A stretch of 64,000 nt of DNA from Gracilaria domingensis (Eukaryota > Rhodophyta > Florideophyceae > Gracilariales > Gracilariaceae), in the NCBI GenBank assembly GCA_022539475.1, contig VCMS01000041.1, positions 124,001 through 188,000 on the forward strand. Reading direction: 5' to 3'. Below the pieces are notes generated by a model, which saw only the letters and a program-made list of their open reading frames with translations, was not told where the DNA came from and made no database searches. This document shows, in pieces, positions 1-64,000 of the stretch; position 1 is the first letter of the stretch, and each line of letters begins with the position of its first letter. A program made the translations under genes and the position numbers.

Positions 1-304
1 TTGCGTCAAAAAAAATTAAACCCAGAGTCCGCAATAGCTGTTGCCCGTGTTATAAACGGTAATTAAAATAAAGACAAAAGTATCACCAATAGTGTGGCCC
101 ACAAAAATTAGGCTACCACACTACTTGTATATCAGAAACATATATTGTGAGCCACATTATTCATTCAAGAAGATATTGGTGTAGGTAGTTTTCTTAGTTG
201 GAACGAGATCACACAACTCAGTTATAGACAACTGGTTCGCCCTCAAAGTGCTTACGTTTTTTTGACATAATCTTCTACAGAGCCGGGAACCATTGACTCT
301 TCTC

Positions 305-1860
305 CTACTGGCCGTTCAAGTTTAACGACAGACCAGTTCGAATCATTGTCTTGCAAGCGTAGGTGATACCATAAAAATTAATCTCTATCACAATATCCCT
401 CACAGCATCGGCAGCAACCTCCAAGAAAAAACCTTTCCCTGGATCTATAACCTTCCCAAACGCTGACCATTCTCCTTTTGTCATCTTTTCCATCTTGAAT
501 CGCTCCCAACGAACACCTTACGTGATTATTATCTTCTCAATAATGAATAAATTTGCAGGCTGCACAATGTTCGTAAGAGTTTTTGAAAAGTAATTTGTCG
601 TCGTTCTCACATGTTGGTGGACTTCTTGCAACTCAGTGATGGGATTAAGCAGACTGCAATTGTCGACAGATAAAATACAATTGCGACTGTCCGGTAGAGC
701 CAAAATTGCTCGCCTCTTTTTGAGCCATTGAGAAATAACAGTTGTCTCCATCTACCCTTTCAAGCCTGTCCTGCAACTCACTCCTGGTACATCGTCAGGC
801 ACTCCTCGAATTGGATACGATCTGGAAGTGTTCTTGAAAACCATAAAAGCCGGTCAGATTCTACCGTTTTGCCCGCCACTAATGCAAACAACCATAATCA
901 TTCTCTTACCATCTAAAACCATTTTGCAGTACTTCAATTCATTTTCACCGCAGAAACCCAATTTCTTTCCATTATCCATGTTTATGATGAAATGGGTTTT
1001 ATCCCCGTCTTTGATATCCTCTTCCCCCCATTCTGCACTTCGAAACGCTGGAACAGCTACGCTTAAATGACAGGCGACTTCGTTCTAAATCTCTTCTGTT
1101 TTCTGTGGTGACATCATGAGTTTCCCCGTGTGAGCCCGGCTCACAATTCTATAACGTTCCATAAACCCCTAAATCCAGCTGTGATCGATGCAGTTGGCGA
1201 TATACCTTTTTGATCACTCGTTCTTGGTTTCTTTGTTGAAATATATACTCGGTGATGCTTCTATTAAGATCAAGGCTAGTTCTGGCATGTTCTTTCAACT
1301 AAGCCTGACTCCAAGTTTTTGGGGTCTGTTAAACTCGCTGAGCATGCACATACGCAAGTATTGCACCAACAGTCGTGTTTTGCGACCACGCTACGACCTG
1401 GCCTTTAGGTTTTTTATTTTCAGTCCAATATGTGTAGCTCTCGATATGTTGGTACAGTCCCCTCTGCTTTTTTGTTTCCCTTCTTGGTCCATATAATCAT
1501 ATCTCCTGCGTCAGACACCTCTGGCTTTCATCAGGTTTGCCTTTTGTCCGCTGCGAAAAGGAGCAGGAAAGTGGTCTCGGTCTTTGGAAATGATGTGTTT
1601 GGGACTATTGATGGCTGCTTGTTTAGTCATCTAGGACCCGATTTTGTTTCTATTCAAAATAGGGAGCACATTGTTGACTTTCTGGGAACGATTTGTTGCT
1701 TCACTACTTGGCGAATCGAAGTTTTTGTTGCTCGGGGTTATTGTTAGGTTGGGCGATAGAGCTGCATTCACAAAATCTCTACGCTGTCCGGGACGTTGAA
1801 GCGCCGCTAAGATCGGTGGCGCTGTCAAAAAAGTAGTCACGATATTCTTGGGTTAAAGGG
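305..1860 (-). pseudogene. pogo/jerky-type DDE_1 transposase, decayed
   Basis: On the minus strand this stretch gives a recognisable Tc1/mariner-superfamily (pogo/jerky, DDE_1) transposase, which cuts and pastes its own element. Visible blocks in order: THFIINMDNGKKLGF (about 990-950), GKRMIMVVCISGGQNG (about 910-860), PDDVPGV (about 795), QWLKKRRAILALPDSRN and SVDNCS with a catalytic Asp (about 735-650), QPANLFIIEK (about 550), then PGKGFFLEVAADAVRD and GITYACKTMIR near the C-terminus (450-340). The frame is broken by a TGA at 854-856 and a TAG at 752-754. The N-terminal DNA-binding part (1.1-1.86 kb) is too eroded to read with confidence. The frame ends at 305. I see no terminal inverted repeats. 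Seen: block order and stops. Known: this order is typical of the family. The family call is firm; exact limits are approximate. Confidence 0.75.
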
Positions 1861-2038
1861 ACCGACAAGGCTTCATCAAGCTTGTAACTGCAATCTGTGC
1901 CCGATTGATGTGTCATGCTCGCTTATTGGTGTTGTGCCAGGCGCCATTTGACCGTTTTGGTCTCAGTACTCACATATTGCTGAGCACGTTTTGGTACCGT
2001 GAATAATGTGGCGTACACTATTTGCGGTACCACTCTAA

Positions 2039-3125
2039 TTAAACAGCCCCACCTATTACGGTCACTGGGTGTAGAGACAGATTCGAAAACTTTCTCTGGG
2101 TAAGTTTGAGAGTAGTCCTAAAACTCTTGAGACGGCCGCAAAAAGCATTTTTTGCCATCTGAGCAGGAGTCTCCTGAGAGGAGAGAAATTTTTTCGCCAA
2201 CGCACGGGTAGCCCCGTTCCCGATCATCGTCTTCTTCGAAAGCTTCAGCAAGCTGTGAGCAGTCGTGGCCGCCACTCGACTGTTGATGATGCTGCTGTTT
2301 TCATTGCTCCCCCTTGCTGCTTGTACTACTGTCATGGACGACCGCGGTGGTGATATCAACGTCAATGTGTCTTCATCATGCTGTTGGTGCAAGTGCTGTG
2401 TGGGATTACAGAAGTGTCGTGCCATGCCTATGAGCAGAAAAGACACTGAAAAGACGTTCAGAATCTTTCTTCTTGAAAAGCAGCCAGAAAACGGAGCTTG
2501 TTTGGACGAGCACAGCGAGCCGGCTCTCAGACCGAGGTCAAACAATAACGACGGACCTAAAGAGCTGAGCGAAGAAATGGACTCACTTGTGTAATATGTG
2601 CCTCTCTAAAAGATAAATACTACGATATGGGGAAAGAAAGAAAAAAGAAAGAGACACCCAAGCAGGTGGAGTAGCCTCGAGAGAAGACGAAACAATGAAA
2701 CAGCGTACATCCGGGGGTTCTCTATTCAAGGTCAAAACGGGACAAAAGTGTTAAGAACACAAGGCTAATATCTAGACCGTTACAAAGAGAGGTCCCTCCG
2801 ATAAAGAGTCATACGCCGTCGAAGGCGAGAAATGCTATAACCGAGATTCTGTAGTAGAATAAGTCTGGTTTGGGAGCTTTACTGGGCTCGACAGCGTTGA
2901 TGCCGGCGCGCTAAGTAGCGCGCTCCATACAATTAATAAGTGAAATGAACTAAAACCTCCAATAAGTGTGGCAAATGTTCATGTGTAGTGGTCACTCTCG
3001 CTTCAAGTCAACCGTGTCCCACGTGTCCAAATCATATCGATGGCAACCACTAGTTACTACTAGTCATATACTGGTGTGTACTAGGCACACCCGTGTACAG
3101 GAAATATGACTAAGCCCACCCAAAA
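2039..3125 (-). mobile_element. Gypsy-type retrotransposon fragment (leader/gag start plus LTR)
   Basis: This stretch aligns by eye, in the same orientation, with 26,040-27,040. Shared landmarks are a leader just inside the LTR (2,520-2,590), 'gtgcctctctaaaag', a segment around 'gggggttctctattcaagg', 'cgccgtcgaaggcgagaaa' and the block 'actagtcatatactggtgt' near 3,060. The larger copy is followed on the minus strand by gag and integrase, so this fragment is a 5' LTR plus the first part of the internal region. A minus frame of about 168 codons (2,039-2,545) lies where gag would begin but has no recognisable domain. The element is truncated on the left; no second LTR is nearby. Confidence 0.6.
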
Positions 3126-3604
3126 TTCTCATACGTGAGCGTTTCACTACATCTCGCCTCCGTAGGTGGCAATACAACCTCGAAAAAGGCAGAATGGCAC
3201 CGCTCTGACGGGTGCGTAGTAGTAGTTTATTTAGTTAGTTTGCACAGAGTGCACTCCGGGGTCCCACACGTGTTGGGTTGTGACAGTTGTCGTGGGGCCC
3301 TTCGGGGCCCCCCTTAGCGGTAGATAGTTTATTATTTTCGACACGTGGGTACTACCTGTGAGAGGTGCACTTAAGCATATCCCGCTTGGCAGAGCTCACC
3401 ATGGTAAACCTCAAGCGCCCCCTAGCCGATTGCTTTACCGTCTAGTTCTCCAAAGGGTCATCTTTCCGTCCCTACCGGTGCTCCACGCCTATCTCGTGGC
3501 CCGTTGCTTGCGTCCGTTGAGTGCTCCTTCATCCCCGCTTGGGTGCTGCTCAATTTTTTCCTCTATCAGGGCATAGTACGTTGTCACAGCCGACGCTCTC
3601 CGTA
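3126..3604. other. Intergenic, no gene seen
   Basis: No credible gene. A GC-rich hairpin, gtggggcccttcggggcccc, lies near 3,291-3,312, next to several 'gtgcact' words. These resemble LTR or repeat debris but I cannot assign them. Confidence 0.4.
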
Positions 3605-4017
3605 CAAGAAATGTTTTCAATTTTTTGATTGCAAATGGATTGCATCTTTCGGGGTGTTCAGGCTTCAACTGCACTTCGCCTGTACGCCATCCGGGTTCCA
3701 ATTTGACACCCTTGGCATGGAATTTTAATATTTTTATAGTTTATTTAATTATTCCGAGTGCGCGTGGAGTGCAATATGAGATTCTGGGGGCAAAGTACGG
3801 ACAATGTGGGCGCAGATGGAGTGCAACATGTATCGCGTGCACTCCAAATGTGCTCCATGTGCTTAGCCCGCGTTCTCCAATGTGACAGCGCGCGATTAGG
3901 CTTCAGTCGCATATTGCCCGCACTCAATGCGCCATCCGTTTTGGCATCCATTTATCAACCGTTGGTGCCATCTAACCTCAAATTGCACTCCCCTTTTTCC
4001 AAAAATTTCTCATAGGG
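3605..4017. repeat. MITE-like repeat A, copy 1
   Basis: A roughly 413-bp sequence with a clear second copy at 57,052-57,464. Both start near 'caagaaa' followed by T-rich sequence and a 'gcaaatgg' word, and both end 'ccaaaaatttctcatagg'. The two ends form an imperfect terminal inverted repeat of about 35 bp: left 'agaaatgttttcaattttt', right inverted 'gagaaatttttgg'. Inside are repeated 'gagtgca' words and their inverses (gagtgcgcgtggagtgcaa, tgcactcc). There is no coding capacity of its own and no certain target duplication, so it is probably a non-autonomous DNA transposon. Confidence 0.65.
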
Positions 4018-4097
4018 TGTAATACACGAGCGAAATCGATATAAGTGCGGCGCTTCCCAGTCCTTCGGTTTTTCTTTCTTCTTCTCCCATCAACGAC

Positions 4098-4637
4098 ATG
4101 CTTTCCACCCCTGCGAAAGCTACACCTCCTCAGAGTACAACACCCTCTCTCGCTGCTACGATCAACATTCTTCCGACGCCGGAACTAGACCTCACTATGA
4201 GTGGCGTTCCACAAAACCAACCTCCGAATCAATCCCTGTCTCCGCAAAGAGGCTTCAACGGATTCCGTTCCGTACCGCTCCTTCAACAGGGCTCCAATTC
4301 GTCCGCGCGTCAACCGGACAACGCCACTGCATCCTCTTCTGAGCATGCTACTCTCGCGGATCTCGTTCTGGGGTTCCATTCAGATGTGCTCTGGCAGTCT
4401 TTCAACTCTTTTGTAGAGCTCAATTCGGCGAACCGAGAACATGTGAGACGTCTGCAGCTCGCGCCATGGTTTGACCTGACCGCTGTATTCAATGAAAGCC
4501 TCATTACTGAGTACGCCGATACGGGCAACACCCTTCCGTGGGACCTCTCAGCCATGATGACCACTTCGTGCGCTTGGCGAATGCGAATGGTCATCCCTGT
4601 ACACCAGGTAGCGAGAGAAAACCGGCAGTCCCGGTAA
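4098..4637 (+). CDS. Hypothetical 179-residue protein
   Basis: Unrecognised. It opens with ATG after a pyrimidine-rich leader (4,070-4,092), the kind of short leader seen before compact algal genes. The first 85 residues are rich in Ser, Pro, Gln and Thr and look disordered. Residues 85-150 look folded, with motifs SDVLWQSFNSFVEL and APWFDLTAVFNESL. A second open frame downstream (4,753-4,959) contains the similar string FDFTAVLMKNLFMKIIYE, so a domain may have been duplicated and the second copy damaged. It could be a retroelement gag-like protein or a host orphan. The sequence does not decide. Confidence 0.4.
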   Translation: MLSTPAKATPPQSTTPSLAATINILPTPELDLTMSGVPQNQPPNQSLSPQRGFNGFRSVPLLQQGSNSSARQPDNATASSSEHATLADLVLGFHSDVLWQSFNSFVELNSANREHVRRLQLAPWFDLTAVFNESLITEYADTGNTLPWDLSAMMTTSCAWRMRMVIPVHQVARENRQSR

Positions 4638-7542
4638 GAAGCCCAAGCAAACTTCGTGATGGTGGCGCACAGACGGCAAGGCCGGGCGCCATTCGAGTTC
4701 CCACTCCCACCTAGGATTTGAGTTCCCAATCCCACCGGGGATACACTTTGACGTGGCGAATTACTGCATCTGCGAGGAAATCAGTTACTGCGACCGCTTA
4801 TCGGAATTGGAAACCTTCGCCTGGCGAGGCATTCTCGTTGCATGGCAGGAAGCCCTGTGGTGGACACTGTGGACCAAATTCGATTTTACGGCTGTTTTGA
4901 TGAAGAATCTCTTCATGAAGATCATATATGAGCGATGCGCCAGCTCACGTAGCACTTGAAGTTATGAGGTGCATCCCCTATGGAAGCCTCCAACCGTTGC
5001 TTAATTTAATATTAATCAGCACCCGTAGAGGGTCGTGCATGGGCCAAGGCCCCTAACCGGGCGTAGACACGTGGAGTTGGATGGATAGTGCACTTTGTGA
5101 GTAATTTCGGGAATATTTTAGTTTGTCTTTATTTTGGCATCATGACAGTGGGGTTGCGTACGTGTATAACCCGTACGGATATGCACTACTGTAATTTGTC
5201 AACAGGCTCTGCACCTGGGGTTCTTAGAGGTGCAGGGACGCCTGAACACTACCTGATGGTAAAGTAACCAAGCCTCTCCTTCGAACTGCCACTCGGATCA
5301 GAGGGCACTTGAGACTGAACTCGAGTATGGGAAGTATGCTCTACTGCCCTTTTCGATGCATTACTTCGCTCGGAGGCTCACCTCAAGAGGTTTAAGTATG
5401 CTTAATTACCCTGGGAAGACTAAGAAGTCTGCGTATACCGTGTGATATTGACATATATTGTTACTATTAATTCCTGAGCGCAGGAAAGATTTCCGCCCCA
5501 GTATTGGGTTATTTCTTCGTTGTTTCTTGTTCTTTTTCCCAGACGTCGAGCCTATGATCTGCTTGTGCACGGCCCAAGTCTCCTCTTTGGAGTATCTGTT
5601 TTTTCCTTGTTTCTTGAGCTTCGCTTCCTCTCGGAGTATCTGGCCCACCTCGTTTTGGGTATTTCTAGCCTCCGCGCCATTTCCGGCTGGTGATTCTTCT
5701 GATATGGGACATTCTGCATTCACCGCTGTAGGGTTTCTTCAGTACACTACTGGTCTTACACCGAGGTCTTCGGTGTCAAGAGAGGCTCGTCCACCGATTT
5801 ACCATCCACCAGGTAGTAAGACTTTGGACATCCTGTGCGTGTTTCAATCATACTGGGTTTGCACCACAGACACGCCCGATTCTTCGTGATGAGTTTCGCT
5901 ACCTCCCGTATCGCCCTCGGTCCAATTTCCTTCAGAACTTTGTCCGCCATGAGAGGCGGCGGTCTCGATCCCAAATTGAGTACTTTGCTTCGTATCTGAA
6001 CGTAGAGATCCGCCACATCGCGGCAGTGCACCGAGAGGGTCGCTATTTTTTTCTGCCAGAGTGATGGAGCTACCTAAAGGCGTGCCGGGGGTGTAGAGCA
6101 ACGCGTTTAGCCGAAATTTGTCGCTTATGCGATTCATACTAATCGCTCCTGCACGGAGGTCAAGTATAGCTCGTTATGAGTTGCACGTGGCTTTACCAAT
6201 TACTTGGGAATGGTCACAATCGGAATTGGTCCAGGTCGTGTCGACAGCCTTGCTGGATTCGTAACACACAAGTAGTGCTTGCCACACCCATTGGTAGGGA
6301 AACTTAGTATTATTTCTAATATTCTAGATAGTTAGAATGTTTTACTAGTTTTCACCCTGACCGTGGGGTGGGCCGCCCTACCTAGGTAGGTGATCTCGAC
6401 CAACACTGGTTAAGTAAACGCACCGAGCAAGTGTTCCCTCTGACTGAAGAACCCTTGGTGCGTGATAGCCTCCTCGCGGAGATTCACTGTATGGTGAAGG
6501 ACTAGTGATCTACCTTGTGGGGCTTTCTGCCACTACTGTGTGTATTCCTTTGATTGTTTCTTTTTGTTTTTGTCACTTTTTAACAGGTGAGCACCACAAG
6601 TGTGCCAGTCTTTCTTTTTGCCTTGCCTCGCCGATCTCAAGGCTCGCCCCGCTCATCGCAGACCGTGCCAGATCTGTCTGTCTTTCTGTCTCGTGACATC
6701 TCACCCCCGGCATTGCTGTTATCTACACAACCCCACCGACTTCTGGGCCGACTCTTTTGAGCTCACTACGCCCGTCGAGATGGTTTGGTTTCTGTTTACA
6801 CCCGACTCGTTGAACCATTCCTGGGAGCGCTCTTTTTGCTCTGTTCATCTCTTCGAGTGAAGGTCCCGAACGCACTTTTTGTCTTCTCTCTTTGCAGAGT
6901 TTTGCAACACAGGGTGCTACAACAAGTAGCCAGGTATTCACGTATCTAGGGTCGTACCTGTTCACGGATCCCAGATCTGTGCTTTGGTCGGTTTTCATCA
7001 CCGAATGGGCAGTCCGCACGGCGGGATTTATCTTATCTGCGACATAAGACCAGTAATAATTGTAATTCATCCCTCTCTGCGTGCAGGAGCTCATCCGAAG
7101 TCTGTACATGGAAGTTCTCCTCGCGGGTCGCACGAACAACGGAGAGGTGCTCAGCCTTCTCGATTACATCGATAACGTCTACTAGACTCAAATGCTTTCG
7201 TTTCGGAGTAGTCTTTGTGACTCTCTGAACTTGGATAAGTACGGCCAAGTTCTGGGATAGAATACCGCTCTTGCGGAAGATTTCGTGTTCGTCGACCCGG
7301 GGAAATATCGGGATATGTCAGCTGAGAAAGCGGGCGAGCTCCATTCTACTCGGTGACACCTGCCGATAGATCACCCAACCGGGTTTGTTAGATCAGAAGA
7401 GTATTACCGAGAGTATCTCTGCGAAGATCCGTAGGACAATCAGCCTGAAAACGAGAGAGGCGACGACATCAAAATTATTGAAGAGATCAACGCGACACCT
7501 GTCGGAGAGAGCGTCGGCTCTCCGAGAGAGGTGAATCGACGT
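4638..7542. other. Long stretch of uncertain, probably retroelement-derived DNA
   Basis: No protein family recognised. On the minus strand, 5,406-5,723 and 5,756-6,137 read as plausible coding remnants; the first is Lys/Arg/Glu-rich and the second contains ADKVLKEIGPRAIREVAKLI. A third minus frame at 7,033-7,248 has LVDVIDVIEKAEHLSVV. All are interrupted and could be gag debris. The segments 4,960-5,450 and 6,180-6,500 are non-coding and LTR-like in feel, but I found no matching pair. Confidence 0.3.
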
Positions 7543-7976
7543 CCGGATGATATGTACCAGATAACTTATATTAGAATTACGAGACCTGAGGATGTCTATT
7601 TGATCTCCTTATGATATCCACATGATATACGTAAATGATCCTCAGATGATTCATGAAGAACATCCAAATGATAACCACCAGATACGCATATGATGTACGG
7701 AGACATGTTATTTTTATTTGGTAATGTCTGAATGATGCACCATGGATTTCCTGGACATCCATTGGACATATCTTCGTGCATAATATGAATATCTTTCGAA
7801 TAGTTTTTGTACATCCAAAAGACATGTAAAGGGCATTAATTAGGCGCATCCAACTGGGTACCACGGCATATCATTTGAATATCGTGGATGCGCAGAAGAT
7901 ATTAGACTCGTATCCCATACATGTCCCTAATTTTCTTCTGATGGACATCCATCGCGCATCATTTTATCTCACAGGG
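7543..7976. repeat. MITE-like repeat B, copy 1
   Basis: One of three copies (also 22,556-22,988 and 34,332-34,765) of a 433-434-bp repeat. All start ccgg(a/g)atgatat or close to it and end 'tttatctcacaggg'. Shared internal words include 'gatacgcatatgatgta', 'tcgaatagtttttgtac' and 'ttaggcgcatccaa'. The ends give only a weak inverted match (ccggatgata against ccctgtgagata). The interior is rich in 'gatatcc/ggatatc'-like words. No coding content; the open frames across it are incidental. Nearly constant length and shared ends mark it as a non-autonomous mobile repeat. Confidence 0.7.
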
Positions 7977-8790
7977 TCTGCTCTGGTCGTCGGCTTTACC
8001 TCGGCGGCTTATTTCGTCGCTCCGGCTTCTGCGGTTGTCTTGATACCCACTCCGGCTCCTATTCCAGCTCTAGCCGCTCCTGTGGATACGTCCGCTGTAG
8101 CTCAGGCCTTGCCAGCGGGTGTTAACGAAAATGTGAGTATCGCTCTTTTTCCGCTCGGCGTGGGCTTGAGTGCTGGTGCGAACTTTGGCGAATTTACGGT
8201 TGTAACGTACGACTTTAATCAATGCCTCTGCGGTACGCCTCTTTTCTTTCGGTTATGAACGTTTACTTTCGGGATACCGTGCTATCGACACTGACGGCGG
8301 CTTACATTCTTACGATATCCGCGCGCGGCTGCTCACGCGCTGATATTTTCTGCCCAATATTCGAGGCTGTACCTTCTATGACGTCAAATTTTCCTAGAGT
8401 GTTCCTTTGACGGCTTTAATGCCGGTTTCTACTGAGTCACTCGGGACTTCTTCTTCTTCAGCTCGTGTCTTCTTCGGAAGAATTCCCAGACTTCCTGGTT
8501 TTGCATCGCGTTGAGCGGTGGGTTTCGCTCTGGCTGCGCTTTCCCCAGTGGCGCTTCATTCCAACGACGTCAGCTCGGTGCCGGCCATTTTTTTCCACCT
8601 CATTCGACCCAGCGCGGCTTGCAGGCCACGAGGGTTTTGTAATTTCGACGATTCCGCTTCTGCGTGAGTGTCCTTACTCGGCGACGGTGTAGAAATCCTG
8701 ACCACCGGACTATGTGTTTGGCAAGCTATCGTGCGTTGCAGAAGCGAGGCCCGCTCTCGCAGATAGGTGAACTGATGTCCGTCTGTCTCT
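7977..8790. other. Region between repeat B and the composite unit
   Basis: Contains an Ala/Pro-rich open frame (about 7,980-8,258) that continues out of repeat B, and weaker frames to 8,692. None shows a domain or convincing start. Treated as non-coding. Confidence 0.3.
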
Positions 8791-9277
8791 TGCAGATGCT
8801 AGTTTTTGGCGAGGGTCGTCCAGAAAGTGGCAAGGGTCGTCCAGTAAACTTTTTGAAAAAATATCGAGATCAATTATTTCAAAATTTGAAGATAATTGCT
8901 TGGGTCGTCCAGAATCGCTGTGCAGTAAATACTGGTGTGTTTTCCACTGGTGCTAGTTCTTTAGTCGAGCGCTACCTGAACGGTATTTCGCGAAGTCTAG
9001 GTTCAGTTTCCATTAAGGTGCACATTACACGATACCTTCTGCGGAATGATACCCTGCAACGCATGGAATACTGTTGATAGTACAGATGATGTCCATTATG
9101 AAATCATATCGTTTTATTCGTATCTATTCTTCTATCGACCGCTTTTGCTAACCACTACTTCGCTATATTACATGTACCATTTCCCCATGATGATGCGGGT
9201 GTAGGCGCAATCTGTGGCAGATGCCGCAGAGGGCACCTGCACCAAAGTGCGGTATCGGTAGAACAAATAAGAACTCC

Positions 9278-9310
9278 GAGAGGATGAGGCGCGAAGCGCC
9301 TCATCCTCTC
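9278..9310. repeat. Conserved hairpin in unit left region
   Basis: A perfect 15-bp stem, gagaggatgaggcgc, with a GAA loop. The long copy has the same hairpin at 40,184-40,248 with a longer outer stem (ccctacttg...caagtaggg). Conservation of the stem in both copies suggests a functional subterminal structure. Confidence 0.7.
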
Positions 9311-9362
9311 CGTTCCTCATGTAAAGAACCATGCCCAGATGCATGGTTCCCTACTTGAAGAA

Positions 9363-10255
9363 CCTGCACCTGCAACTCGTGAGCTACGTACGCATCAAAA
9401 GTCATTTACCTGTATACGCAAGCAGAAAGTATTCATAAGTTAGTCAATGCTTCGTTGGATACATTTGAAATGCGATGGAACGGACCATTGATAAAACAAA
9501 ACAGAAACGTTGCGCTAGAAAAGTCGAGGGACCTAGTAACTCGCAAAAGGAAGAAGAAGCAGGAAAGAGATTGGTTAGATTACCAGCCCACCATCATCGT
9601 AAAGCGCGAAAGGTGTCGAAGCGAGAACTCACAAGCAAGGACACCAAGAATGCTCATGCAGCAAACATACCGCAAGATGCGATAAACGAAAGAGCAGCCT
9701 ATGTCCCAACCAAGCACCAGAATCGTTTATCCCGAACAGTCAGACATCGATCTTGAGAGACGAAATGAAATTGGTCGTTTATCTCTATACGCAAGCAGAA
9801 AGTATCCATAAGTTAGTCAATGCTGCGTTGGATACATTTGAAATACGATGGAACGTACTATTGATAAAGCAAAACAGTAACGTTGCGCTAGAAAATTCGA
9901 GGGACCTAGTAACTCGCAAAAGTAAGAAGAAGAAGGAAAGGGATCGGTTAGATTACCAGCCCACCATCATCGTAAAACGCGAATGGTTTCGAAGCGAGAA
10001 CTCACAAGCAACGACACCAAGAATGCCCATGCAGCAAACATACCGCAGTTCCCCCTATCATCCTGCACCTGCAACTCGTGAGCAACGTCCTCATCGAAAG
10101 TCATTTACCTGTATACGTAAGCAGAAAATATCCATAAGTTAGTCAATGATCCGTTGGATACATTTGAAATACGATGGAACGTACCATTGATAAAGCAAAA
10201 CAGAAACGTCGCGCTAGAAAATTCGAGGGATCTAGCAACTCGCAAAAGTAACCCA
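9363..10255. repeat. Tandem repeat, about 2.5 units of 330-370 bp
   Basis: The sequence around 'acgcaagcagaaagtat' and 'gatacatttgaaat(a/g)cgatgg' appears near 9,415, 9,785 and 10,117, each followed by 'aaaacagaaacgttgcgctag' or a close variant. Unit 3 is cut short at about 10,255. The long copy has a single unit (about 40,290-40,600), so this is an expansion in the short copy. Each unit has a Lys/Arg-rich open frame (KKKKERDRLDYQPTIIV type), but these frames have no proper start and are probably incidental. Confidence 0.7.
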
Positions 10256-10511
10256 CAGCTTATTTCCTGCCGTTTACATGTCGCAGAGCGCGAAGAGACG
10301 TGGTGAGGATTGGTTAGTGTAGAACAAAGATACGTAGAAGGATATGGAAGCACGTACGAAAAGACTGCACGGAATACATCCGTGAGATACGGATGATGTC
10401 CGCTTTATGGAGGCGTCCATTAGGCGGACATGAAGCGTACCTCATTCTCTTCCCCGCCCTGTACTTCGTAGCAAGTGCGAGGTCTGAGAAAGGTACGACG
10501 AAGCGCCGTTC

Positions 10512-10586
10512 GTGATCCGTGCCATCCACATCCTCGCGTTCTACTCGGTCGGAGTAGAACGCGAGGAGGTGGATGGCATGGGTCAC
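10512..10586. repeat. 35-bp-arm palindrome upstream of the transposase
   Basis: Two 35-bp arms, 10,512-10,546 and 10,552-10,586, with a 5-bp spacer (ggtcg) and only a few mismatches. The long copy has only the right arm (near 41,404-41,440), so the left arm was added in this copy, probably by a template-switch event. Confidence 0.8.
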
Positions 10587-10918
10587 GACGGTAACGGCAG
10601 GTCGGACGCCGGAGGCGCAGCGGCGGCGGGGGAGGGAAGAGATTTATTTTTCTGTGCGAGATTGGACAGATGTACAGCGTACAACGTTGCGAAACCACAG
10701 GTTTATAACCAGCGGTAGATAATACGAGAAGTACACCCTTGTGTTGAGGTCGACGTGTACCTACGTTCCTTTTTGAACGAAAGCACGTGATTTAAACTCA
10801 AAATATATTCTCCGTTCTCCGCTTGACGTGGATATTGACTGTCGCTCGACCTTCTTTTCCCTTCGGACGACCTTCCCTTGCAGTCTTTCTCGTCTTTTCT
10901 CGTTCATTTCTTCTTCCC

Positions 10919-13900
10919 ATGGTCTACTACTGTACACATAAGAAGCGTGGGTGCCCCTTCGGTACTCGCCGAGGAGTCTTATCTCTTCAACAGCATGTCA
11001 ACCATTGCCGGTTTCGTCCGAAAGCAGCGCTGGAACACGACAATAGGCGGCCCATTCGGAGAAGCAAGCGTCTCAAGCTTTCCGCGCCCGCGGCCGCATC
11101 TTCCGAAACGGTCACTGCCCCTTGTCGTCTTCTCGAGCCTCCAGTGTCCGAGGACATCGTTGACCCCACTCCGTGCACCCCTCCCATTCCGGACCCTTCG
11201 CATTGTGTTTCTCCTTCCCCGCGTCTTGCGTCATTAGAGCGAGAACACGGAAGCAGTTCCCGCCCAGTGCCTTCTGAGGAGGCCTTCGGTGATTTGCATA
11301 TGGATTATCTCACGGTTTGTCTGGCTTCAGTAGCTTCCAACCTTGGTCATCGTGAGGCAGACGAGCTAATTGGGCTACTTCGGGACCCGCGATTCTCGCA
11401 AAAGCGATTCAACAAGACCATAACAAGTTCCAAGCGCTGTACAGAACTGAAGAACGCCATTTTCGAACGATACGCCTCAAAGAACGGTTCAATCGAAGAA
11501 CTATCTCGCCAGAAGGATGCAAGTTCAGCGCCACCCTCTACACGAGAGACCCCGTTCAGACTCTTGTGAAACAGCTCCAGTTGGCTAACAACGAAAACAC
11601 ATTCTTCCACCCTATACCTCAGACCCACTCCACGAAAATATCTCACCCCATGTCCGGCTCTCTCGCAAGAGACGCCACCTCAAAACTTAAGGAAATGGCC
11701 ATGGGCTCTTTGGATAGTAGAATAGTCTGGTACTCGCAAGAAATAAGTTACAGTGAATCTTTCGTAGGTCTTCTGCAGGTATACACCGATAAGTCTTCAA
11801 CAACTCTAAAGCAAACATCGGTTACCGCCTATCCTCTTCACCTCATATTTCTCAACTTCTCTGACGAGCTTCGCCGTAAGTGCATCCGTGATGACCTCAC
11901 AGTAGTGGCATACTTCCCTACCACACTGATCGAGGTTTCCGCATCTGAAGCAGACGCAATGCCATTCGTTTCTAGCAAGTCTCTACGCGAGTCCAGGATG
12001 CAAATCCTTCAAGAATCTCTTCGTCAAGTCCTGGAGCCCATTCTAAATTTCACGCAGAAAGGTTTTCAGTTCTTCGGCGAAGACAAACTAAGTCGAGTGT
12101 GCCACCCTCTGCTTGCAAGTTATTGTGCGGATACTACTGAGGCTAAGGAAATTCTGTCCATTCTTCATGGGACCAAAATGGAAAGCCCGTTTCATAGATG
12201 CAAAGCCTCTCGCTCATCTTTATGCAGTCCTATTCCCACCTCATTCAAGGGACGTTCTCAAAAGCACACGAAAAGCATCCGAAAGACATACACAGCTATC
12301 TTGCAACATGCACCAAAAGACGAGGCGGAAAGACGTCCACGTCGTGCGAGGGAGAGGAGATCTCAAGCGGATACTCTGATGCGTTCAAATTCCATATCTC
12401 TCATTCCTTCGTTCCTCGAAACTTCCGTCAGCCTTGGAATGATCACGGGATTGTCTCCATACAGTCTGTTCTCATTCGAACCATTACACAACTTGCATCT
12501 CAGCATCTAGAAGCTGATAAAAACAGCCACAATCGAGAGACTGCAGTCAGACACCCTGTGCACCACAATAGGAACTTCTGCATCGCGTTCATTTCGAACG
12601 ATACGCACCCAACTTCTCAACCATGCAAACGCAATTCTAGCTGCCATAGAATGCGATTCTCCTGCCAACGGTTTACATATCGATTTCTCCAAGCAGAACA
12701 AAGGCAAATCTTTGAATGGTATCTTCACGAAAGACGGTCTCCGTGGAATTCTGGAGGCCAAAAACTACAAAGCACTTGACATGGTCTTCCCCTTCAAAGG
12801 AGCATTCTTTGAAATATGCTGTGGAGAACAGGACGTTGCCCCAATCACATCCCTTTTCTCTCAGTACTCGGACTTGCTTTCGACCTTATTCAGATACAAT
12901 CGTGACCCGTATTGGACTGAAAACTCTCTCCTGTGTCTTAGTTCGGAGATTGAAGCCTTCAAGCGTTCCGCAACAAAGACTCTTGCGGATTTTCATCCCT
13001 CCAGACTGGGAACTCTGAAGTTTCATCTTCTCGATCATCTCGTGGACGATATTCGCCGTCTGGGAAGTATCAAGTACTACGACGCAGGCATATACGAACA
13101 TGCACACCTGCTATTTAAGAGACACTACAAAAAGACGTCCAGAACAACAGCAACGGCTGTGAAGGAGACTATTCGCTTCATTGAGCGCGGACATGTTAGA
13201 AAGCAATGGAATGGCAATACTCCTTACCAGCGTAATCCAGGTTTACCAGGAACTTCCACACAGCTTCCTCGGTTTGCAATGAGAGGGCGTTCTTTCACTT
13301 TACGAGCTCTTCAACATTGTGTTTTAAGTATATCCAGTTCAAAAACATGGACCGCTGTTAGAGAGATGTTCTCAAGTACGGACACAAGGTCGATTCTTGA
13401 CCAAATTGGTGAACAGGCCCTTCCTCCTTTCCTCAGTCTCGTGAAAGAAACACTGGATGAGCACTCTATTACATACTTCCCAGAAAAGACAAGGATAACT
13501 CTGGTGAATTCGGCCCTCGAGAAAGGCGCTTTCGTTCCGACTCTTGAACACTTCGATTCGTCTTCTAAGGCACTTAAGCTGGGACGACCCAAATACCCCA
13601 TCATCCAACGTGTCTTCGCTTCTCCAGCATTTGGTCCCAGTAGGAAGCCAAAGTTTTCCACTGTATTGGTAAGCGGAGAAGATTCAGAGACTTGGGTTGC
13701 CCAGGTAGTCGCTCTGATTCGAATATCTCTCCTTGATTCTGCACTTACCGCACCAGAGGTGGCATTCGTCCGGTATTTCGAGGTTTTACCCCCCGCAACA
13801 AACATCGACCACATATTGAAATGCATATCTTTGCAATTGGCTACAAACGATGAAAAGAACCACACTCTTCCGTTCCCTCGTCATTCCAAAGCGGAGACTA

Positions 13901-14211
13901 TCGTAGAGTTAACTACTTGGTACGGGATGGTTCCGGCTTCTGCACTACAGGGAACTGTCCATGTTGTTCGATCAAACTACCCTGCTCCACCTTTTTGTCC
14001 TCCGCTTCAATGGTTTCAACACCGATTCTACATCAATCGATTCTATCATGATTCAGATGAAGGACCAACTGAGCACGTTGATTTTGTACAGCCTTACACA
14101 TTAAGGGCTCCATCCTCTACATGTTCACCTTGTGGTGCCTTTTCTTGGGATCCTGTGCTACTTCCGAAGTCGTTCATGTCCATTTCCTTGAACTCCATAT
14201 CCCCTTCCTAG
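10919..14211 (+). pseudogene. Plavaka-type (CACTA superfamily) transposase, copy 1
   Basis: DDE-type transposase of the Plavaka branch of the CACTA superfamily, frameshifted. It starts at ATG 10,919 with a C2H2-like finger (CTHKKRGC...LQQHVNHC), typical of Plavaka N-termini. The core begins with VYTDKSSTTLKQTSVTAYP (catalytic Asp at 11,788-11,790), then DDLTVVAYFPT, SRVCHPLLASYC, HRCKA near 12,195, and a late block LKFHLLDHLVDDIRRLGS at 13,015-13,070 followed by YDAGIYEHAH. Relative to copy 2 it has lost one base near 11,482, which shifts the frame. More frame changes occur at 12.2-12.7 kb, where the reading frame cannot be followed cleanly. The last 500 codons (12,712-14,211) are open. The family call rests on motif order. 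Confidence 0.75.
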
Positions 14212-14423
14212 CATTCACCAACGAAACAATCGCTAATAGACCCCAATCTTCGGCTCACACTGTCAATAAAAAAATTGTTCTTTCACAGTGAGGTAAAGTC
14301 TTCCGTTCAACGGCATTAGATATCCAAATGTAGCCTCTCTCATGTCATTACCAAGAACCTTAGTCCAATCTTCCTTTGTCGTTCCAAAATCATCTCCTCT
14401 CCATCAACGGTGGAATCCATCGC

Positions 14424-16197
14424 TTCAGCGCAAACGACGGAGGCGAGCCTTTAAATGGCGACTTACGCTGGGCACCCCCGCTTTCGGCAGCTCTTCCCAG
14501 CGCACTGCCAGTCTCGTCCGTGTCCGTGTCCGCTCCCTTCTGAGGTCGGTGTCCGTGCCGCTTCGAGCGGGTGCGATAGCGTCCCGTGTCGGCCACGTCG
14601 CGATTCGGAGCTATTGCAAAGGTCGCGTATTGTGCTAATAGTCGCGGACCAAGTGGGTGTGAAGCGCTAATTTTCTCTAGTTTGATATATGTGCACGGCG
14701 TGTGCAGCGAAATCACTGCCGGAAGTGCCGGGAGGAGTGTTTTGAGAGGTCTCCGGAGGGTGCCAGAATATGGCCAGAACGTGCCCGCGGGCGGGGTGGT
14801 CGGTAGTGTTGGGGTAGAAACCCAACACGACCAGACCCCCCCCGCCCGCGGGCATAAAATCGCACATTTTTCCAAAAATCGCCCAAAACGTGTCCGCGGA
14901 GGGAGGGGTCCGGTCGTGTTAGGGTACCTACCCTAACACGACCGAACCCCCCCCCCTCGCGGGCATAAAATCGCACATTTTTTAAAAAATCGCCCGAAAC
15001 GTGCCCGCGGGCGGGGGTGTGCGGTCGTGTTAGGGTACCTACCCTAACACGACCGACCCCCCCGGCCCGCGGGCACGTTCTGTCCACATTCTGGCACCCT
15101 CCGGAGACCTCCCAAAACACTCCTCCCGGCACTTCTGGCACCCACCGCGTTACCTCAGTGCACCATCCCGTCTTCTCCATCCCTCAAACGCTCCCTAATT
15201 CCCACGCGCACCACACCTATCCTCAAGTAAAGATTAGTTTACTGAAAGTTACAAGCTGTTTCATAGCTTACCACTAGACTACGAAAGACTGCTATCGATG
15301 GCGCTCTTAAGTATTGCTGCGCCAGGGGCGGCCGCCGGGCCATCGGCGTTGCATCCAGTATATCACCCCCGTCGTGGAACACGGCGCAGACGTCAGAGAG
15401 TCCCCCACATCAGTAGCACTCGACACCATCCTCTTCTCTAGAGTGGGTGTGATGCGCGTGGAAATTAGGGAGTGTCTGGAGGGTGGAGAAGACGGGATGG
15501 TGCACTGAGGTGACGCAGTGGGTACAGGAAGTGCGGGGGGGTGTGTTTTGGGAGGTCTCCGGAAGGCGCCAGAATGTGGCCAGAACGTGCCCGCGGGCGG
15601 GAGGAGGGTCGGTCGTGTTAGGGTAGGTACCCTAACACGACCGCACACCCCCGCCCGCGGGCACGTTTTGGGCGATTTTTTGAAAAATGTGTGATTTTAT
15701 GCCGGCGGGCGGGTGGGTCCGGTCGTGTTAGGGTAGGTACTCTAGGGTAGGTACCCTAACACGACCGGACCCACCCGCCCGCGGGCACGTTTTGGGCGAT
15801 TTTTGGAAAAATGTGCGATTTTATGCCCGCGCGCGGGGGGGTCCGGTCGTGTTAGGGTACCTACCCAAACACGACCGAACCCCCCCCCCCCCCGCCCGCA
15901 GGCACGTTCTTGCCACATTCTGGCGCCTTCCCGGGACCTCCCAAACCACGCCGCCCCGCAGTGATTTCGCTACACCCGGCCGCCGGTACGTTGGCTCCGC
16001 TGTCCACGTGTATTGGCCGCAGTAGGCTGTACATGAAAGTGAATGAGTGTACTCTTGACTACTATGCAAAGCATTTGAAGAGAACGATTAGAGAGCGCGA
16101 CCATTGCTCGCGTAAGTCATCATTGCGCGAACTCCACGACTCTAAAGCGTACAATCAGCGTGCGAGTGGCCACGGACAGGACACGGACGAGACTGGA
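14424..16197. repeat. Inverted-repeat block with nested TTAGGG palindromes, copy 1
   Basis: Two large palindromic blocks, 14,720-15,142 and 15,518-15,965, lie in opposite orientation around a spacer (about 15,170-15,500). Each is framed by 'gtgccagaat(g/a)tggcc' and its inverse. Each holds three units of about 107-118 bp made of a 'cccgcgggc' palindrome, a 'cacgttttgggcgattttt' segment and a hairpin with 16-bp arms, cggtcgtgttagggta / taccctaacacgaccg. Hairpin centres are near 14,822, 14,927, 15,037, 15,625, 15,743 and 15,861; the first is degenerate. The left outer inverted repeat begins at 14,424 (gacggaggcgag); its right partner is cut off at 16,197, where HAD gene sequence begins. Likely protein-binding or control DNA. 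Confidence 0.75.
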
Positions 16198-16881
16198 ATT
16201 GACGAACGTGTTGGTTTCGGACTTGTCACAGAGGGTGATGTGGGCGACGTGGAGGGGAAAATGGAAGGACTCGGAGACTATTAGTTTGGTGTCTCGGCGA
16301 ATCATGGAGCTTTCCTCCGTTTCTCTGACGAGAGGGAAATTAAGGCTGCATTCAATAATCACACCCTTGACCACACTGTTGACGGACTACTGTTCCTGGC
16401 AAGGGATTTGAATAGGAGGCATGGTATTGTGAATGATGATGAGAAGGGGTTCATGGAGACCAGAAGTGATAGTGGCCTTCCCAATTTCGTGTACAACAAA
16501 CTGTGGCAGTGGAGAGGAGAAGTGGATTCTGCTATTGGGGACCTGTTGCAGGAGGTGGATGCGTTTGTTCTCTATCCCGGCGATGAAAGTTGCGAGATTG
16601 TGGACAAGCGATACACAAAAGGAAGCGGAGGAGCAAATCTTGTGGATAATGAACCGAGATTTATTCACACGGATGACGTCGTGACGTTCGGAAGTGCTTT
16701 GAGCGACGGGCCTTTGCATGAGGTAGGCGTGTACGGCGTTCACGTCAAAGAAGATTGTATCCCGGGTGGAGTACACAACCTGTTCGAAAGCGTGGAGGAT
16801 GTACATTCGACAATTATGTTGGTGGCTCTGTTGTACGGCTACGAGGAAAAGCAGCACGATAAAAACCACCATGATTCATAA
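16198..16881 (+). pseudogene. HAD phosphatase-like gene, 5'-truncated copy
   Basis: The C-terminal two thirds of a HAD-superfamily hydrolase closely related to 57,465-58,321. It starts abruptly at the join with the palindromic block, so the DxDGT region is missing. A TAG at 16,282-16,284 replaces the AAG of the other copy (GLGDY, stop). After it come SANHGAFLRFSD, FVYNKLWQWRGEVDSAI, KGSGGANLV and FGSALSDGPLHEVGVYGVH, the region of HAD motif IV. It lies tail to tail with the intact HAD gene, 52 bp apart. Non-functional. Confidence 0.8.
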
Positions 16882-16933
16882 AAGGGTATTGAGATATACA
16901 CGACACTTTTATTACTGAGATCTCATATCATAG

Positions 16934-17806
16934 CTAAGTATTAAAGGCATCGTAGCACTTGAAACAAATTCCAAGAGCATTTCTAAACCATTGACACTTG
17001 CATTTTCTGTACCCGTACAGTTCTGCCACCCTTCTGATGGTCTCATGCACGTCCTCCACCCCATCAACAAGATATGTTACCGCTGCTGGATGGTCTTCTC
17101 CCTTCACATGAACTACCAGGGTTGCCATTTCATATAGAGGGCCATCATTGGAAGCATTCCCGAAAGCAACGATTAAATGTGTGTCGAACTGGGGGTCGTT
17201 TTCAACCAAGGCTAGCGCCCCACTATTTTTCGTGAAACGAATGTCCCCTTTGTCACAGTTTTCATCTTGAGGGTACGCAACCAGGTTCGGAAAGGATGTC
17301 AACACTTTTGAAATACCGGAGTTAACTTCTGTTTTCCACTTCGACAGTCCATTGTACGTGAAGTTAGAGAGTCCACTCTCTCTTCTAGTGCTCACAACTG
17401 CTTGTTGAAGCTCTTCGTGAAGTCCGTGCGATTCATTTAAGGAGAGTGCAAGTCTCTCAAGTTCGGCTGCACATCTTTCGTAGCCTTCCCTGTCAAGGTC
17501 CTGATCAATTTCGTTACCATTGCATAATCTCACCCGTGCGCCTTGGTTTCCAGAGATGCCAAAAGTGTAGCCACCCAGGTGCTCCATGAAACTCTCGGCA
17601 TCCTCTATATCTCGCCCAGTAGCAATTCCGAAACCAACGCGTGCATTGATGTACTTCATGCATTTGACTGTTTCGGCAGGAATGTTCTCCCCAGCTCTTT
17701 TCAGAGTACCGTCAATATCACTAATCACGGCGTAGCCATTTTCGAATATTTTGTTAGCCAGCTGCTGAGGAGTTACTTCTTGTGCTCTAACTTCTGAAAT
17801 ATACAT
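16934..17806 (-). CDS. HAD-superfamily phosphatase (type IIB-like)
   Basis: About 290 residues, intact. Motif I is SDIDGTL (DxDGT; first Asp is the nucleophile), motif II region GIATGRDIEDA, and motif IV region AFGNASNDGPLYEMA, as in IIB-type HAD phosphatases (Cof, sucrose- and trehalose-phosphatase relatives). Such enzymes remove phosphate from small sugar phosphates; the substrate here is unknown. A Cys-rich tail (KCKCQWFRNALGICFKC) is unusual. I chose ATG 17,806 (MYISEV); the frame is open further upstream but without an in-frame ATG. The sequence 'gtatatttcag' just inside looks like a 3' splice site, so a short upstream exon is possible. The neighbour at 16,198-16,881 is its diverged convergent paralogue; a second pair exists at 57.5-58.9 kb. 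Confidence 0.8.
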   Translation of the reverse strand: MYISEVRAQEVTPQQLANKIFENGYAVISDIDGTLKRAGENIPAETVKCMKYINARVGFGIATGRDIEDAESFMEHLGGYTFGISGNQGARVRLCNGNEIDQDLDREGYERCAAELERLALSLNESHGLHEELQQAVVSTRRESGLSNFTYNGLSKWKTEVNSGISKVLTSFPNLVAYPQDENCDKGDIRFTKNSGALALVENDPQFDTHLIVAFGNASNDGPLYEMATLVVHVKGEDHPAAVTYLVDGVEDVHETIRRVAELYGYRKCKCQWFRNALGICFKCYDAFNT

Positions 17807-18432
17807 GTTTTGAAAGCTTTCGAAAGGGTTCGTTTTGAAAATGGGTGTGGGTATACGAATGAGATGGATGTGATTGATGTTCACAAGGTGTTTCGTAGTA
17901 TAAAAAGAGTCTAAGAACCACCATATACGGGTATTGTAGTACTGTTTTAAAACGTTACTACGACGAGAAGCTTTTGCATCGATTTGCAGTAAAGAAAGGA
18001 TGATTTAGTCATAAATTATATGTACGTTTTCAAGTGGGTAAAGAAAACTATGAATATCTTCAACATGAGCTTAGAAATCAAGATCAGTAAAACAACCTCC
18101 ATTAAGGATTGAAACACATAAAAGGTTTACCTTACTTTTTACGGGTGCCCCAAGTATTGCAAAGGCTTAATTCTTCAGAAATATCACAATTTTGTACTTG
18201 TTTCGTTACTAGTATCGTGCACTTTAATGATGTGGAATGACCCTTTTCCATCTAGCAAAAACTTAGCCATGTATTAGTGATAAGGGATGTAGGATTTAAA
18301 GGGGCATATTTGAACCGCAGAAGGACGAACAATATAAGTAATGTAATAGGAACAGGTCATTTCGATAGAGTAACTTTTATGTTTAACTATCTCTAAAAGG
18401 TTTACAACACCGAAAAGTCATGTGTTCTAACC
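17807..18432. other. AT-rich intergenic region
   Basis: No coding signal. It holds the promoter side of the minus-strand HAD gene and the 3' side of the reductase-like gene. 'gtataaaaagag' near 17,897 lies about 90 bp upstream of the HAD start on the other strand. Confidence 0.4.
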
Positions 18433-19335
18433 TCAAAGCTGGGGGAATGGGGAGGGGGATAACTTTTCCTTAACAACGTTGACGTAGTTTGTATGAAAAG
18501 GAGAGAGGTCACCGCCTACGATGTTTCTTTCTTGGCGGGAAAAGTCGTAGAAGTACGCGTTCCTAAACTGAAAGTCGGGGAAAGAAGTAGGGAAGCCAAC
18601 GAGAGTTTTCTCATATGCAAGAAGTCGCCCAACGGTCTCTTCCAGGGTGAAAGTAGTACCTGTCTTAAGCGAAACTATCTTCAACAGCTCTTTCATTATT
18701 GTGAGCACAACCGTACTGCACTCCGTAGCGACTACGTCCATAGGAATGAAACCTCTTGAGGCCCCGACGATGTTGAACGCTGATAGCCACACGAGCTTCT
18801 CATAATAGCTTACGAGAAATGTGTCTTCGTCGACAACCCCGCAAGTGAGACCCATAGACCTAAACCTGTCTGCAACGTTGGAGGCCCACTTTCCTGTTGC
18901 GACAGTGAGACCATCCGGACTTTGAGGAGTGACACCATCCTGCGGAGCTGCGTTTCTTGAGGGGACACCAACGTATAGGACAACTTTTGAACATTTGTCC
19001 ACACCGAGCTTCGAAAGCAATGGTATGATGTTTCCATTCTGGAAGAAAACGAGATTCTCTCTGAGCGAATAAGGGCAAGCCTGAATTACGGTCTCCAGGA
19101 TGTTCGTTCTTCCACAAACTAGTATCGGTACATCAGAAGGATGAGAGGTAGCAGCCATGCTGCAGAATTCGTGTGCGGAAATGACCATATCTTCTTCGTT
19201 CGCCAGCATGGTACCTATACGCCCCCTTCCAAGAATAACGGCCCGAGTCCTTCGGGTGGGAGATGAAGCCTGAGGGACGTCAGAGCATCTGGGACTCGGA
19301 GGCGGAGTCGGAGGCATCTCGGACTGGGAGCTCAT
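18433..19335 (-). CDS. Ketopantoate-reductase-like (Rossmann) protein
   Basis: About 300 residues from ATG 19,335 (MSSQSEM); the frame continues upstream without a better start. After a Pro/Ser-rich leader (residues 1-30), VILGRGRIGTML gives a GxGxxG dinucleotide-binding turn. PILVCGRTNILETVI and VFFQNGNI match the pattern of the N-terminal domain of 2-dehydropantoate 2-reductases, where 'QNG' follows the fourth strand. The C-terminal half is helical, with EKLVWLSAFNIVGA, the place where these enzymes carry a catalytic Lys. The bacterial role is NADPH reduction of ketopantoate in pantothenate synthesis; diverged eukaryotic relatives are of unknown substrate, so I stop at the fold. No stops or shifts. 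A host gene in the small gene island. Confidence 0.6.
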   Translation of the reverse strand: MSSQSEMPPTPPPSPRCSDVPQASSPTRRTRAVILGRGRIGTMLANEEDMVISAHEFCSMAATSHPSDVPILVCGRTNILETVIQACPYSLRENLVFFQNGNIIPLLSKLGVDKCSKVVLYVGVPSRNAAPQDGVTPQSPDGLTVATGKWASNVADRFRSMGLTCGVVDEDTFLVSYYEKLVWLSAFNIVGASRGFIPMDVVATECSTVVLTIMKELLKIVSLKTGTTFTLEETVGRLLAYEKTLVGFPTSFPDFQFRNAYFYDFSRQERNIVGGDLSPFHTNYVNVVKEKLSPSPFPQL

Positions 19336-19809
19336 TGCAAGTGTTCGATTGTTTTTGTGTGACGATAAAAATGGAAGATGGGGCGGAGAACTGCTGGGGT
19401 AAAGAGTGATACTTAAGTACAAACGGTTGGGAAGCGCAGAACGGGAACATGGTTGAATTTGTGAATGTGAGCGAAATTTATGATATGTGATTGTACTGAA
19501 TGAATGATAGGGCTTATATGAGACGACAAGCCACAAAGTGTGATGATGTTTTATGAAAAGTAGGTGGAAGAGTAGAAAGTGTACAATGAATGAAACTGAT
19601 TTCGAACCTGAGTTGTAAAGTAGTTGTAAAGTACGAGTTACGGGGAGCTTGAATACAGGATGAAAGGAGCCATTTTGGCTTCATAAATGACGTGAACGGG
19701 TTCTATAGCTTCACTCGGATTGCTATAATCTTCTTTTTTAATGAGGTATAAAAGAGGGGTGTGTCTGGGAAGGACGGGTTTGGCGTTACTGAAGTTATCG
19801 ATGTTCAGT

Positions 19810-20516
19810 ATGGATTCTCGTTTAATTATAGCGCCATCAATTTTGGCTTCAGACTCTGCTCGCCTTTGAGATGAAGCGAGTGCAATGGAAGAGGCTGGAG
19901 CGGAGTGGCTGCATATAGATGTAATGGATAGTCATTTTGTGGCGAACCTTACTGTTCGACCGCCTGTTGTGAAAGCGTTGCTGAGGCATACGAAATTGTT
20001 TTTGGACTGTCATCTGATGGCATAAGATCCTGGGCGCTGGATAAAAGACCTTGCAGAAGCAGGCGCAGACGGAGTCACATTTCATATCGAAAGTGTGGCT
20101 AAGGGACTAGAAAAGTGCGAGGTACCAACTGAGGAGGAGAACATGGTGTTGAAGGAATTATGTAACCGAATTAAAAGGATGGGAATGCAGGTTGGAGTTG
20201 CGTTGCGCCCGAATACGTCTATAAAGGTCTTAGAAGCACTTCATAAGTTATGAAGGAAGGATTTATAGACATGTTATTGCTGATGACGGTGGAGCCAGGG
20301 TTTCGAAGACAGGGGTTTATGGAGAGTGTTCTTGATAAGGTGCGACATGCAAGGGAGTTGTACCCAAGAATAGGGATGCAGGTGGATGGGGATATTGGAC
20401 TGAGTACTGTGAAAGGAGTAGTGAAGGCCGGTGCAAACATTTTAGTTGCAGGATCTGCCATCTTTGGCTCGAGTAACCCAGCTCATGGCATATCTGGTTT
20501 TCGAAAGGTTGGTTAG
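19810..20516 (+). pseudogene. rpe: Ribulose-phosphate 3-epimerase pseudogene
   Basis: A near full-length match to ribulose-phosphate 3-epimerase (interconverts ribulose-5-P and xylulose-5-P; pentose phosphate pathway and Calvin cycle). It starts at ATG 19,810 with RLIIAPSILASDSARL. A TGA at 19,867-19,869 follows, then [25 protein letters not shown] and a TAA at 20,023-20,025. AEAGADGVTFHIES comes next, then a frameshift near 20,250, after which FIDMLLLMTVEPGF, GMQVDGDIGL and AGANILVAGSAIFG complete the barrel. Substitutions at conserved spots (DGHFVPN become DSHFVAN; VEPGFGGQ become VEPGFRRQ) show relaxed selection. No introns are evident, so a retrocopy is possible. The working gene must be elsewhere. 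Confidence 0.9.
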
Positions 20517-20585
20517 AGATAGTAGCATAAATTTATTGTTTATTACATTGTTACCTTTACGTGTTATCACGACTATATTCTCCGT

Positions 20586-20918
20586 CTCCATTGGAGATGT
20601 ATCTCTCTTGTATCACAACCGGGAAAGGATGTGAGAGAACATCATTATATCCCCAGTGGACGCTGAGAGGGAGGATGAACTACTCTACGTGCTATCATTG
20701 TTACCCATCCGGTGTCGAGTGGTGACATATTCTTTTTTTGTCACAACCTACACAGGATGTGACGTAAGAAGAAGATGCCCCCAGTCGAGACAGAGGGTGA
20801 GCTACTCTAAGTACAATCACTAGTCCCTAGCTTGCCTCCACTGGCAATATCTTCCTGTTTTGCTATAACCATCGAGTGAGGTTATGGCGGAAGAGAAAAA
20901 TATCGCCGGTCGAGGCGA
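20586..20918. ncRNA. Three tandem long hairpins, possible structured RNA or DNA
   Basis: Three imperfect inverted repeats follow each other with apexes near 20,621, 20,750 and 20,875, a period of about 127 bp. Apex stems are tcacaacc-gggaaa-ggatgtga, gtcacaacc-tacaca-ggatgtgac and tgctataacc-atcgagtga-ggttatggc. Stems continue with mismatches for about 33-38 bp each; the third base-pairs out to gcctc...gaggc. Connecting sequences also repeat ('ctactctacgtgc' / 'ctactctaagtac'), so this is a tandem duplication of a hairpin unit. Stem size is in the range of small-RNA precursors. Transcription is unknown; a repeat of transposon origin is the alternative. Confidence 0.45.
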
Positions 20919-21156
20919 GGTGGGTGGGGATTATGTGAGAGCGAAAGAGGAGACAGAGAGGTGGCGCGTAAATAGTGGAAGGTGCGGAGGTGTACAGTAC
21001 ATGTTTTGGCGGGAAATGGGATGAGGGAAACAGGGACAATCATGGTGCTGGATATAGCCCGTGTGGTTGGACAGTGGGGGTGGACAGCACAGTTTAGCTC
21101 GATTGCACTGTATCGCAGCGGAAACTTCGATCCAACTACTACTTCTTCTTCTGAAG

Positions 21157-22086
21157 ATGTCGAACGGATACGTGAAGGATGAGGAGCTGTTGGCGCTGTT
21201 GGAGGGGAAGGAGGTACCGCCGACGCCGTCATCCGAGCGGGAAGAGGACGTGATTACGGCGGCTGGTCGGATGTCGCAGAAGAAGGAAGTAGCCGATGAA
21301 GGAAAGGAGTGTGAGGCGAGGGGAGGAGATGGTGATGAGGTGGAGAAGGGTGTAGAATTGGAGGTGGAGGGGGTCGCAATGGAGAGAAGGGGTGCGGTGC
21401 ATCTGAGTCAGTTAGAGGTTGGAGACCAGATAGAGAGTGGGGGCGGAGAGGGTGACAGGGAGATGCGGTTTGTGGGGGAGATGAAGGCGAGGGTGGGGAT
21501 GTTGGGGTTGGTGATGCAGGAGCAACTGAACGATGAAATTGTGGAGATTGTAACGGAAATGGGCGGTGTGGTGCTGAGTGGGGGTGGTAGTGGTGTTTCG
21601 GTTCAGGCTATTTCGAGCCTGCGGAATTCGTTGTCGGTATTGGGAGTGGAGATGAGAAATCCTGTGTATGGGATAGTGGAGTGTGCGGGAAGGGAGGTTG
21701 GAGAGTTGCGGGAGGAGAATAGGGTTCTGAACGAGAGTTTGGACGTGCTGGAGAAGGAGGTGAAGGAGCTGGGCAAGAGGCAAAGATTGGTGGAAGAGGA
21801 GACGGTGAAAGGAGGTGTGGAGGGAAAGACGGAGAAGGGAAGTGTGGGAAGGGTGGCGGTGCAGAAGGGGTCCCTTGTGACACCGAAGACAAAGGGTGGT
21901 GGGGTTGGGGATGGGAAGAGCCGTCTGAAGAAGAGGCGTAAGGAGATGAAAAAGGTGGTGGAGGAGGTGCCGCGGGAGGGAGTGGGAGCTCCGGTGGTGA
22001 CTGGGTTTAGGAGTGCGGCGGAGGTAGCGCGGACTGCGAAGGGGACTCTGAGGGGACAGGAGGAGAGAAGGATGAGAGGGATTTGA
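21157..22086 (+). CDS. Hypothetical coiled-coil protein, 309 residues
   Basis: Unrecognised but a clean frame from ATG 21,157 (MSNGYVKDEELLALLEG). Residues 1-85 are acidic and disordered. Residues 100-150 include VGMLGLVMQEQLNDEIVEIV. A heptad-rich coiled coil follows (GREVGELREENRVLNESLDV and on through ELGKRQRLVEEE, about 195-245). The tail is Lys/Arg-rich and basic (KSRLKKRRKEMKKVVEEV), suited to binding nucleic acid. Codon use is extremely G-rich on the coding strand (many ggg, gag, gtg), unlike the neighbours. Gag-like ORF1 proteins of retroelements share this plan, but no zinc knuckle or pol follows. Host structural protein or domesticated gag are both possible. Confidence 0.5.
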   Translation: MSNGYVKDEELLALLEGKEVPPTPSSEREEDVITAAGRMSQKKEVADEGKECEARGGDGDEVEKGVELEVEGVAMERRGAVHLSQLEVGDQIESGGGEGDREMRFVGEMKARVGMLGLVMQEQLNDEIVEIVTEMGGVVLSGGGSGVSVQAISSLRNSLSVLGVEMRNPVYGIVECAGREVGELREENRVLNESLDVLEKEVKELGKRQRLVEEETVKGGVEGKTEKGSVGRVAVQKGSLVTPKTKGGGVGDGKSRLKKRRKEMKKVVEEVPREGVGAPVVTGFRSAAEVARTAKGTLRGQEERRMRGI

Positions 22087-22555
22087 AGCCGTTTTGGGGC
22101 GAGGCGGGTATACGAGAAGGGGGAGAGTTGTCGACCTGACTTCTACAAAATGACGTTTGCGGAGACGGAGAGAGAGGATGCGAACGCGTTATGGGCGAGA
22201 AATGGGTAAATAGCGGGGCTGGTGTGGACTGGGAAGAAGTGATGGGATGATTGAGGTGGGATGAGTTGCGATTGGCATTGCAACATGGGAGAAAATGGAA
22301 ACGCAAACTAGCACGAGTGCAGTTTTGAGAGAGGGTCGCGCAAAAGAGTGAATGGGGTGGTGCGGCAAAGTAGAACCTCTACAAAAACTAGGGGACCTAA
22401 GAACTAAACTGCGCGAAATGGAATTTAATATTCCAAAATTTCTTAATTTTTTGAGTGCCAGCCTCTGCCACCCCCTCGCGCGCCCCAAATAGCCCAAAAA
22501 CTAGCTTAGTTTCCAAAGCGAACAGAGTATATTCCACTTTGCAGAACACAGACGT
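22087..22555. other. Intergenic, no gene seen
   Basis: Purine-rich sequence continuing the bias of the coiled-coil gene to about 22,340, then ordinary AT-rich DNA up to repeat B. No family recognised. Confidence 0.35.
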
Positions 22556-22988
22556 CCGGATGATATTCTCCAGATAACCGATATTAGAATTCCGAAACCT
22601 AAAGATGTCCGTTTGATACCCTCTCGATGTCGCCACAATATACGTAAATGATTCTCAGATCATGCATGAAGTATGTCCAAATGATAACCACCTGATACGC
22701 ATATGATGTATGAAGAGGTATCTTTTGGATTTAGTAATTTCCGAATGATGCACCATGGATTTCCGGACATCCATGAGATATATCGCCATGCATCATATGA
22801 ACATCTTTCGAATAGTTTTTGTACTTTGAAAGTGCATGTAAATGACATCAATTAGGCGCATCCAACGGAATACCACGACAAATCATTAGAATATCGTCGA
22901 TGCGCAAAAGATATCCAACTGATATCCGATAGATGTCCTAAATTTTCATGGGATGGAAATCCATTGCGCATCAATTTATCTCACAGGG
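22556..22988. repeat. MITE-like repeat B, copy 2
   Basis: Second copy of the 433-434-bp repeat (see 7,543-7,976). It starts ccggatgatattctccagat and ends tttatctcacaggg. It is closest in its first 60 bases to the copy at 34,332. Flanks differ from the other copies, which supports independent insertion. Confidence 0.7.
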
Positions 22989-23339
22989 GCACTGACCGAG
23001 AAATTCGGGGTGTTTTGTACTGTCCGTGCTTCGCGGTTTTCTTCAGGACGCGACGTCGGCAAAGAGCTCTCAGCAGAGTTGGTAACCTCCTCTTCTTTCT
23101 TAGTACGGAGCAACAGAATGTCTCACATCGCGGGTAAGTGAGCCCTGCGGTGGGTAGGAATCAGAGATACTATGTTAGCGTTAGTTTTTCGACAAAGTCG
23201 GCGGGACCGACCATATCGGGAGGTCTGTAAGGCGTCGATCAGGATGGGCCAGGACTAAGGGTCTTGTCACCACATATGTTTCCCATGTGAGCGGTGTTGT
23301 TGACTCTGTAGACAAGGACTCGGTACCAGACGAAGTACC

Positions 23340-26300
23340 CTCGGACGAGGGTTACGGGGCCATAACCATGCGATCGCCAGGAATCTGCCCATGCGCGTCA
23401 GCGATCTCGACGACAACAGTGTCCGGTGCAACCGACATTACCTTATAAGGTCCATCCGCCACAGACGAGAGCTGATGAAGTTTGCTCTTTTCAGGGTTAA
23501 AGTTTTGCTTCTCTACGAAGACATTTTTGCCCACAGTATGTAGTTCAGAGATTCTTACTCGCAAGCGAGGATCAAAATCACGCTTGTAAGCGGCTTGGGA
23601 TTTTGTCATTGATTTCGAGGGAGCCGGTACTAACTTCGTTGGCGAGGCCTTCCATTGTTGCCGATAATCACCCAACGATGAAAAACTGCCCAAGGTAGCT
23701 TGTGATTCTAACGCGAATGGTAGGGGGTTGTCCTTGACAAAACCAGTTCGAATGGAGAAACACCAGTAGTTCTGTGAACGTACGTGTTCTACGCAATGGT
23801 TAACGCATCAGTGTATAGATCCCATGTTTTTGAGTGGTAACCAACGTCAGAACGGAGGGATGCTAGCATCGTGCGGTTATACCGTTCTACTTGCCTATTA
23901 CATTGTATATGGTAAGTTGTCTTGAAGGGGTTTTTCACGTCCATGATGCGGTACACATCCTAGAAGAGCCGGGATGGGAATTGCTTTCGGTTATCGGATA
24001 ACCAGTTTACAGCAGAAATTTACACGAAGATCCAGTGCGTGGCGAATGCCTGCGCGACTGTGAACGCAATAATCGTCTTAAGACGTATTGTCTAAACAAG
24101 TTTCGAGAACTGCTCGTTGATAACGAGAACGAACTTATTTTCTCTTCGGACCGTATGCAATAGTCCAAGAATATCGATTGCCACAAATTCAGACGGCACT
24201 CTGACAGAGAATAGTTTCAATTTCTTCGAATTTCTTCGGAATTTCAGGCGATTTCTAGGGCAATCGGCACAGAAGAGTACAGTAGCTTAATTCACCGCCA
24301 TGGCGGACCAGTAGAAGTCTCTCCTTAAATTGAGGTACAAGTTTCTTCCACCTGCTTGTCCGCCTAACTTTCCGTAATGCGAAAGGTGTAAGACCGTCGA
24401 GTGGTTGTCTTTTCATCTAAGACGTTGAGAACAGGGCTCTCTGTTTGCATACAGGATTCTGAGTCCGTTCACAAGGTTGGAATCTGCGTAAAGCAGCGTA
24501 CCGTTCCGAGCGTTATCCAATAAGATTCGGTCTTCGACAATAGTTACATAGTTGGAATGCGACCCAGGCCTTTCTGGGCCAACTGGACGTTGTCATACTT
24601 CTTTGAGGAGGCCTCGCTCGCCAGCAGCAACAAAGTTAGGAAGCCAGTCTCCATCATCAGCACCTTGGCAGACTTCGACCTGGGAACAGAACTTCGTGCA
24701 CGAAGTGCATCACGCTCCGCTCGAGCGTACTAGACCGACTCGAGGTAAGTCATCTTCTGCTTATTGTAGCGATAGCGGGTAACCAAGGTCTTGATGGCCG
24801 CGTTGAGGCCATCGAAAGACATCGTACGAAGTTGCTGTGCGGGGTACATTGAGAAAAGGGTGGAAGGCTCTTTTCATGCGTACCGAGTATACTCGTAGTC
24901 GATTTCAGTCTGTCCAGACTTCTGGCGGTTCTCCCGGACTGCCAGGACTGCCCTGCCGATTGCTTCATTAGTTCGTACGAGCGCAGTACGTACTGGACGG
25001 CTTTCAGCCAGCACTTTACCTCTCTTTCGAAGGAACCAGATGAGCCTCTTACAGAGTTGAACTGATCTTCGGTCACTTCCCTTAAGAAATACGGTAACAC
25101 AATGTAGGACTGGCCTTTGGTCACCCCGGGAACATCGGCCTCGGCCACAAACATGGCGAAAAATCAAGCACGGGGACTGGGTCTTTTCCGGGAAATGTCT
25201 GGTTAAGCAGTGAGAGCTGCGTACGGTGGATGCAGTTCTGCACCTTACCTCTCCCAGGGCGTGTGCGATCCAATGAGGAATCTTCGAAATGGTAATAGCG
25301 GTAGGACAACAACTTGGGATACATCGGGTTCTTCGGCTTCATCTTCTTCAACCCGAAGTGCTTTCATTCCTCCGATCGGGTACGAACAACACTGTGGGTG
25401 GCCGATTACGGCTTCGTGCGTGAAGAATTCCATGCACGACCATCGTCGATGGAAAACTCTCACGAATCATAACTTTCAGAATTATTCGCGGCGTCAGCTG
25501 ACGTACTCGAATCCGAGTCGGAGTAATGATTGTTCTCCTTGACATTCCGCGTGCCGCGTGATTTGTCCCGAACGATGTCCTTGTCACGATGGACAACGCA
25601 ACCGACGCGGCGGGAGTAGCGAGTTTCACGATAGTGACTTTCTCCAAGGTCTTCAAACGGCTTTGAATCGGATCGGATCGGGTCTCAATTCCTTTCGCGG
25701 AGGCAGCGGGTCTTCCAATGCATTCGAGTACGAAGTTGACATCGGACTGTAGAATGCGGAACTCCTCAGGGACAATTTTCACGAAATATGTTCGAACATC
25801 CTCCCGAAGAGTCCGGACTTCTCCCATGAGAGAATCGTGAGCAGGGCGCAGAATGCGAACCTGCTCTTCCACAGATGTACCCTGGGAGTGGTTGAATTTC
25901 TCCCGACAGACCGCAGTCGCCTCTGCGGTAGCATTCACCTGCCTAGCAGGAGCCGGTTCGGAAACGGCAGATGGCGGAGCAATCCTATCAGTGGGAGGGA
26001 TCAATGGGGAAGAGGAATTGTACAGCGCGCCGGTGGGATAGACCTCCGCGAGGACGGTCTGTAACCCAGAGTAGATCCCGGAAGAACTAGTATTTTCGAT
26101 GGAGGGCGACTATCCGTCGTATCACCACCGTTGGTGGAACGACTGCGAGTGATCGCAGGCTTCGCATCGGAGGGGTTCCGAGACGTCGATATCCAACCAA
26201 ACGTTATACGGGAACTTCAAAAAAAGGCGAACCTCAAAGAAGGAACAAAAAGTGAGACAACCCTCTAGATCGGCAGACCACCTTGTAGTGCAATGTTTGC

Positions 26301-26445
26301 GAGCGGTAAAACACCACAACGACGTTCGAGATATTCCTCCTTGGAGGGCAGCCAGCGAACAGAGCCACTTTGGAACGCCACGGTGAGCTGGGTGTGGGAC
26401 GGGGGCCAAACCGTTATGACGGGCGTACAGAGTTGAGCCAAGAAA
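23340..26445 (-). mobile_element. Gypsy-type retrotransposon internal region, lacking reverse transcriptase
   Basis: Minus-strand order: gag frames (26,004-24,750), with a capsid-like block LPYFLREVTEDQFNSV near 25,080, then directly the 3' part of pol. Near 24,390-24,240 is the integrase zinc region (HLSHYGKLGG, VLFCADC). The integrase core follows, with EFVAIDILGLLHTV (first catalytic Asp, about 24,190), VNWLSDNRKQF (second Asp, about 24,000) and QCNRQVERYNRTMLASL (third catalytic residue region, about 23,900). The C-terminal GPY-like block DGPYKVMSVAPDTVVVEI lies at 23,460-23,410. Several stops interrupt it. I see no reverse transcriptase motif (YVDD) between gag and integrase, so that section was deleted. 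The right LTR is annotated separately; a left LTR was not identified. Confidence 0.8.
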
Positions 26446-27040
26446 AGGATCCACGTGTGTGAAATGTACCTCTCTAGAGGATCGGGACCTCGATGTGTGG
26501 AATGAACAAAAAAAGGAGGAGGCACCCACGCGAGTGGAGTGGTCTCAAGAGAAGATGGAGCAAAGATACGGCCTACAGCCAGGGGTTTCCTATTGAGGGT
26601 CGAAACGCGACAAAAGCGGTAGACGCTCCCCAAATTGGCTCTCTTAAAGAACGCAAGGCCGATACCCGGACCGTTGCAACGGGAAGTCTCTCGAATAAGA
26701 AGTTATACACCGCCGAAGGCGAGAAAGGCTAGAGCTAAGATCCTGAAGTACGATAACTCTGGTTGGGGAGCTTCACTGGGCGCTGCAGCGACGACGCCGG
26801 TGCTTTAAGTAGCGCGCTCCTTAAAATTAATAACTAATATTAACCAAAACCCCCACTAAGTGTGGCAAACGCTAACGTGTAGCGGCAAGCCTCCCATCAG
26901 CTCTACCATGTCCGGCGTGTTCGAGGCATCTTGATGGCCACAACTAGTTATTACTAGTCTTATACTGGTGTGTACCAGGCAAACCCGTGAACGGAAACTA
27001 TGACTACGTCCAGCCAAATTCTTCATACATGCGCATTGCA
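26446..27040 (-). repeat. LTR of the Gypsy element (5' LTR on the minus strand)
   Basis: Non-coding sequence shared with 2,590-3,125. On the minus strand it runs into 'cacgtggatcctttt' at about 26,450, where a TGG-type primer-binding site would sit just inside the LTR, then into gag. Shared internal landmarks include 'cgccgaaggcgagaaagg' (26,712) and 'actagtcttatactggtgtg' (26,953). Exact ends are uncertain by tens of bases. Confidence 0.55.
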
Positions 27041-27614
27041 CTACAAATCGCAGAAAAGCAAATGTTATGATTGGCAATTGTTTGAAACGATGGTGTTTGA
27101 AGCATCCAGGGTTATCGGTGGGAAAGATATGCCGAGGGGCACGAGACTGAAGCAAAAATGTGCAGAAGTAGTACAACAAAATGAGATTCACAGTAAATAA
27201 ATGAGAGAAAGGGAGCTGATTACAGTTTATCGTTGCAAATCTAATTGGGCGAACACTGAATTGCGATGCAGGAAGTCGATGGAAAGCGATGATCCAGCGC
27301 AACAGTTTGTCTTTCAAAGGAACTGCAAGCGTGCAAAGATCTCTTCATAAGTTGATACAAATGCTGAACAGCGAAAGATCAGGGATCTGCAGTTTAAGAG
27401 AAACAACTTCTATTTGCTCGATAAGCATCGAACTGGTGTGTTTCTGGTTCGGTTGCGTGCTCGTAAGGATACTGATCACTCTATTTTCTTAAATGAGAGG
27501 CAACAAGAAGTGCTAGACCATGAGAAAAAAATGGATCTAACATTATACGAAGAAGCAATAAAGATGTGCAGCGGAGATGCGATAAAAACACTGTATGGTA
27601 CAAAAGTACGGTAA
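27000..27614 (+). pseudogene. Unrecognised decayed gene
   Basis: Two adjacent open stretches in different frames (27,000-27,200 and 27,201-27,614) read as coding. The second begins MRERELITVYRCKSNW, has one in-frame TAA near 27,347, then continues with FYLLDKHRTGVFLVRL and LTLYEEAIKMCSGDAIKTLY to a TAA at 27,612. Charged, helical, about 200 residues; no family recognised. It lies just past the Gypsy LTR edge and may be part of another element or a broken host gene. Confidence 0.35.
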
Positions 27615-29110
27615 TTACTGCAAGAGAGGTGAAGTAAAATGACTTTTATTCTTCGAAAAGCTCAAATTCGGCACTTTCCAAGCAACTACACAAATGAAAA
27701 AGCTTCTGGTTCCCGTAAACTAATAGGACACATTGAATCGTTACAATAGAGGGTTCAGTATACGTTAAGAGGTTCACGGTGAGTTTCTACTTAAGAAGAG
27801 ATTGGGAGCAAAACTTTATCATTATTTTTCAGCGACGAAAAAATGTCAATAATTTTCATTAGTAAACGACTCTGCAGAAATTGAACATCAAACTTAGAAT
27901 CCAGAGAGCAAATGTTTGTTTCGTCCCTCTAATTGAAAATCTGGAGAAGCTTACCTTGGGCATGTTACACAGAAGAAGAGGGGACTGATTGCAGTGGAGG
28001 TATCTGAGGATCTTGTGTGGTTGCAATGGAGCACGGCTCGATCGGAGGAACCATCGCAGATGTATGGAAGAAATGTGATCAAGTGATCTGATCTGCGGGT
28101 GACACTAAGCTAAGCTTTTTGTCCCGCGAGTGGGACGCCCTCTCCTGTTTTGGCTCTCGTTTTGAGACAAGCCGCTTTCCCTGCGGTCTAAGTCATGTTA
28201 ATTAAACGTTATGCCCCTCAAAACAGCATCCTGTTTCAAAAAGAGGTAACGTTTTTATTTAAAAAAGATCACTGGCGTTGAGACGATGACAGTAGAATGT
28301 TGAAATCATAGAAGATCTTTTATCGTGCAGTAATTGTGCTCGGAATAGTGTAATATTGCTGGTTTGAGGGTAGCCTAGGAGAGTTGTACGAGTTGTTTTT
28401 ATTCTCTACAGATTTTATAAGGTTTGTCACCGTGATCGGAATTATAAATACACTTTGCAAAATGAAAATTGACAGAGCAAGAATTTAAAATCGAATGATA
28501 TTCGAATTAAATTTACTAGCATTATTTTTCTCTCGGTAGCGTGCTAGTAGAGGGTAGTCAAGTCGAATAAACTCTTGTTTTTGTTAAGCTCCTTGTTCAT
28601 TTTTGCCAAAAGTAAGTCTAATTCTACTCTGTTCCCTACAATGAGTACCATCGCCTCTACAGTGACTGACCAATTTGTCTACTGCGTCAACTTTGAACCC
28701 GTACGCTGCGCCAGAGTGAAAATCGCACTAGGAGGGACCAAATAGATCGGAATCACGTTCCGAGCACGTGCGATCTAATTTTTCTGAATTAAGTATTTGG
28801 AAACACCATTTTCGTGATGGCGTCGGCGGTGACAGCCAATTGAACCAAACGCACTAAATCAAGAGTTTTCTCTCGTAGAGTACCAGTCGAATAGGACAGA
28901 TATACACTAGCCAAATATGAGCTTACGTAGATGGAATGCGATATAAGACAAAATAACGAAAGCACGAACACCAGAACAGGGAGGCGTAGCCAAGTTGTAT
29001 GCAGATATAAAGTGAACACAAAAAAACAAACGAGAACGATGTATGTATTGATATATGAATAGGATTATTCCACAAGTTGAAAATGAAAAGGATGGCTGTC
29101 CTTTAAAAGA
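27615..29110. other. AT-rich region, no gene seen
   Basis: No supported coding frame. Short inverted repeats occur at about 28,205-28,255 (aacgttatgcccctc / aagaggtaacgtt) and 28,745-28,775 (gatcggaat, gcgatc). No tRNA or recognisable spliceosomal RNA found. Confidence 0.4.
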
Positions 29111-29515
29111 TTATCTTGTTCTTCTCTCTAAATGGCGCACGATGTCGTCGGCTTCGTAGTAGACGCGCAGGTCGCGTGCTTCCGAAAACCGGATATCATA
29201 AACCTTGCACTGGATGTCCTGTTTGGTATAGTTTGCGCGGCGCAATGCTTTGGGATGGCCACGGCAGACGTGATTGAATTTAATCTGGCGCTGGCTCTGG
29301 ACCTTGATATCACAGACGCGACAGCGTTTGAAGATTCGCTTACGCGGCGGAGAGTTATGGCAGAGCTTCTACTTCTGAATGGCTCTGTGAAAGATATGAC
29401 GCTCGCGTGGCGCGTCCAGAGGATCCACAGTCAACTTCTTTATCTGCTGAAGCGGATCGCGGACTTCTTCTTGACGCCGGTCCGAGTACACCACGGACTA
29501 ATAACTGCTGTATGA
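29111..29515 (-). pseudogene. C2H2 (U1/matrin-like) zinc-finger gene fragment
   Basis: On the minus strand, ending at a TAA at 29,111-29,113, the frame gives two zinc-finger-like repeats. The first is KRIFKRCRVCDIKV...CRGHPKALRR, with the CxxC and H...GH spacing of U1/matrin-type fingers that bind RNA or structured nucleic acid. The second, CKVYDIRFSEARDLRVYYEADD, has lost one Cys (CxxC to CxxY) and probably a His, so only the first could bind zinc. Upstream the frame has VDPLDAPRERHIF and an in-frame TAG. It is either the last exon of a decayed gene or a captured fragment. Confidence 0.45.
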
Positions 29516-30577
29516 AACGAAAGACGTTGCCACTTTATGAGAGACAAGCGACAAGTTCGTAGTCACACAAGATGCCAAAAGAGCAGCTGTTAACAACATA
29601 ATTTTGAACGATTGCCTCAGAGCGGTAGGTCTGTACGTCAATGAAAACCGTACGACGTATCTCACAGTGCGTCTAGCAACAACACGTGCAAAGCAACATT
29701 ATTTAAGGAATGAAATCGAAACACGAAAGAACCAGTGAAACTAGGGATCAAGACCAAGACGAGAAGCAAGAAAACAGATGCAAACCGGGAAAGCCGGCGA
29801 AACGACAATGAAACGGGGATCCAACAACAGAGACAACAACCAAACGATTGAAAAGAGACAAGACGACAGTCGGAACAATAACAGCAAAAGGAACGTACAA
29901 GGGAAAAAACGAAGGGATGAAAAGCCAAATAGAACGGCTTGCAAGAGTCTAAATCACTTCCACACAAGACTAAGCAAACGGCAGGGTAGTTTGGACGCTC
30001 TGACGACCCGCAGAGAACGCGCCGAGACGGGGGGCAGTGTGAATGGCAGTGACCGGAAAAAGGTCTTGAGACCAAGCCGCCAAGGAGGATGGTGATAGCG
30101 AATAGGAGTTGGGGGGTAAAAGAAGGAAGAATAGATGTGAAAGTTGAGAACTGGCGGTGCGAAGAGGTCGTCGAACGGGAAGTAGTCTGGCCGGAGGTGA
30201 GTCAAAGGCGAATGCTCGGACCCTTTTCTGCACAACAGCTTTCATGTATACTCCCCGATTTTGGAAAGCGATTTCTACGTAGTATCTCTGAGAGGAGGCA
30301 TTTCTACTTTGAAAAATAATTCATTCACCGTGATGCCTCGTTACTTATGGCTTGTACAATCCATCACAACAAAGATTGAGTTGAATCTATACATATTTCT
30401 AATGACGTAAAGGGAGTGGTGACTCTCTTGAACTTTGCGTGTCTTAGCAGATATTGAATCACTTTTAAGCGCAGTAGTGCCCAATTCGTAACAAACAAGA
30501 CCACATCAGCGCGCCTATGTATTTAGCTCTCACTCAGGAAAGCTATCAGTTTTGACTCCTCTCTCTTTCTTTTCTTT
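29516..30577. other. Purine-biased region, no gene seen
   Basis: From about 29,700 to 30,100 the plus strand is A/G-rich (tracts such as 'gacaacaaccaaacg'), which creates long pyrimidine-coded minus frames rich in Ser, Leu, Phe and Cys. These look like composition artefacts. No domain seen. Confidence 0.35.
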
Positions 30578-30650
30578 GGGGTGCAGCTTTCATCGTCCAT
30601 TGGATGACTTTGAAACAACGTCATCCAATGGACGATGAAAGCTACACCCC
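30578..30650. ncRNA. Near-perfect 31-bp hairpin, candidate small-RNA precursor or mini inverted repeat
   Basis: Arms 30,578-30,608 (ggggtgcagctttcatcgtc...) and 30,620-30,650 pair with a single mismatch (C against T at arm position 7) around an 11-nt loop, tttgaaacaac. Total length 73 nt, as for microRNA-type precursors, but near-perfect pairing also fits a recent small inverted repeat or foldback element. A C/T-rich tract precedes it. No coding frame uses it sensibly. Confidence 0.5.
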
Positions 30651-30856
30651 ACCAGTTCCACTATGCATTGAAACAGGTCATTCTTCTAAGGCTGATGAGA
30701 CAACCAGACCGTTCTGTCGCAGTCTTTCATAAAACATAAGCACATATAATCTTCGAAAGGTCACCTTCCATGCCAGAATATGAACAAACTATTCTAATCG
30801 AAAACTTAGAGCAGCCGTATCTTCCGTATGCCCACAGTTTCGGGTAGTATGATCGA

Positions 30857-31216
30857 ATGCATCCAGGAAGCGCCAATTCTCTCGTTACGTCAACAGAAGT
30901 CACAGTAAATAAACATAAGGATTCCTCTCGCAATTACCCGAGTGACGCTACTATTGTTCCCGAAACGAGTACAATTCGCCAGGACAGCATCACTTATGAG
31001 CATGAAACAAGAAGCGTCTCAAATCAATCAACCCGGTATAGTTTAGCTCTGTGGCAAACAAGCGAAGTTTTTGACCATAACAATCCAACCACCTTGGACA
31101 GCAAAAGAATCAATAAACGCCACCGAAACCAAAATGCTCACGAGCGCAGGCGTAGAAGAAGAGAAGCACGCCGTGCAGAGCAAGAGTGGAATATTGGAGG
31201 CATGAAAGGTTCCTGA
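30857..31216 (+). CDS. Hypothetical small basic protein
   Basis: A 119-codon frame starting at ATG (MHPGSANSLVTST). The first 80 residues are Ser/Thr-rich. The end is strongly basic and helical (KRINKRHRNQNAHERRRR, then RREARRAEQEW), resembling a nucleic-acid-binding or nuclear-targeting tail. No family recognised, no homologous copy in the window. It may be an exon of a larger gene. Confidence 0.3.
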   Translation: MHPGSANSLVTSTEVTVNKHKDSSRNYPSDATIVPETSTIRQDSITYEHETRSVSNQSTRYSLALWQTSEVFDHNNPTTLDSKRINKRHRNQNAHERRRRRREARRAEQEWNIGGMKGS

Positions 31217-34200
31217 GCTAGATGGCATCGATTCCACAACAAACAAGCGGATTTCACCGTTTCTGTTCATTGTTAATCTGCTCTTGCAAGGCGGCGTGTA
31301 TGGGGAAGAAAAACTGATTCATCTGCGATGAGGGTGTTCGCGGGGGTCCCCAGACTGGCATCAGCTTGGCCTGCGCATAATATGCAGACCACGCCAAGGT
31401 AAGCCTGCTTGTAGCAGCGTCAACGCTTGTGCACAAACAGAAACGCCCTAAGTTCTGCTCCAGCTTCCAGTAGCGAGACGTGGACTTGCTGCTGGCCGAT
31501 CAGACTAGCACACACACGCTTGCGAGTCTGTGGCTGTAGCCGTGGAGGGGGCAAAAATGTCTGGCTGCGAGGTCTCAATAAGCTCTTTAAAACGAAAGAC
31601 CTCTCGCAGGACTGTGCGTCCCTCGTCGTAATTCGTCACCAACAGCAAATAATCACAAGGCCCAACGCCAGCGAGCTCGTGGGCTGCATGTCCGACGACG
31701 ACACTGTCGGGTCTTCCTCCCCGGGGCCGGTGCTGGACCTTGAGGCGGAGAAGGTCCCTCCGATACGCCCACTGCCCCGTGCTGCCGTGGAACAGGACCA
31801 GTCCCGTGACGTGCCGGAGCAACTGACTGGTTTTTGATTTTCGAGAGCCCTGTTGCACGAGTTTGAAGAATATTTCCAGGATGTGGCCACTAGGCGACAT
31901 GTGATGTTCACGGAGGATCTTGTATTCTTTGACTTACTGGCGCATATGAATATCTTCCGTGGACTCCTTCGCGGCCTCTCATCGGCGGCCCCCGCGTACA
32001 GGGAAGATACTGCGATTCGATTCGCAAGCCTAATCCACGTTTTCGTGGACCGCCTAGACAAGTAAATACGTCTTGTTTCTCTCTTTTTTGTTGCTCTTTT
32101 CTACTCTAGAGTATTCGGAGAGGGTCTGGCCACGTGCAACCTAGATCGAAAGAAGTAATCAATTCTGATCAGAATCGATCGAGTGGACCTGTATCTCCGA
32201 AGATGCCATGGGCCGATCAAAAGTCTTCAACCACCATTCAAGTAGTGCCGAGTGGAACCCAAAATTCAATCTAAAACGCACTTCTCTGATCACTATGTCG
32301 ACCAAATCCAGATTTGGCAAGTATCATTATAGGGGCCAATCAGAGAATGCCAATTCGAAACCATAATTAGCCGAATTCGGGCAAAACTGGGACAATTTTG
32401 AAAGTTTCACATCCTTTGAACAGCGCCACGTGGCTGACTTTTGATGTCATTCTTGGAACACCCTATTAGTACGGCTACTAAGCAGAGGAAGGTTAACCGC
32501 GTCAGATCCATGCTACCAAAACCGATTTACCAGCTGACGTTACTGATCGTCAGTGACGACGTAGCTGACGGGGAACGCTTCGGACCGCTGTGGACGTGTC
32601 ATCTTGTTGATGTCAACCACCTCTCACGGCGTAACACATTGTCAAACCGTGACATCGCTGTACTCGGCCGCGACTACCGTCGAAGTACAAAGGAACCTTT
32701 TTTTGGGGGACACCGTGGGCACGTCCACAACCGTAACGAACTGGTCCTAACCGAGGTTCTGAGGGCTAGATCAAGAAAAAAGCTGCACACCGCCGTGTAT
32801 TTCCCATTGATGGTCCTCGGACTAATATCGGACCACAATCGAGGGGTTGGTGCCACATTTGTGAGTCACCAAAGAAGCCCAATATTCCCTGGGTAGATTA
32901 CAACTGTCCGGAAAATCATCTCATCAGATTCGAATCGGAATCTAACGGATTTGGAGAATTTCGTTTGAATGTTCTATTAGAAGACCCGGACAAACTACAA
33001 ATACATTGTGCAGTCTGGAACTTGTGTTCCAAAGAAGTTCTCGAGTAAGCGCATCTTTTTTCAAATCAGGAGCACTTGGACCGTTATCACGACTTCAAGG
33101 AGTACGCTCAATCCGCTTCAAAAAGTAGGTCAGCCACGCGCTGATGCGTACACCGCCGGCGAGCATCCAATCAAGCAGGGAGCAACAAGAAAGTGATACC
33201 AAACCGCCGTTGAAATTGTGAAAAGAGTTGAAGATCTGGTGACAGTAGCCTTAGATTTCTTCCGTTCACTTGATCTCCCACCTGGGCTGATCGGAACGAG
33301 CTTGCGAAGTACATTTTCTTCGCTCTGTATTTCGAAGAATTGATTTACGTCTTCGGAATGAGGGATCGTATCAGCAACGTAGGTATGAAAAGTGCGACGA
33401 ACCATATATACATCAGTCACACTGTCAGATTTGTAATCCGCTTCGCATTTTTTCACGGCTAAACTCGCGATCATTTCTTTTCTAGCCAGATAGTTCAATA
33501 AACAGCCTTTCTTCCGACTTCTTTGTCTGTCGGGCACTACTGGAAACTTTACCACTAGTTAAATTCTTCCTTCGATGATATCGTCTTTTGGCAATCCAAA
33601 TCATTCTGTGACAGGTATTTGGTATAATTAGAGAAGTTCGGTTGCACGATCAGCTCTTAACACGAAAATCAGATCCCGTCAAACATATTTGCTACAAACC
33701 TTTTCAATTAGTCGGAATGGCTCAACCCAAAAAGTTTGAGCTGGATACATGGCTCTACTTAGCTCATGGCCAGATTTAAAAATAGCTCAAAACGAACGGA
33801 AACCAAGCAGTGAATGCCGGGCAACGTTTAAAAACTTTTACGGTGATTCTGAAAACCTCTATTCTGAAAAATAGCCGGAAGAAGTAGAAAGCGACCATTG
33901 TTTCTTCTTTAGCTCTTTCAAACTTCGCACAACAACATTACTCGTCCCGGCGCGTTTGCGTCTACTTTTGCACATGACGGAGTGCGACATGGACCCAGAA
34001 GAGCTCGTTGCGGCAGAAGTAGCGCACATTGGGGCAGTCCCAAGCCCCCTTGACAAGCTACGCAACAATGAAAGCCCAAATCAAGGCATAGAGGAGACTG
34101 GAAAGCTCAATCTTCACGACGAGTCGGAATATGCTGGAGACACCGTAAGTTCTATATCAACGGAGACCAGATCGCACTTTGACAGCATGCTTGAGCGTTG

Positions 34201-34331
34201 TCTATGTGAGCCTCAATGTGTCTCGGATGACATGCTTGTCATGAATGAAAGAAGAAAATAGAACCAACACGGTACGCGCAATGCTTTTGGCATGCTCTAC
34301 CGCAACAGACACCGAGAGAGGTGGATTGTTG
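31217..34331. other. Region with scattered open frames, none recognised
   Basis: Several frames of 60-150 codons occur: 31,853-32,065 plus, with FEEYFQDVATRRHVMFTED; 32,441-32,896 plus; 33,130-33,555 minus; and 33,956-34,261 plus. The last has ECDMDPEELVAAEVAHIGAV and looks the most protein-like. None shows a domain or flanking logic. 32,100-32,440 is plainly non-coding. Confidence 0.3.
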
Positions 34332-34765
34332 CCGGGATGATATTCTCCAGATAACCGATATTAGAATTCCGAAACCTGAAGATGTCCCTTTGATCCCCTT
34401 TCGACGTCCACAGAATATACGTAAATGATTTTCAGATGATGCATGAAGTATATCCAAATTATAACTGCCTGATACGCATATGATGTACGAAGAGATATCT
34501 CTTGGATTTTGTGATGTCCAAGCGATGCTCCCTGGATTTCGGGATATCCATTGGACATATCTTCGTGCATCATATGAATATCTTTGGAATAGTTTTTATG
34601 CATCCAAAGAACATGTGAAGGGCATCAACTAGGCGCATCCAAGGGGGTACCACCGCATATCATTCGGATCTCGTGGATGTGCAGAAGATATCCGACTGAT
34701 ATTCCATAAATGTCCCAAATTCTCATGCGATGGACATCTATCGCGCCTTACTTTATCTCACAGGG
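34332..34765. repeat. MITE-like repeat B, copy 3
   Basis: Third copy of the 433-434-bp repeat. It starts ccgggatgatattctccaga and ends tttatctcacaggg. Length is within one base of copies 1 and 2. Confidence 0.7.
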
Positions 34766-34959
34766 ACAAAACAAATGAATTAATAGACTGGGACCCGGAT
34801 TGTGCACATAAGCGCAAATTAAAGCGAAGGAAAGTAACCACACATGGAAATAAAACGACCAAGTATAGCTTCAAAGGCGCACGTCTCTGCGAATTTGGTT
34901 TCACCGCGATTGTTTAGATGCATCACCGAAGTGTTCAAAAGCATTCTGCAGTTGTTGAA

Positions 34960-36368
34960 GCTTCTCCGACCTTCCAGGTGAACCGCAGTGGGCATGGACG
35001 GTCGCATAATGGCCATCACTCCTTACAAACAACAACTGCATTGGCGTTTCTCCGGCGCTATGGAGATATGCACGCACTGCCGTGCCCTACTGGTAGAGGG
35101 TGAGATGACAAAGCCGACATTCAGTGACTGGCTAGTTGTGTAAAACGAGATGATGTTTACGACAAGTACCGCGATAGGTGGGCCGATATAATAGGGGCTG
35201 CCACCACTAAATCAACGTTGATTGTGCCGGATGCACCTCTTTAGAGGTCAGCGTTCATTTGCGTTTGGAGAAATCATTACCCTACCCTACGGATTTCTAG
35301 GACTGGGAGTGATTTTTGTGACCTATGTATGACCTCAATGAGCACTGCAAACGGGACAACGTACACAGATGTACCAAGAACGCTTTTGGAACTCAGAGAG
35401 AGACATTGGCTAGAGGCAGCTACAGAATCCAAGCTGTACAGAGGTATCTTATGTAAAGAGCAGCAATCTCCAACTGACCGCCCCATTCATCTAGTTTTCG
35501 ATTTTGCAGAAAGTACTGCTCCCGCATCTCTTGCGACAACCAGGCCCGCTTCGTTTCGTCACAGGTCTGAAGTTTGACATTGTCAGTGTTTACAGCAACA
35601 ATCAGAATGTTTGCTTCGTCTAAGGGCTCCCGGAGGGCCACTGGCCTAACAAAGAACCTTGCAATGAAGTAGGCTCAATGCTCCACCAAACTATTGGGCT
35701 ACCCCGTGTAAAACGATCTTTTATGCAACGCCACAAATGTATTGATCTCCATGCAAATAATTGTAGAGGACAAGATAAGAACCGGTTTATGTTGTGGTAG
35801 CTCTTGTGGAGGGTCTGGGTCTGTATGAAGTATGAGGATGAAGTAGTGTTACGTTTTCTAGTGGCAGGGCACACCAAAAACGGATGCGATGCTGCACTTG
35901 GGATGGTTAAGCGGCATCTTAAACAGTTTCATGTGTTTGGTCCTCGACAAATGATAAAGATAATTGATCGGAGTGCCCGTATTAATCCAGTTGTGTTGTT
36001 CGACAGAGGTTGTGTAGTTTAATTGGAAGACAGTTCTAGAAGAATTCTTTTGCGTTCCCAGTGCTATGAAGTTATGAAGGTACCATATTATTCGTTTTAG
36101 TTCTTCTTATCCGAAAGGTGTCACGGTCTAGGGACTTTAAATAGAACTGTCATGCACAAAGTTTCGAATGCTGAAGAGGGGTATCACACCTCTGGAACTA
36201 AAGAAAAGGAGCATTCAACTGCTGAATGATGTGACAAAGTGGGTGAGCATTACTCCTCTAAAGCTTGTGCCATCTGCAAAAGAAAAAACTCGCAAAGCCT
36301 ATTTAGTGAAGAATGTGCCTGTGAGGTACTACGAAGAAAAGGTTGAGCGTGAAGAGGAATATTTTTGA
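34960..36368 (+). pseudogene. DUF7869-type transposase-like gene, decayed
   Basis: Pieces in shifting frames match in order a large eukaryotic transposase-like family that I know as DUF7869. They are CTHCRALLVEGEM (about 35,070), SDFCDLC (about 35,310), LELRERHWLEAATESKLYRG, HLVFDFAES with the first conserved Asp (35,490-35,515), then TGLKFDIVSVYSNNQN and IDLHANNCRGQDKNRFMLW (35,740-35,800). FLVAGHTKNGCDAALGMVKR (35,858-35,915) and a C-terminal VKNVPVRYYEEKVERE to a stop at 36,366-36,368 complete it. Family members usually read ADNC-GQNKN at the second site; here the Asp is Asn (HANNC). At least three stops or frameshifts break it. The family name is from memory; the motif order is visible. 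Confidence 0.6.
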
Positions 36369-37950
36369 AGTGGCGCTCACTGGAACTCGCTTAATCTATG
36401 ATCTCTGTCATCGATCTGCTTGTTTTCTTGATATCTCCGTTGATCTTCATCCTTTCTCAAATCTGTAAAAACGAGATAAAAGCGTGTAAGAAGGCCTTCG
36501 AGTTCTGTTTTCTGACCAAAATCGCAGTTTTGAGAGCAAATCGAGCATATTTTTGTTGCGAGAAAAAAGCCGTTGCGTATAATTGAAATAGTTTGTGACA
36601 CATATGTAGTGTACATCATGACTGAAATGTTTTATTCTTGGCGGCTTTTGCTTTGAACATACGCAATGAGGTAAGTACCACAAGTAAATAATTCTTCAAC
36701 ACAGTGGCTGATCTTGCAACATCTGCTCTGCTTGGCCACAATTTCGCGTTTTCTTTGAAATTGGTGTGAATTGAGCGCCAGACGGGGTCTCTCTTTGCCC
36801 TTTCCACACACTGCAAATAACGCAACCTTTGAATGATTTCTTTAGAGCATAGCTTTTCCTCACAGTGGAACTAGGTACCGAGCCGCAAATAACATGAATC
36901 GGTTTCTGAATAACAAAACAGAAATCATTTCGGTCGGAGCCAATCACACAACCAATTCCTTTGCAGGTGTTGCGAGCATTCTCGAAAAAAGTATATATGA
37001 TTGGTGCCATTTGGAGAGCAATTAAATGTTTGATAAGCTGGAAGAAGCCACAATAAATGGATCGTTGCAGGTTATGATGATGATGTGAGGAAGTTGAGGA
37101 AACCAACTTGCACGGAGATTTCGGAAGAAAACCTGATGGCCAGGTTTTGCGTAACAGCGCTTAGCCAATCAGAGTCTGAAAATCACGAAACTGGGATGTA
37201 GTATCTCAATTTCAGCTTCAAAATCACATTTTGCGTCAAGTTATCTGCAAAGCAACCGACGTTCTGACCTCAGTTCACCAGGAAGGCATGATCAAAAGCC
37301 AGCCTTCACCACCAGTTAGAATTAAACTGCTCCGACACGCTTGAATTCATAAGCGACATTCACTGCTCTGTGCCGTCCTGCTTATTTTTTCTCAGTTCTA
37401 AAGAACTTTACGCACATATGCCTTGTACAAAACGTAATAAATCGCTGAAGAAGTATAGGTAAACAGTGGTAAATCATGTTGCTTGTATCGACATTAACGT
37501 TTTGGACTAGGTAACGCCTATTATGTACAATATGGTTCACATAGATCAAACAGATTGCATAAGCGGCATCCGACAACAATCAGGGACCTGTTGCGCATAA
37601 GTTGACATCATGCTATGACTGCTTTTTGGAAAATATGTGATCTATGTTATTTGGTCCTCATTTCTTTGGACATCCTGCCCTATATTGCTATAGCTATATC
37701 TGTCCGTATTGCATCAAAACTGCAACTTGCACATGTACAAGGTCAACGTACGCACTACAGATTCCGTCGGGCACCAAATCTTTCTAAATCTTACAGAACA
37801 ATAATGTACATTTCAGGGGAGGTGCGAGATCTCTATAGCACGGAGAGCGTTACAGCAGTATCGCTCGTATAGATAACTTTCCGAGCCACGCACGACGCAA
37901 CTGTCGATAATGCTAGCATTCATGGCGAAGAGAATGGAAGTGATCAGGTG
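36369..37950. other. AT-rich region, one weak minus-strand frame
   Basis: The minus frame 36,696-37,106 contains APIIYTFFENARNTCKGIGC and SYALKKSFKGCVICSVWK, with several Cys. It may be a decayed coding piece, but I recognise nothing. The rest is non-coding. Confidence 0.3.
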
Positions 37951-39003
37951 ATGCTGGCCGCAAACACAGTTCGTATTCCCACCGCTTCCGATCGCAGGCG
38001 TATGAAGGAGAATGATAAACCTGGAGTGCCAACAGGAAACCCTCTTTCAGCTCGTCAGATATATAATAAGCTCTATAGCGAGAAATTTGGCGAAGCTGTG
38101 GATGCCTATGTAAACATTCCAGTGTATCTGGAGATCACGAACCAGGTCAAGGTTATGATACCAACTTATCTTTACCACAAAGTGGATCTCAAACGCAGAG
38201 AGAAGACCTATCGCGAGATTAGGGTTGAATGTGCCGATCAGCTTCTACAATTGAAAAATAAGATAGTAGAAGCATTCCCAGTTCTCGCGGCGCCACCAAA
38301 CTACTGGATTGTTACTGAATTTATCAAGGAGGCAACGCAACGTGACAAAACGGCTGCTGCTGAGTCCAAGAAGAACGTGGAGGAGATGAAGAAAGCCATT
38401 GCTGAGCTCATGTTCATCTAGAATGATGGTAGAGATTGTCCATCTACGTCTCATGCTCCCGCAGATAATGTAGAACTTTCTGCAGGAGATAATTAAACGT
38501 TTCAGGAGCTTCTGAAGCGCCTTGAAACCTCATGTTTAGCCGATTGCAGCAACATTGATGATGATAGTGAGGTAAACGATTCAGACGGTGGTGTTCAAGT
38601 TCCTGACGGACTAGTTGGCCATCCGATCGCAGGTTGTTCCAGTGGCTATGGAAAGCCTAGGGTTGTTGAGGAAAGCAACGGAGACAAAGGCGATGAAGTT
38701 TTAATAGACCTTCGTCAGAACAGTCACCGCGGGAGTTCGAATATGGCAAAGATTCAATCGAAGCGTTTTTCGATCCAAACCGTGCGCACTGGAGAGTTTA
38801 GTAACACCGGTCCTTCTCGTTCCGCTTTTTCAAAACGTTCAACCCAGGAAGAGGGACGGTTCAATGTTGAAAACGTGATCCGTAAGATGTCGAAGAAAGC
38901 AAGCTTTCGTGCCCCTCGTCGAGGAGAGATGTTGGTGCCAGACACTATGGGATTGGGGTGCCGGCATGTCAATATGAATGGCGAGTGCAGTATAGGAAAT
39001 TGA
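37951..39003 (+). pseudogene. Unrecognised gene with two in-frame stops
   Basis: One frame runs from ATG 37,951 to a TGA at 39,001-39,003, about 350 codons, interrupted only by TAG at 38,419-38,421 and TAA near 38,494. The first 155 residues look folded (NPLSARQIYNKLYSEKFG, AYVNIPVYLEITNQVKV, LYHKVDLKRREKTYREIR) with a helical end rich in Lys and Glu. The remainder is Ser/Asp-rich, then basic (RKMSKKASFRAPRRGEM). Keeping frame across both stops indicates a recently dead gene, or short introns holding the stops. No family recognised. It follows the DUF7869-type remnant in the same orientation and could be its partner ORF. Confidence 0.4.
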
Positions 39004-39705
39004 AGTGCAAATCTTCGTGTCACATCATTTCTTTACATTTGAGTCTCTTTTCCCTAGAGACCTATCATTCTACTATGGTACTTCAGGTATTGAAATTGTC
39101 TATCACACGAGGAGAATAAAATCTTGGGTTTCTGCTCTTCTGTGAGTTGTTTATCGGCTACTAAAATCACGTTTCTGAACCCAATCTCGTACTGGTGTAG
39201 TATAGATACCGCCTACATTATTGGAGCAGAATCCGTTCTCAAACCCTAGTAGAATCATTTTGGCCTAGGGTGAATACGGGAATTTAGCGTGTATACAGCT
39301 TTATTTAGAAAATTAAGTGTCCGAAATCGGGATAAGTAGAAATAGTGCATGCGGTAGCTGTCATTTTGAACGTCTAATTCTCTAAATAAACCTGGAAATA
39401 CCCCTTATATACCACGTTTCTTTCTTCTAGAGAAATTGACATGATTTCGAAAGGTAATAGCCCTCTTCTTGGACTGTTCTCGTAAACATACCTTTTCTAC
39501 TTCTTGTAGCGGCTTTGGACTACTGAAAATATATATGTGTCCATGCACTGGGGCCCAGTATGAGTCATGGGAAGATGCATTTGCGACTAGTAAATCGATC
39601 CTAATGTGTACTATGTTTGGTCTCTAAAGGGCAAGGAGGTATTTTTAGAGCAAAGCCACATGTGTGGGGATGCACCTCAGTGCTTTCCATATCGTCTCTC
39701 TCTCG
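39004..39705. other. AT-rich region, no gene seen
   Basis: Non-coding; no repeats recognised. It ends where homology to the short composite unit begins at 'tgcagatgctag'. Confidence 0.4.
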
Positions 39706-40183
39706 TGCAGATGCTAGCTTTTGGATAAAGTCGTCCAGAAATTGGCAAGGGTCGTGCAGTAAAGTTTTTGAAAAAATATCGAGATCAATTATTTCAAAAT
39801 CTGGAGATAATTGCTTGGCTCCTCCATAATCGCTGTGCAGTAAATACTGGTGGGTTTTTCACTCGTGCTCGTCCTTTAGTCGCGGGCTACCTGAAAGGTA
39901 TTTCCCGAAGTCTAGGTTCAGTTTCCATTAAGATGCACATTACACGATACCTTCTGCGGAATGATACGCTGCAACGCATGTAATAGTGGTGATAGTACAG
40001 ATGATCCCATTGTGAAATCATACCGCTTTATTCGTATCTATTCTTCTATCGCACGCTTTTGCTGACCACTACTTCGCTATATTACATGTACCATTCCCCC
40101 ATGATGGAGCGGGTGTAGGCGCAATCTGCGGCAGCTGCCGCAGACTGTACCTGCACCAAGTGCGGTATCGGTAGAACACATAT

Positions 40184-40248
40184 CCCTACTTGATGAACCG
40201 AGAGGATGAGGCGCGAAGCGCCTCATCGTCTCGGCTTCTCAAGTAGGG
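40184..40248. repeat. Conserved hairpin in unit left region, long copy
   Basis: The inner stem gagaggatgaggcgc with GAA loop is the same as at 9,278-9,310, with one mismatch in the right arm. Here it extends through an outer stem, ccctacttgatgaacc against ggcttctcaagtaggg. Partner of the short-copy hairpin. Confidence 0.7.
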
Positions 40249-41772
40249 AACCATGCCCAGATGCATACGCGTTGCACTTTCAATTCACCTGTAACTCGTG
40301 AGCTACGTCCGCATCAAAAGTTATTTACTTATATATGCAAGCACAAAGTATCCATAAGTTAGCTAATGCTCCATTGGATACATTTCAAATACGATGGAAC
40401 GTGCCATTGATAAAGCGAAACAGAAACGTTGCGCTAGAAAACTCAAGAGACCTAGTAAATCGCAAACGGAAGAAGAAGAAGGAAAGGGATCGGTTAGATT
40501 AGCAACAATCCATTCATCGTAAATTGCGAAAGATGGCGAAGCCAGAACTCAAAAGCAAGGACACCAAGAATGCCCATGCAGCAAAAATACCGCAAGATGC
40601 GATAAACGAGAGAGCAGCCTATGTCGCAACAAAGTACGAGAATCTTCTATTCCGCAAGCCAGTCAACCAAGATCGCCAATGCAGGAAGATCAACGTAAGA
40701 CGTGAGAAGAGAGGGGAGCTTATGAGGCAATCAAGTCAAGCCATATCGCCAATGCACCAAAAATAACCCAAGACGAGAGAAAAAAGAGACGATCCTATGG
40801 CGCAACCTAGTCAACCAAGATCGCCAAGAAACCAAAAGAAGCGCAAGATGCGAGGAGCTAGAGACGCCTACGGCGCCAAAAAAGGAATCAAGATCGGCAA
40901 TACAGCGTGATAGGTTACACGAACAGTCAGAGATGGATCTTGAGAGACGAAATGAAACTGGTTGCGTACTTACCGTCGTCAGGGACGTCGGAAGAAATAC
41001 AAGGAACGCACGTCAAAGAGTGGTTACCTTCAACCACGTTAATGGGAGTTGCAAGACGAGAACAAGATGAAACATATCGTAAGCAGAACGTAGTTGAACA
41101 AATGGAACGCGTTGGAGGGTGAAGACGGGAACCCGGTAACTCAAAGCTTATTTTCTGCCGTTTACATGTCGCACAGCGCGAAAAAACGTTGTGAGGTTAG
41201 GTTGGTTTAGAGCAAAGATACGTGGAAGGATATGGAATAACGTACGAAAAGACTGCACGGAATACATCCGCGAAATACGGATGATGTCCGCTTTATGGAG
41301 GCTTCTATTAAGCGGACATGAACCTCATGCGCTTGAAGCGTACCTCATTCTCTCCGCCATCTACTTTGTATCGAGTGCGAGGGCGGAAAAAAGTACCACG
41401 GAGCAGAGTAGAACGCGAGGATGTGAATGGCACGGATCACGACGGTAACGGAAGGCCGCACGTCGGACGGGCGCCGGCGCCGGCGGAGGGAAGAGATTTA
41501 TTTTTCTGGGCGAGATTGGACAGGTGTACAGCGTACAAAGTTGCGAAACCACAGGTTTATTAGCAGTGGTAGATAATACGAGAAGTATACCCTTGTGTTG
41601 AGGTTGACGTGTACCTACGTTCCATTTTGAACGAAAGCACGTTATTTAAACTCAAATTATATTCTCCGTTCTCAACTTGACGTCGATCTTGACTGTCGCC
41701 CGACCTCCTTCTTCCTTCGGACTACCTTCTTTTTCCGTCTTAGTCGTCCTTTCTCGTCCATTTCTTCTTCCC

Positions 41773-44700
41773 ATGGTCTACTGCTGTACACATACGAAGC
41801 CTGGATGCCGGTTCGTTACTCCTCGAGGAGTGTTATCTCTTCAACAGCATGTTAATTATTGACCGTTTGGCCTGAAAGCCGGGCTGGAAGACGACAATAC
41901 CTGGCCCATTCGAAGATGCAAGCCTCTCAAGCTTTTTGCGCCGGCGTCGGCATCTTTCGAAACGGTCACTGCCCCTTGTGGCCTTCCCGAGCCTCCGGTG
42001 TCCGAGGACATCGTTGACCCCACTCCGTGCGCTCCTCCAATTCCAGACACTTTGCATTGATTATCTCCTTCCCCGGGTCCCGCGACATTAGAGCGAGAAC
42101 ACGGAAGCAGTTCCCGCCCATTGCGTTCTGAAAAGGCCCTCGGTGATTTCCATATGTTTTATCTCACGGTTTGTCTCGCTTCAGTAGCTTCCAACCTCAG
42201 TCATAGTGAAGCAGATGAGCTATTTGGGCTACTTCACGACCAGCGATTTTCGCAAAGGCGATTCAACGAGACCGTAACCAGTTCCAAGCGCTGTAGAGAA
42301 ATGGAGAATGCCATTTTCGAACGATATGCCTCAAAAGACAGTTTCAATCGAAGAACTGTCTCGCCAGAAGGATCTAAGTCCAGCGCCACCCTCTACACAA
42401 GAGACCCTGTTCAGACACTTGTCAAACAGCTGCAATTGGCTGACAACGAAGACACATTCTTCCACCCTATACTTCAGACCCACTCCACGAAAATATCTCA
42501 CCCCATGTTCGGCTGTCTCGCATGAGAGGCCACCTCAAAACGTAAGGAAATGGTCATGGACTCGTTGGATGGTAGAATAGTGTGGTACTCGCAAGAAATA
42601 AGTTACAGTGAATCTTTCGTAGGTCTTCTGCAGGTATACACCGATAAGTCTTCAACAACTCTAAAGAAAACATCGGTTACCGCCTATCCTCTTCACCTCA
42701 TATTTCTCAACTTCTCCCTCGAGCTACGCCGTAAATGCATCCGTTATGACCTCATAGTAGTGGCATACTTCCCTACCACACTGATCGGGGTTTTGGCATC
42801 TGAAGCAGACGCAATGCCATTCGTTTCTAGCAAGTCTCTACGCGAGTCCAGGATGCAAATCCTTCAAGAATCTCTTCGTCAAGTCCTGGAGCCCATTCTA
42901 AATCTCACGCAGAAAGGTTTTCAGTTCATCGGTGAAGACAAACTAAGTCGAGTGTGCCATCCTCTGCTTGCAAATTATTGTGCGGATATTCCTGAGGGTA
43001 AGGGCATTCTGTCTCTTCTTCATGGGACCAAAACGCAAAGCCCATGTCATAGATGCAAAGCCCCTGGCTCATATTTATGCAGTCATGTTCCCCCTCATTC
43101 CTTGGAGGTTCTCAAAAGCACACGAAAAGAATCCGAAAGACATACACAGCTATCTTACAACATGCACAAAAAGACGAGGCGGAAAGACGTCCACGTCGTG
43201 CGAGGGAGAGGATATCTCAGGGGGATACTCTGATGCGTTCAAATTCCATTTCTATCATTCCTTCGTTCCTCGAAACTCCCGTAAGCATTAGAATGGTTCT
43301 GGAATTGTCTCCATACAGTCTGTTCTGATTCGAACCGTTACACAGCTTGCATCTCGGCATCTGGAAGCTGATAAAAACGGCCACAATCGAGAGACTACAG
43401 TCAAACAACCTGTGCACCGCAATAGGAACATCTGCATCGCGTTTATTTCGAACGATACGAACCCAACTCCTCAACCATGCACACGAAATCCTAGCTGCCA
43501 TAGAACGTGATTCTCGTGCCAAACGTTTACCTATCGATTTCTCCACGCAGGAGAAAGGCAAATCTTTGAATTGTATCTTCACGAAAGACGGTCTCCGCGG
43601 AATGCTGGAGTCCAAAACCTACAACGCTCTTGACATGTTCTTCTCCTTCATAGGAGCATTCTTTGACACATTCTTTGGAGAACAGGACGTTGCCCCAATC
43701 ACAACCATCTTCGCTCAGTACTCGGACTTGCATTCGACTTTATTCAGATATAATCGTGCCGTACTGGTCTGAAAGCTCTTTCCTGCGTCTTAGATCGGAG
43801 ATTGAAGCCTTCAAGCGTTCCGAAACAATGACTCTGGCGATTCTTCATCCTCTCAGACTAGGAACTTTGAAGTTTCATCTTCTCGATCATCTCGTGGACA
43901 AATTTCGCCGTCTGGGAAGTATCTAGTACTACGATGCAGGCATATAAGAACATGCACACCTGCTATTTAAGAGACACCACAGAAGAACAGCAACGGCTGT
44001 GGAGGAGACTATTCGCTCCATTGAGCACGGACATGTTGTAAAGCAATGGAATGGCAATACACCTCACCAGCGTAATCCAGGTTTACCAGGAACTTCCAAA
44101 CAGCTCCCTCGATTTGCAATAAGAGGGCGTTCTTTCACTTTACGAGTTCTCCAACATTGTGTTTCAAGTACGTCCAGTTTAAAAACATGGGCTGCTGTTA
44201 GAGAGATGTTCTCAAGTACGGACACAAGGTCGATCATTGACCAAATTGGTGAACAGGCCCTTCCTCCTTTCCTCAGTCTCGTGAAAGAAACACTGGATGA
44301 ACACTCTGTTACATACTTCCCAAAAAAGACAAGGATAACTCTGGTGAATTTGGACCTCATGAAAGGCAGTTTCGTTCCGACTCTTGAACACTTCGATTCG
44401 TCTTCTAAGGCCCTTAAGCTGGGACGACCCAAATACCGCATCATCCAACGAGTCTTCACTTCTCCATCATTTGGTCCCAGTAGAAAGCCAAAGTTTACAA
44501 CTGTATTTGTACGCGGAGAAGATTCAGAGACTTTTGTTGCCCAGGAAGTCGCTCTGATTCGAATACCTCTCCTTGATTCTGCACTTATCGCACCAGAGGT
44601 GGCATTCGTCTCGTATTCCGAGGTTTTACCCCCGCAACAAACATCGACCACATATTGAAATGCATATCTTTACGGTGAGCTACAAACGATGAAAAGAACC

Positions 44701-45050
44701 ACACTCTTCCGTTCCCTCGTCATTCCAAAGCGGAGACTATCGTAGAGTTACCTCCTTGGTACGGGATGGTTCCGGCTTCTGCACTACAGGGAACTGTCCA
44801 TGTTGTTCGATCAAACTACCCTGCTGCACCTTTTTGTCCTCCACTTCAATGGTTTCAATAACGATTCTACATCAATCGATTCTATCATGATTCAGATGAA
44901 AGAACAACTGAGCACGTTGATTTTGTACAGCCTTACACATTAAGGGCTCCATCCTCTACATGTTCACCTTGTGGTGCCTTTTCTTGGGATCCTGTGCTAC
45001 TTCCGAAGTCGTTCATGTCCATTTCCTTGAACTCCATATCCCCTTCCTAG
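41773..45050 (+). pseudogene. Plavaka-type (CACTA superfamily) transposase, copy 2
   Basis: Same gene as 10,919-14,211, independently broken. It starts at ATG 41,773 (MVYCCTHTKPGC, finger partly preserved). A stop interrupts the finger near 41,861 (HVNY, stop), where copy 1 reads on, and a TGA sits at 42,523-42,525 where copy 1 has AGA. It keeps the base copy 1 lost near 11,482, so TRDPVQTLVKQLQLAD is in frame. VYTDKSSTTLKKTSVTAYP carries the catalytic Asp. Frame changes occur at 43.1-43.8 kb, with a stop near 43,926. The block LKFHLLDHLVDKFRRLGS is intact. Its TAG stop (45,048-45,050) overlaps the stop of the convergent coiled-coil gene. Copies 1 and 2 carry different lesions, so both came from an active ancestor. 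Confidence 0.75.
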
Positions 45051-47305
45051 CATTCACCAACAAAACAATCGCTAATAGACCCCAATCTCCGGCTCATACT
45101 GTCAATAAAAAATTGTTCTTTCACAGTGAGGTAAAGTCTTCCGTTTGACGGCATTCGATATCCAAATGTACCCTCTCTCATGTCATTACCAAGAACCTTA
45201 GTCCAATCTTCCGTTTTCTTTCCATAATTATGAAATTCGCTGGAATTGGTCTTCATGACATGTTGCCTAACATCCCCGAGAACATTCTTTAAACACACAG
45301 GCAGCAGTTGGGCAAACTTCTTTGTAAACAGTTTCTGTCTCTGGCCACTCCTTGATACATCCGTACTTAGAAGGCTCACAACGGTCAACACCCAAGCGTC
45401 AAAACGTGAGAGCAACAGTATTGTGCCATTTAAAAAGGTGCCCGTATCCATGTCTTCCACATCATACCCAATAAACTTCTTCAGTACTTGTACCCCGACA
45501 CGGTTGCGGAAGAATAAGTTTTGATCTTCCGTCGGCCTATCCTCTACATTGTCCGCATTGAAGTACTTTAGACGAACAAATCGGGCCTTTCTCTACCATG
45601 AAGTGTTCGGTACACCATTTTCGTCAAGACGCAGTATGTTCTCCTGCGCTTCCTTCAACTGCATTGTGAGTTTGTCAGCATTCTCTTCTACCAGCTTTGT
45701 TCTTCTCCAAATCAGATCGTACCCCAGGAGCGGAAATAGTTTATCCCTCGTATTTCTCTTCCGAACGCCCACGCCGTCACTCATGGTCTGCCGCATTCTC
45801 TGTCTAAGGCACATATCTGCACAAAGTTCCAGTACACACCTGTCGGTAAGACATGCTTTTCTAATACCTTCCCAGCTCAACTACTTCAACTCGCTTTCAA
45901 CCATTTTCTTCAGCAAAGCATCTAACTCCCCCTATACCGACGATTTGAACATGCCAAAACTGCCCAAGAGCTCCACGGGGTCTTTAGTAACCATGTATGA
46001 ACCACCTTCGTCCGGCTCAGTAAGCCCTTCTTCACTCTCAGTTGCGTCTTCCACCTTCTCGTCAAGGTTACCCCAATTTCGGGTGAGCGACTCACCTTCG
46101 CTCACTTGTTTCTCTCCTTGCCCACGTCAGCATGTTGTGATACACTGCTCGTTCAATCCCTCGAAACTCGTCGCACACCTCAATTTTATGCTTCTTTCGG
46201 ACTGTCTTCCAGGTTCACTAGCACGTGTACTTCTATCTCCCTCCTGTTTCAGTGCCTCCGTTAGCCCTTCAATGACTAGATCCTTCTCCTCAAGCCTCTT
46301 TTTCAAAGCCGTACTCTGCTCTTGGGCGACCTTCACTAGAATACCCAGAACTATCAAGTCCTCTTGTAGCGTCTTAACCTTTTTCAAGCAATCCAGTTCA
46401 TCTAAAAGATCACGTCTGTTCATAGAGGTTAAATTCACACCAGTGTGAATATCTTCTAGCGTATTCGGCGACAGGTCCCGGTAATGCCGCAGAATTCGGT
46501 GTTATCTCGTTATCGGAACTATCCTCATGTGCCATACCCTTAGACACGAGAGGCTGCAGGCGTTCTGTGTCCACCTTTGGCACGGCTCCGAGCTCCAACT
46601 CCCGTGTCTGTCGTCCTCCATGGCATCGTATATCAGATGAATTGGGCCTCGTACGAGCTGCAACGGCCCCCACTCTGGGAAGAGCGGAAGGTCGAGAAGT
46701 AACTCGCCTATCAGTCCTCTCTCGATTTCTTATTGTCTTTCACCCTTGTCCGAACCCACTGCGAGACATAATACGATTCATAGCGGCCCCAGTTCTAGAA
46801 GACAGAGAGAGACGTGACGATCTTAATATATTAGGGTTCTCACGACTTCCCGTCATTTTCCCTTGTTGTCCTGATCCACTGGGCGGCGTAACCCGCGCCC
46901 CAGTAGCTCCGGTCTTCGATATCAGCCGGGGACATGAAGGTTTTGGTGTCATACGAACCTCTTCAGTTCCTCCTACCATGCTCTCCTGTCCTGACCCGCT
47001 AGGCCGAGTTACCTCATCTTCTTGGAGAGCAGAGACAGATGCACGATTTGCATTATTAGCAGTTGACGGCACGACATCGTTCGCTGACCCACGAATTCTT
47101 GACGCAATCCCGGAAGACACTCTGCTGCGAGATGGGCGAGAAAGTACTGTAGAAGGACGCCCACTGACTCTCTCCTTCGTGGAGGAAGACTTCCGTTTAG
47201 GAAGTGCGGTGCTTGTAGCTTGATTTTATCATCCGATGCTCCTCTTTTCTTCTGTCCACTCTTGTTCCGCTGCGTACTATTTCGCTTTCTCGGCGTTATA
47301 CCCAT
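45047..47305 (-). pseudogene. Coiled-coil cargo gene, unrecognised
   Basis: A long minus-strand gene starting at ATG 47,305 (MGITPRKRNSTQRNKSGQKK, basic). Residues 1-250 or so are low-complexity, Ser/Arg/Pro-rich, with at least two frame changes (near 47,160 and 46,440). A coiled coil follows (LLDELDCLKKVKTLQEDL, KKRLEEKDLVIEGLTEAL, about 46,400-46,250), then a folded-looking C-terminus (RDKLFPLLGYDLIWRRTKL, FLNGTILLLSRFDAWVLTVV) to the TAG at 45,047-45,049. From 46,438 to 45,047 one frame is kept through four stops: TGA at 46,127, TAG near 45,939, TAG near 45,882 and TAG at 45,593. No family recognised; a DNA-binding accessory protein of the transposon is a reasonable guess. The short unit keeps only its last 50 or so codons. 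Confidence 0.5.
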
Positions 47306-47576
47306 GTTGTGGAGATAAACGGGGTAATGAAACGAAATAGTGGGAGGGAAGAGGGGGAGTGCATGGTTCAGATATTCCGGGAAACTCCGCAGTTCCTGCT
47401 TTTTAGGAATTTGAGGTGCCCACTGTGTCGCAAATATCGCCGTTACGAATAGATGAAGAGCTCCAGTGTATATGTACAACGCGTATTGCAGGCAGCTGCA
47501 ACATTCAGAAGCATATTTACTTTCTATTCGGTAATGCACTCATCTATTGCTTCAATGTCGAAGCCCAGTTCCAGGC

Positions 47577-50500
47577 TTATTGCTCTCCGTAGTCGAAAAA
47601 CAACTCCTTGCCCCTCTCAATATCTCTTACTGCTCTGCAACGAAGTTCTGCACATTGGCACTTCGAGTTCTGTTCGACTGGAGCTGCGATAAATCGGGAT
47701 TCCCGGCATGATATCCGGCGTCGTTAATGTATTCCTCGATACAAAAAGGCGCCGGGGCAATGTAGACTTCGATCTCCTTTCTATCTCGAGCCTGTCATGT
47801 TCTGTTCCTCAGGTGCAGGAACTCCGAACCAGTCACAGTGACCATGATAGAAAACAACTTGTACCGCACAGGAGTTGTTCCGAGACAGCCACTTCCATAC
47901 GTTAAGTGTCTTTCCTTCCGGTTCGTCAGATCCGTGTATACCGGAGTTCCATAAAAATGACAGATAGTTTCCCCAGCCAATATCTTATGTTCCGTGAACA
48001 CCGCCATACCAGCACGGGAATGTCGAATCTTAGAAGATGCTACATGTAAGCGATAGCGAATGGCTTCACCAGTCAACAGCATATGCATATCCATTAGATT
48101 CAGAGCTCTTCGGTACTTCTCGCCTCAAAGATCTACAGTAGACTGCGCAGAGTTGTCGCAAAACTCCCAGTCCCTCCAGTATCTTCCTAGAAACTGAGTA
48201 ATATGTGCAGGAATCACTTGGTACTGGGGGTATCCAAATGGAGCCTCCCATTCAACCCGACCTCGGTTCTGATGTGGAACGCGTTCATAAGTCGTTGAAG
48301 CAGCATCCACCACCTCCTGTTCAACCACGATATCATTCTTCCCCGTGAGAAGACCTTCGGCGATGACAGTCGTTATATAGTGCTTCGCATGGCTAAAACA
48401 TGCCCTATTGTTCTCGCACCCCAAGACCTTCCTATGATTTGTCAGCAATAGGCACGCCATACCCGTAGAAGACGTTCCTGCGAACATGTCCATGACAAGA
48501 TCACCCGATCTTGTGAAGCGAAATATCAACTCTTTCATCAACTCCCTGGACTTCTGCTCCGGTCTTATCTACTGCCCACTTGGTACTGAACTACCTGGCT
48601 CATTTACCTTCCATGTCAACCACTCAGCCGCTCTCGGTTTTGGCACCCGGTCAATTACATTCCTGTTAGCCGGGAAAGTAGAAGGAATGAAATTGTTCTC
48701 CTCAAATTGAGTAAGACTGGCTTTCTCCGATGGTCGCAATCCACGCTTCACCCCGTGAACGGCGTACTCCATTACGGGCTGTATCCCAAACTTCTGTGGA
48801 TTCCCGCCAACATTAGTTCGATCCCGGATGAACACCATTGGATTCCCATCCACTTTAAACGAAGGCATGAATTCTGGCTTACCTTCGGTTCCAGCGTCAT
48901 CTTTCGTACTCGCCGTTTCCGAAAGTATCCTGTGCCAAACATTAAACTGTGCCATGGCACAGAATATAATGAAGTGTCCACCTGACCGAAGCGCGGAACT
49001 TATTAAGTCTGCCGTACTTATCATGTCATCCTCACTGAAGACATCGTGAACACTATTCCGTTTACTCCTCTTCCTTCGAGTGTGAAAGGGACGGTCTGTT
49101 AGGACAAGCTGTCTCTCACCCCAAAAAATCTCACTCTGATTCACAAACGTTTCATGTGTGTGCTTCAGGTCCTTCATGTTACAGTTGTACTCTACAAAAT
49201 GCGACTTTCTCATTCCCTTCCACGCCTTGTCCATATTCATTCGAAGGAGAATGGATATCCCCTTCATGAGCGGCTCAATACCAGTCTTTTGGATGTTGTA
49301 CCCGGTAATCCGAAATTCATGCTCCGCACGATTCACCGCCTCCTCGAACTGGGAGCTATCGGAGCTCACGAGGTCCATATACTCTCGACGACGTGGGGGT
49401 GGGGCAGACTTGGTGGAAGAAGGTTCGACATTACCGGAAGTTTTAAAAGGATTCGTCAGTTCAATATCGGGTTTTGCGTGAATTACCGCATTAAAACCTG
49501 CCGCATGACGCATACCCTGTATCGGTTTCCATAGCAACTTCGAAAAGTTTTGATATCGTTCAGACAACTCACTGGAGTCAGAACCAGATACGGTATCCAT
49601 CCGTATCTCCGAAAACTCTATCCAGTTCCTCATCTGCTGAACCCGCAAACTATAGAGGCTATCGTGGGTGCATATGGTTTCGAGGTCTGTCAAAAATTCC
49701 TTTGCCAGTATTCGGAGGTTTGTATCGCATTAATCGCTCAAGATCTTCATTGATCCACTAGTACTGCTTTGTGGCACATCCTGTGCTTTAAATAGAGTGC
49801 TCCGGCTTGGCGGCGCATAACCAAACTCCCGTGTCTCTAGCGCTGTATACTTCAACGTTTGCCTATTCATGTAAATATATGGTTTTACCATGTGCTGAAC
49901 GTTCGTATATCCAAGATGAGCCGCAAAACAACTCAATGCTCATACGACTTCACTGATAGCAAATCCCAATCGATCACAGTTCTCTTTGGAGAACGACGAA
50001 AAAGTCGGTATGTACACTGATGCATGGTTCACTTTTCGTTTCTTTTTCGGTTGTTTCTTCTTCATCATTCTGATGTTGTCGTTCTCTCCCATTATGTGGC
50101 CGAAGTATGATAAGTATATAACAACCTCAAATGGGATCACAGCTGTTGGCGGGATAGACACTGTCGTCTTCAGAACCTGCTTTTTCCTGGTCATGAAATA
50201 ACCAACCAGCGATCGCACCGGTAGGTATATACCCATATTCATAGAGAGAAGGAAAAATTGCGGAGTCTCTGGTCCTTATCCCCGTTCTTCTTGTCAAGAA
50301 GCTTCGTTGCAAGATATAGTTGCTCCAAAGCTTTGTTATTCACAACACTCTTTTGCAGCTGTTGCAGTGTCAAGTTCTGCAGCTTCTTGGAGTTAGTGGC
50401 CTCCTCAAACGTCTTCTTTGCCTCCCGAATATCACTATACTTCTCGGCGCAGAACTCTATTAGCCCTCTAAACCCGACGTCCGGTGGGCGATCAAGGCAT

Positions 50501-50622
50501 CCATCGCTGTTTTCCAACGCATCGCGAAGAACCAAGAAAAGTGTGAAATATGCATAAAATGGCGGAGGCGGAGCACTCATGTCGATAGGATGTATCTCCT
50601 CTCCATCATCGGTGGAATTCAT
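47577..50622 (-). pseudogene. Beta-class DNA amino-methyltransferase fused to a SET-like domain, with stops
   Basis: A minus-strand gene of about 1,000 codons from ATG 50,622 (MNSTDDGEEIHPIDMSAPPP). One frame shift or intron lies near 50,240; then a single frame runs to about 47,600 through TGA (49,940), TAA (49,730), TAG (48,569), TGA (48,125) and TGA (47,795). Domains: helical N-terminus; a monopartite nuclear signal PKKKRKV (about 50,050); motif IV LVLTDRPFHTRR (about 49,090; DPPF/Y expected); motif V region SGGHFIIFCAMAQFNVW; RPEQKSRELMKELI; and motif I LVMDMFAGTSSTGMA (about 48,470). Motif IV before motif I is the beta-class N4/N6 order (N6_N4_Mtase). A SET-like domain follows (SKIRHSRAGMAVFTEHKI, AGETICHFYGTPVY, YINDAGYH, SANVQNFV, then after a shift ELFFDYGEQ). 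The TAG at 48,569 could sit in a 39-nt GT-AG intron. Confidence 0.65.
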
Positions 50623-50637
50623 CGCTTCAGCGCAAAC

Positions 50638-52743
50638 AACGGAGGCGAGCCGTTAAATAGCGACTTACGCTGGGCACCCCCGCTTTCGGCAGCTCCTCCC
50701 AGCGCACTTCCAGTCCCGTCCGTGTACGTGTCTGATTGCTTCTGAGGTCTGTGTCCGTGTCGCTTTGAGCTGGTGCGATAGCGTGGCGGGTCGGCCACGT
50801 CGCGATTCGGAATTACTGCAAATGTCGCGTATTGTGCTAATAGTCGCGGATCAAGTGAGTGTGAAGCGCTAGTTTTGTCTATTTTGATATATTTGCACGA
50901 GTTGTGCAGCGTAATCACTGCGAGAAGTGCCAAGGGGCGTATTTTGAGAGATCTCCAGAGGGTGCCAGAATGTGGCCAAAACGTGCCCGCGGACGGAGAG
51001 GGGGGGGTGGGTCGTGTTAGGGTAGGTACCCTAACACGACCGGACCCTTCCGCCCGCGGGCACGTTCTGGCCACATTCTGGCGCGTTGCGGACACCTCCC
51101 AGAACACGCCTCTTGCCACTTCCCGCACACACCGCCTCAGCTCAGCGCACCAATTCGTCTTCTCCATCCTCCAAACGCTCCCTAATTCTCACACGCACCC
51201 CACTTACTGTCTCTGCGATCACCATATCCCTTCCGAGTTGCTACACTTCATTGAATCACTGACTGAACCTGTACCATTGAGTGGTTCCCACCTGTTCTAC
51301 ACGCTTCAGCAGGGATGTAAACCACTCAATGGTAGACTGAGAGGGTTACTCAGCGAGCAGGGCACTACTCTGTTCGTTGAGTAGCCTGGTATAGTAGTCC
51401 TTATTTCTTTCTTGCTCAAGGCCACCTGCAGTATATGCAACAGGCAGTTGCAATTGTGCAACATGGCACTTGATCGGCGAGCGCGCGAGGGAGGTGCCCC
51501 ACTACAGAATCTACGGGAGGAGGCGAGGCGTGAAAGAAGCAACGAACTGTGACGATTTGTGTTTGTGGCACAATAGTGGTACGACGAGAGAAAGAGCACG
51601 TACGGAAGGGCGTGAAGCGCGTTCGCAACGCCCTTCACACCCTGATGTCAGCAGCGCTCGGTGCCGTGGGTTCGGAGTGAGGCTGTTGTTTCGCGCGGTG
51701 GCTGGCGAGCACAGCGACTGCCCTCCGATGGGCTGCATGTGCGTAACGAACTTACGGCTCCGGGATGGAACTGCGTCGTTTGTAGTCGATGACTGGTGTA
51801 AAGATTAGTTTACTGAAAGATATAAGTTGTTTCATGGCTTACCACTAGACTACACAATACTGCTATCGATGGCGCTCTGACGTATTCTTGCCCTAGGGGC
51901 GCCCGCCGCGCCTGCGCATGCCATTTCCATCGGCGGTGCATCCAGTGCGTCAGCCCCCGTCGTCGAACACGGAGCAGAATGCATAGAGTCGCCCACATCC
52001 TTGACACTCGACACCACCTTCTTCTCTCCAGCAGTTGTGGTTCGCGTGGGAATTTGGGAGCGTTTGGAGGATGGAGAAGACGAGTTAGTGCGCTGAGGTG
52101 ACGCGGTGCGTGCGGAAAGTGTCCGTCGGTGTGTTTTGGGAGGTCTGGGGAAGGTGCCAGAATGTGTGCAGAACGTGCCCGCGAGCGGGGTGGGGAGAGT
52201 CGGTCGTGTTAGGGTAGGTACCCTAACACGACCGGACTTCGCCGCCCGCGGGCACGTTCTGGCCGATTTTTTTAAAAAGGTGAGATTTTATGCCCTCGGG
52301 TGGAGGTGTCCAGTCGTGCTAGGGTACCTACTCTAACACGACCGACGCCCCCCTCCACCCGCGGGCACGTTCTGACCACATTCTGGCACCCTCCGGGGAC
52401 CTCCCAAAACACACCCGCGCGGTACTTCTTGCAGCGATTTCGCTACACCCGCCCTCCGCTACGCTGGGGCCGCTGTCCACGTGTAGTGGAGGGAGTCGGT
52501 TGTACATGAATGAGTGCACTTTTGACTACTATGATAGTATTATGAGCACTTGAAGAGCAAGAGTAGAGAACGCGACCATTGCTCGCGTGAGTCATCGTTG
52601 CGCGTACGCCATGACTCTAAAGCGTACAATCAGCGAGCGAGCGGCCATAGACAGGACACGGACGAGACTGGCAGTGCGCGGGCAGGAGCTGCCGAAAGAA
52701 GAGGTGCCCAGCCTAAGTCGCCATTTAAAGCCTCGCCTCCGTT
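50638..52743. repeat. 2.1-kb inverted-repeat block with nested TTAGGG palindromes, copy 2
   Basis: Bounded by inverted repeats: left 50,638-50,730 (aacggaggcgagccgttaaa, gctgggcacccccgctttcg) and right 52,662-52,743 in reverse. Inside are two palindromic blocks (50,905-51,135 and 52,118-52,440) in opposite orientation. They carry one and two copies of the 16-bp-arm hairpin, tcgtgttagggta / taccctaacacga (centres near 51,025, 52,215 and 52,326), with 'cccgcgggc' palindromes. The spacer has an extra 14-bp-arm hairpin at 51,273-51,333 (accattgagtggtt). The left edge is 15 bp from the methyltransferase ATG and the right edge about 140 bp from the next gene's first ATG, so it sits exactly in the divergent promoter interval. 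It may be a nested non-autonomous element or a control region. Confidence 0.7.
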
Positions 52744-52886
52744 CTTGTATCGTCCAGAGCAAGCGTATTGTGGATCTACACCTTTCACTGCAATAACTGT
52801 TCAACATAAAGCCGACTGGTGTCCGAAAGCGTACGCAAAGCGTGACTCCTCGTACACGGCGGAGCACTCGATCATTGTAAGGTGGA

Positions 52887-53360
52887 ATGCGGGTTTCTCT
52901 GCAGATGGGTACTGAGAAAGAAGGAAAGTTGATTGTCGGGGTAGCGTTGTTGCATGGAGTTGGAAGTGTTCTACGCTACGAGTCGAACTGGAAGCAATTC
53001 GATCCAGGTCTTGTTGTGGTTCATAATATTATCATTAGTCGAAGCGGTCAGACGTTCTACACTTACCGTGCGGAGGGCCTGGATCTTCCACAATACATCA
53101 AGGATCTCCGGACGGGCGCTCCATAGGATGAAAAAATGATGGAACTGGTGACAGCCAGCATTTCGGCGTCTAAGGGACGAACGGTGAGCGCTATGAGTGC
53201 GGTGATGACGCCGACAAGCCGCACGGAGCCAATTCGAAGTTCATCAACGCCGAGGGGTAGCACATTAGTACCACCTCCGCGCGCGCCGGTCCGTCGTCTG
53301 TTACGAAGCGGATTATGGAGACGAGATCATCCCCAGCTACGAAGCAGACAGGCCAAATAA
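52887..53360 (+). CDS. Possible 5' exons of the ParB/dioxygenase gene
   Basis: Two open stretches in the same frame as the ParB-like ORF. 52,887-53,126 starts at ATG (MRVSLQMGTEKEGKLIVGVA) and contains HGVGSVLRYESNWKQFDPGL and AEGLDLPQYIKDL. 53,136-53,360 is Ser/Thr/Arg-rich. A third stretch in another frame (53,315-53,520) has SKETVQHETAVQEEEDEII. Together they could form the N-terminal part of the downstream gene through short introns, or they mark frameshift damage. No domain recognised. Confidence 0.35.
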
Positions 53361-53504
53361 AGACTTTCTCCGCTAAGAAGTCCACTGGGTCAAGAAGAGC
53401 ATCTCCTGCGATAAATCAGACCATCGACACAAGGGGATCTTCCGCGTCAAAAGAGACGGTTCAGCACGAGACGGCTGTTCAAGAAGAGGAAGATGAGATC
53501 ATAA

Positions 53505-54506
53505 AAGGTCCTCTTCCAGACGCGGATACGCAATCCACACAATGGAGCTGGTTCATCTCTACCTCAAACTGCACCACAAACTGCGGCACAAGAGGAGGAC
53601 GATGTCGTTGTGCTTCTGTCCGCAAGAATGGAACGTTTAAGTGTTTCTGGCGAGCGGTCTGGAACACAAGGGGCATCTACTTGGAGCAAGACGTACAGAC
53701 GAATACGTCAGAAGGTCCCAAAGGTGAACCTCAATCACTACCGGATGGTTGTCGTTACTGTTGACATCACTCTCGTGGACTCTACGCCTAATTTAGTGCG
53801 TAGAGTAAACAAACGCCACGTTGAAGCCGTTATGAAGAGTATGGAGGAGCCGGGGATATTGCAGTCGATGGATTCTCCAGTGGTGGCCTTACAAGATGCT
53901 ACTACGGGAGAGAGGGATACCGACAAGGAACGTCTTACGAAGAAGTGCTTCATTGTGGATGGTTTGCATCGTCTGAAAGCTATACAATATTTGGCAGCTA
54001 CTGGTGCATCGGAGTGGAAGAGATTAATCACGTTTTGGCGTTGCAATCTGTTAATACGAAGAGATAGGAGCCCCATTGGGATGAAGGAATTGTTATGTGT
54101 TGCCTTGTACCTCAATGAGTCGACGAGTACCATGCGAAGGATGATGTTTGCAGACAAGATACACTCTATAGTTAGTGTTGTCGACATTCTAATTGAAGAT
54201 GTTGATGGGGTGACGCCGGCAGATGTGGATCCTTCAGAAGTGACAGAAGTGTTGAAGGAGAGCCAACTGATTGGGACTGTGCAAGAGCATCAGTATCTGA
54301 GATATGCCAATGTCGCCCTGCAACTCATGTCTCGTGAGGGAATGCTGGCCTATTTAGAGGATATATGTGAAAGTGTGAGTGACATAGGGCTCACAAATCT
54401 GTCCCATGCTCCGCTATATGTTTTGGATGCCGAGGAGTTTTCCTTCAATCTTGATTGTCTCCAGATGTTTCTATTGAAGGGCAAGTGGACGAAGACAAAG
54501 CAATAG
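53505..54506 (+). CDS. ParB/sulfiredoxin-fold protein
   Basis: An open frame of about 330 codons. After a short acidic patch with a SUMO-interaction-like string (EEDDVVVLLSA, about 53,575), it shows a ParB/sulfiredoxin-like domain: LVRRVNKRHVEAVMKSMEE, GILQSMDSPVVAL, then CFIVDGLHRLKAIQYL at 53,949-53,990. The last carries the GxHR signature that in ParB and sulfiredoxin relatives forms the nucleotide-binding/active-site turn. A helical region (SPIGMKELLCVALYLNES, RRMMFADKIHSIVSVVDIL) follows, as the helical part follows the N-terminal domain in ParB-like proteins. The stop is at 54,504-54,506. Only 43 bp separate it from the dioxygenase frame. A GTGTGAG donor at about 54,373 and a 'tttcttttgtaatagagcag' acceptor at 54,530-54,549 could fuse the two in phase. 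Enzymatic role unknown. Confidence 0.6.
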   Translation, partial: KVLFQTRIRNPHNGAGSSLPQTAPQTAAQEEDDVVVLLSARMERLSVSGERSGTQGASTWSKTYRRIRQKVPKVNLNHYRMVVVTVDITLVDSTPNLVRRVNKRHVEAVMKSMEEPGILQSMDSPVVALQDATTGERDTDKERLTKKCFIVDGLHRLKAIQYLAATGASEWKRLITFWRCNLLIRRDRSPIGMKELLCVALYLNESTSTMRRMMFADKIHSIVSVVDILIEDVDGVTPADVDPSEVTEVLKESQLIGTVQEHQYLRYANVALQLMSREGMLAYLEDICESVSDIGLTNLSHAPLYVLDAEEFSFNLDCLQMFLLKGKWTKTKQ

Positions 54507-54549
54507 AAAAGCTTTGAGGAGGTTCGAGGTTTCTTTTGTAATAGAGCAG

Positions 54550-56729
54550 TGTCTCTGTTCCGCGCGGCTCGAGCAGTGACGAATGAACTGAACGAGAAAG
54601 AGTCGATGGAAGTGTTCCTGAAACGCGAAGTCAGTCTTTCTGCTCCATCGAATGAAGATGACGTTGAAGACCCAGACAACAACGCAGCTGTGTATCAGTT
54701 CCTTTTGGGACAAGTTGTGAACTTCAACACATTGCCGCGTGTTCGGAGCAGGACGAGCTCAATTAGAACTGCCACGACTTCCGTTCAGAATCGATTGTGG
54801 ACGATGCTCAAGGTAATTCCGCCCCCCGCACCAGTGAAGCAGTCCGTGACGAAGAGGAGGACTCCCGCTGCTGCTGCTGCAACATCTGCCAGTGAAGAAG
54901 GGGAGCCGCGAAGAAGTGCACGAGAACGGGCGCAGGTGAGTTATAGGGAAATTGAGCACGGCCGAAATCGAGGTGCCATAGAAGTTCTGGATAGCTCTGA
55001 AGAAGAACAGCGGGCTCCGCCGAGGAAGAAACGGAGAAAGAATTTCACACAACATATGAGATCTACTCTGAGCAGCATGACACCGGATGACCTGATGTCT
55101 CAACTAAATGAACATGTGCTGAGAGGAAGGTCGATGACGGTTCAGTTCGTGGCATTGGAAGAGGGAGCGAATGCAGAGAACGCAGGCAGTTCTGCATTTG
55201 TGGATGACGAAGAGCTTCTTTCTGTGACAGTTCCACGGGTTGTCCCCGTCGAGAAAGATGCTGCGCCAGACGATCAGCAAGAGACAGATTGGGGGTCTTT
55301 TGATGACGAGTTACCTACAGCTCTTCCGGAATCTGAAGAGCACGGACTTGTTCGAGGAGACCCATATGATGGCCAATCGAACCCATCATGGTGCGGGTAT
55401 GTCAAACTGAGACCGCAGAACTGGCAAGGAAAGAACGTAATTGAGCACAAGGACACCTGGCTCAGAGTCATTCACTTGCCGAAGGCACATAAGTCGGAGC
55501 TGCTAAGTGTCTCAGAACTCAGAGATGTACACCATCTTGTGTTTTGGCACGCTGCAAGGGCTGAACATCGCCTACGGGCGGAGACATTTGGTATGCAGTA
55601 TCCTCGTACTCGGTGGACAGGTATGGATGATGAAGAGGGGCTGTGGGTTGCTGCGAAGGAGCATGACAAATTTGGGCAAATGTTCTTCGCCCAAATCCAG
55701 GCTGAGCTAAGGCAGAATGGATTTTGCGTGCTTGATGGCTTTACGATGGATAATTGTGTCCCTAAATGGGATGAGTTGGAAGAAGTTTGGGAGTTCGGAG
55801 ATGTGTCAGGGAAGTTGGTAGACTCCTTCGAGAATGGTTATGGAGCGATGCCGGATATACCGAAAGAGGAGGAACAGAAATCGTTTGTTCAAATCATTAA
55901 CGATGATGAAGGATGGAACGACGGGAGAGATGGAACATTTGAGGGGAGAGTGATGTCGACAGGTTGGGGTACGGTGGAGAAGCCGGAGAATAATGGGGAG
56001 CTCAGGTGGGTTGTAAGGGCGCGTGCTTTACTTGATGTTCGAATGGGTACAATTGCTGCGGCTTTGGGACTATGGGACAATGAAAGGGAAGTTATGAAGA
56101 TGTACACTGCGAAAACTCGTGCTAGATTTCTGGGGACCACGTGGAAGTGCAAGCGCCAGACGCTGCACACCGACTTCAGTGGTCTGACTACAAAGGAAAC
56201 GATGAATACTGGTAACTACAGGTACTTTGTAATGGCCTCTGAGAAAGAGGGCTTTTCTCTCTGGGTGAGCCCTGAAAGCCATCAACTGGTGAGGATGAAC
56301 AACCAACAACTGCAAGCGATGTCAGAGGTGTATCCAGCCAAGATGATAATCATCCCTCCGTACTCTATATTCGTGGGACGTGGTGATGTGACACATGCTG
56401 GAGCAAGTGGGAAGGACAAGGTGGATAGGCCTGAGTCCATGGATTTGCTGGTTAGATACCACATGTACATGGTCCCAGAGGGCTACGCACTACCTGATGC
56501 TGTTCATCGGGTACGGGATTTCCGACCCATGTTTGTCAATGGTGACGAGGAGAAGGAGGCGGAGGATGAACTGTTGTCCGATAAGGAGGGTGGGGCGGTT
56601 GACATGGAAGAAGACAAAGTGGTCTTGGAGGTTGGTGTGGAAGCGAAGGCTGGTAGAACCGAAGTGCTCGAGAGCAGTAGTGATGACGATTTGCCAATAA
56701 TGAGGCTGCGAGCGCATCGAACTGGATGA
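54550..56729 (+). CDS. 2-oxoglutarate/Fe(II)-dependent dioxygenase-like protein
   Basis: A 726-codon intact frame, counted from GTG 54,549. There is no in-frame ATG at its start, so it is likely entered by splicing (acceptor 'tagagcag' at 54,542-54,549). Residues 1-330 are charged and low-complexity, with SARERAQ and a basic patch PRKKRRKN. The catalytic domain spans about 380-660: a GFCVLDGF entry (PhyH/P4H style), metal-binding H540-T-D542 (QTLHTDF) and H616 (GDVTHAG), and R636 (LLVRYHMY) placed to bind 2-oxoglutarate. The double-stranded beta-helix core lies between (FVMASEKEGFSLWVSP, MIIIPPYSIFVGRGD). The C-terminus is acidic. Such enzymes hydroxylate or demethylate proteins, nucleic acids or small molecules. 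Beside a DNA methyltransferase and a ParB-like gene, a nucleic-acid substrate is attractive but unproven. Absent from the short unit. Confidence 0.7.
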
Positions 56730-57051
56730 GATGATTAGTAAGTTAAGAGTGTCTTGCGAGTATTAAGATTAATATATTATTGTAAGACTATACATATGAA
56801 CATGAAAAAGGTGCGGCAGGCTGGTAATTGAACAAATGTCATATGTCTCTCGTCCGGTTGCGTCTAATGGGAACATGCTCGGTATCGTCAACATCATTGG
56901 TGACACCACTGGTATGGCATTTGATATCGCAATTGAACATGAAGCTTTCTACCACTTCTGAAACTGCACTTAAGGTTGGTTTCAAGAGAAGTATGAAGAT
57001 GAGATGTCTATGCAGTACCTGTCTATGCCGGACTTCTAGCAGTATGCCCCA

Positions 57052-57464
57052 CAAGAAAGTTTTTCATTTTTGTGAGTGCAAATGGAGTGCATCTTTCGGG
57101 GTGTTTAGCCTCCAACTGCACTCCGCCTGTACGCCATCCGCGTTCCAATGTGAAACCCTTGGAAGGGCATTTTAATTTTTTAATAATTTATTTCATTATT
57201 GTGAGTGCGCGTGGAGTGCAAACTGAGATCGTGGGGGGCGAAGTACGGACAATGTGGGCGCAGATGGAGTGCAACGTGTATCTCGTGCACTCCAAGTGCA
57301 CTCCATGTGCTTAGCGGCCGTCCTCCAATGTGACACCGCGAAATTAGGCTGCAATCGCTCATTGCACGCACCCAATGCTTCATCCGTTTGGCATCCATGT
57401 ATCATCCACTGGTGCCATCCAACCTCAAATTGCACTCCCATTTTTCCAAAAATTTCTCATAGGG
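57052..57464. repeat. MITE-like repeat A, copy 2
   Basis: Second copy of the repeat at 3,605-4,017. It runs from 'caagaaagtttttcattttt' to 'ttttccaaaaatttctcatagg'. It lies between the dioxygenase gene and the HAD gene and supplies the upstream part of the open frame that enters the HAD gene, which is therefore not the gene's own start. Confidence 0.65.
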
Positions 57465-58321
57465 ATGGTGACTGTATCAGGAAAAATGGCAAAGGAACAG
57501 AGAGAGGGTTGGCGGAAATTTCACCCAATATCTTGTCTAAGTTCATATATGCAGAAGGTTACAGTATATATAGTTCAGTTGATGGAACGTTGAGAAGAGA
57601 GGGAAAGTCAATTCCCGAAGAAGTTGTGAAGTGTACGAAGTTCATTGACGAACGTGTTGGTTTCGGACTTGTTATAGGGGGTGATGTGGGCGATGTGGAG
57701 GGGAAAATGGAAGGACTCGGAGATTATAAGTTTCGTGTGTCGGCGAATCATGGAGCTTTAATCCGCTTCTCTGACGACAGAGAAATTAAGGCTACATTCA
57801 ATGATCACACTCTTGACCACACTGACGGACTACTGTTCCTGGCAAGGGATTTGAATAGGAGGCATGGTATTGTGAATGATGATGAGAAACCGTTCGTGGA
57901 GAGCAGAAATGATACTGGCATTCCCAATTTCGTGTGCAACAAACTGTGGCAGTGGAGAGAAGAAGTGGATTCTGCTATTTTGGACCTGTTGAAAAAGATG
58001 GATGCGTTTGTTATCTATCCCGGCGATAGAAGTTGCAAGATTTTGGACAAAAGAGACACAAAAGGAAGCGGAGGAGCAAATCTTGTGGATATTGAACAGA
58101 GATTTATTGATGCGGATGACGTTGTGACGTTCGGAAGTGCTTTGGGCGACGATCCTTTGTATGAGGTAGGCGTGTACGGCGTTCACGTCAAAGAAGAGTG
58201 TATCCCGCCTGGAGTACACAACCTGTTCGAAAGCGTGGAGGATGTGCATTCGAAAATTATGCTGGTGGCTCTATTGTACGGCTACGAGGAAAAGCAGTAC
58301 GATAAAACACACCAAGAATGA
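57465..58321 (+). pseudogene. HAD phosphatase paralogue with altered nucleophile
   Basis: About 270 codons related to the gene at 16,934-17,806. The likely original start is MVTVSGKMAKEQ at 57,465, in a different frame from the body (shift near 57,490-57,520), so the N-terminus looks broken unless spliced. The body reads SPNILSKFIYAEGYSIYS, then SVDGTLRREG: the DxDGT nucleophile Asp is Ser (S-V-D-G-T). Motif II region is FGLVIGGDVGDV (the intact paralogue has ATGRD), and motif IV is FGSALGDDPLYEVGVYGVH against FGNASNDGPLYE. The rest is open to the TGA at 58,319-58,321. It is therefore catalytically dead as a phosphatase even if expressed. Tail to tail with the fragment at 58,377. Confidence 0.7.
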
Positions 58322-58376
58322 TAAAAGGGTATTGGGATGTATACGATCCTTTTATTAGTGAGATTTCATATCCTAA

Positions 58377-58943
58377 CTAAATATTAGGGACATCGTAGCA
58401 CTTAAAACAAATTTCGAGAGCATTTCTAAACCGTTGACACTTGCATTTTGTGTACCAGTACAGTTCTGCCACCCTTTTGATGGTCTCATGCACGTCTTTC
58501 ACCCCATCAACAAGATATGTTACCGCTGCTGGATCGTCGTCTCCCTTGAAATAAACTGCCATGGTTGCCATTTCATATAGAGGACCATCATTCGAAGCAT
58601 TTTGGAAAGCAACGATTGTATTTGTTCCGAATTGGGGGTCGTTTTCAACCAAGGGCAGCGCACTACTGTTTTTCGTCAAAAGAATGTCTCCTATGTCTCA
58701 GTTTTCATCTTGAGGGTACCCAACCAGGTTCGGAAAGGATGTCAAAACTTTTGAAACACCGGATTTAACTTCTGGTTTCCACTTCGACAGTCCATTGTAT
58801 GTGAAGTTAAGGACTCCACTGTCTTTTATAGTGCTCACAACTGCTTGTTGATGCTCTTCGTGAAGTCCGTGCGATTCATTTAATGAGAGTGCAAATCTCT
58901 CAAGTTCGGCTGCACATCTTTCGTAGCCTTCCCTGTTAAGGTC
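58377..58943 (-). pseudogene. HAD phosphatase gene fragment, 3' part
   Basis: Closely matches the 3' two thirds of 16,934-17,806 (SNDGPLYEMATMAVYFKGDD, KCKCQRFRNALEICFKC). A TGA near 58,696-58,698 replaces the Cys codon of the intact copy (DEN, stop). The 5' part, including DxDGT, is missing beyond 58,943, where transposase-like sequence takes over. Confidence 0.85.
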
Positions 58944-59221
58944 TTTCACTGCATTCACATTGATTCGAAAAGTCTTTGTATGACCCCAACAAAGAGTATT
59001 ATATTTACAACATACAATCCCTGCTTTACAGAATTTGTACATTGAGAAAACTTTCCTGTGTCCATAGTAAGTTTATGAATAGAGTGCGAAGCACAGCCAT
59101 AACACCACATAAATAGCTTCTTCTCGAGCAACTTAGACCTCACATCACGCAATATATTGCAGGAGTCTGGAATAAAACCAAAGCCTACCGTAATGCCTAC
59201 CAAAGTGTGAAGCGAAAACAA
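58944..59221 (-). pseudogene. hAT-family transposase fragment
   Basis: A minus frame fused to the broken HAD gene. It contains GFIPDSCNILRDVRSKLLEK and MWCYGCASHSIHKLTMDTG, resembling the hAT/DUF659 pattern in which a conserved '(C)CA-H-hNLL--D' block follows the second catalytic Asp. Too short for more than a tentative call. If right, a hAT insertion or rearrangement truncated the HAD gene here. Confidence 0.45.
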
Positions 59222-59283
59222 GGAAAGAATTGAAGAGAAAGAAGACTTTTATTCAAGCAGATGGGCGGCGATGGCCACGGGCT

Positions 59284-59649
59284 TTACGTCTCCAATAGAC
59301 GGGCCGCCAGGGCCCTGATGAAACGGCGAGAGGTCCGGAGGACCCGCACTAGGGCACCGTAGGCGCAACCCGTGGGGCGCCGCGAGCTCATGACGTCTTC
59401 CACACACCTGTACGCATTCTGCCAGCAAGCAATGTACTGCCGTGACAAGTGAAAGTTCGAAACTGAAGATGGCGGGGCACTTACGGCGGCATCGATGACA
59501 TGGGCGGCACGGAATTCGGAGGCAAATTCGAGGTCATCGTCGGCGGCCGGCTCAGTATTCACGTTGGTCACGGGCGCGGGGGTTAGAGAAGGCGGAGCGG
59601 AAATGTTGGGACGTGGCTGAGGGTGGTTGTGACAGTTGGACAGGTGCAA
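59284..59649 (-). CDS. Hypothetical protein or exon, about 120 residues
   Basis: A coding-like minus frame without an ATG at its beginning. Pro/Asn-rich start (PQPRPNISAPPSLTPAPV), then AADDDLEFASEFRAAHVIDA and RRFIRALAARLLET at the end. No family. The 29-bp tandem repeat lies just upstream. Could be the last exon of a small gene. Confidence 0.3.
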   Translation of the reverse strand: MHLSNCHNHPQPRPNISAPPSLTPAPVTNVNTEPAADDDLEFASEFRAAHVIDAAVSAPPSSVSNFHLSRQYIACWQNAYRCVEDVMSSRRPTGCAYGALVRVLRTSRRFIRALAARLLET

Positions 59650-59727
59650 GAAACTCTCACACTAATATACACGTGCAAATCATCCTGCTGAGATTGAAAG
59701 ACGTCACGGAAGCAGATGCCTAACCCC

Positions 59728-59850
59728 CGGTAAGCACTCTCAGCACTTGTAAGCACCGGTAAGCACTCTCAGCAATAGTAAGCAACGGTAAGCACTCTCA
59801 GCAATAGTAAGTCACGGTTGCACCCGCACCAATGGTAACCACGGTAAGCA
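59728..59850. repeat. 29-bp tandem repeat
   Basis: Three exact-period units starting at 59,728, 59,757 and 59,786: cggtaagcactctcagca then c/at(t/a)gtaagca. They are followed by a degraded continuation (cggttgcacccgcaccaatg, cggtaagcag) to about 59,850. Each unit contains 'ggtaagcactctcag'. Minisatellite, or clustered binding sites upstream of the minus-strand frame at 59,284-59,649. Confidence 0.8.
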
Positions 59851-61204
59851 GAACGCGCAATGAAATGCGTAATGACGAAGCAATGGAACAAAAGCAATAC
59901 GTAGAAATAATTGGAGTGTTGCGTAAAAATGTCTGATGGTTCTAAAACACTCCGAAGCGAATCCTAATTGGACGAAGACATTATTGCTCTCACAGATTCT
60001 CTTGAGATCGATCTAGGGAAGATATTTCTGGGCTCCCGTCGTGGACAGACTATCTGGAACCTTCTAAAAAGCTCGTCAGAAGGCTTCGAATGGCTAGAAA
60101 CGCCGGAGGAGAATCTAATAAGGGGCTAGTAGGGCGACAAAGTGTCTAGAAAGTTCTTGCGAGATGTGTAAAAATTAGAAAAACGTAGAAATAGTTTCTA
60201 CAATGTGCTCCTCTCAAAAAAAGCTAGAATAGAGGGTCGCAATCGTCTATATAAGCAGATTGGTATTCAAGTTGACTTTTCTTCGGTCCTCTCCAACCAT
60301 CCACCACACCCTCACATAAACAGCAAAACCTGCTGGCCAACCTTCCCCTCAAACTTTTCCTTCTTCTTCCCCTTAGTGTGGTGGGTTTCCACCAATCTAT
60401 ACCAGCTCTCTCTCGTCCGCTTCGTAGTTCCGGCCTTCCTTTCGTTTTTTTCTTTTTTTTCTTTTTGCCTACGTCCGGGGATTGGCTCCCATTATCTCCT
60501 CTCGTTATTTTCGAGCTCGTGTAGGAAGTTTGGCACGGCCTTTTGTCGTTTGAATCCTAGCTCGCGTTTGAAGTTTGATGCGGGTTTTAGCCGTCTCATT
60601 TCGAGTCTGTGTCTGAAATTTGGCCCATCCTCTAGCCGTTTGGTTTTGAATCTGTGTCTGGAGTTTGACGCAGATTTTAGCCAAATTGTTTCTAGTCCTC
60701 GTCTGGAGTTGGCGTGGGCATTAGTCGCTTTTTATTTGTTGCTTGTTCTATTGTGCACATCTGCGCATTGCCATTAATTTGGCTGGTACCCCCTGGCATT
60801 TCTGCTTTCTGTTGGGTTTGTGACCACCCGCGTTATTTTGTTACAAAAATGACGTCCACACAAAGTATCCAATCGTTGGTGACATTTTCGATCTTTGCGA
60901 CTGCATCAACTGGCTTGTCAGTCTTGAGATCAGACTTCAAATACTCCACCACCAACGGCGTTAGTGTATGTAGTATGACGTTTGACACAGATTTAGAACG
61001 TTTGTTCGTTACTCCGTCGATTCCAATCACTCCGCCGTTTTTCATCTTAATCTGTTGTACCACTGTCAACAAACTCGAGAAGGGGTTGGTTGATGGTGCC
61101 AACCGAAGAACACGGGTTCCTCGGGTGTCCACAGGGACTGGCGAAGAGGACAGAGCGCTAGCGTACTGACACAGGTTAGCAGTGTAAACAGTTTACTGTT
61201 GCGA
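59851..61204. other. Pyrimidine-rich region with about 60-bp tandem repeat
   Basis: 60,330-60,480 is T/C-rich. 60,540-60,715 holds about three diverged units of roughly 60 bp (gtttgaatcctagctcgcgt, gtctcatttcgagtctgtgt, gtttggttttgaatctgtgt). An open frame spans it but reads as repeated hydrophobic/Ser strings, so I do not call a gene. The part from about 60,800 to 61,204 sits where the 3' end and LTR of the Copia element should be; no paired LTR is visible in the window. Confidence 0.4.
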
Positions 61205-61810
61205 CTATACTAATCCTAGCAGGAAGGAGAAGCACAATTGTTGTGCATCCTGCCATCTTGGATAGATAGAAAAATGCGGCGTAGACGATATCGTTAAAAG
61301 TCCCGCGCAAATATCGAGACTGTCAATAACACTCGCCATTTTTTTTACGTCTAGGCTGCGAATGATCCAATGCAGCACAGAGATGTTGCAATATCCTGTG
61401 TCAAACAGCTCTTCAAGTGGCAAACAAATACCATTCTTCGTGATTCCGTCGGATGGATTGTCCGTTCCGAGTATCCATCCAATGTTGCTTATTCCTATGT
61501 TGTGATACGCTTCACGAGCGGCCTTAATATCCAACATAAGACGTTTTTCCGTGGTAGTGGTGCTTTTGAAAATAGACTTGGAAACAGAGTCGCTGTCCGT
61601 AAGCATAACGAGCGGAATGTCCTGTCCAATCATTGACTCGAGCTCACGCTTCAGTAGAAAACCGAAATGAAAAGCATCACAAAAGGAGTAGAGCTCGGCT
61701 TCCATGGTTGAGCGAACGCGTCTTCGACTTTTGTAGCTATTGTACAGAATCACATTGTGCAAAGCAGAATCATCAACAAGACAGATTAAATATCCAAGTT
61801 GAGAATGCAA
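61205..61810 (-). pseudogene. Copia RNase H
   Basis: Typical Copia RNase H: STMEAELYSFCDAFHFGFLL, LVMLTDSDSVSKSI, TTTEKRLMLDIKAAREAY and ILGTDNPSDGITK. These match the E...D...D pattern with the 'AD-lTK' end (here SDGITK). It digests the RNA strand during element replication. The frame is open and ends at 61,205. Confidence 0.8.
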
Positions 61811-61825
61811 CGGCGGTGTAGTTCA

Positions 61826-62823
61826 TCAAGAGCTGTCGCTATAGACTCGAATGCGCAGTTTGTTTCTGTCCAATCGATGCTGCAGTAAGCCGCGATGTGC
61901 AGTGGCACGTAAACAACGGGTGAGAGGATTAGTACTCTTAATGGCTTTCAAATTGAACTGCGGTTCGGTCACCTGAGCAAGCAGATGAACTGGAGCTGAT
62001 AAGTCGTGACTTTTGAGCATGAGCCACGCAACTTCTTGACGCTTTGATCGGAAGTCGGAGTAAGTGGCTTCGTGTCGCACTAGCTTGATCCGACTGGCGT
62101 ACGGCGTTTTATGAAACTTGTAACTGTCTTTCATCTGCTGTATTTCAATTCCGGCGAGCTTGAAATTGTTATACTCGCGTTTTTTCGAATCAAAGCGTGC
62201 TTCAGTCAAACGAGATTCGTGCTCGAAGTTTTTGTCACCGGTGCTAATGGTATCGTCAACGTACGATCATGTAACGCCAACAAGTTTGGTGTTAACAATC
62301 TTAAAGAACAAAGATAAGTTCCCTGCAGCAGGAGTCACGCACAAATCATGGCGCAGATGCTTAGTGAATGTTGAGTTCCAGTAACCAACAGAGTCACTCA
62401 GTCCATATAGGGTCTTGAGTAATTTCAGAAGTTGGTTCTCGGAGAGACAAAACTCTGCGATTGGTTTCACATAGATGTCTCGCATCAGTTTTTCTGCTGA
62501 TTGTAGGTAAGCTTGGGAAATATCCTGCGACCAAATAATAAATCCAAACAAAGCGGGAAGGGCGACGAGAACGCGTATTGACGATTGATTCAGAGTTGTA
62601 CCAGTGTGTACCAACAGGTTCTTTCGACGTCAGTGTGTCCTTGGGCGATAAAGCGAGTCTTACAAACTTCTTTGTCTGTATCCTTGTTTTTGATTGATAA
62701 CGCAAAGCGACCGCCGAGAATGTTGTGCGAGGTATTAGGGTCTAATTCCTCAGGACAGCAGATCTGATATACACCGCGTTTGGCAAGTGCGGCGAGTTCT
62801 TTCGCCTTCGCATCATCAAACAA
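61826..62823 (-). pseudogene. Copia reverse transcriptase
   Basis: Begins ELAALAKRGVYQICCPEEL, then NILGGRFALSIKNKDT and FIAQGHTD. The catalytic block SQDISQAYLQSAEKLMRDIY (about 62,510) and LLKLLKTLYGLSDSVGYW follow, then the second catalytic motif SYVDDTIS near 62,262-62,240. A TGA lies just before YVDD (about 62,266) and a frame change near 62,600. Otherwise well preserved, so the element is fairly young. Confidence 0.85.
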
Positions 62824-62938
62824 CTGTGTCTTCCCACGTTAGTGAGCAGGATGCAGTATATCTGGGAAATAAACCGTAGGGAGTGGTTTCGACCTAAAAT
62901 GCTACAGGCCTTCGAACAGTCGAGGAAGTTCACAATCG

Positions 62939-63988
62939 TTATACAGAGACGGGTCCGGTAGAATGTGGGCTATATCGGTCGATGTCCAAAGTAACAACTT
63001 TGTGAGCTGGTGTCACCACTTTGTATGGGCCATGCCATGCCCTGCTCTTTTCGTCGTAATGATTAACAACATGCCTTGGCCGTATGAGAGAGCGTGATGC
63101 GGGTGAAATTTTTGAGCGAAGCGCTTGCTGCACACGAAGTCGCGCTGTGATTGTCGCCATTTCCCTCCTTGCGGCATCGAGGGCACGCAGTCGGCTCTCT
63201 TGTTTCGGTACAGGAGATGAACCAAGTGGTAGGCGAGGGAGGGTTCCATTGACGAGCAAAGACGGGGCGAAACCTTCAGGTCCCATGGTGTAGTTCATAC
63301 CTTGGATGGCAAAACGTAAAGCAAGCTCTGGCTCTAGTCGTGGACATGAATGAATAACTGTGTTAAAAAGGCGCCGTAGTGGTGCGTGGTATCGTTCTCT
63401 AACTCCTAAGCTTTCTATGATTGGATCCCCGATAGTTGTAGCTCGATACCAAAGTCGGCGGTAGACTTCTCCCAGTACTTTGACGTAAACACAGAGCCTT
63501 GATCTGTTCTTATCTTGTCAGGCATTCCAGTGTAGGTTGTATGTAGCTCATGCCTCCAAAAAGAAATCCCAAATGTGTTCGGCACATTCTTCCTTGAAAA
63601 TCACTGCATTCTGGTAGTGCGTTTGTGTGTCGACGATATGAAGAACCGGTATGCGTTTGCGACGTTTCTAGAAAATGCACATGAGGTAGATGGCTATTTC
63701 TGGGTTGAAACGAATGTCGGTTTCAGGAATTGAGACACGGAATCGGGATGGTCCTAGGGAGTAGTGCTGACAAGATTTGCATTTCTTAGCAATGTCGCTC
63801 AGGTTTCGTTGGGTTTCGGTAGTGGTGTCTTTAGGTTCATCGCGTTTGAGAAGGTGGTACAGCTTTTGTGCACCGAGATGGAAGAAATGTTCGTGCAGTT
63901 CGAGCAGTTCTTTTCTTGTGAAAAGAATTTCTGAATTAATCCACTCTAAGACATATGACCATTCTTGTATTACAATGGTAGAGAGCAC
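62939..63988 (-). pseudogene. Copia integrase region
   Basis: Near 63,900 is the zinc-binding HHCC pattern: ELHEHFFHLGAQKLYHLL then KKCKSCQ. The catalytic core between 63,660 and 63,300 is broken across frames. The end reads MGPEGFAPSLLVNGTLPRLP, AWHGPYKVVTPAHKVVTLDI, the C-terminal region after the core. It inserts the cDNA into the genome in intact elements. Confidence 0.65.
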
Positions 63989-64000
63989 TTTGTGTTGTGA

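Follow-up and report, generated by a model that had tools for sequence, protein, structure and literature searches.

Two copies of a Plavaka-type transposon

The window, a 64-kb stretch of Gracilaria domingensis DNA, contains two members, A and B, of a single family of Plavaka-type transposons. The first, copy A, runs from end to end but has lost both cargo units through internal deletions; it has the following features.

8780..22554, + strand: copy A, 13.8 kb, end to end, both cargo units gone
8780..8794, + strand: left terminal inverted repeat, CGTCTGTCTCTTGCA, with TC just outside it (8778-8779)
10796..14094, + strand: Plavaka-type transposase, one frame change and one stop
14392..16196, no strand: retained palindromic block, flanked by two deletion joints
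16285..16881, + strand: HAD-IIB hydrolase-like gene 1, remnant (C60 homologue, Hydrolase_3, E 2.5e-4)
16934..18004, - strand: HAD-IIB (Cof-type) hydrolase-like gene 2 (C60 homologue matches)
18433..19680, - strand: 415-aa frame, Rossmann-like by eye
21058..22086, + strand: 342-aa frame, coiled coil by eye
22540..22554, - strand: right terminal inverted repeat, with TC just outside it (22555-22556)

Copy A thus retains its two termini, bordered by a 2-bp target duplication. Among the best 40 of 698 scored matches, 39 other full-length matches begin at window positions 8773-8782, supporting the left-end position; the right end was compared over the best 40 of 938 candidates, and the right repeat matches the left at 12 of 15 bases in reverse complement. 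In copy B coordinates, the two deletions of copy A join 45231 to 50594 and 52671 to 57644. The C60 homologue of HAD gene 2 matched Hydrolase_3 (4.8e-13) and HAD-SF-IIB (4e-11); family searches gave no match for the 415-aa frame and nothing over the cut-off for the 342-aa frame.

Copy B, the flagged copy, is decayed, with a degenerate left end and a missing right part, and has these features.

39695..58943, + strand: copy B, both cargo units present, ~10% diverged from compared copies
41650..44933, + strand: Plavaka-type transposase, three frame changes and stops
45047..45460, - strand: small-gene remnant 3' of the transposase; the C60 frame has 219 aa
46127..47539, - strand: coiled-coil gene remnant, so judged by eye; the C60 frame has 503 aa
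47547..50622, - strand: methyltransferase-SET (MTase-SET) gene, broken by two frame changes and several in-frame stops
50594..52746, no strand: palindromic block between the divergent MTase-SET and ParB-dioxygenase genes
51013..51038, no strand: 26-bp dyad, CGTGTTAGGGTA-NN-TACCCTAACACG, perfect
52205..52230, no strand: 26-bp dyad, perfect
52315..52340, no strand: 26-bp dyad, 2 mismatches
53610..54506, + strand: ParB-like part, ParB/Srx fold and helical part, ended by a stop
54549..56729, + strand: dioxygenase part, in one gene with the ParB-like part; HxD...H...R motif
57051..57464, + strand: inserted 415-bp repeat, 87% identity to 3604-4017
57633..58321, + strand: HAD gene 1, start approximate

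The 415-bp repeat is not found at the corresponding place in C60 or C108. The first-pass annotation had outlined a candidate element at 45047..56729; its named parts are all there, but the unit reaches far past both coordinates. The transposase adjoins the cargo, as that annotation said, but is broken and lies just left of the interval. Its assignment as Plavaka-type was confirmed by the open homologous frame of C60, in which residues 246-499 matched Plavaka PF18759 (E 2.8e-19, 70 bits versus a cut-off of 26.3). In Plavaka transposases, the stretch from the second D to the last E contains a C(2)C and an H(3-4)H motif (PMC12730594); by eye, CHRC and HLLDH in P0002 correspond to these motifs, with the catalytic D/E residues unaligned to a reference.

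Ends, gene order and extent of the mobile unit

The family is of the Plavaka class, with terminal inverted repeats, hundreds of copies in the genome, and longest units of about 22.3-22.9 kb. Its termini are CGTCTGT...ACAGACG, and genome-wide searches gave 537 left-end matches at ≤1 mismatch (control 0) and 562 right-end matches. Ends were paired for 89 of the first 100 listed left ends, those on contigs C1-C63, and target duplications were tested in 40 of 47 end-pairs. A 2-bp duplication was present in 25 of these 40, in just 2 of the 11 long end-pairs tested, and, intact, in 3 of the 11 tested end-pairs with an MTase or dioxygenase match (C6, the 20.2-kb unit of C8, and C42); no 3-bp duplication occurred among 31 end-pairs examined. 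The duplications described for Plavaka in PMC12730594 are 2-3 bp. As its termini differ from those given there for fungal PlavakaA (TGT..ACA) and PlavakaB (CATCA..TGATG), the Gracilaria family is Plavaka by transposase and neither PlavakaA nor PlavakaB by ends.

Several observations place the cargo within this unit. First, MTase-SET, ParB, and dioxygenase are flanked by the family's own transposon ends, as the first-pass annotation had proposed. Second, the gene order is transposase(+), coiled coil(-), MTase-SET(-), palindromes, ParB-dioxygenase(+), HAD(+), HAD(-), Rossmann-like(-), coiled coil(+), and both order and spacing recur across many contigs, so the arrangement is not due to chance; the genome searches scored the best 77 of 1266 transposase candidates, the best 150 of 471 MTase candidates, and the best 62 of 836 dioxygenase candidates. 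Third, distances from cargo to transposase and from cargo to ends are constant across copies, ruling out the idea that the cargo consists of host genes adjoining a transposon. Cargo, transposase, and ends are almost certainly one mobile unit.

Could the cargo block be a separate mobile element nested within the Plavaka transposon? Copy A lacks both cargo units and has clean joints, and some MTase copies have no transposase among the matches listed, but this explanation is extremely unlikely, as the distances to transposase and ends are constant, a 10.3-kb unit of C8 retains part of the 5' region of the ParB-dioxygenase gene and has a different joint, and the joints of copy A flank its retained palindromic block on both sides, which fits two internal deletions and not one excision.

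The MTase-SET and ParB-dioxygenase proteins

The identification of a beta-class DNA amino-methyltransferase with a SET-like domain held in C60, where the protein matched N6_N4_Mtase (PF01555, 2.4e-11) and SET (PF00856, 2.1e-7). Beta-class enzymes in PF01555 carry a DPPY-like motif IV ahead of motif I, and the intact copies have this order, with DPPF or DPPY followed by FAGTFST. SET domain proteins (PF00856) have NH and Y motifs; here GEELYFNYG is present and IND stands in place of NH. The nearest solved structures to the MTase are DpnA, MboIIA, and CcrM. Frames of 1055 residues are open in other copies, such as C164. In the flagged copy the identity of the gene stands, the window fragment 48125-48541 by itself matching N6_N4_Mtase (2.3e-7), but the gene is not intact: DRPF replaces the DPPF of C164, the break at 48541/48569 consists of stops, and the frame changes sit elsewhere in the gene. 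The MTase probably modifies DNA. A second MTase-SET family also occurs in the genome.

ParB and dioxygenase, annotated at first as two genes, are both present but form a single open frame in C60 and L028, which in copy B is divided by one stop (54504-54506). Predicted structure backs a ParB/sulfiredoxin fold for the N-terminal part, and this fold supports its identity as ParB-like, in agreement with the first-pass annotation; structure prediction was less informative for the dioxygenase part, for which the AlphaFold model had a mean pLDDT of 31. The C-terminal part is a probable 2OG/Fe(II) dioxygenase by sequence: the HxD...H...R residues (H889, D891, H965, R985) are invariant in three proteins of about 30% identity, but the C60 protein matched no Pfam family at E≤1, TET/JBP included, although it may be distantly related to TET/JBP. 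A PDB sequence search with the ParB-dioxygenase gave no meaningful match, and when three ParB-dioxygenase sequences served as queries in a second protein search, the matches were the two Gracilaria proteins only, the two distant proteins being lost. We lean slightly toward the dioxygenase acting on DNA.

A viral origin of the cargo was considered and rejected: viral contigs yielded eight partial MTase loci (22-49%) and no match to the ParB-dioxygenase profile. Prokaryotic genome contigs contained five partial relatives of the MTase.

The palindromic block and its dyads

As first annotated, a palindromic block separates the two cargo modules, which are divergently oriented on either side of it; in copy B the block has inverted 91-nt arms (50635-50725 and 52656-52746). 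The 26-bp dyads are set symmetrically in the block, often ~110 bp apart; copy A has them at 14915, 15026, 15614, and 15848, the last with one mismatch. Genome-wide there are 1377 dyad sites (control 0). On C1-C12, 13 units are end-paired and 11 of them keep a perfect dyad, some without MTase or dioxygenase matches; of 50 perfect sites that were placed, 32 lie in end-paired units and 18 outside. The dyads may be bound by the family's ParB part, a tentative reading that falls a little short of an even call. Bacterial ParB-parS systems (Noc, KorB, Spo0J) likewise combine the ParB-part fold with a gene near palindromic sites, but the Gracilaria ParB shares a protein with a probable dioxygenase, and the 26-bp dyad is unlike parS.

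Alternatively, the dyads could be mere divergent-promoter operators for an unknown or host protein with no connection to ParB. A symmetric block between two divergent genes is what such operators would look like, but the dyads are kept in units without matches to either divergent gene, and the adjacent gene codes for a ParB-like protein whose second half is helical; we regard this alternative as somewhat unlikely.

Role of the cargo

The MTase-SET, ParB-dioxygenase, HAD, and Rossmann-like genes might also be captured passengers, carried by the ends and without a role. The HAD genes appear metabolic, and many units of 10-14 kb lack MTase and dioxygenase matches yet show duplications in most cases, so the cargo is dispensable in cis for movement. 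Cargo loss is equally explained by action in trans, however, and frames are open in many cargo copies, with a pooled dN/dS below 1. A passenger role seems doubtful to us, and whether the cargo benefits the element is evenly poised.

A TET/JBP-like dioxygenase could instead strip host 5-methylcytosine to evade silencing, as proposed for fungal transposons; TET/JBP enzymes are carried by fungal Plavaka and KDZ elements (PMC12730594). This explanation is weakened on three sides and is very unlikely. First, no C5-methyltransferase (PF00145) match was found in the assembly, compared with at least 150 scored PF01555 matches, although this search may miss intron-split genes because the controls that responded were all prokaryotic. 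Second, the dioxygenase lacks a Pfam match, as noted above. Third, C>T changes at CpG in copy B were only 1.1 to 2.4 times the CHH rate (three segments), so that no strong CpG signal of 5mC-type decay was seen.

On balance, we favor a cargo-bearing Plavaka transposon with ParB-dyad-directed self-marking in trans. Because a methyltransferase and a ParB/probable-oxidase protein flank repeated palindromes, the element may chemically mark its own DNA, a function we infer. The transposase would move the whole unit via its ends. The ParB part would bind the dyads, as bacterial ParB binds parS, and this binding would control both divergent promoters and carry the dioxygenase to element DNA. Dioxygenase and MTase-SET could then write and edit a mark of the N6-methyladenine or N4-methylcytosine type on element copies, perhaps with a histone mark too, and marking in trans would reach all of the family, even deletion derivatives in which the dyads are kept. 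A more elaborate version, which we consider improbable, is a complete self-identity system in which ParB-dioxygenase clamps load on dyad arrays, spread over the DNA of the element, and with MTase-SET write a modified base in trans on every family member; deletion derivatives would survive because the dyads they keep serve as an epigenetic passport, and all this in a host where no C5 methylation machinery was detected.

Discussion

Related elements have been described. The 21.5-kb Ectocarpus transposon Sola1-1_Ec32 encodes a protein with ParB and N4/N6 DNA MTase domains, and red and green algal cases of transposon ParB-MTases are cited in the same account (PMC12477816). Like the Gracilaria element, it is a giant algal DNA transposon with an accessory gene opposite the transposase strand and a ParB-like domain with an amino-MTase, and self-marking is likewise proposed. 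It has a Sola1 transposase in place of Plavaka and a ParB-MTase fusion in place of ParB-probable dioxygenase and MTase-SET fusions; the available text mentions neither a dyad array nor a dioxygenase. Red algae also harbor giant EnSpm elements that carry accessory genes (Petroll et al., 2025, Curr Biol, as cited in PMC12477816); these share the host group, an EnSpm-related transposase, and several accessory genes, and that set may already contain relatives of the Gracilaria element.

Fungal Plavaka, KDZ, and EnSpm transposons with TET/JBP dioxygenases resemble the Gracilaria element in pairing a Plavaka transposase with a 2OG dioxygenase and in the occurrence of 2-bp duplications, but ParB goes unmentioned in the accessible part of that work (PMC12730594), and the Gracilaria dioxygenase is not recognized as TET/JBP. 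SET genes on HarbingerS and MuDR transposons are cited in PMC12730594. In Amoebidium, Plavaka also lies beside long gene-rich repeats of up to 50 kb, where the cargo named in the available text is tyrosine recombinase genes (PMC11244446). The claim of a new combination survives for the gene set, as MTase-SET, ParB, and dioxygenase in one transposon were not found in the literature open to search; the general idea is not new, because ParB-MTases on transposons have been published, as have giant EnSpm elements of red algae (PMC12477816).

At least two annotated proteins of Gracilaria domingensis are cargo of a Plavaka-type family. A single transposon, whose ends are defined and whose copies number in the hundreds, combines the MTase-SET and ParB-dioxygenase fusions with a dyad array that deletion derivatives keep, so that self-marking by a transposon can be tested directly in a red seaweed. 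The family is a candidate eukaryotic case in which mobile elements, rather than the host, might write 6mA or 4mC.

Cargo genes lie within the ends of the transposon

The window covers G000:C41:124001-188000. Comparing it with itself revealed two copies of one Plavaka-type transposon family, mostly 87–90% alike. Copy A lacks two cargo stretches of copy B, one with the methyltransferase (MTase)-SET gene and one with the fused gene for ParB and a putative dioxygenase, and retains the palindromic block between them.

Features of the window
8780–22554: copy A
39695–58943: copy B
45232–50593: MTase unit of copy B, missing from copy A
~52671–57644: ParB and dioxygenase unit of copy B, missing from copy A
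9363–10251 and 40551–40861: direct repeats upstream of the transposase, near the left end in copies A and B
7538–7976, 22551–22988 and 34312–34768: 440–455-bp repeat family, 82–83% alike; one member adjoins the right end of copy A
23352–25338, minus strand: frames that by eye resemble part of a Ty3/gypsy-type integrase

We searched the 77.9-Mb assembly (680 contigs) with DNA from copy A. Its right part (40 of 938 candidates scored) placed the right boundary at window position 22550–22559 in 38 of 39 other copies and at 22573 in one, and its left part (40 of 698 scored) placed the left boundary at 8773–8782 in 39 other full-length matches. The left end is CGTCTGTCTCTTGCA, and the right end is an inverted version of it that agrees at 12 of 15 bases. 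A genome-wide count tolerating up to one mismatch gave 537 left ends and 562 right ends; a reversed-pattern control gave none. Among 89 left ends listed for contigs C1–C63, 47 pair with a same-strand right end at most 45 kb away, with spans grouping at ~10.3, 13.8, and 22.3–22.9 kb; the identical rule gave 9 wrong-strand pairs. Because 2-bp flanks were identical in 25 of 40 pairs examined (7 of the 47 were left out), and in 20 of the first 31 pairs versus a shuffled mean of 3.05 (maximum 11), we read this identity as target duplication. Identical 3-bp flanks occurred in none of those 31.

Several observations place the MTase-SET and ParB-dioxygenase genes inside these ends, as the first-pass annotation had suggested. 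First, contigs C60 (a copy with open frames) and C108 are collinear with the window through the left end, transposase, MTase, palindromes, ParB, dioxygenase, and HAD genes, with homology stopping short of the right end, at the equivalents of 19135 (C60) and 22009 (C108). Second, spacings are constant among the scored copies (62 of 836 dioxygenase and 150 of 471 MTase candidates). Twenty-two dioxygenase-MTase pairs lie within 15 kb (~3.6 of any geometry expected from random placement); in all except one, on C100, the MTase is 5.2–7.5 kb upstream and encoded on the opposite strand. Wherever a transposase and an MTase are no more than 15 kb apart (22 pairs; 4.4 expected at random), they occupy opposite strands at a distance of 4.85–5.04 kb. 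For left ends and MTases no more than 20 kb apart, the strand is as expected in 23 of 25 pairs, and the distance is 8.1–8.9 kb in 17 of the 23. Finally, an MTase or dioxygenase match lies inside 11 tested end pairs (C5, C6, C8, C23, C29, C34, C38, the C41 minus-strand unit, C42, C50, and C51), 3 of which have a 2-bp duplication.

Cargo-bearing units with a 2-bp duplication
C6: 21.4 kb, dioxygenase match
C8: 20.2 kb, MTase match
C42: 13.1 kb, MTase match

The data thus show a mobile unit, the order of its genes, the dyads that it carries, and a ParB fold.

Duplications were found in 2 of 11 end pairs of at least 18 kb versus 23 of 29 shorter pairs (P 0.0007). Our first guess is that long repeats were misjoined, because contig ends hold many family copies and the C60 block contains a long G run; recombination between copies and age are other possibilities.

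The palindromic block persists where flanking genes are deleted

The block is symmetric: an inverted arm of 91 nt lies at each edge, the left one adjoining the MTase start. It separates the two divergent modification genes, an arrangement that the first-pass annotation had described. Its 26-bp dyad, whose 2-bp centre varies, occurs at ≤4 mismatches three times in copy B, four times in copy A, four times in C108, and not at all in C60. At ≤2 mismatches, the genome holds 1377 sites (control, 0). Of 50 perfect sites listed, 32 are inside end-paired units and 18 outside, and 21 of 31 close spacings among them are 103–114 bp.

Among the matches listed for C1–C12, a perfect dyad is present in 11 of 13 end-paired units, among them a 6.4-kb unit and units of 10.3 kb in which neither MTase nor dioxygenase was matched; both units lacking the dyad are long. 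Slices of the C8 10.3-kb unit contain the left end, the transposase minus ~0.9 kb around its 3′ part, and the block, followed by a 5′ ParB-dioxygenase piece and then joints that lead into HAD and Rossmann-like sequence. From these counts and the structures of the C8 unit and copy A, whose right joints differ, the block persists while its flanks are deleted. Founder effects may account for this retention.

Coding constraint and related proteins

Pooled dN/dS was 0.47 across 24 stop-free dioxygenase copies, compared with 1.25 and 0.84 when the same DNA was read in other frames. The transposase half gave 0.35 over 12 copies, and the MTase-SET gene gave 0.55 over 11, some of them broken; the window copy compared with other copies gave 0.59 and 0.78. 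Along the dioxygenase ORF, values based on few changes were 0.39, 0.48, 0.77, and 2.06, the last two being those of the motif core and the tail. On these small numbers, constraint thus does not gather where it would be expected for an active enzyme.

The closest named proteins to a cargo copy, at 95% and 89% identity, belong to Gracilaria domingensis, which points to this red alga or a close relative as the source. NCBI entries P0003 and P0004 are transposon cargo annotated as "mediator of RNA polymerase II transcription subunit 15-like" and "cell-wall-anchored protein SasA"; the dioxygenase core is absent from both gene models.

PF00145 (C5-methyltransferase) had no match in the whole assembly, and the controls giving matches were all prokaryotes. 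C>T values in copy B were 0.055–0.070 at CpG versus 0.029–0.050 at CHH. For PF01555 there were 328 candidates, with 150 scored matches; of 32 that align from the first position of the profile, 31 fall outside the window's MTase family. The one of these that was read out, at G000:C12:73600-76400 (L165), represents a second MTase-SET family and shares 38% identity with the window's; the 30 others may be further members. In this group, which could be a further element family, open frames reach ~1120 aa.

Precedents and possible roles

The first-pass annotation had suggested that this gene set would be a new combination. In the portions of the literature searched, we found neither a fusion of ParB to a dioxygenase, nor a Plavaka element carrying MTase-SET, nor an array of dyads that is retained. 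The general kind is already known: fungal Plavaka transposons with TET/JBP have been described (PMC12730594), as has an Ectocarpus Sola1 transposon with ParB-MTase, in a paper that also remarks on green and red algal cases and mentions giant EnSpm elements in red algae, with Petroll 2025 and Iyer 2011 among the works cited (PMC12477816). By inference, the ParB part would bind the dyads, the putative dioxygenase would edit DNA, and the transposon family may benefit.
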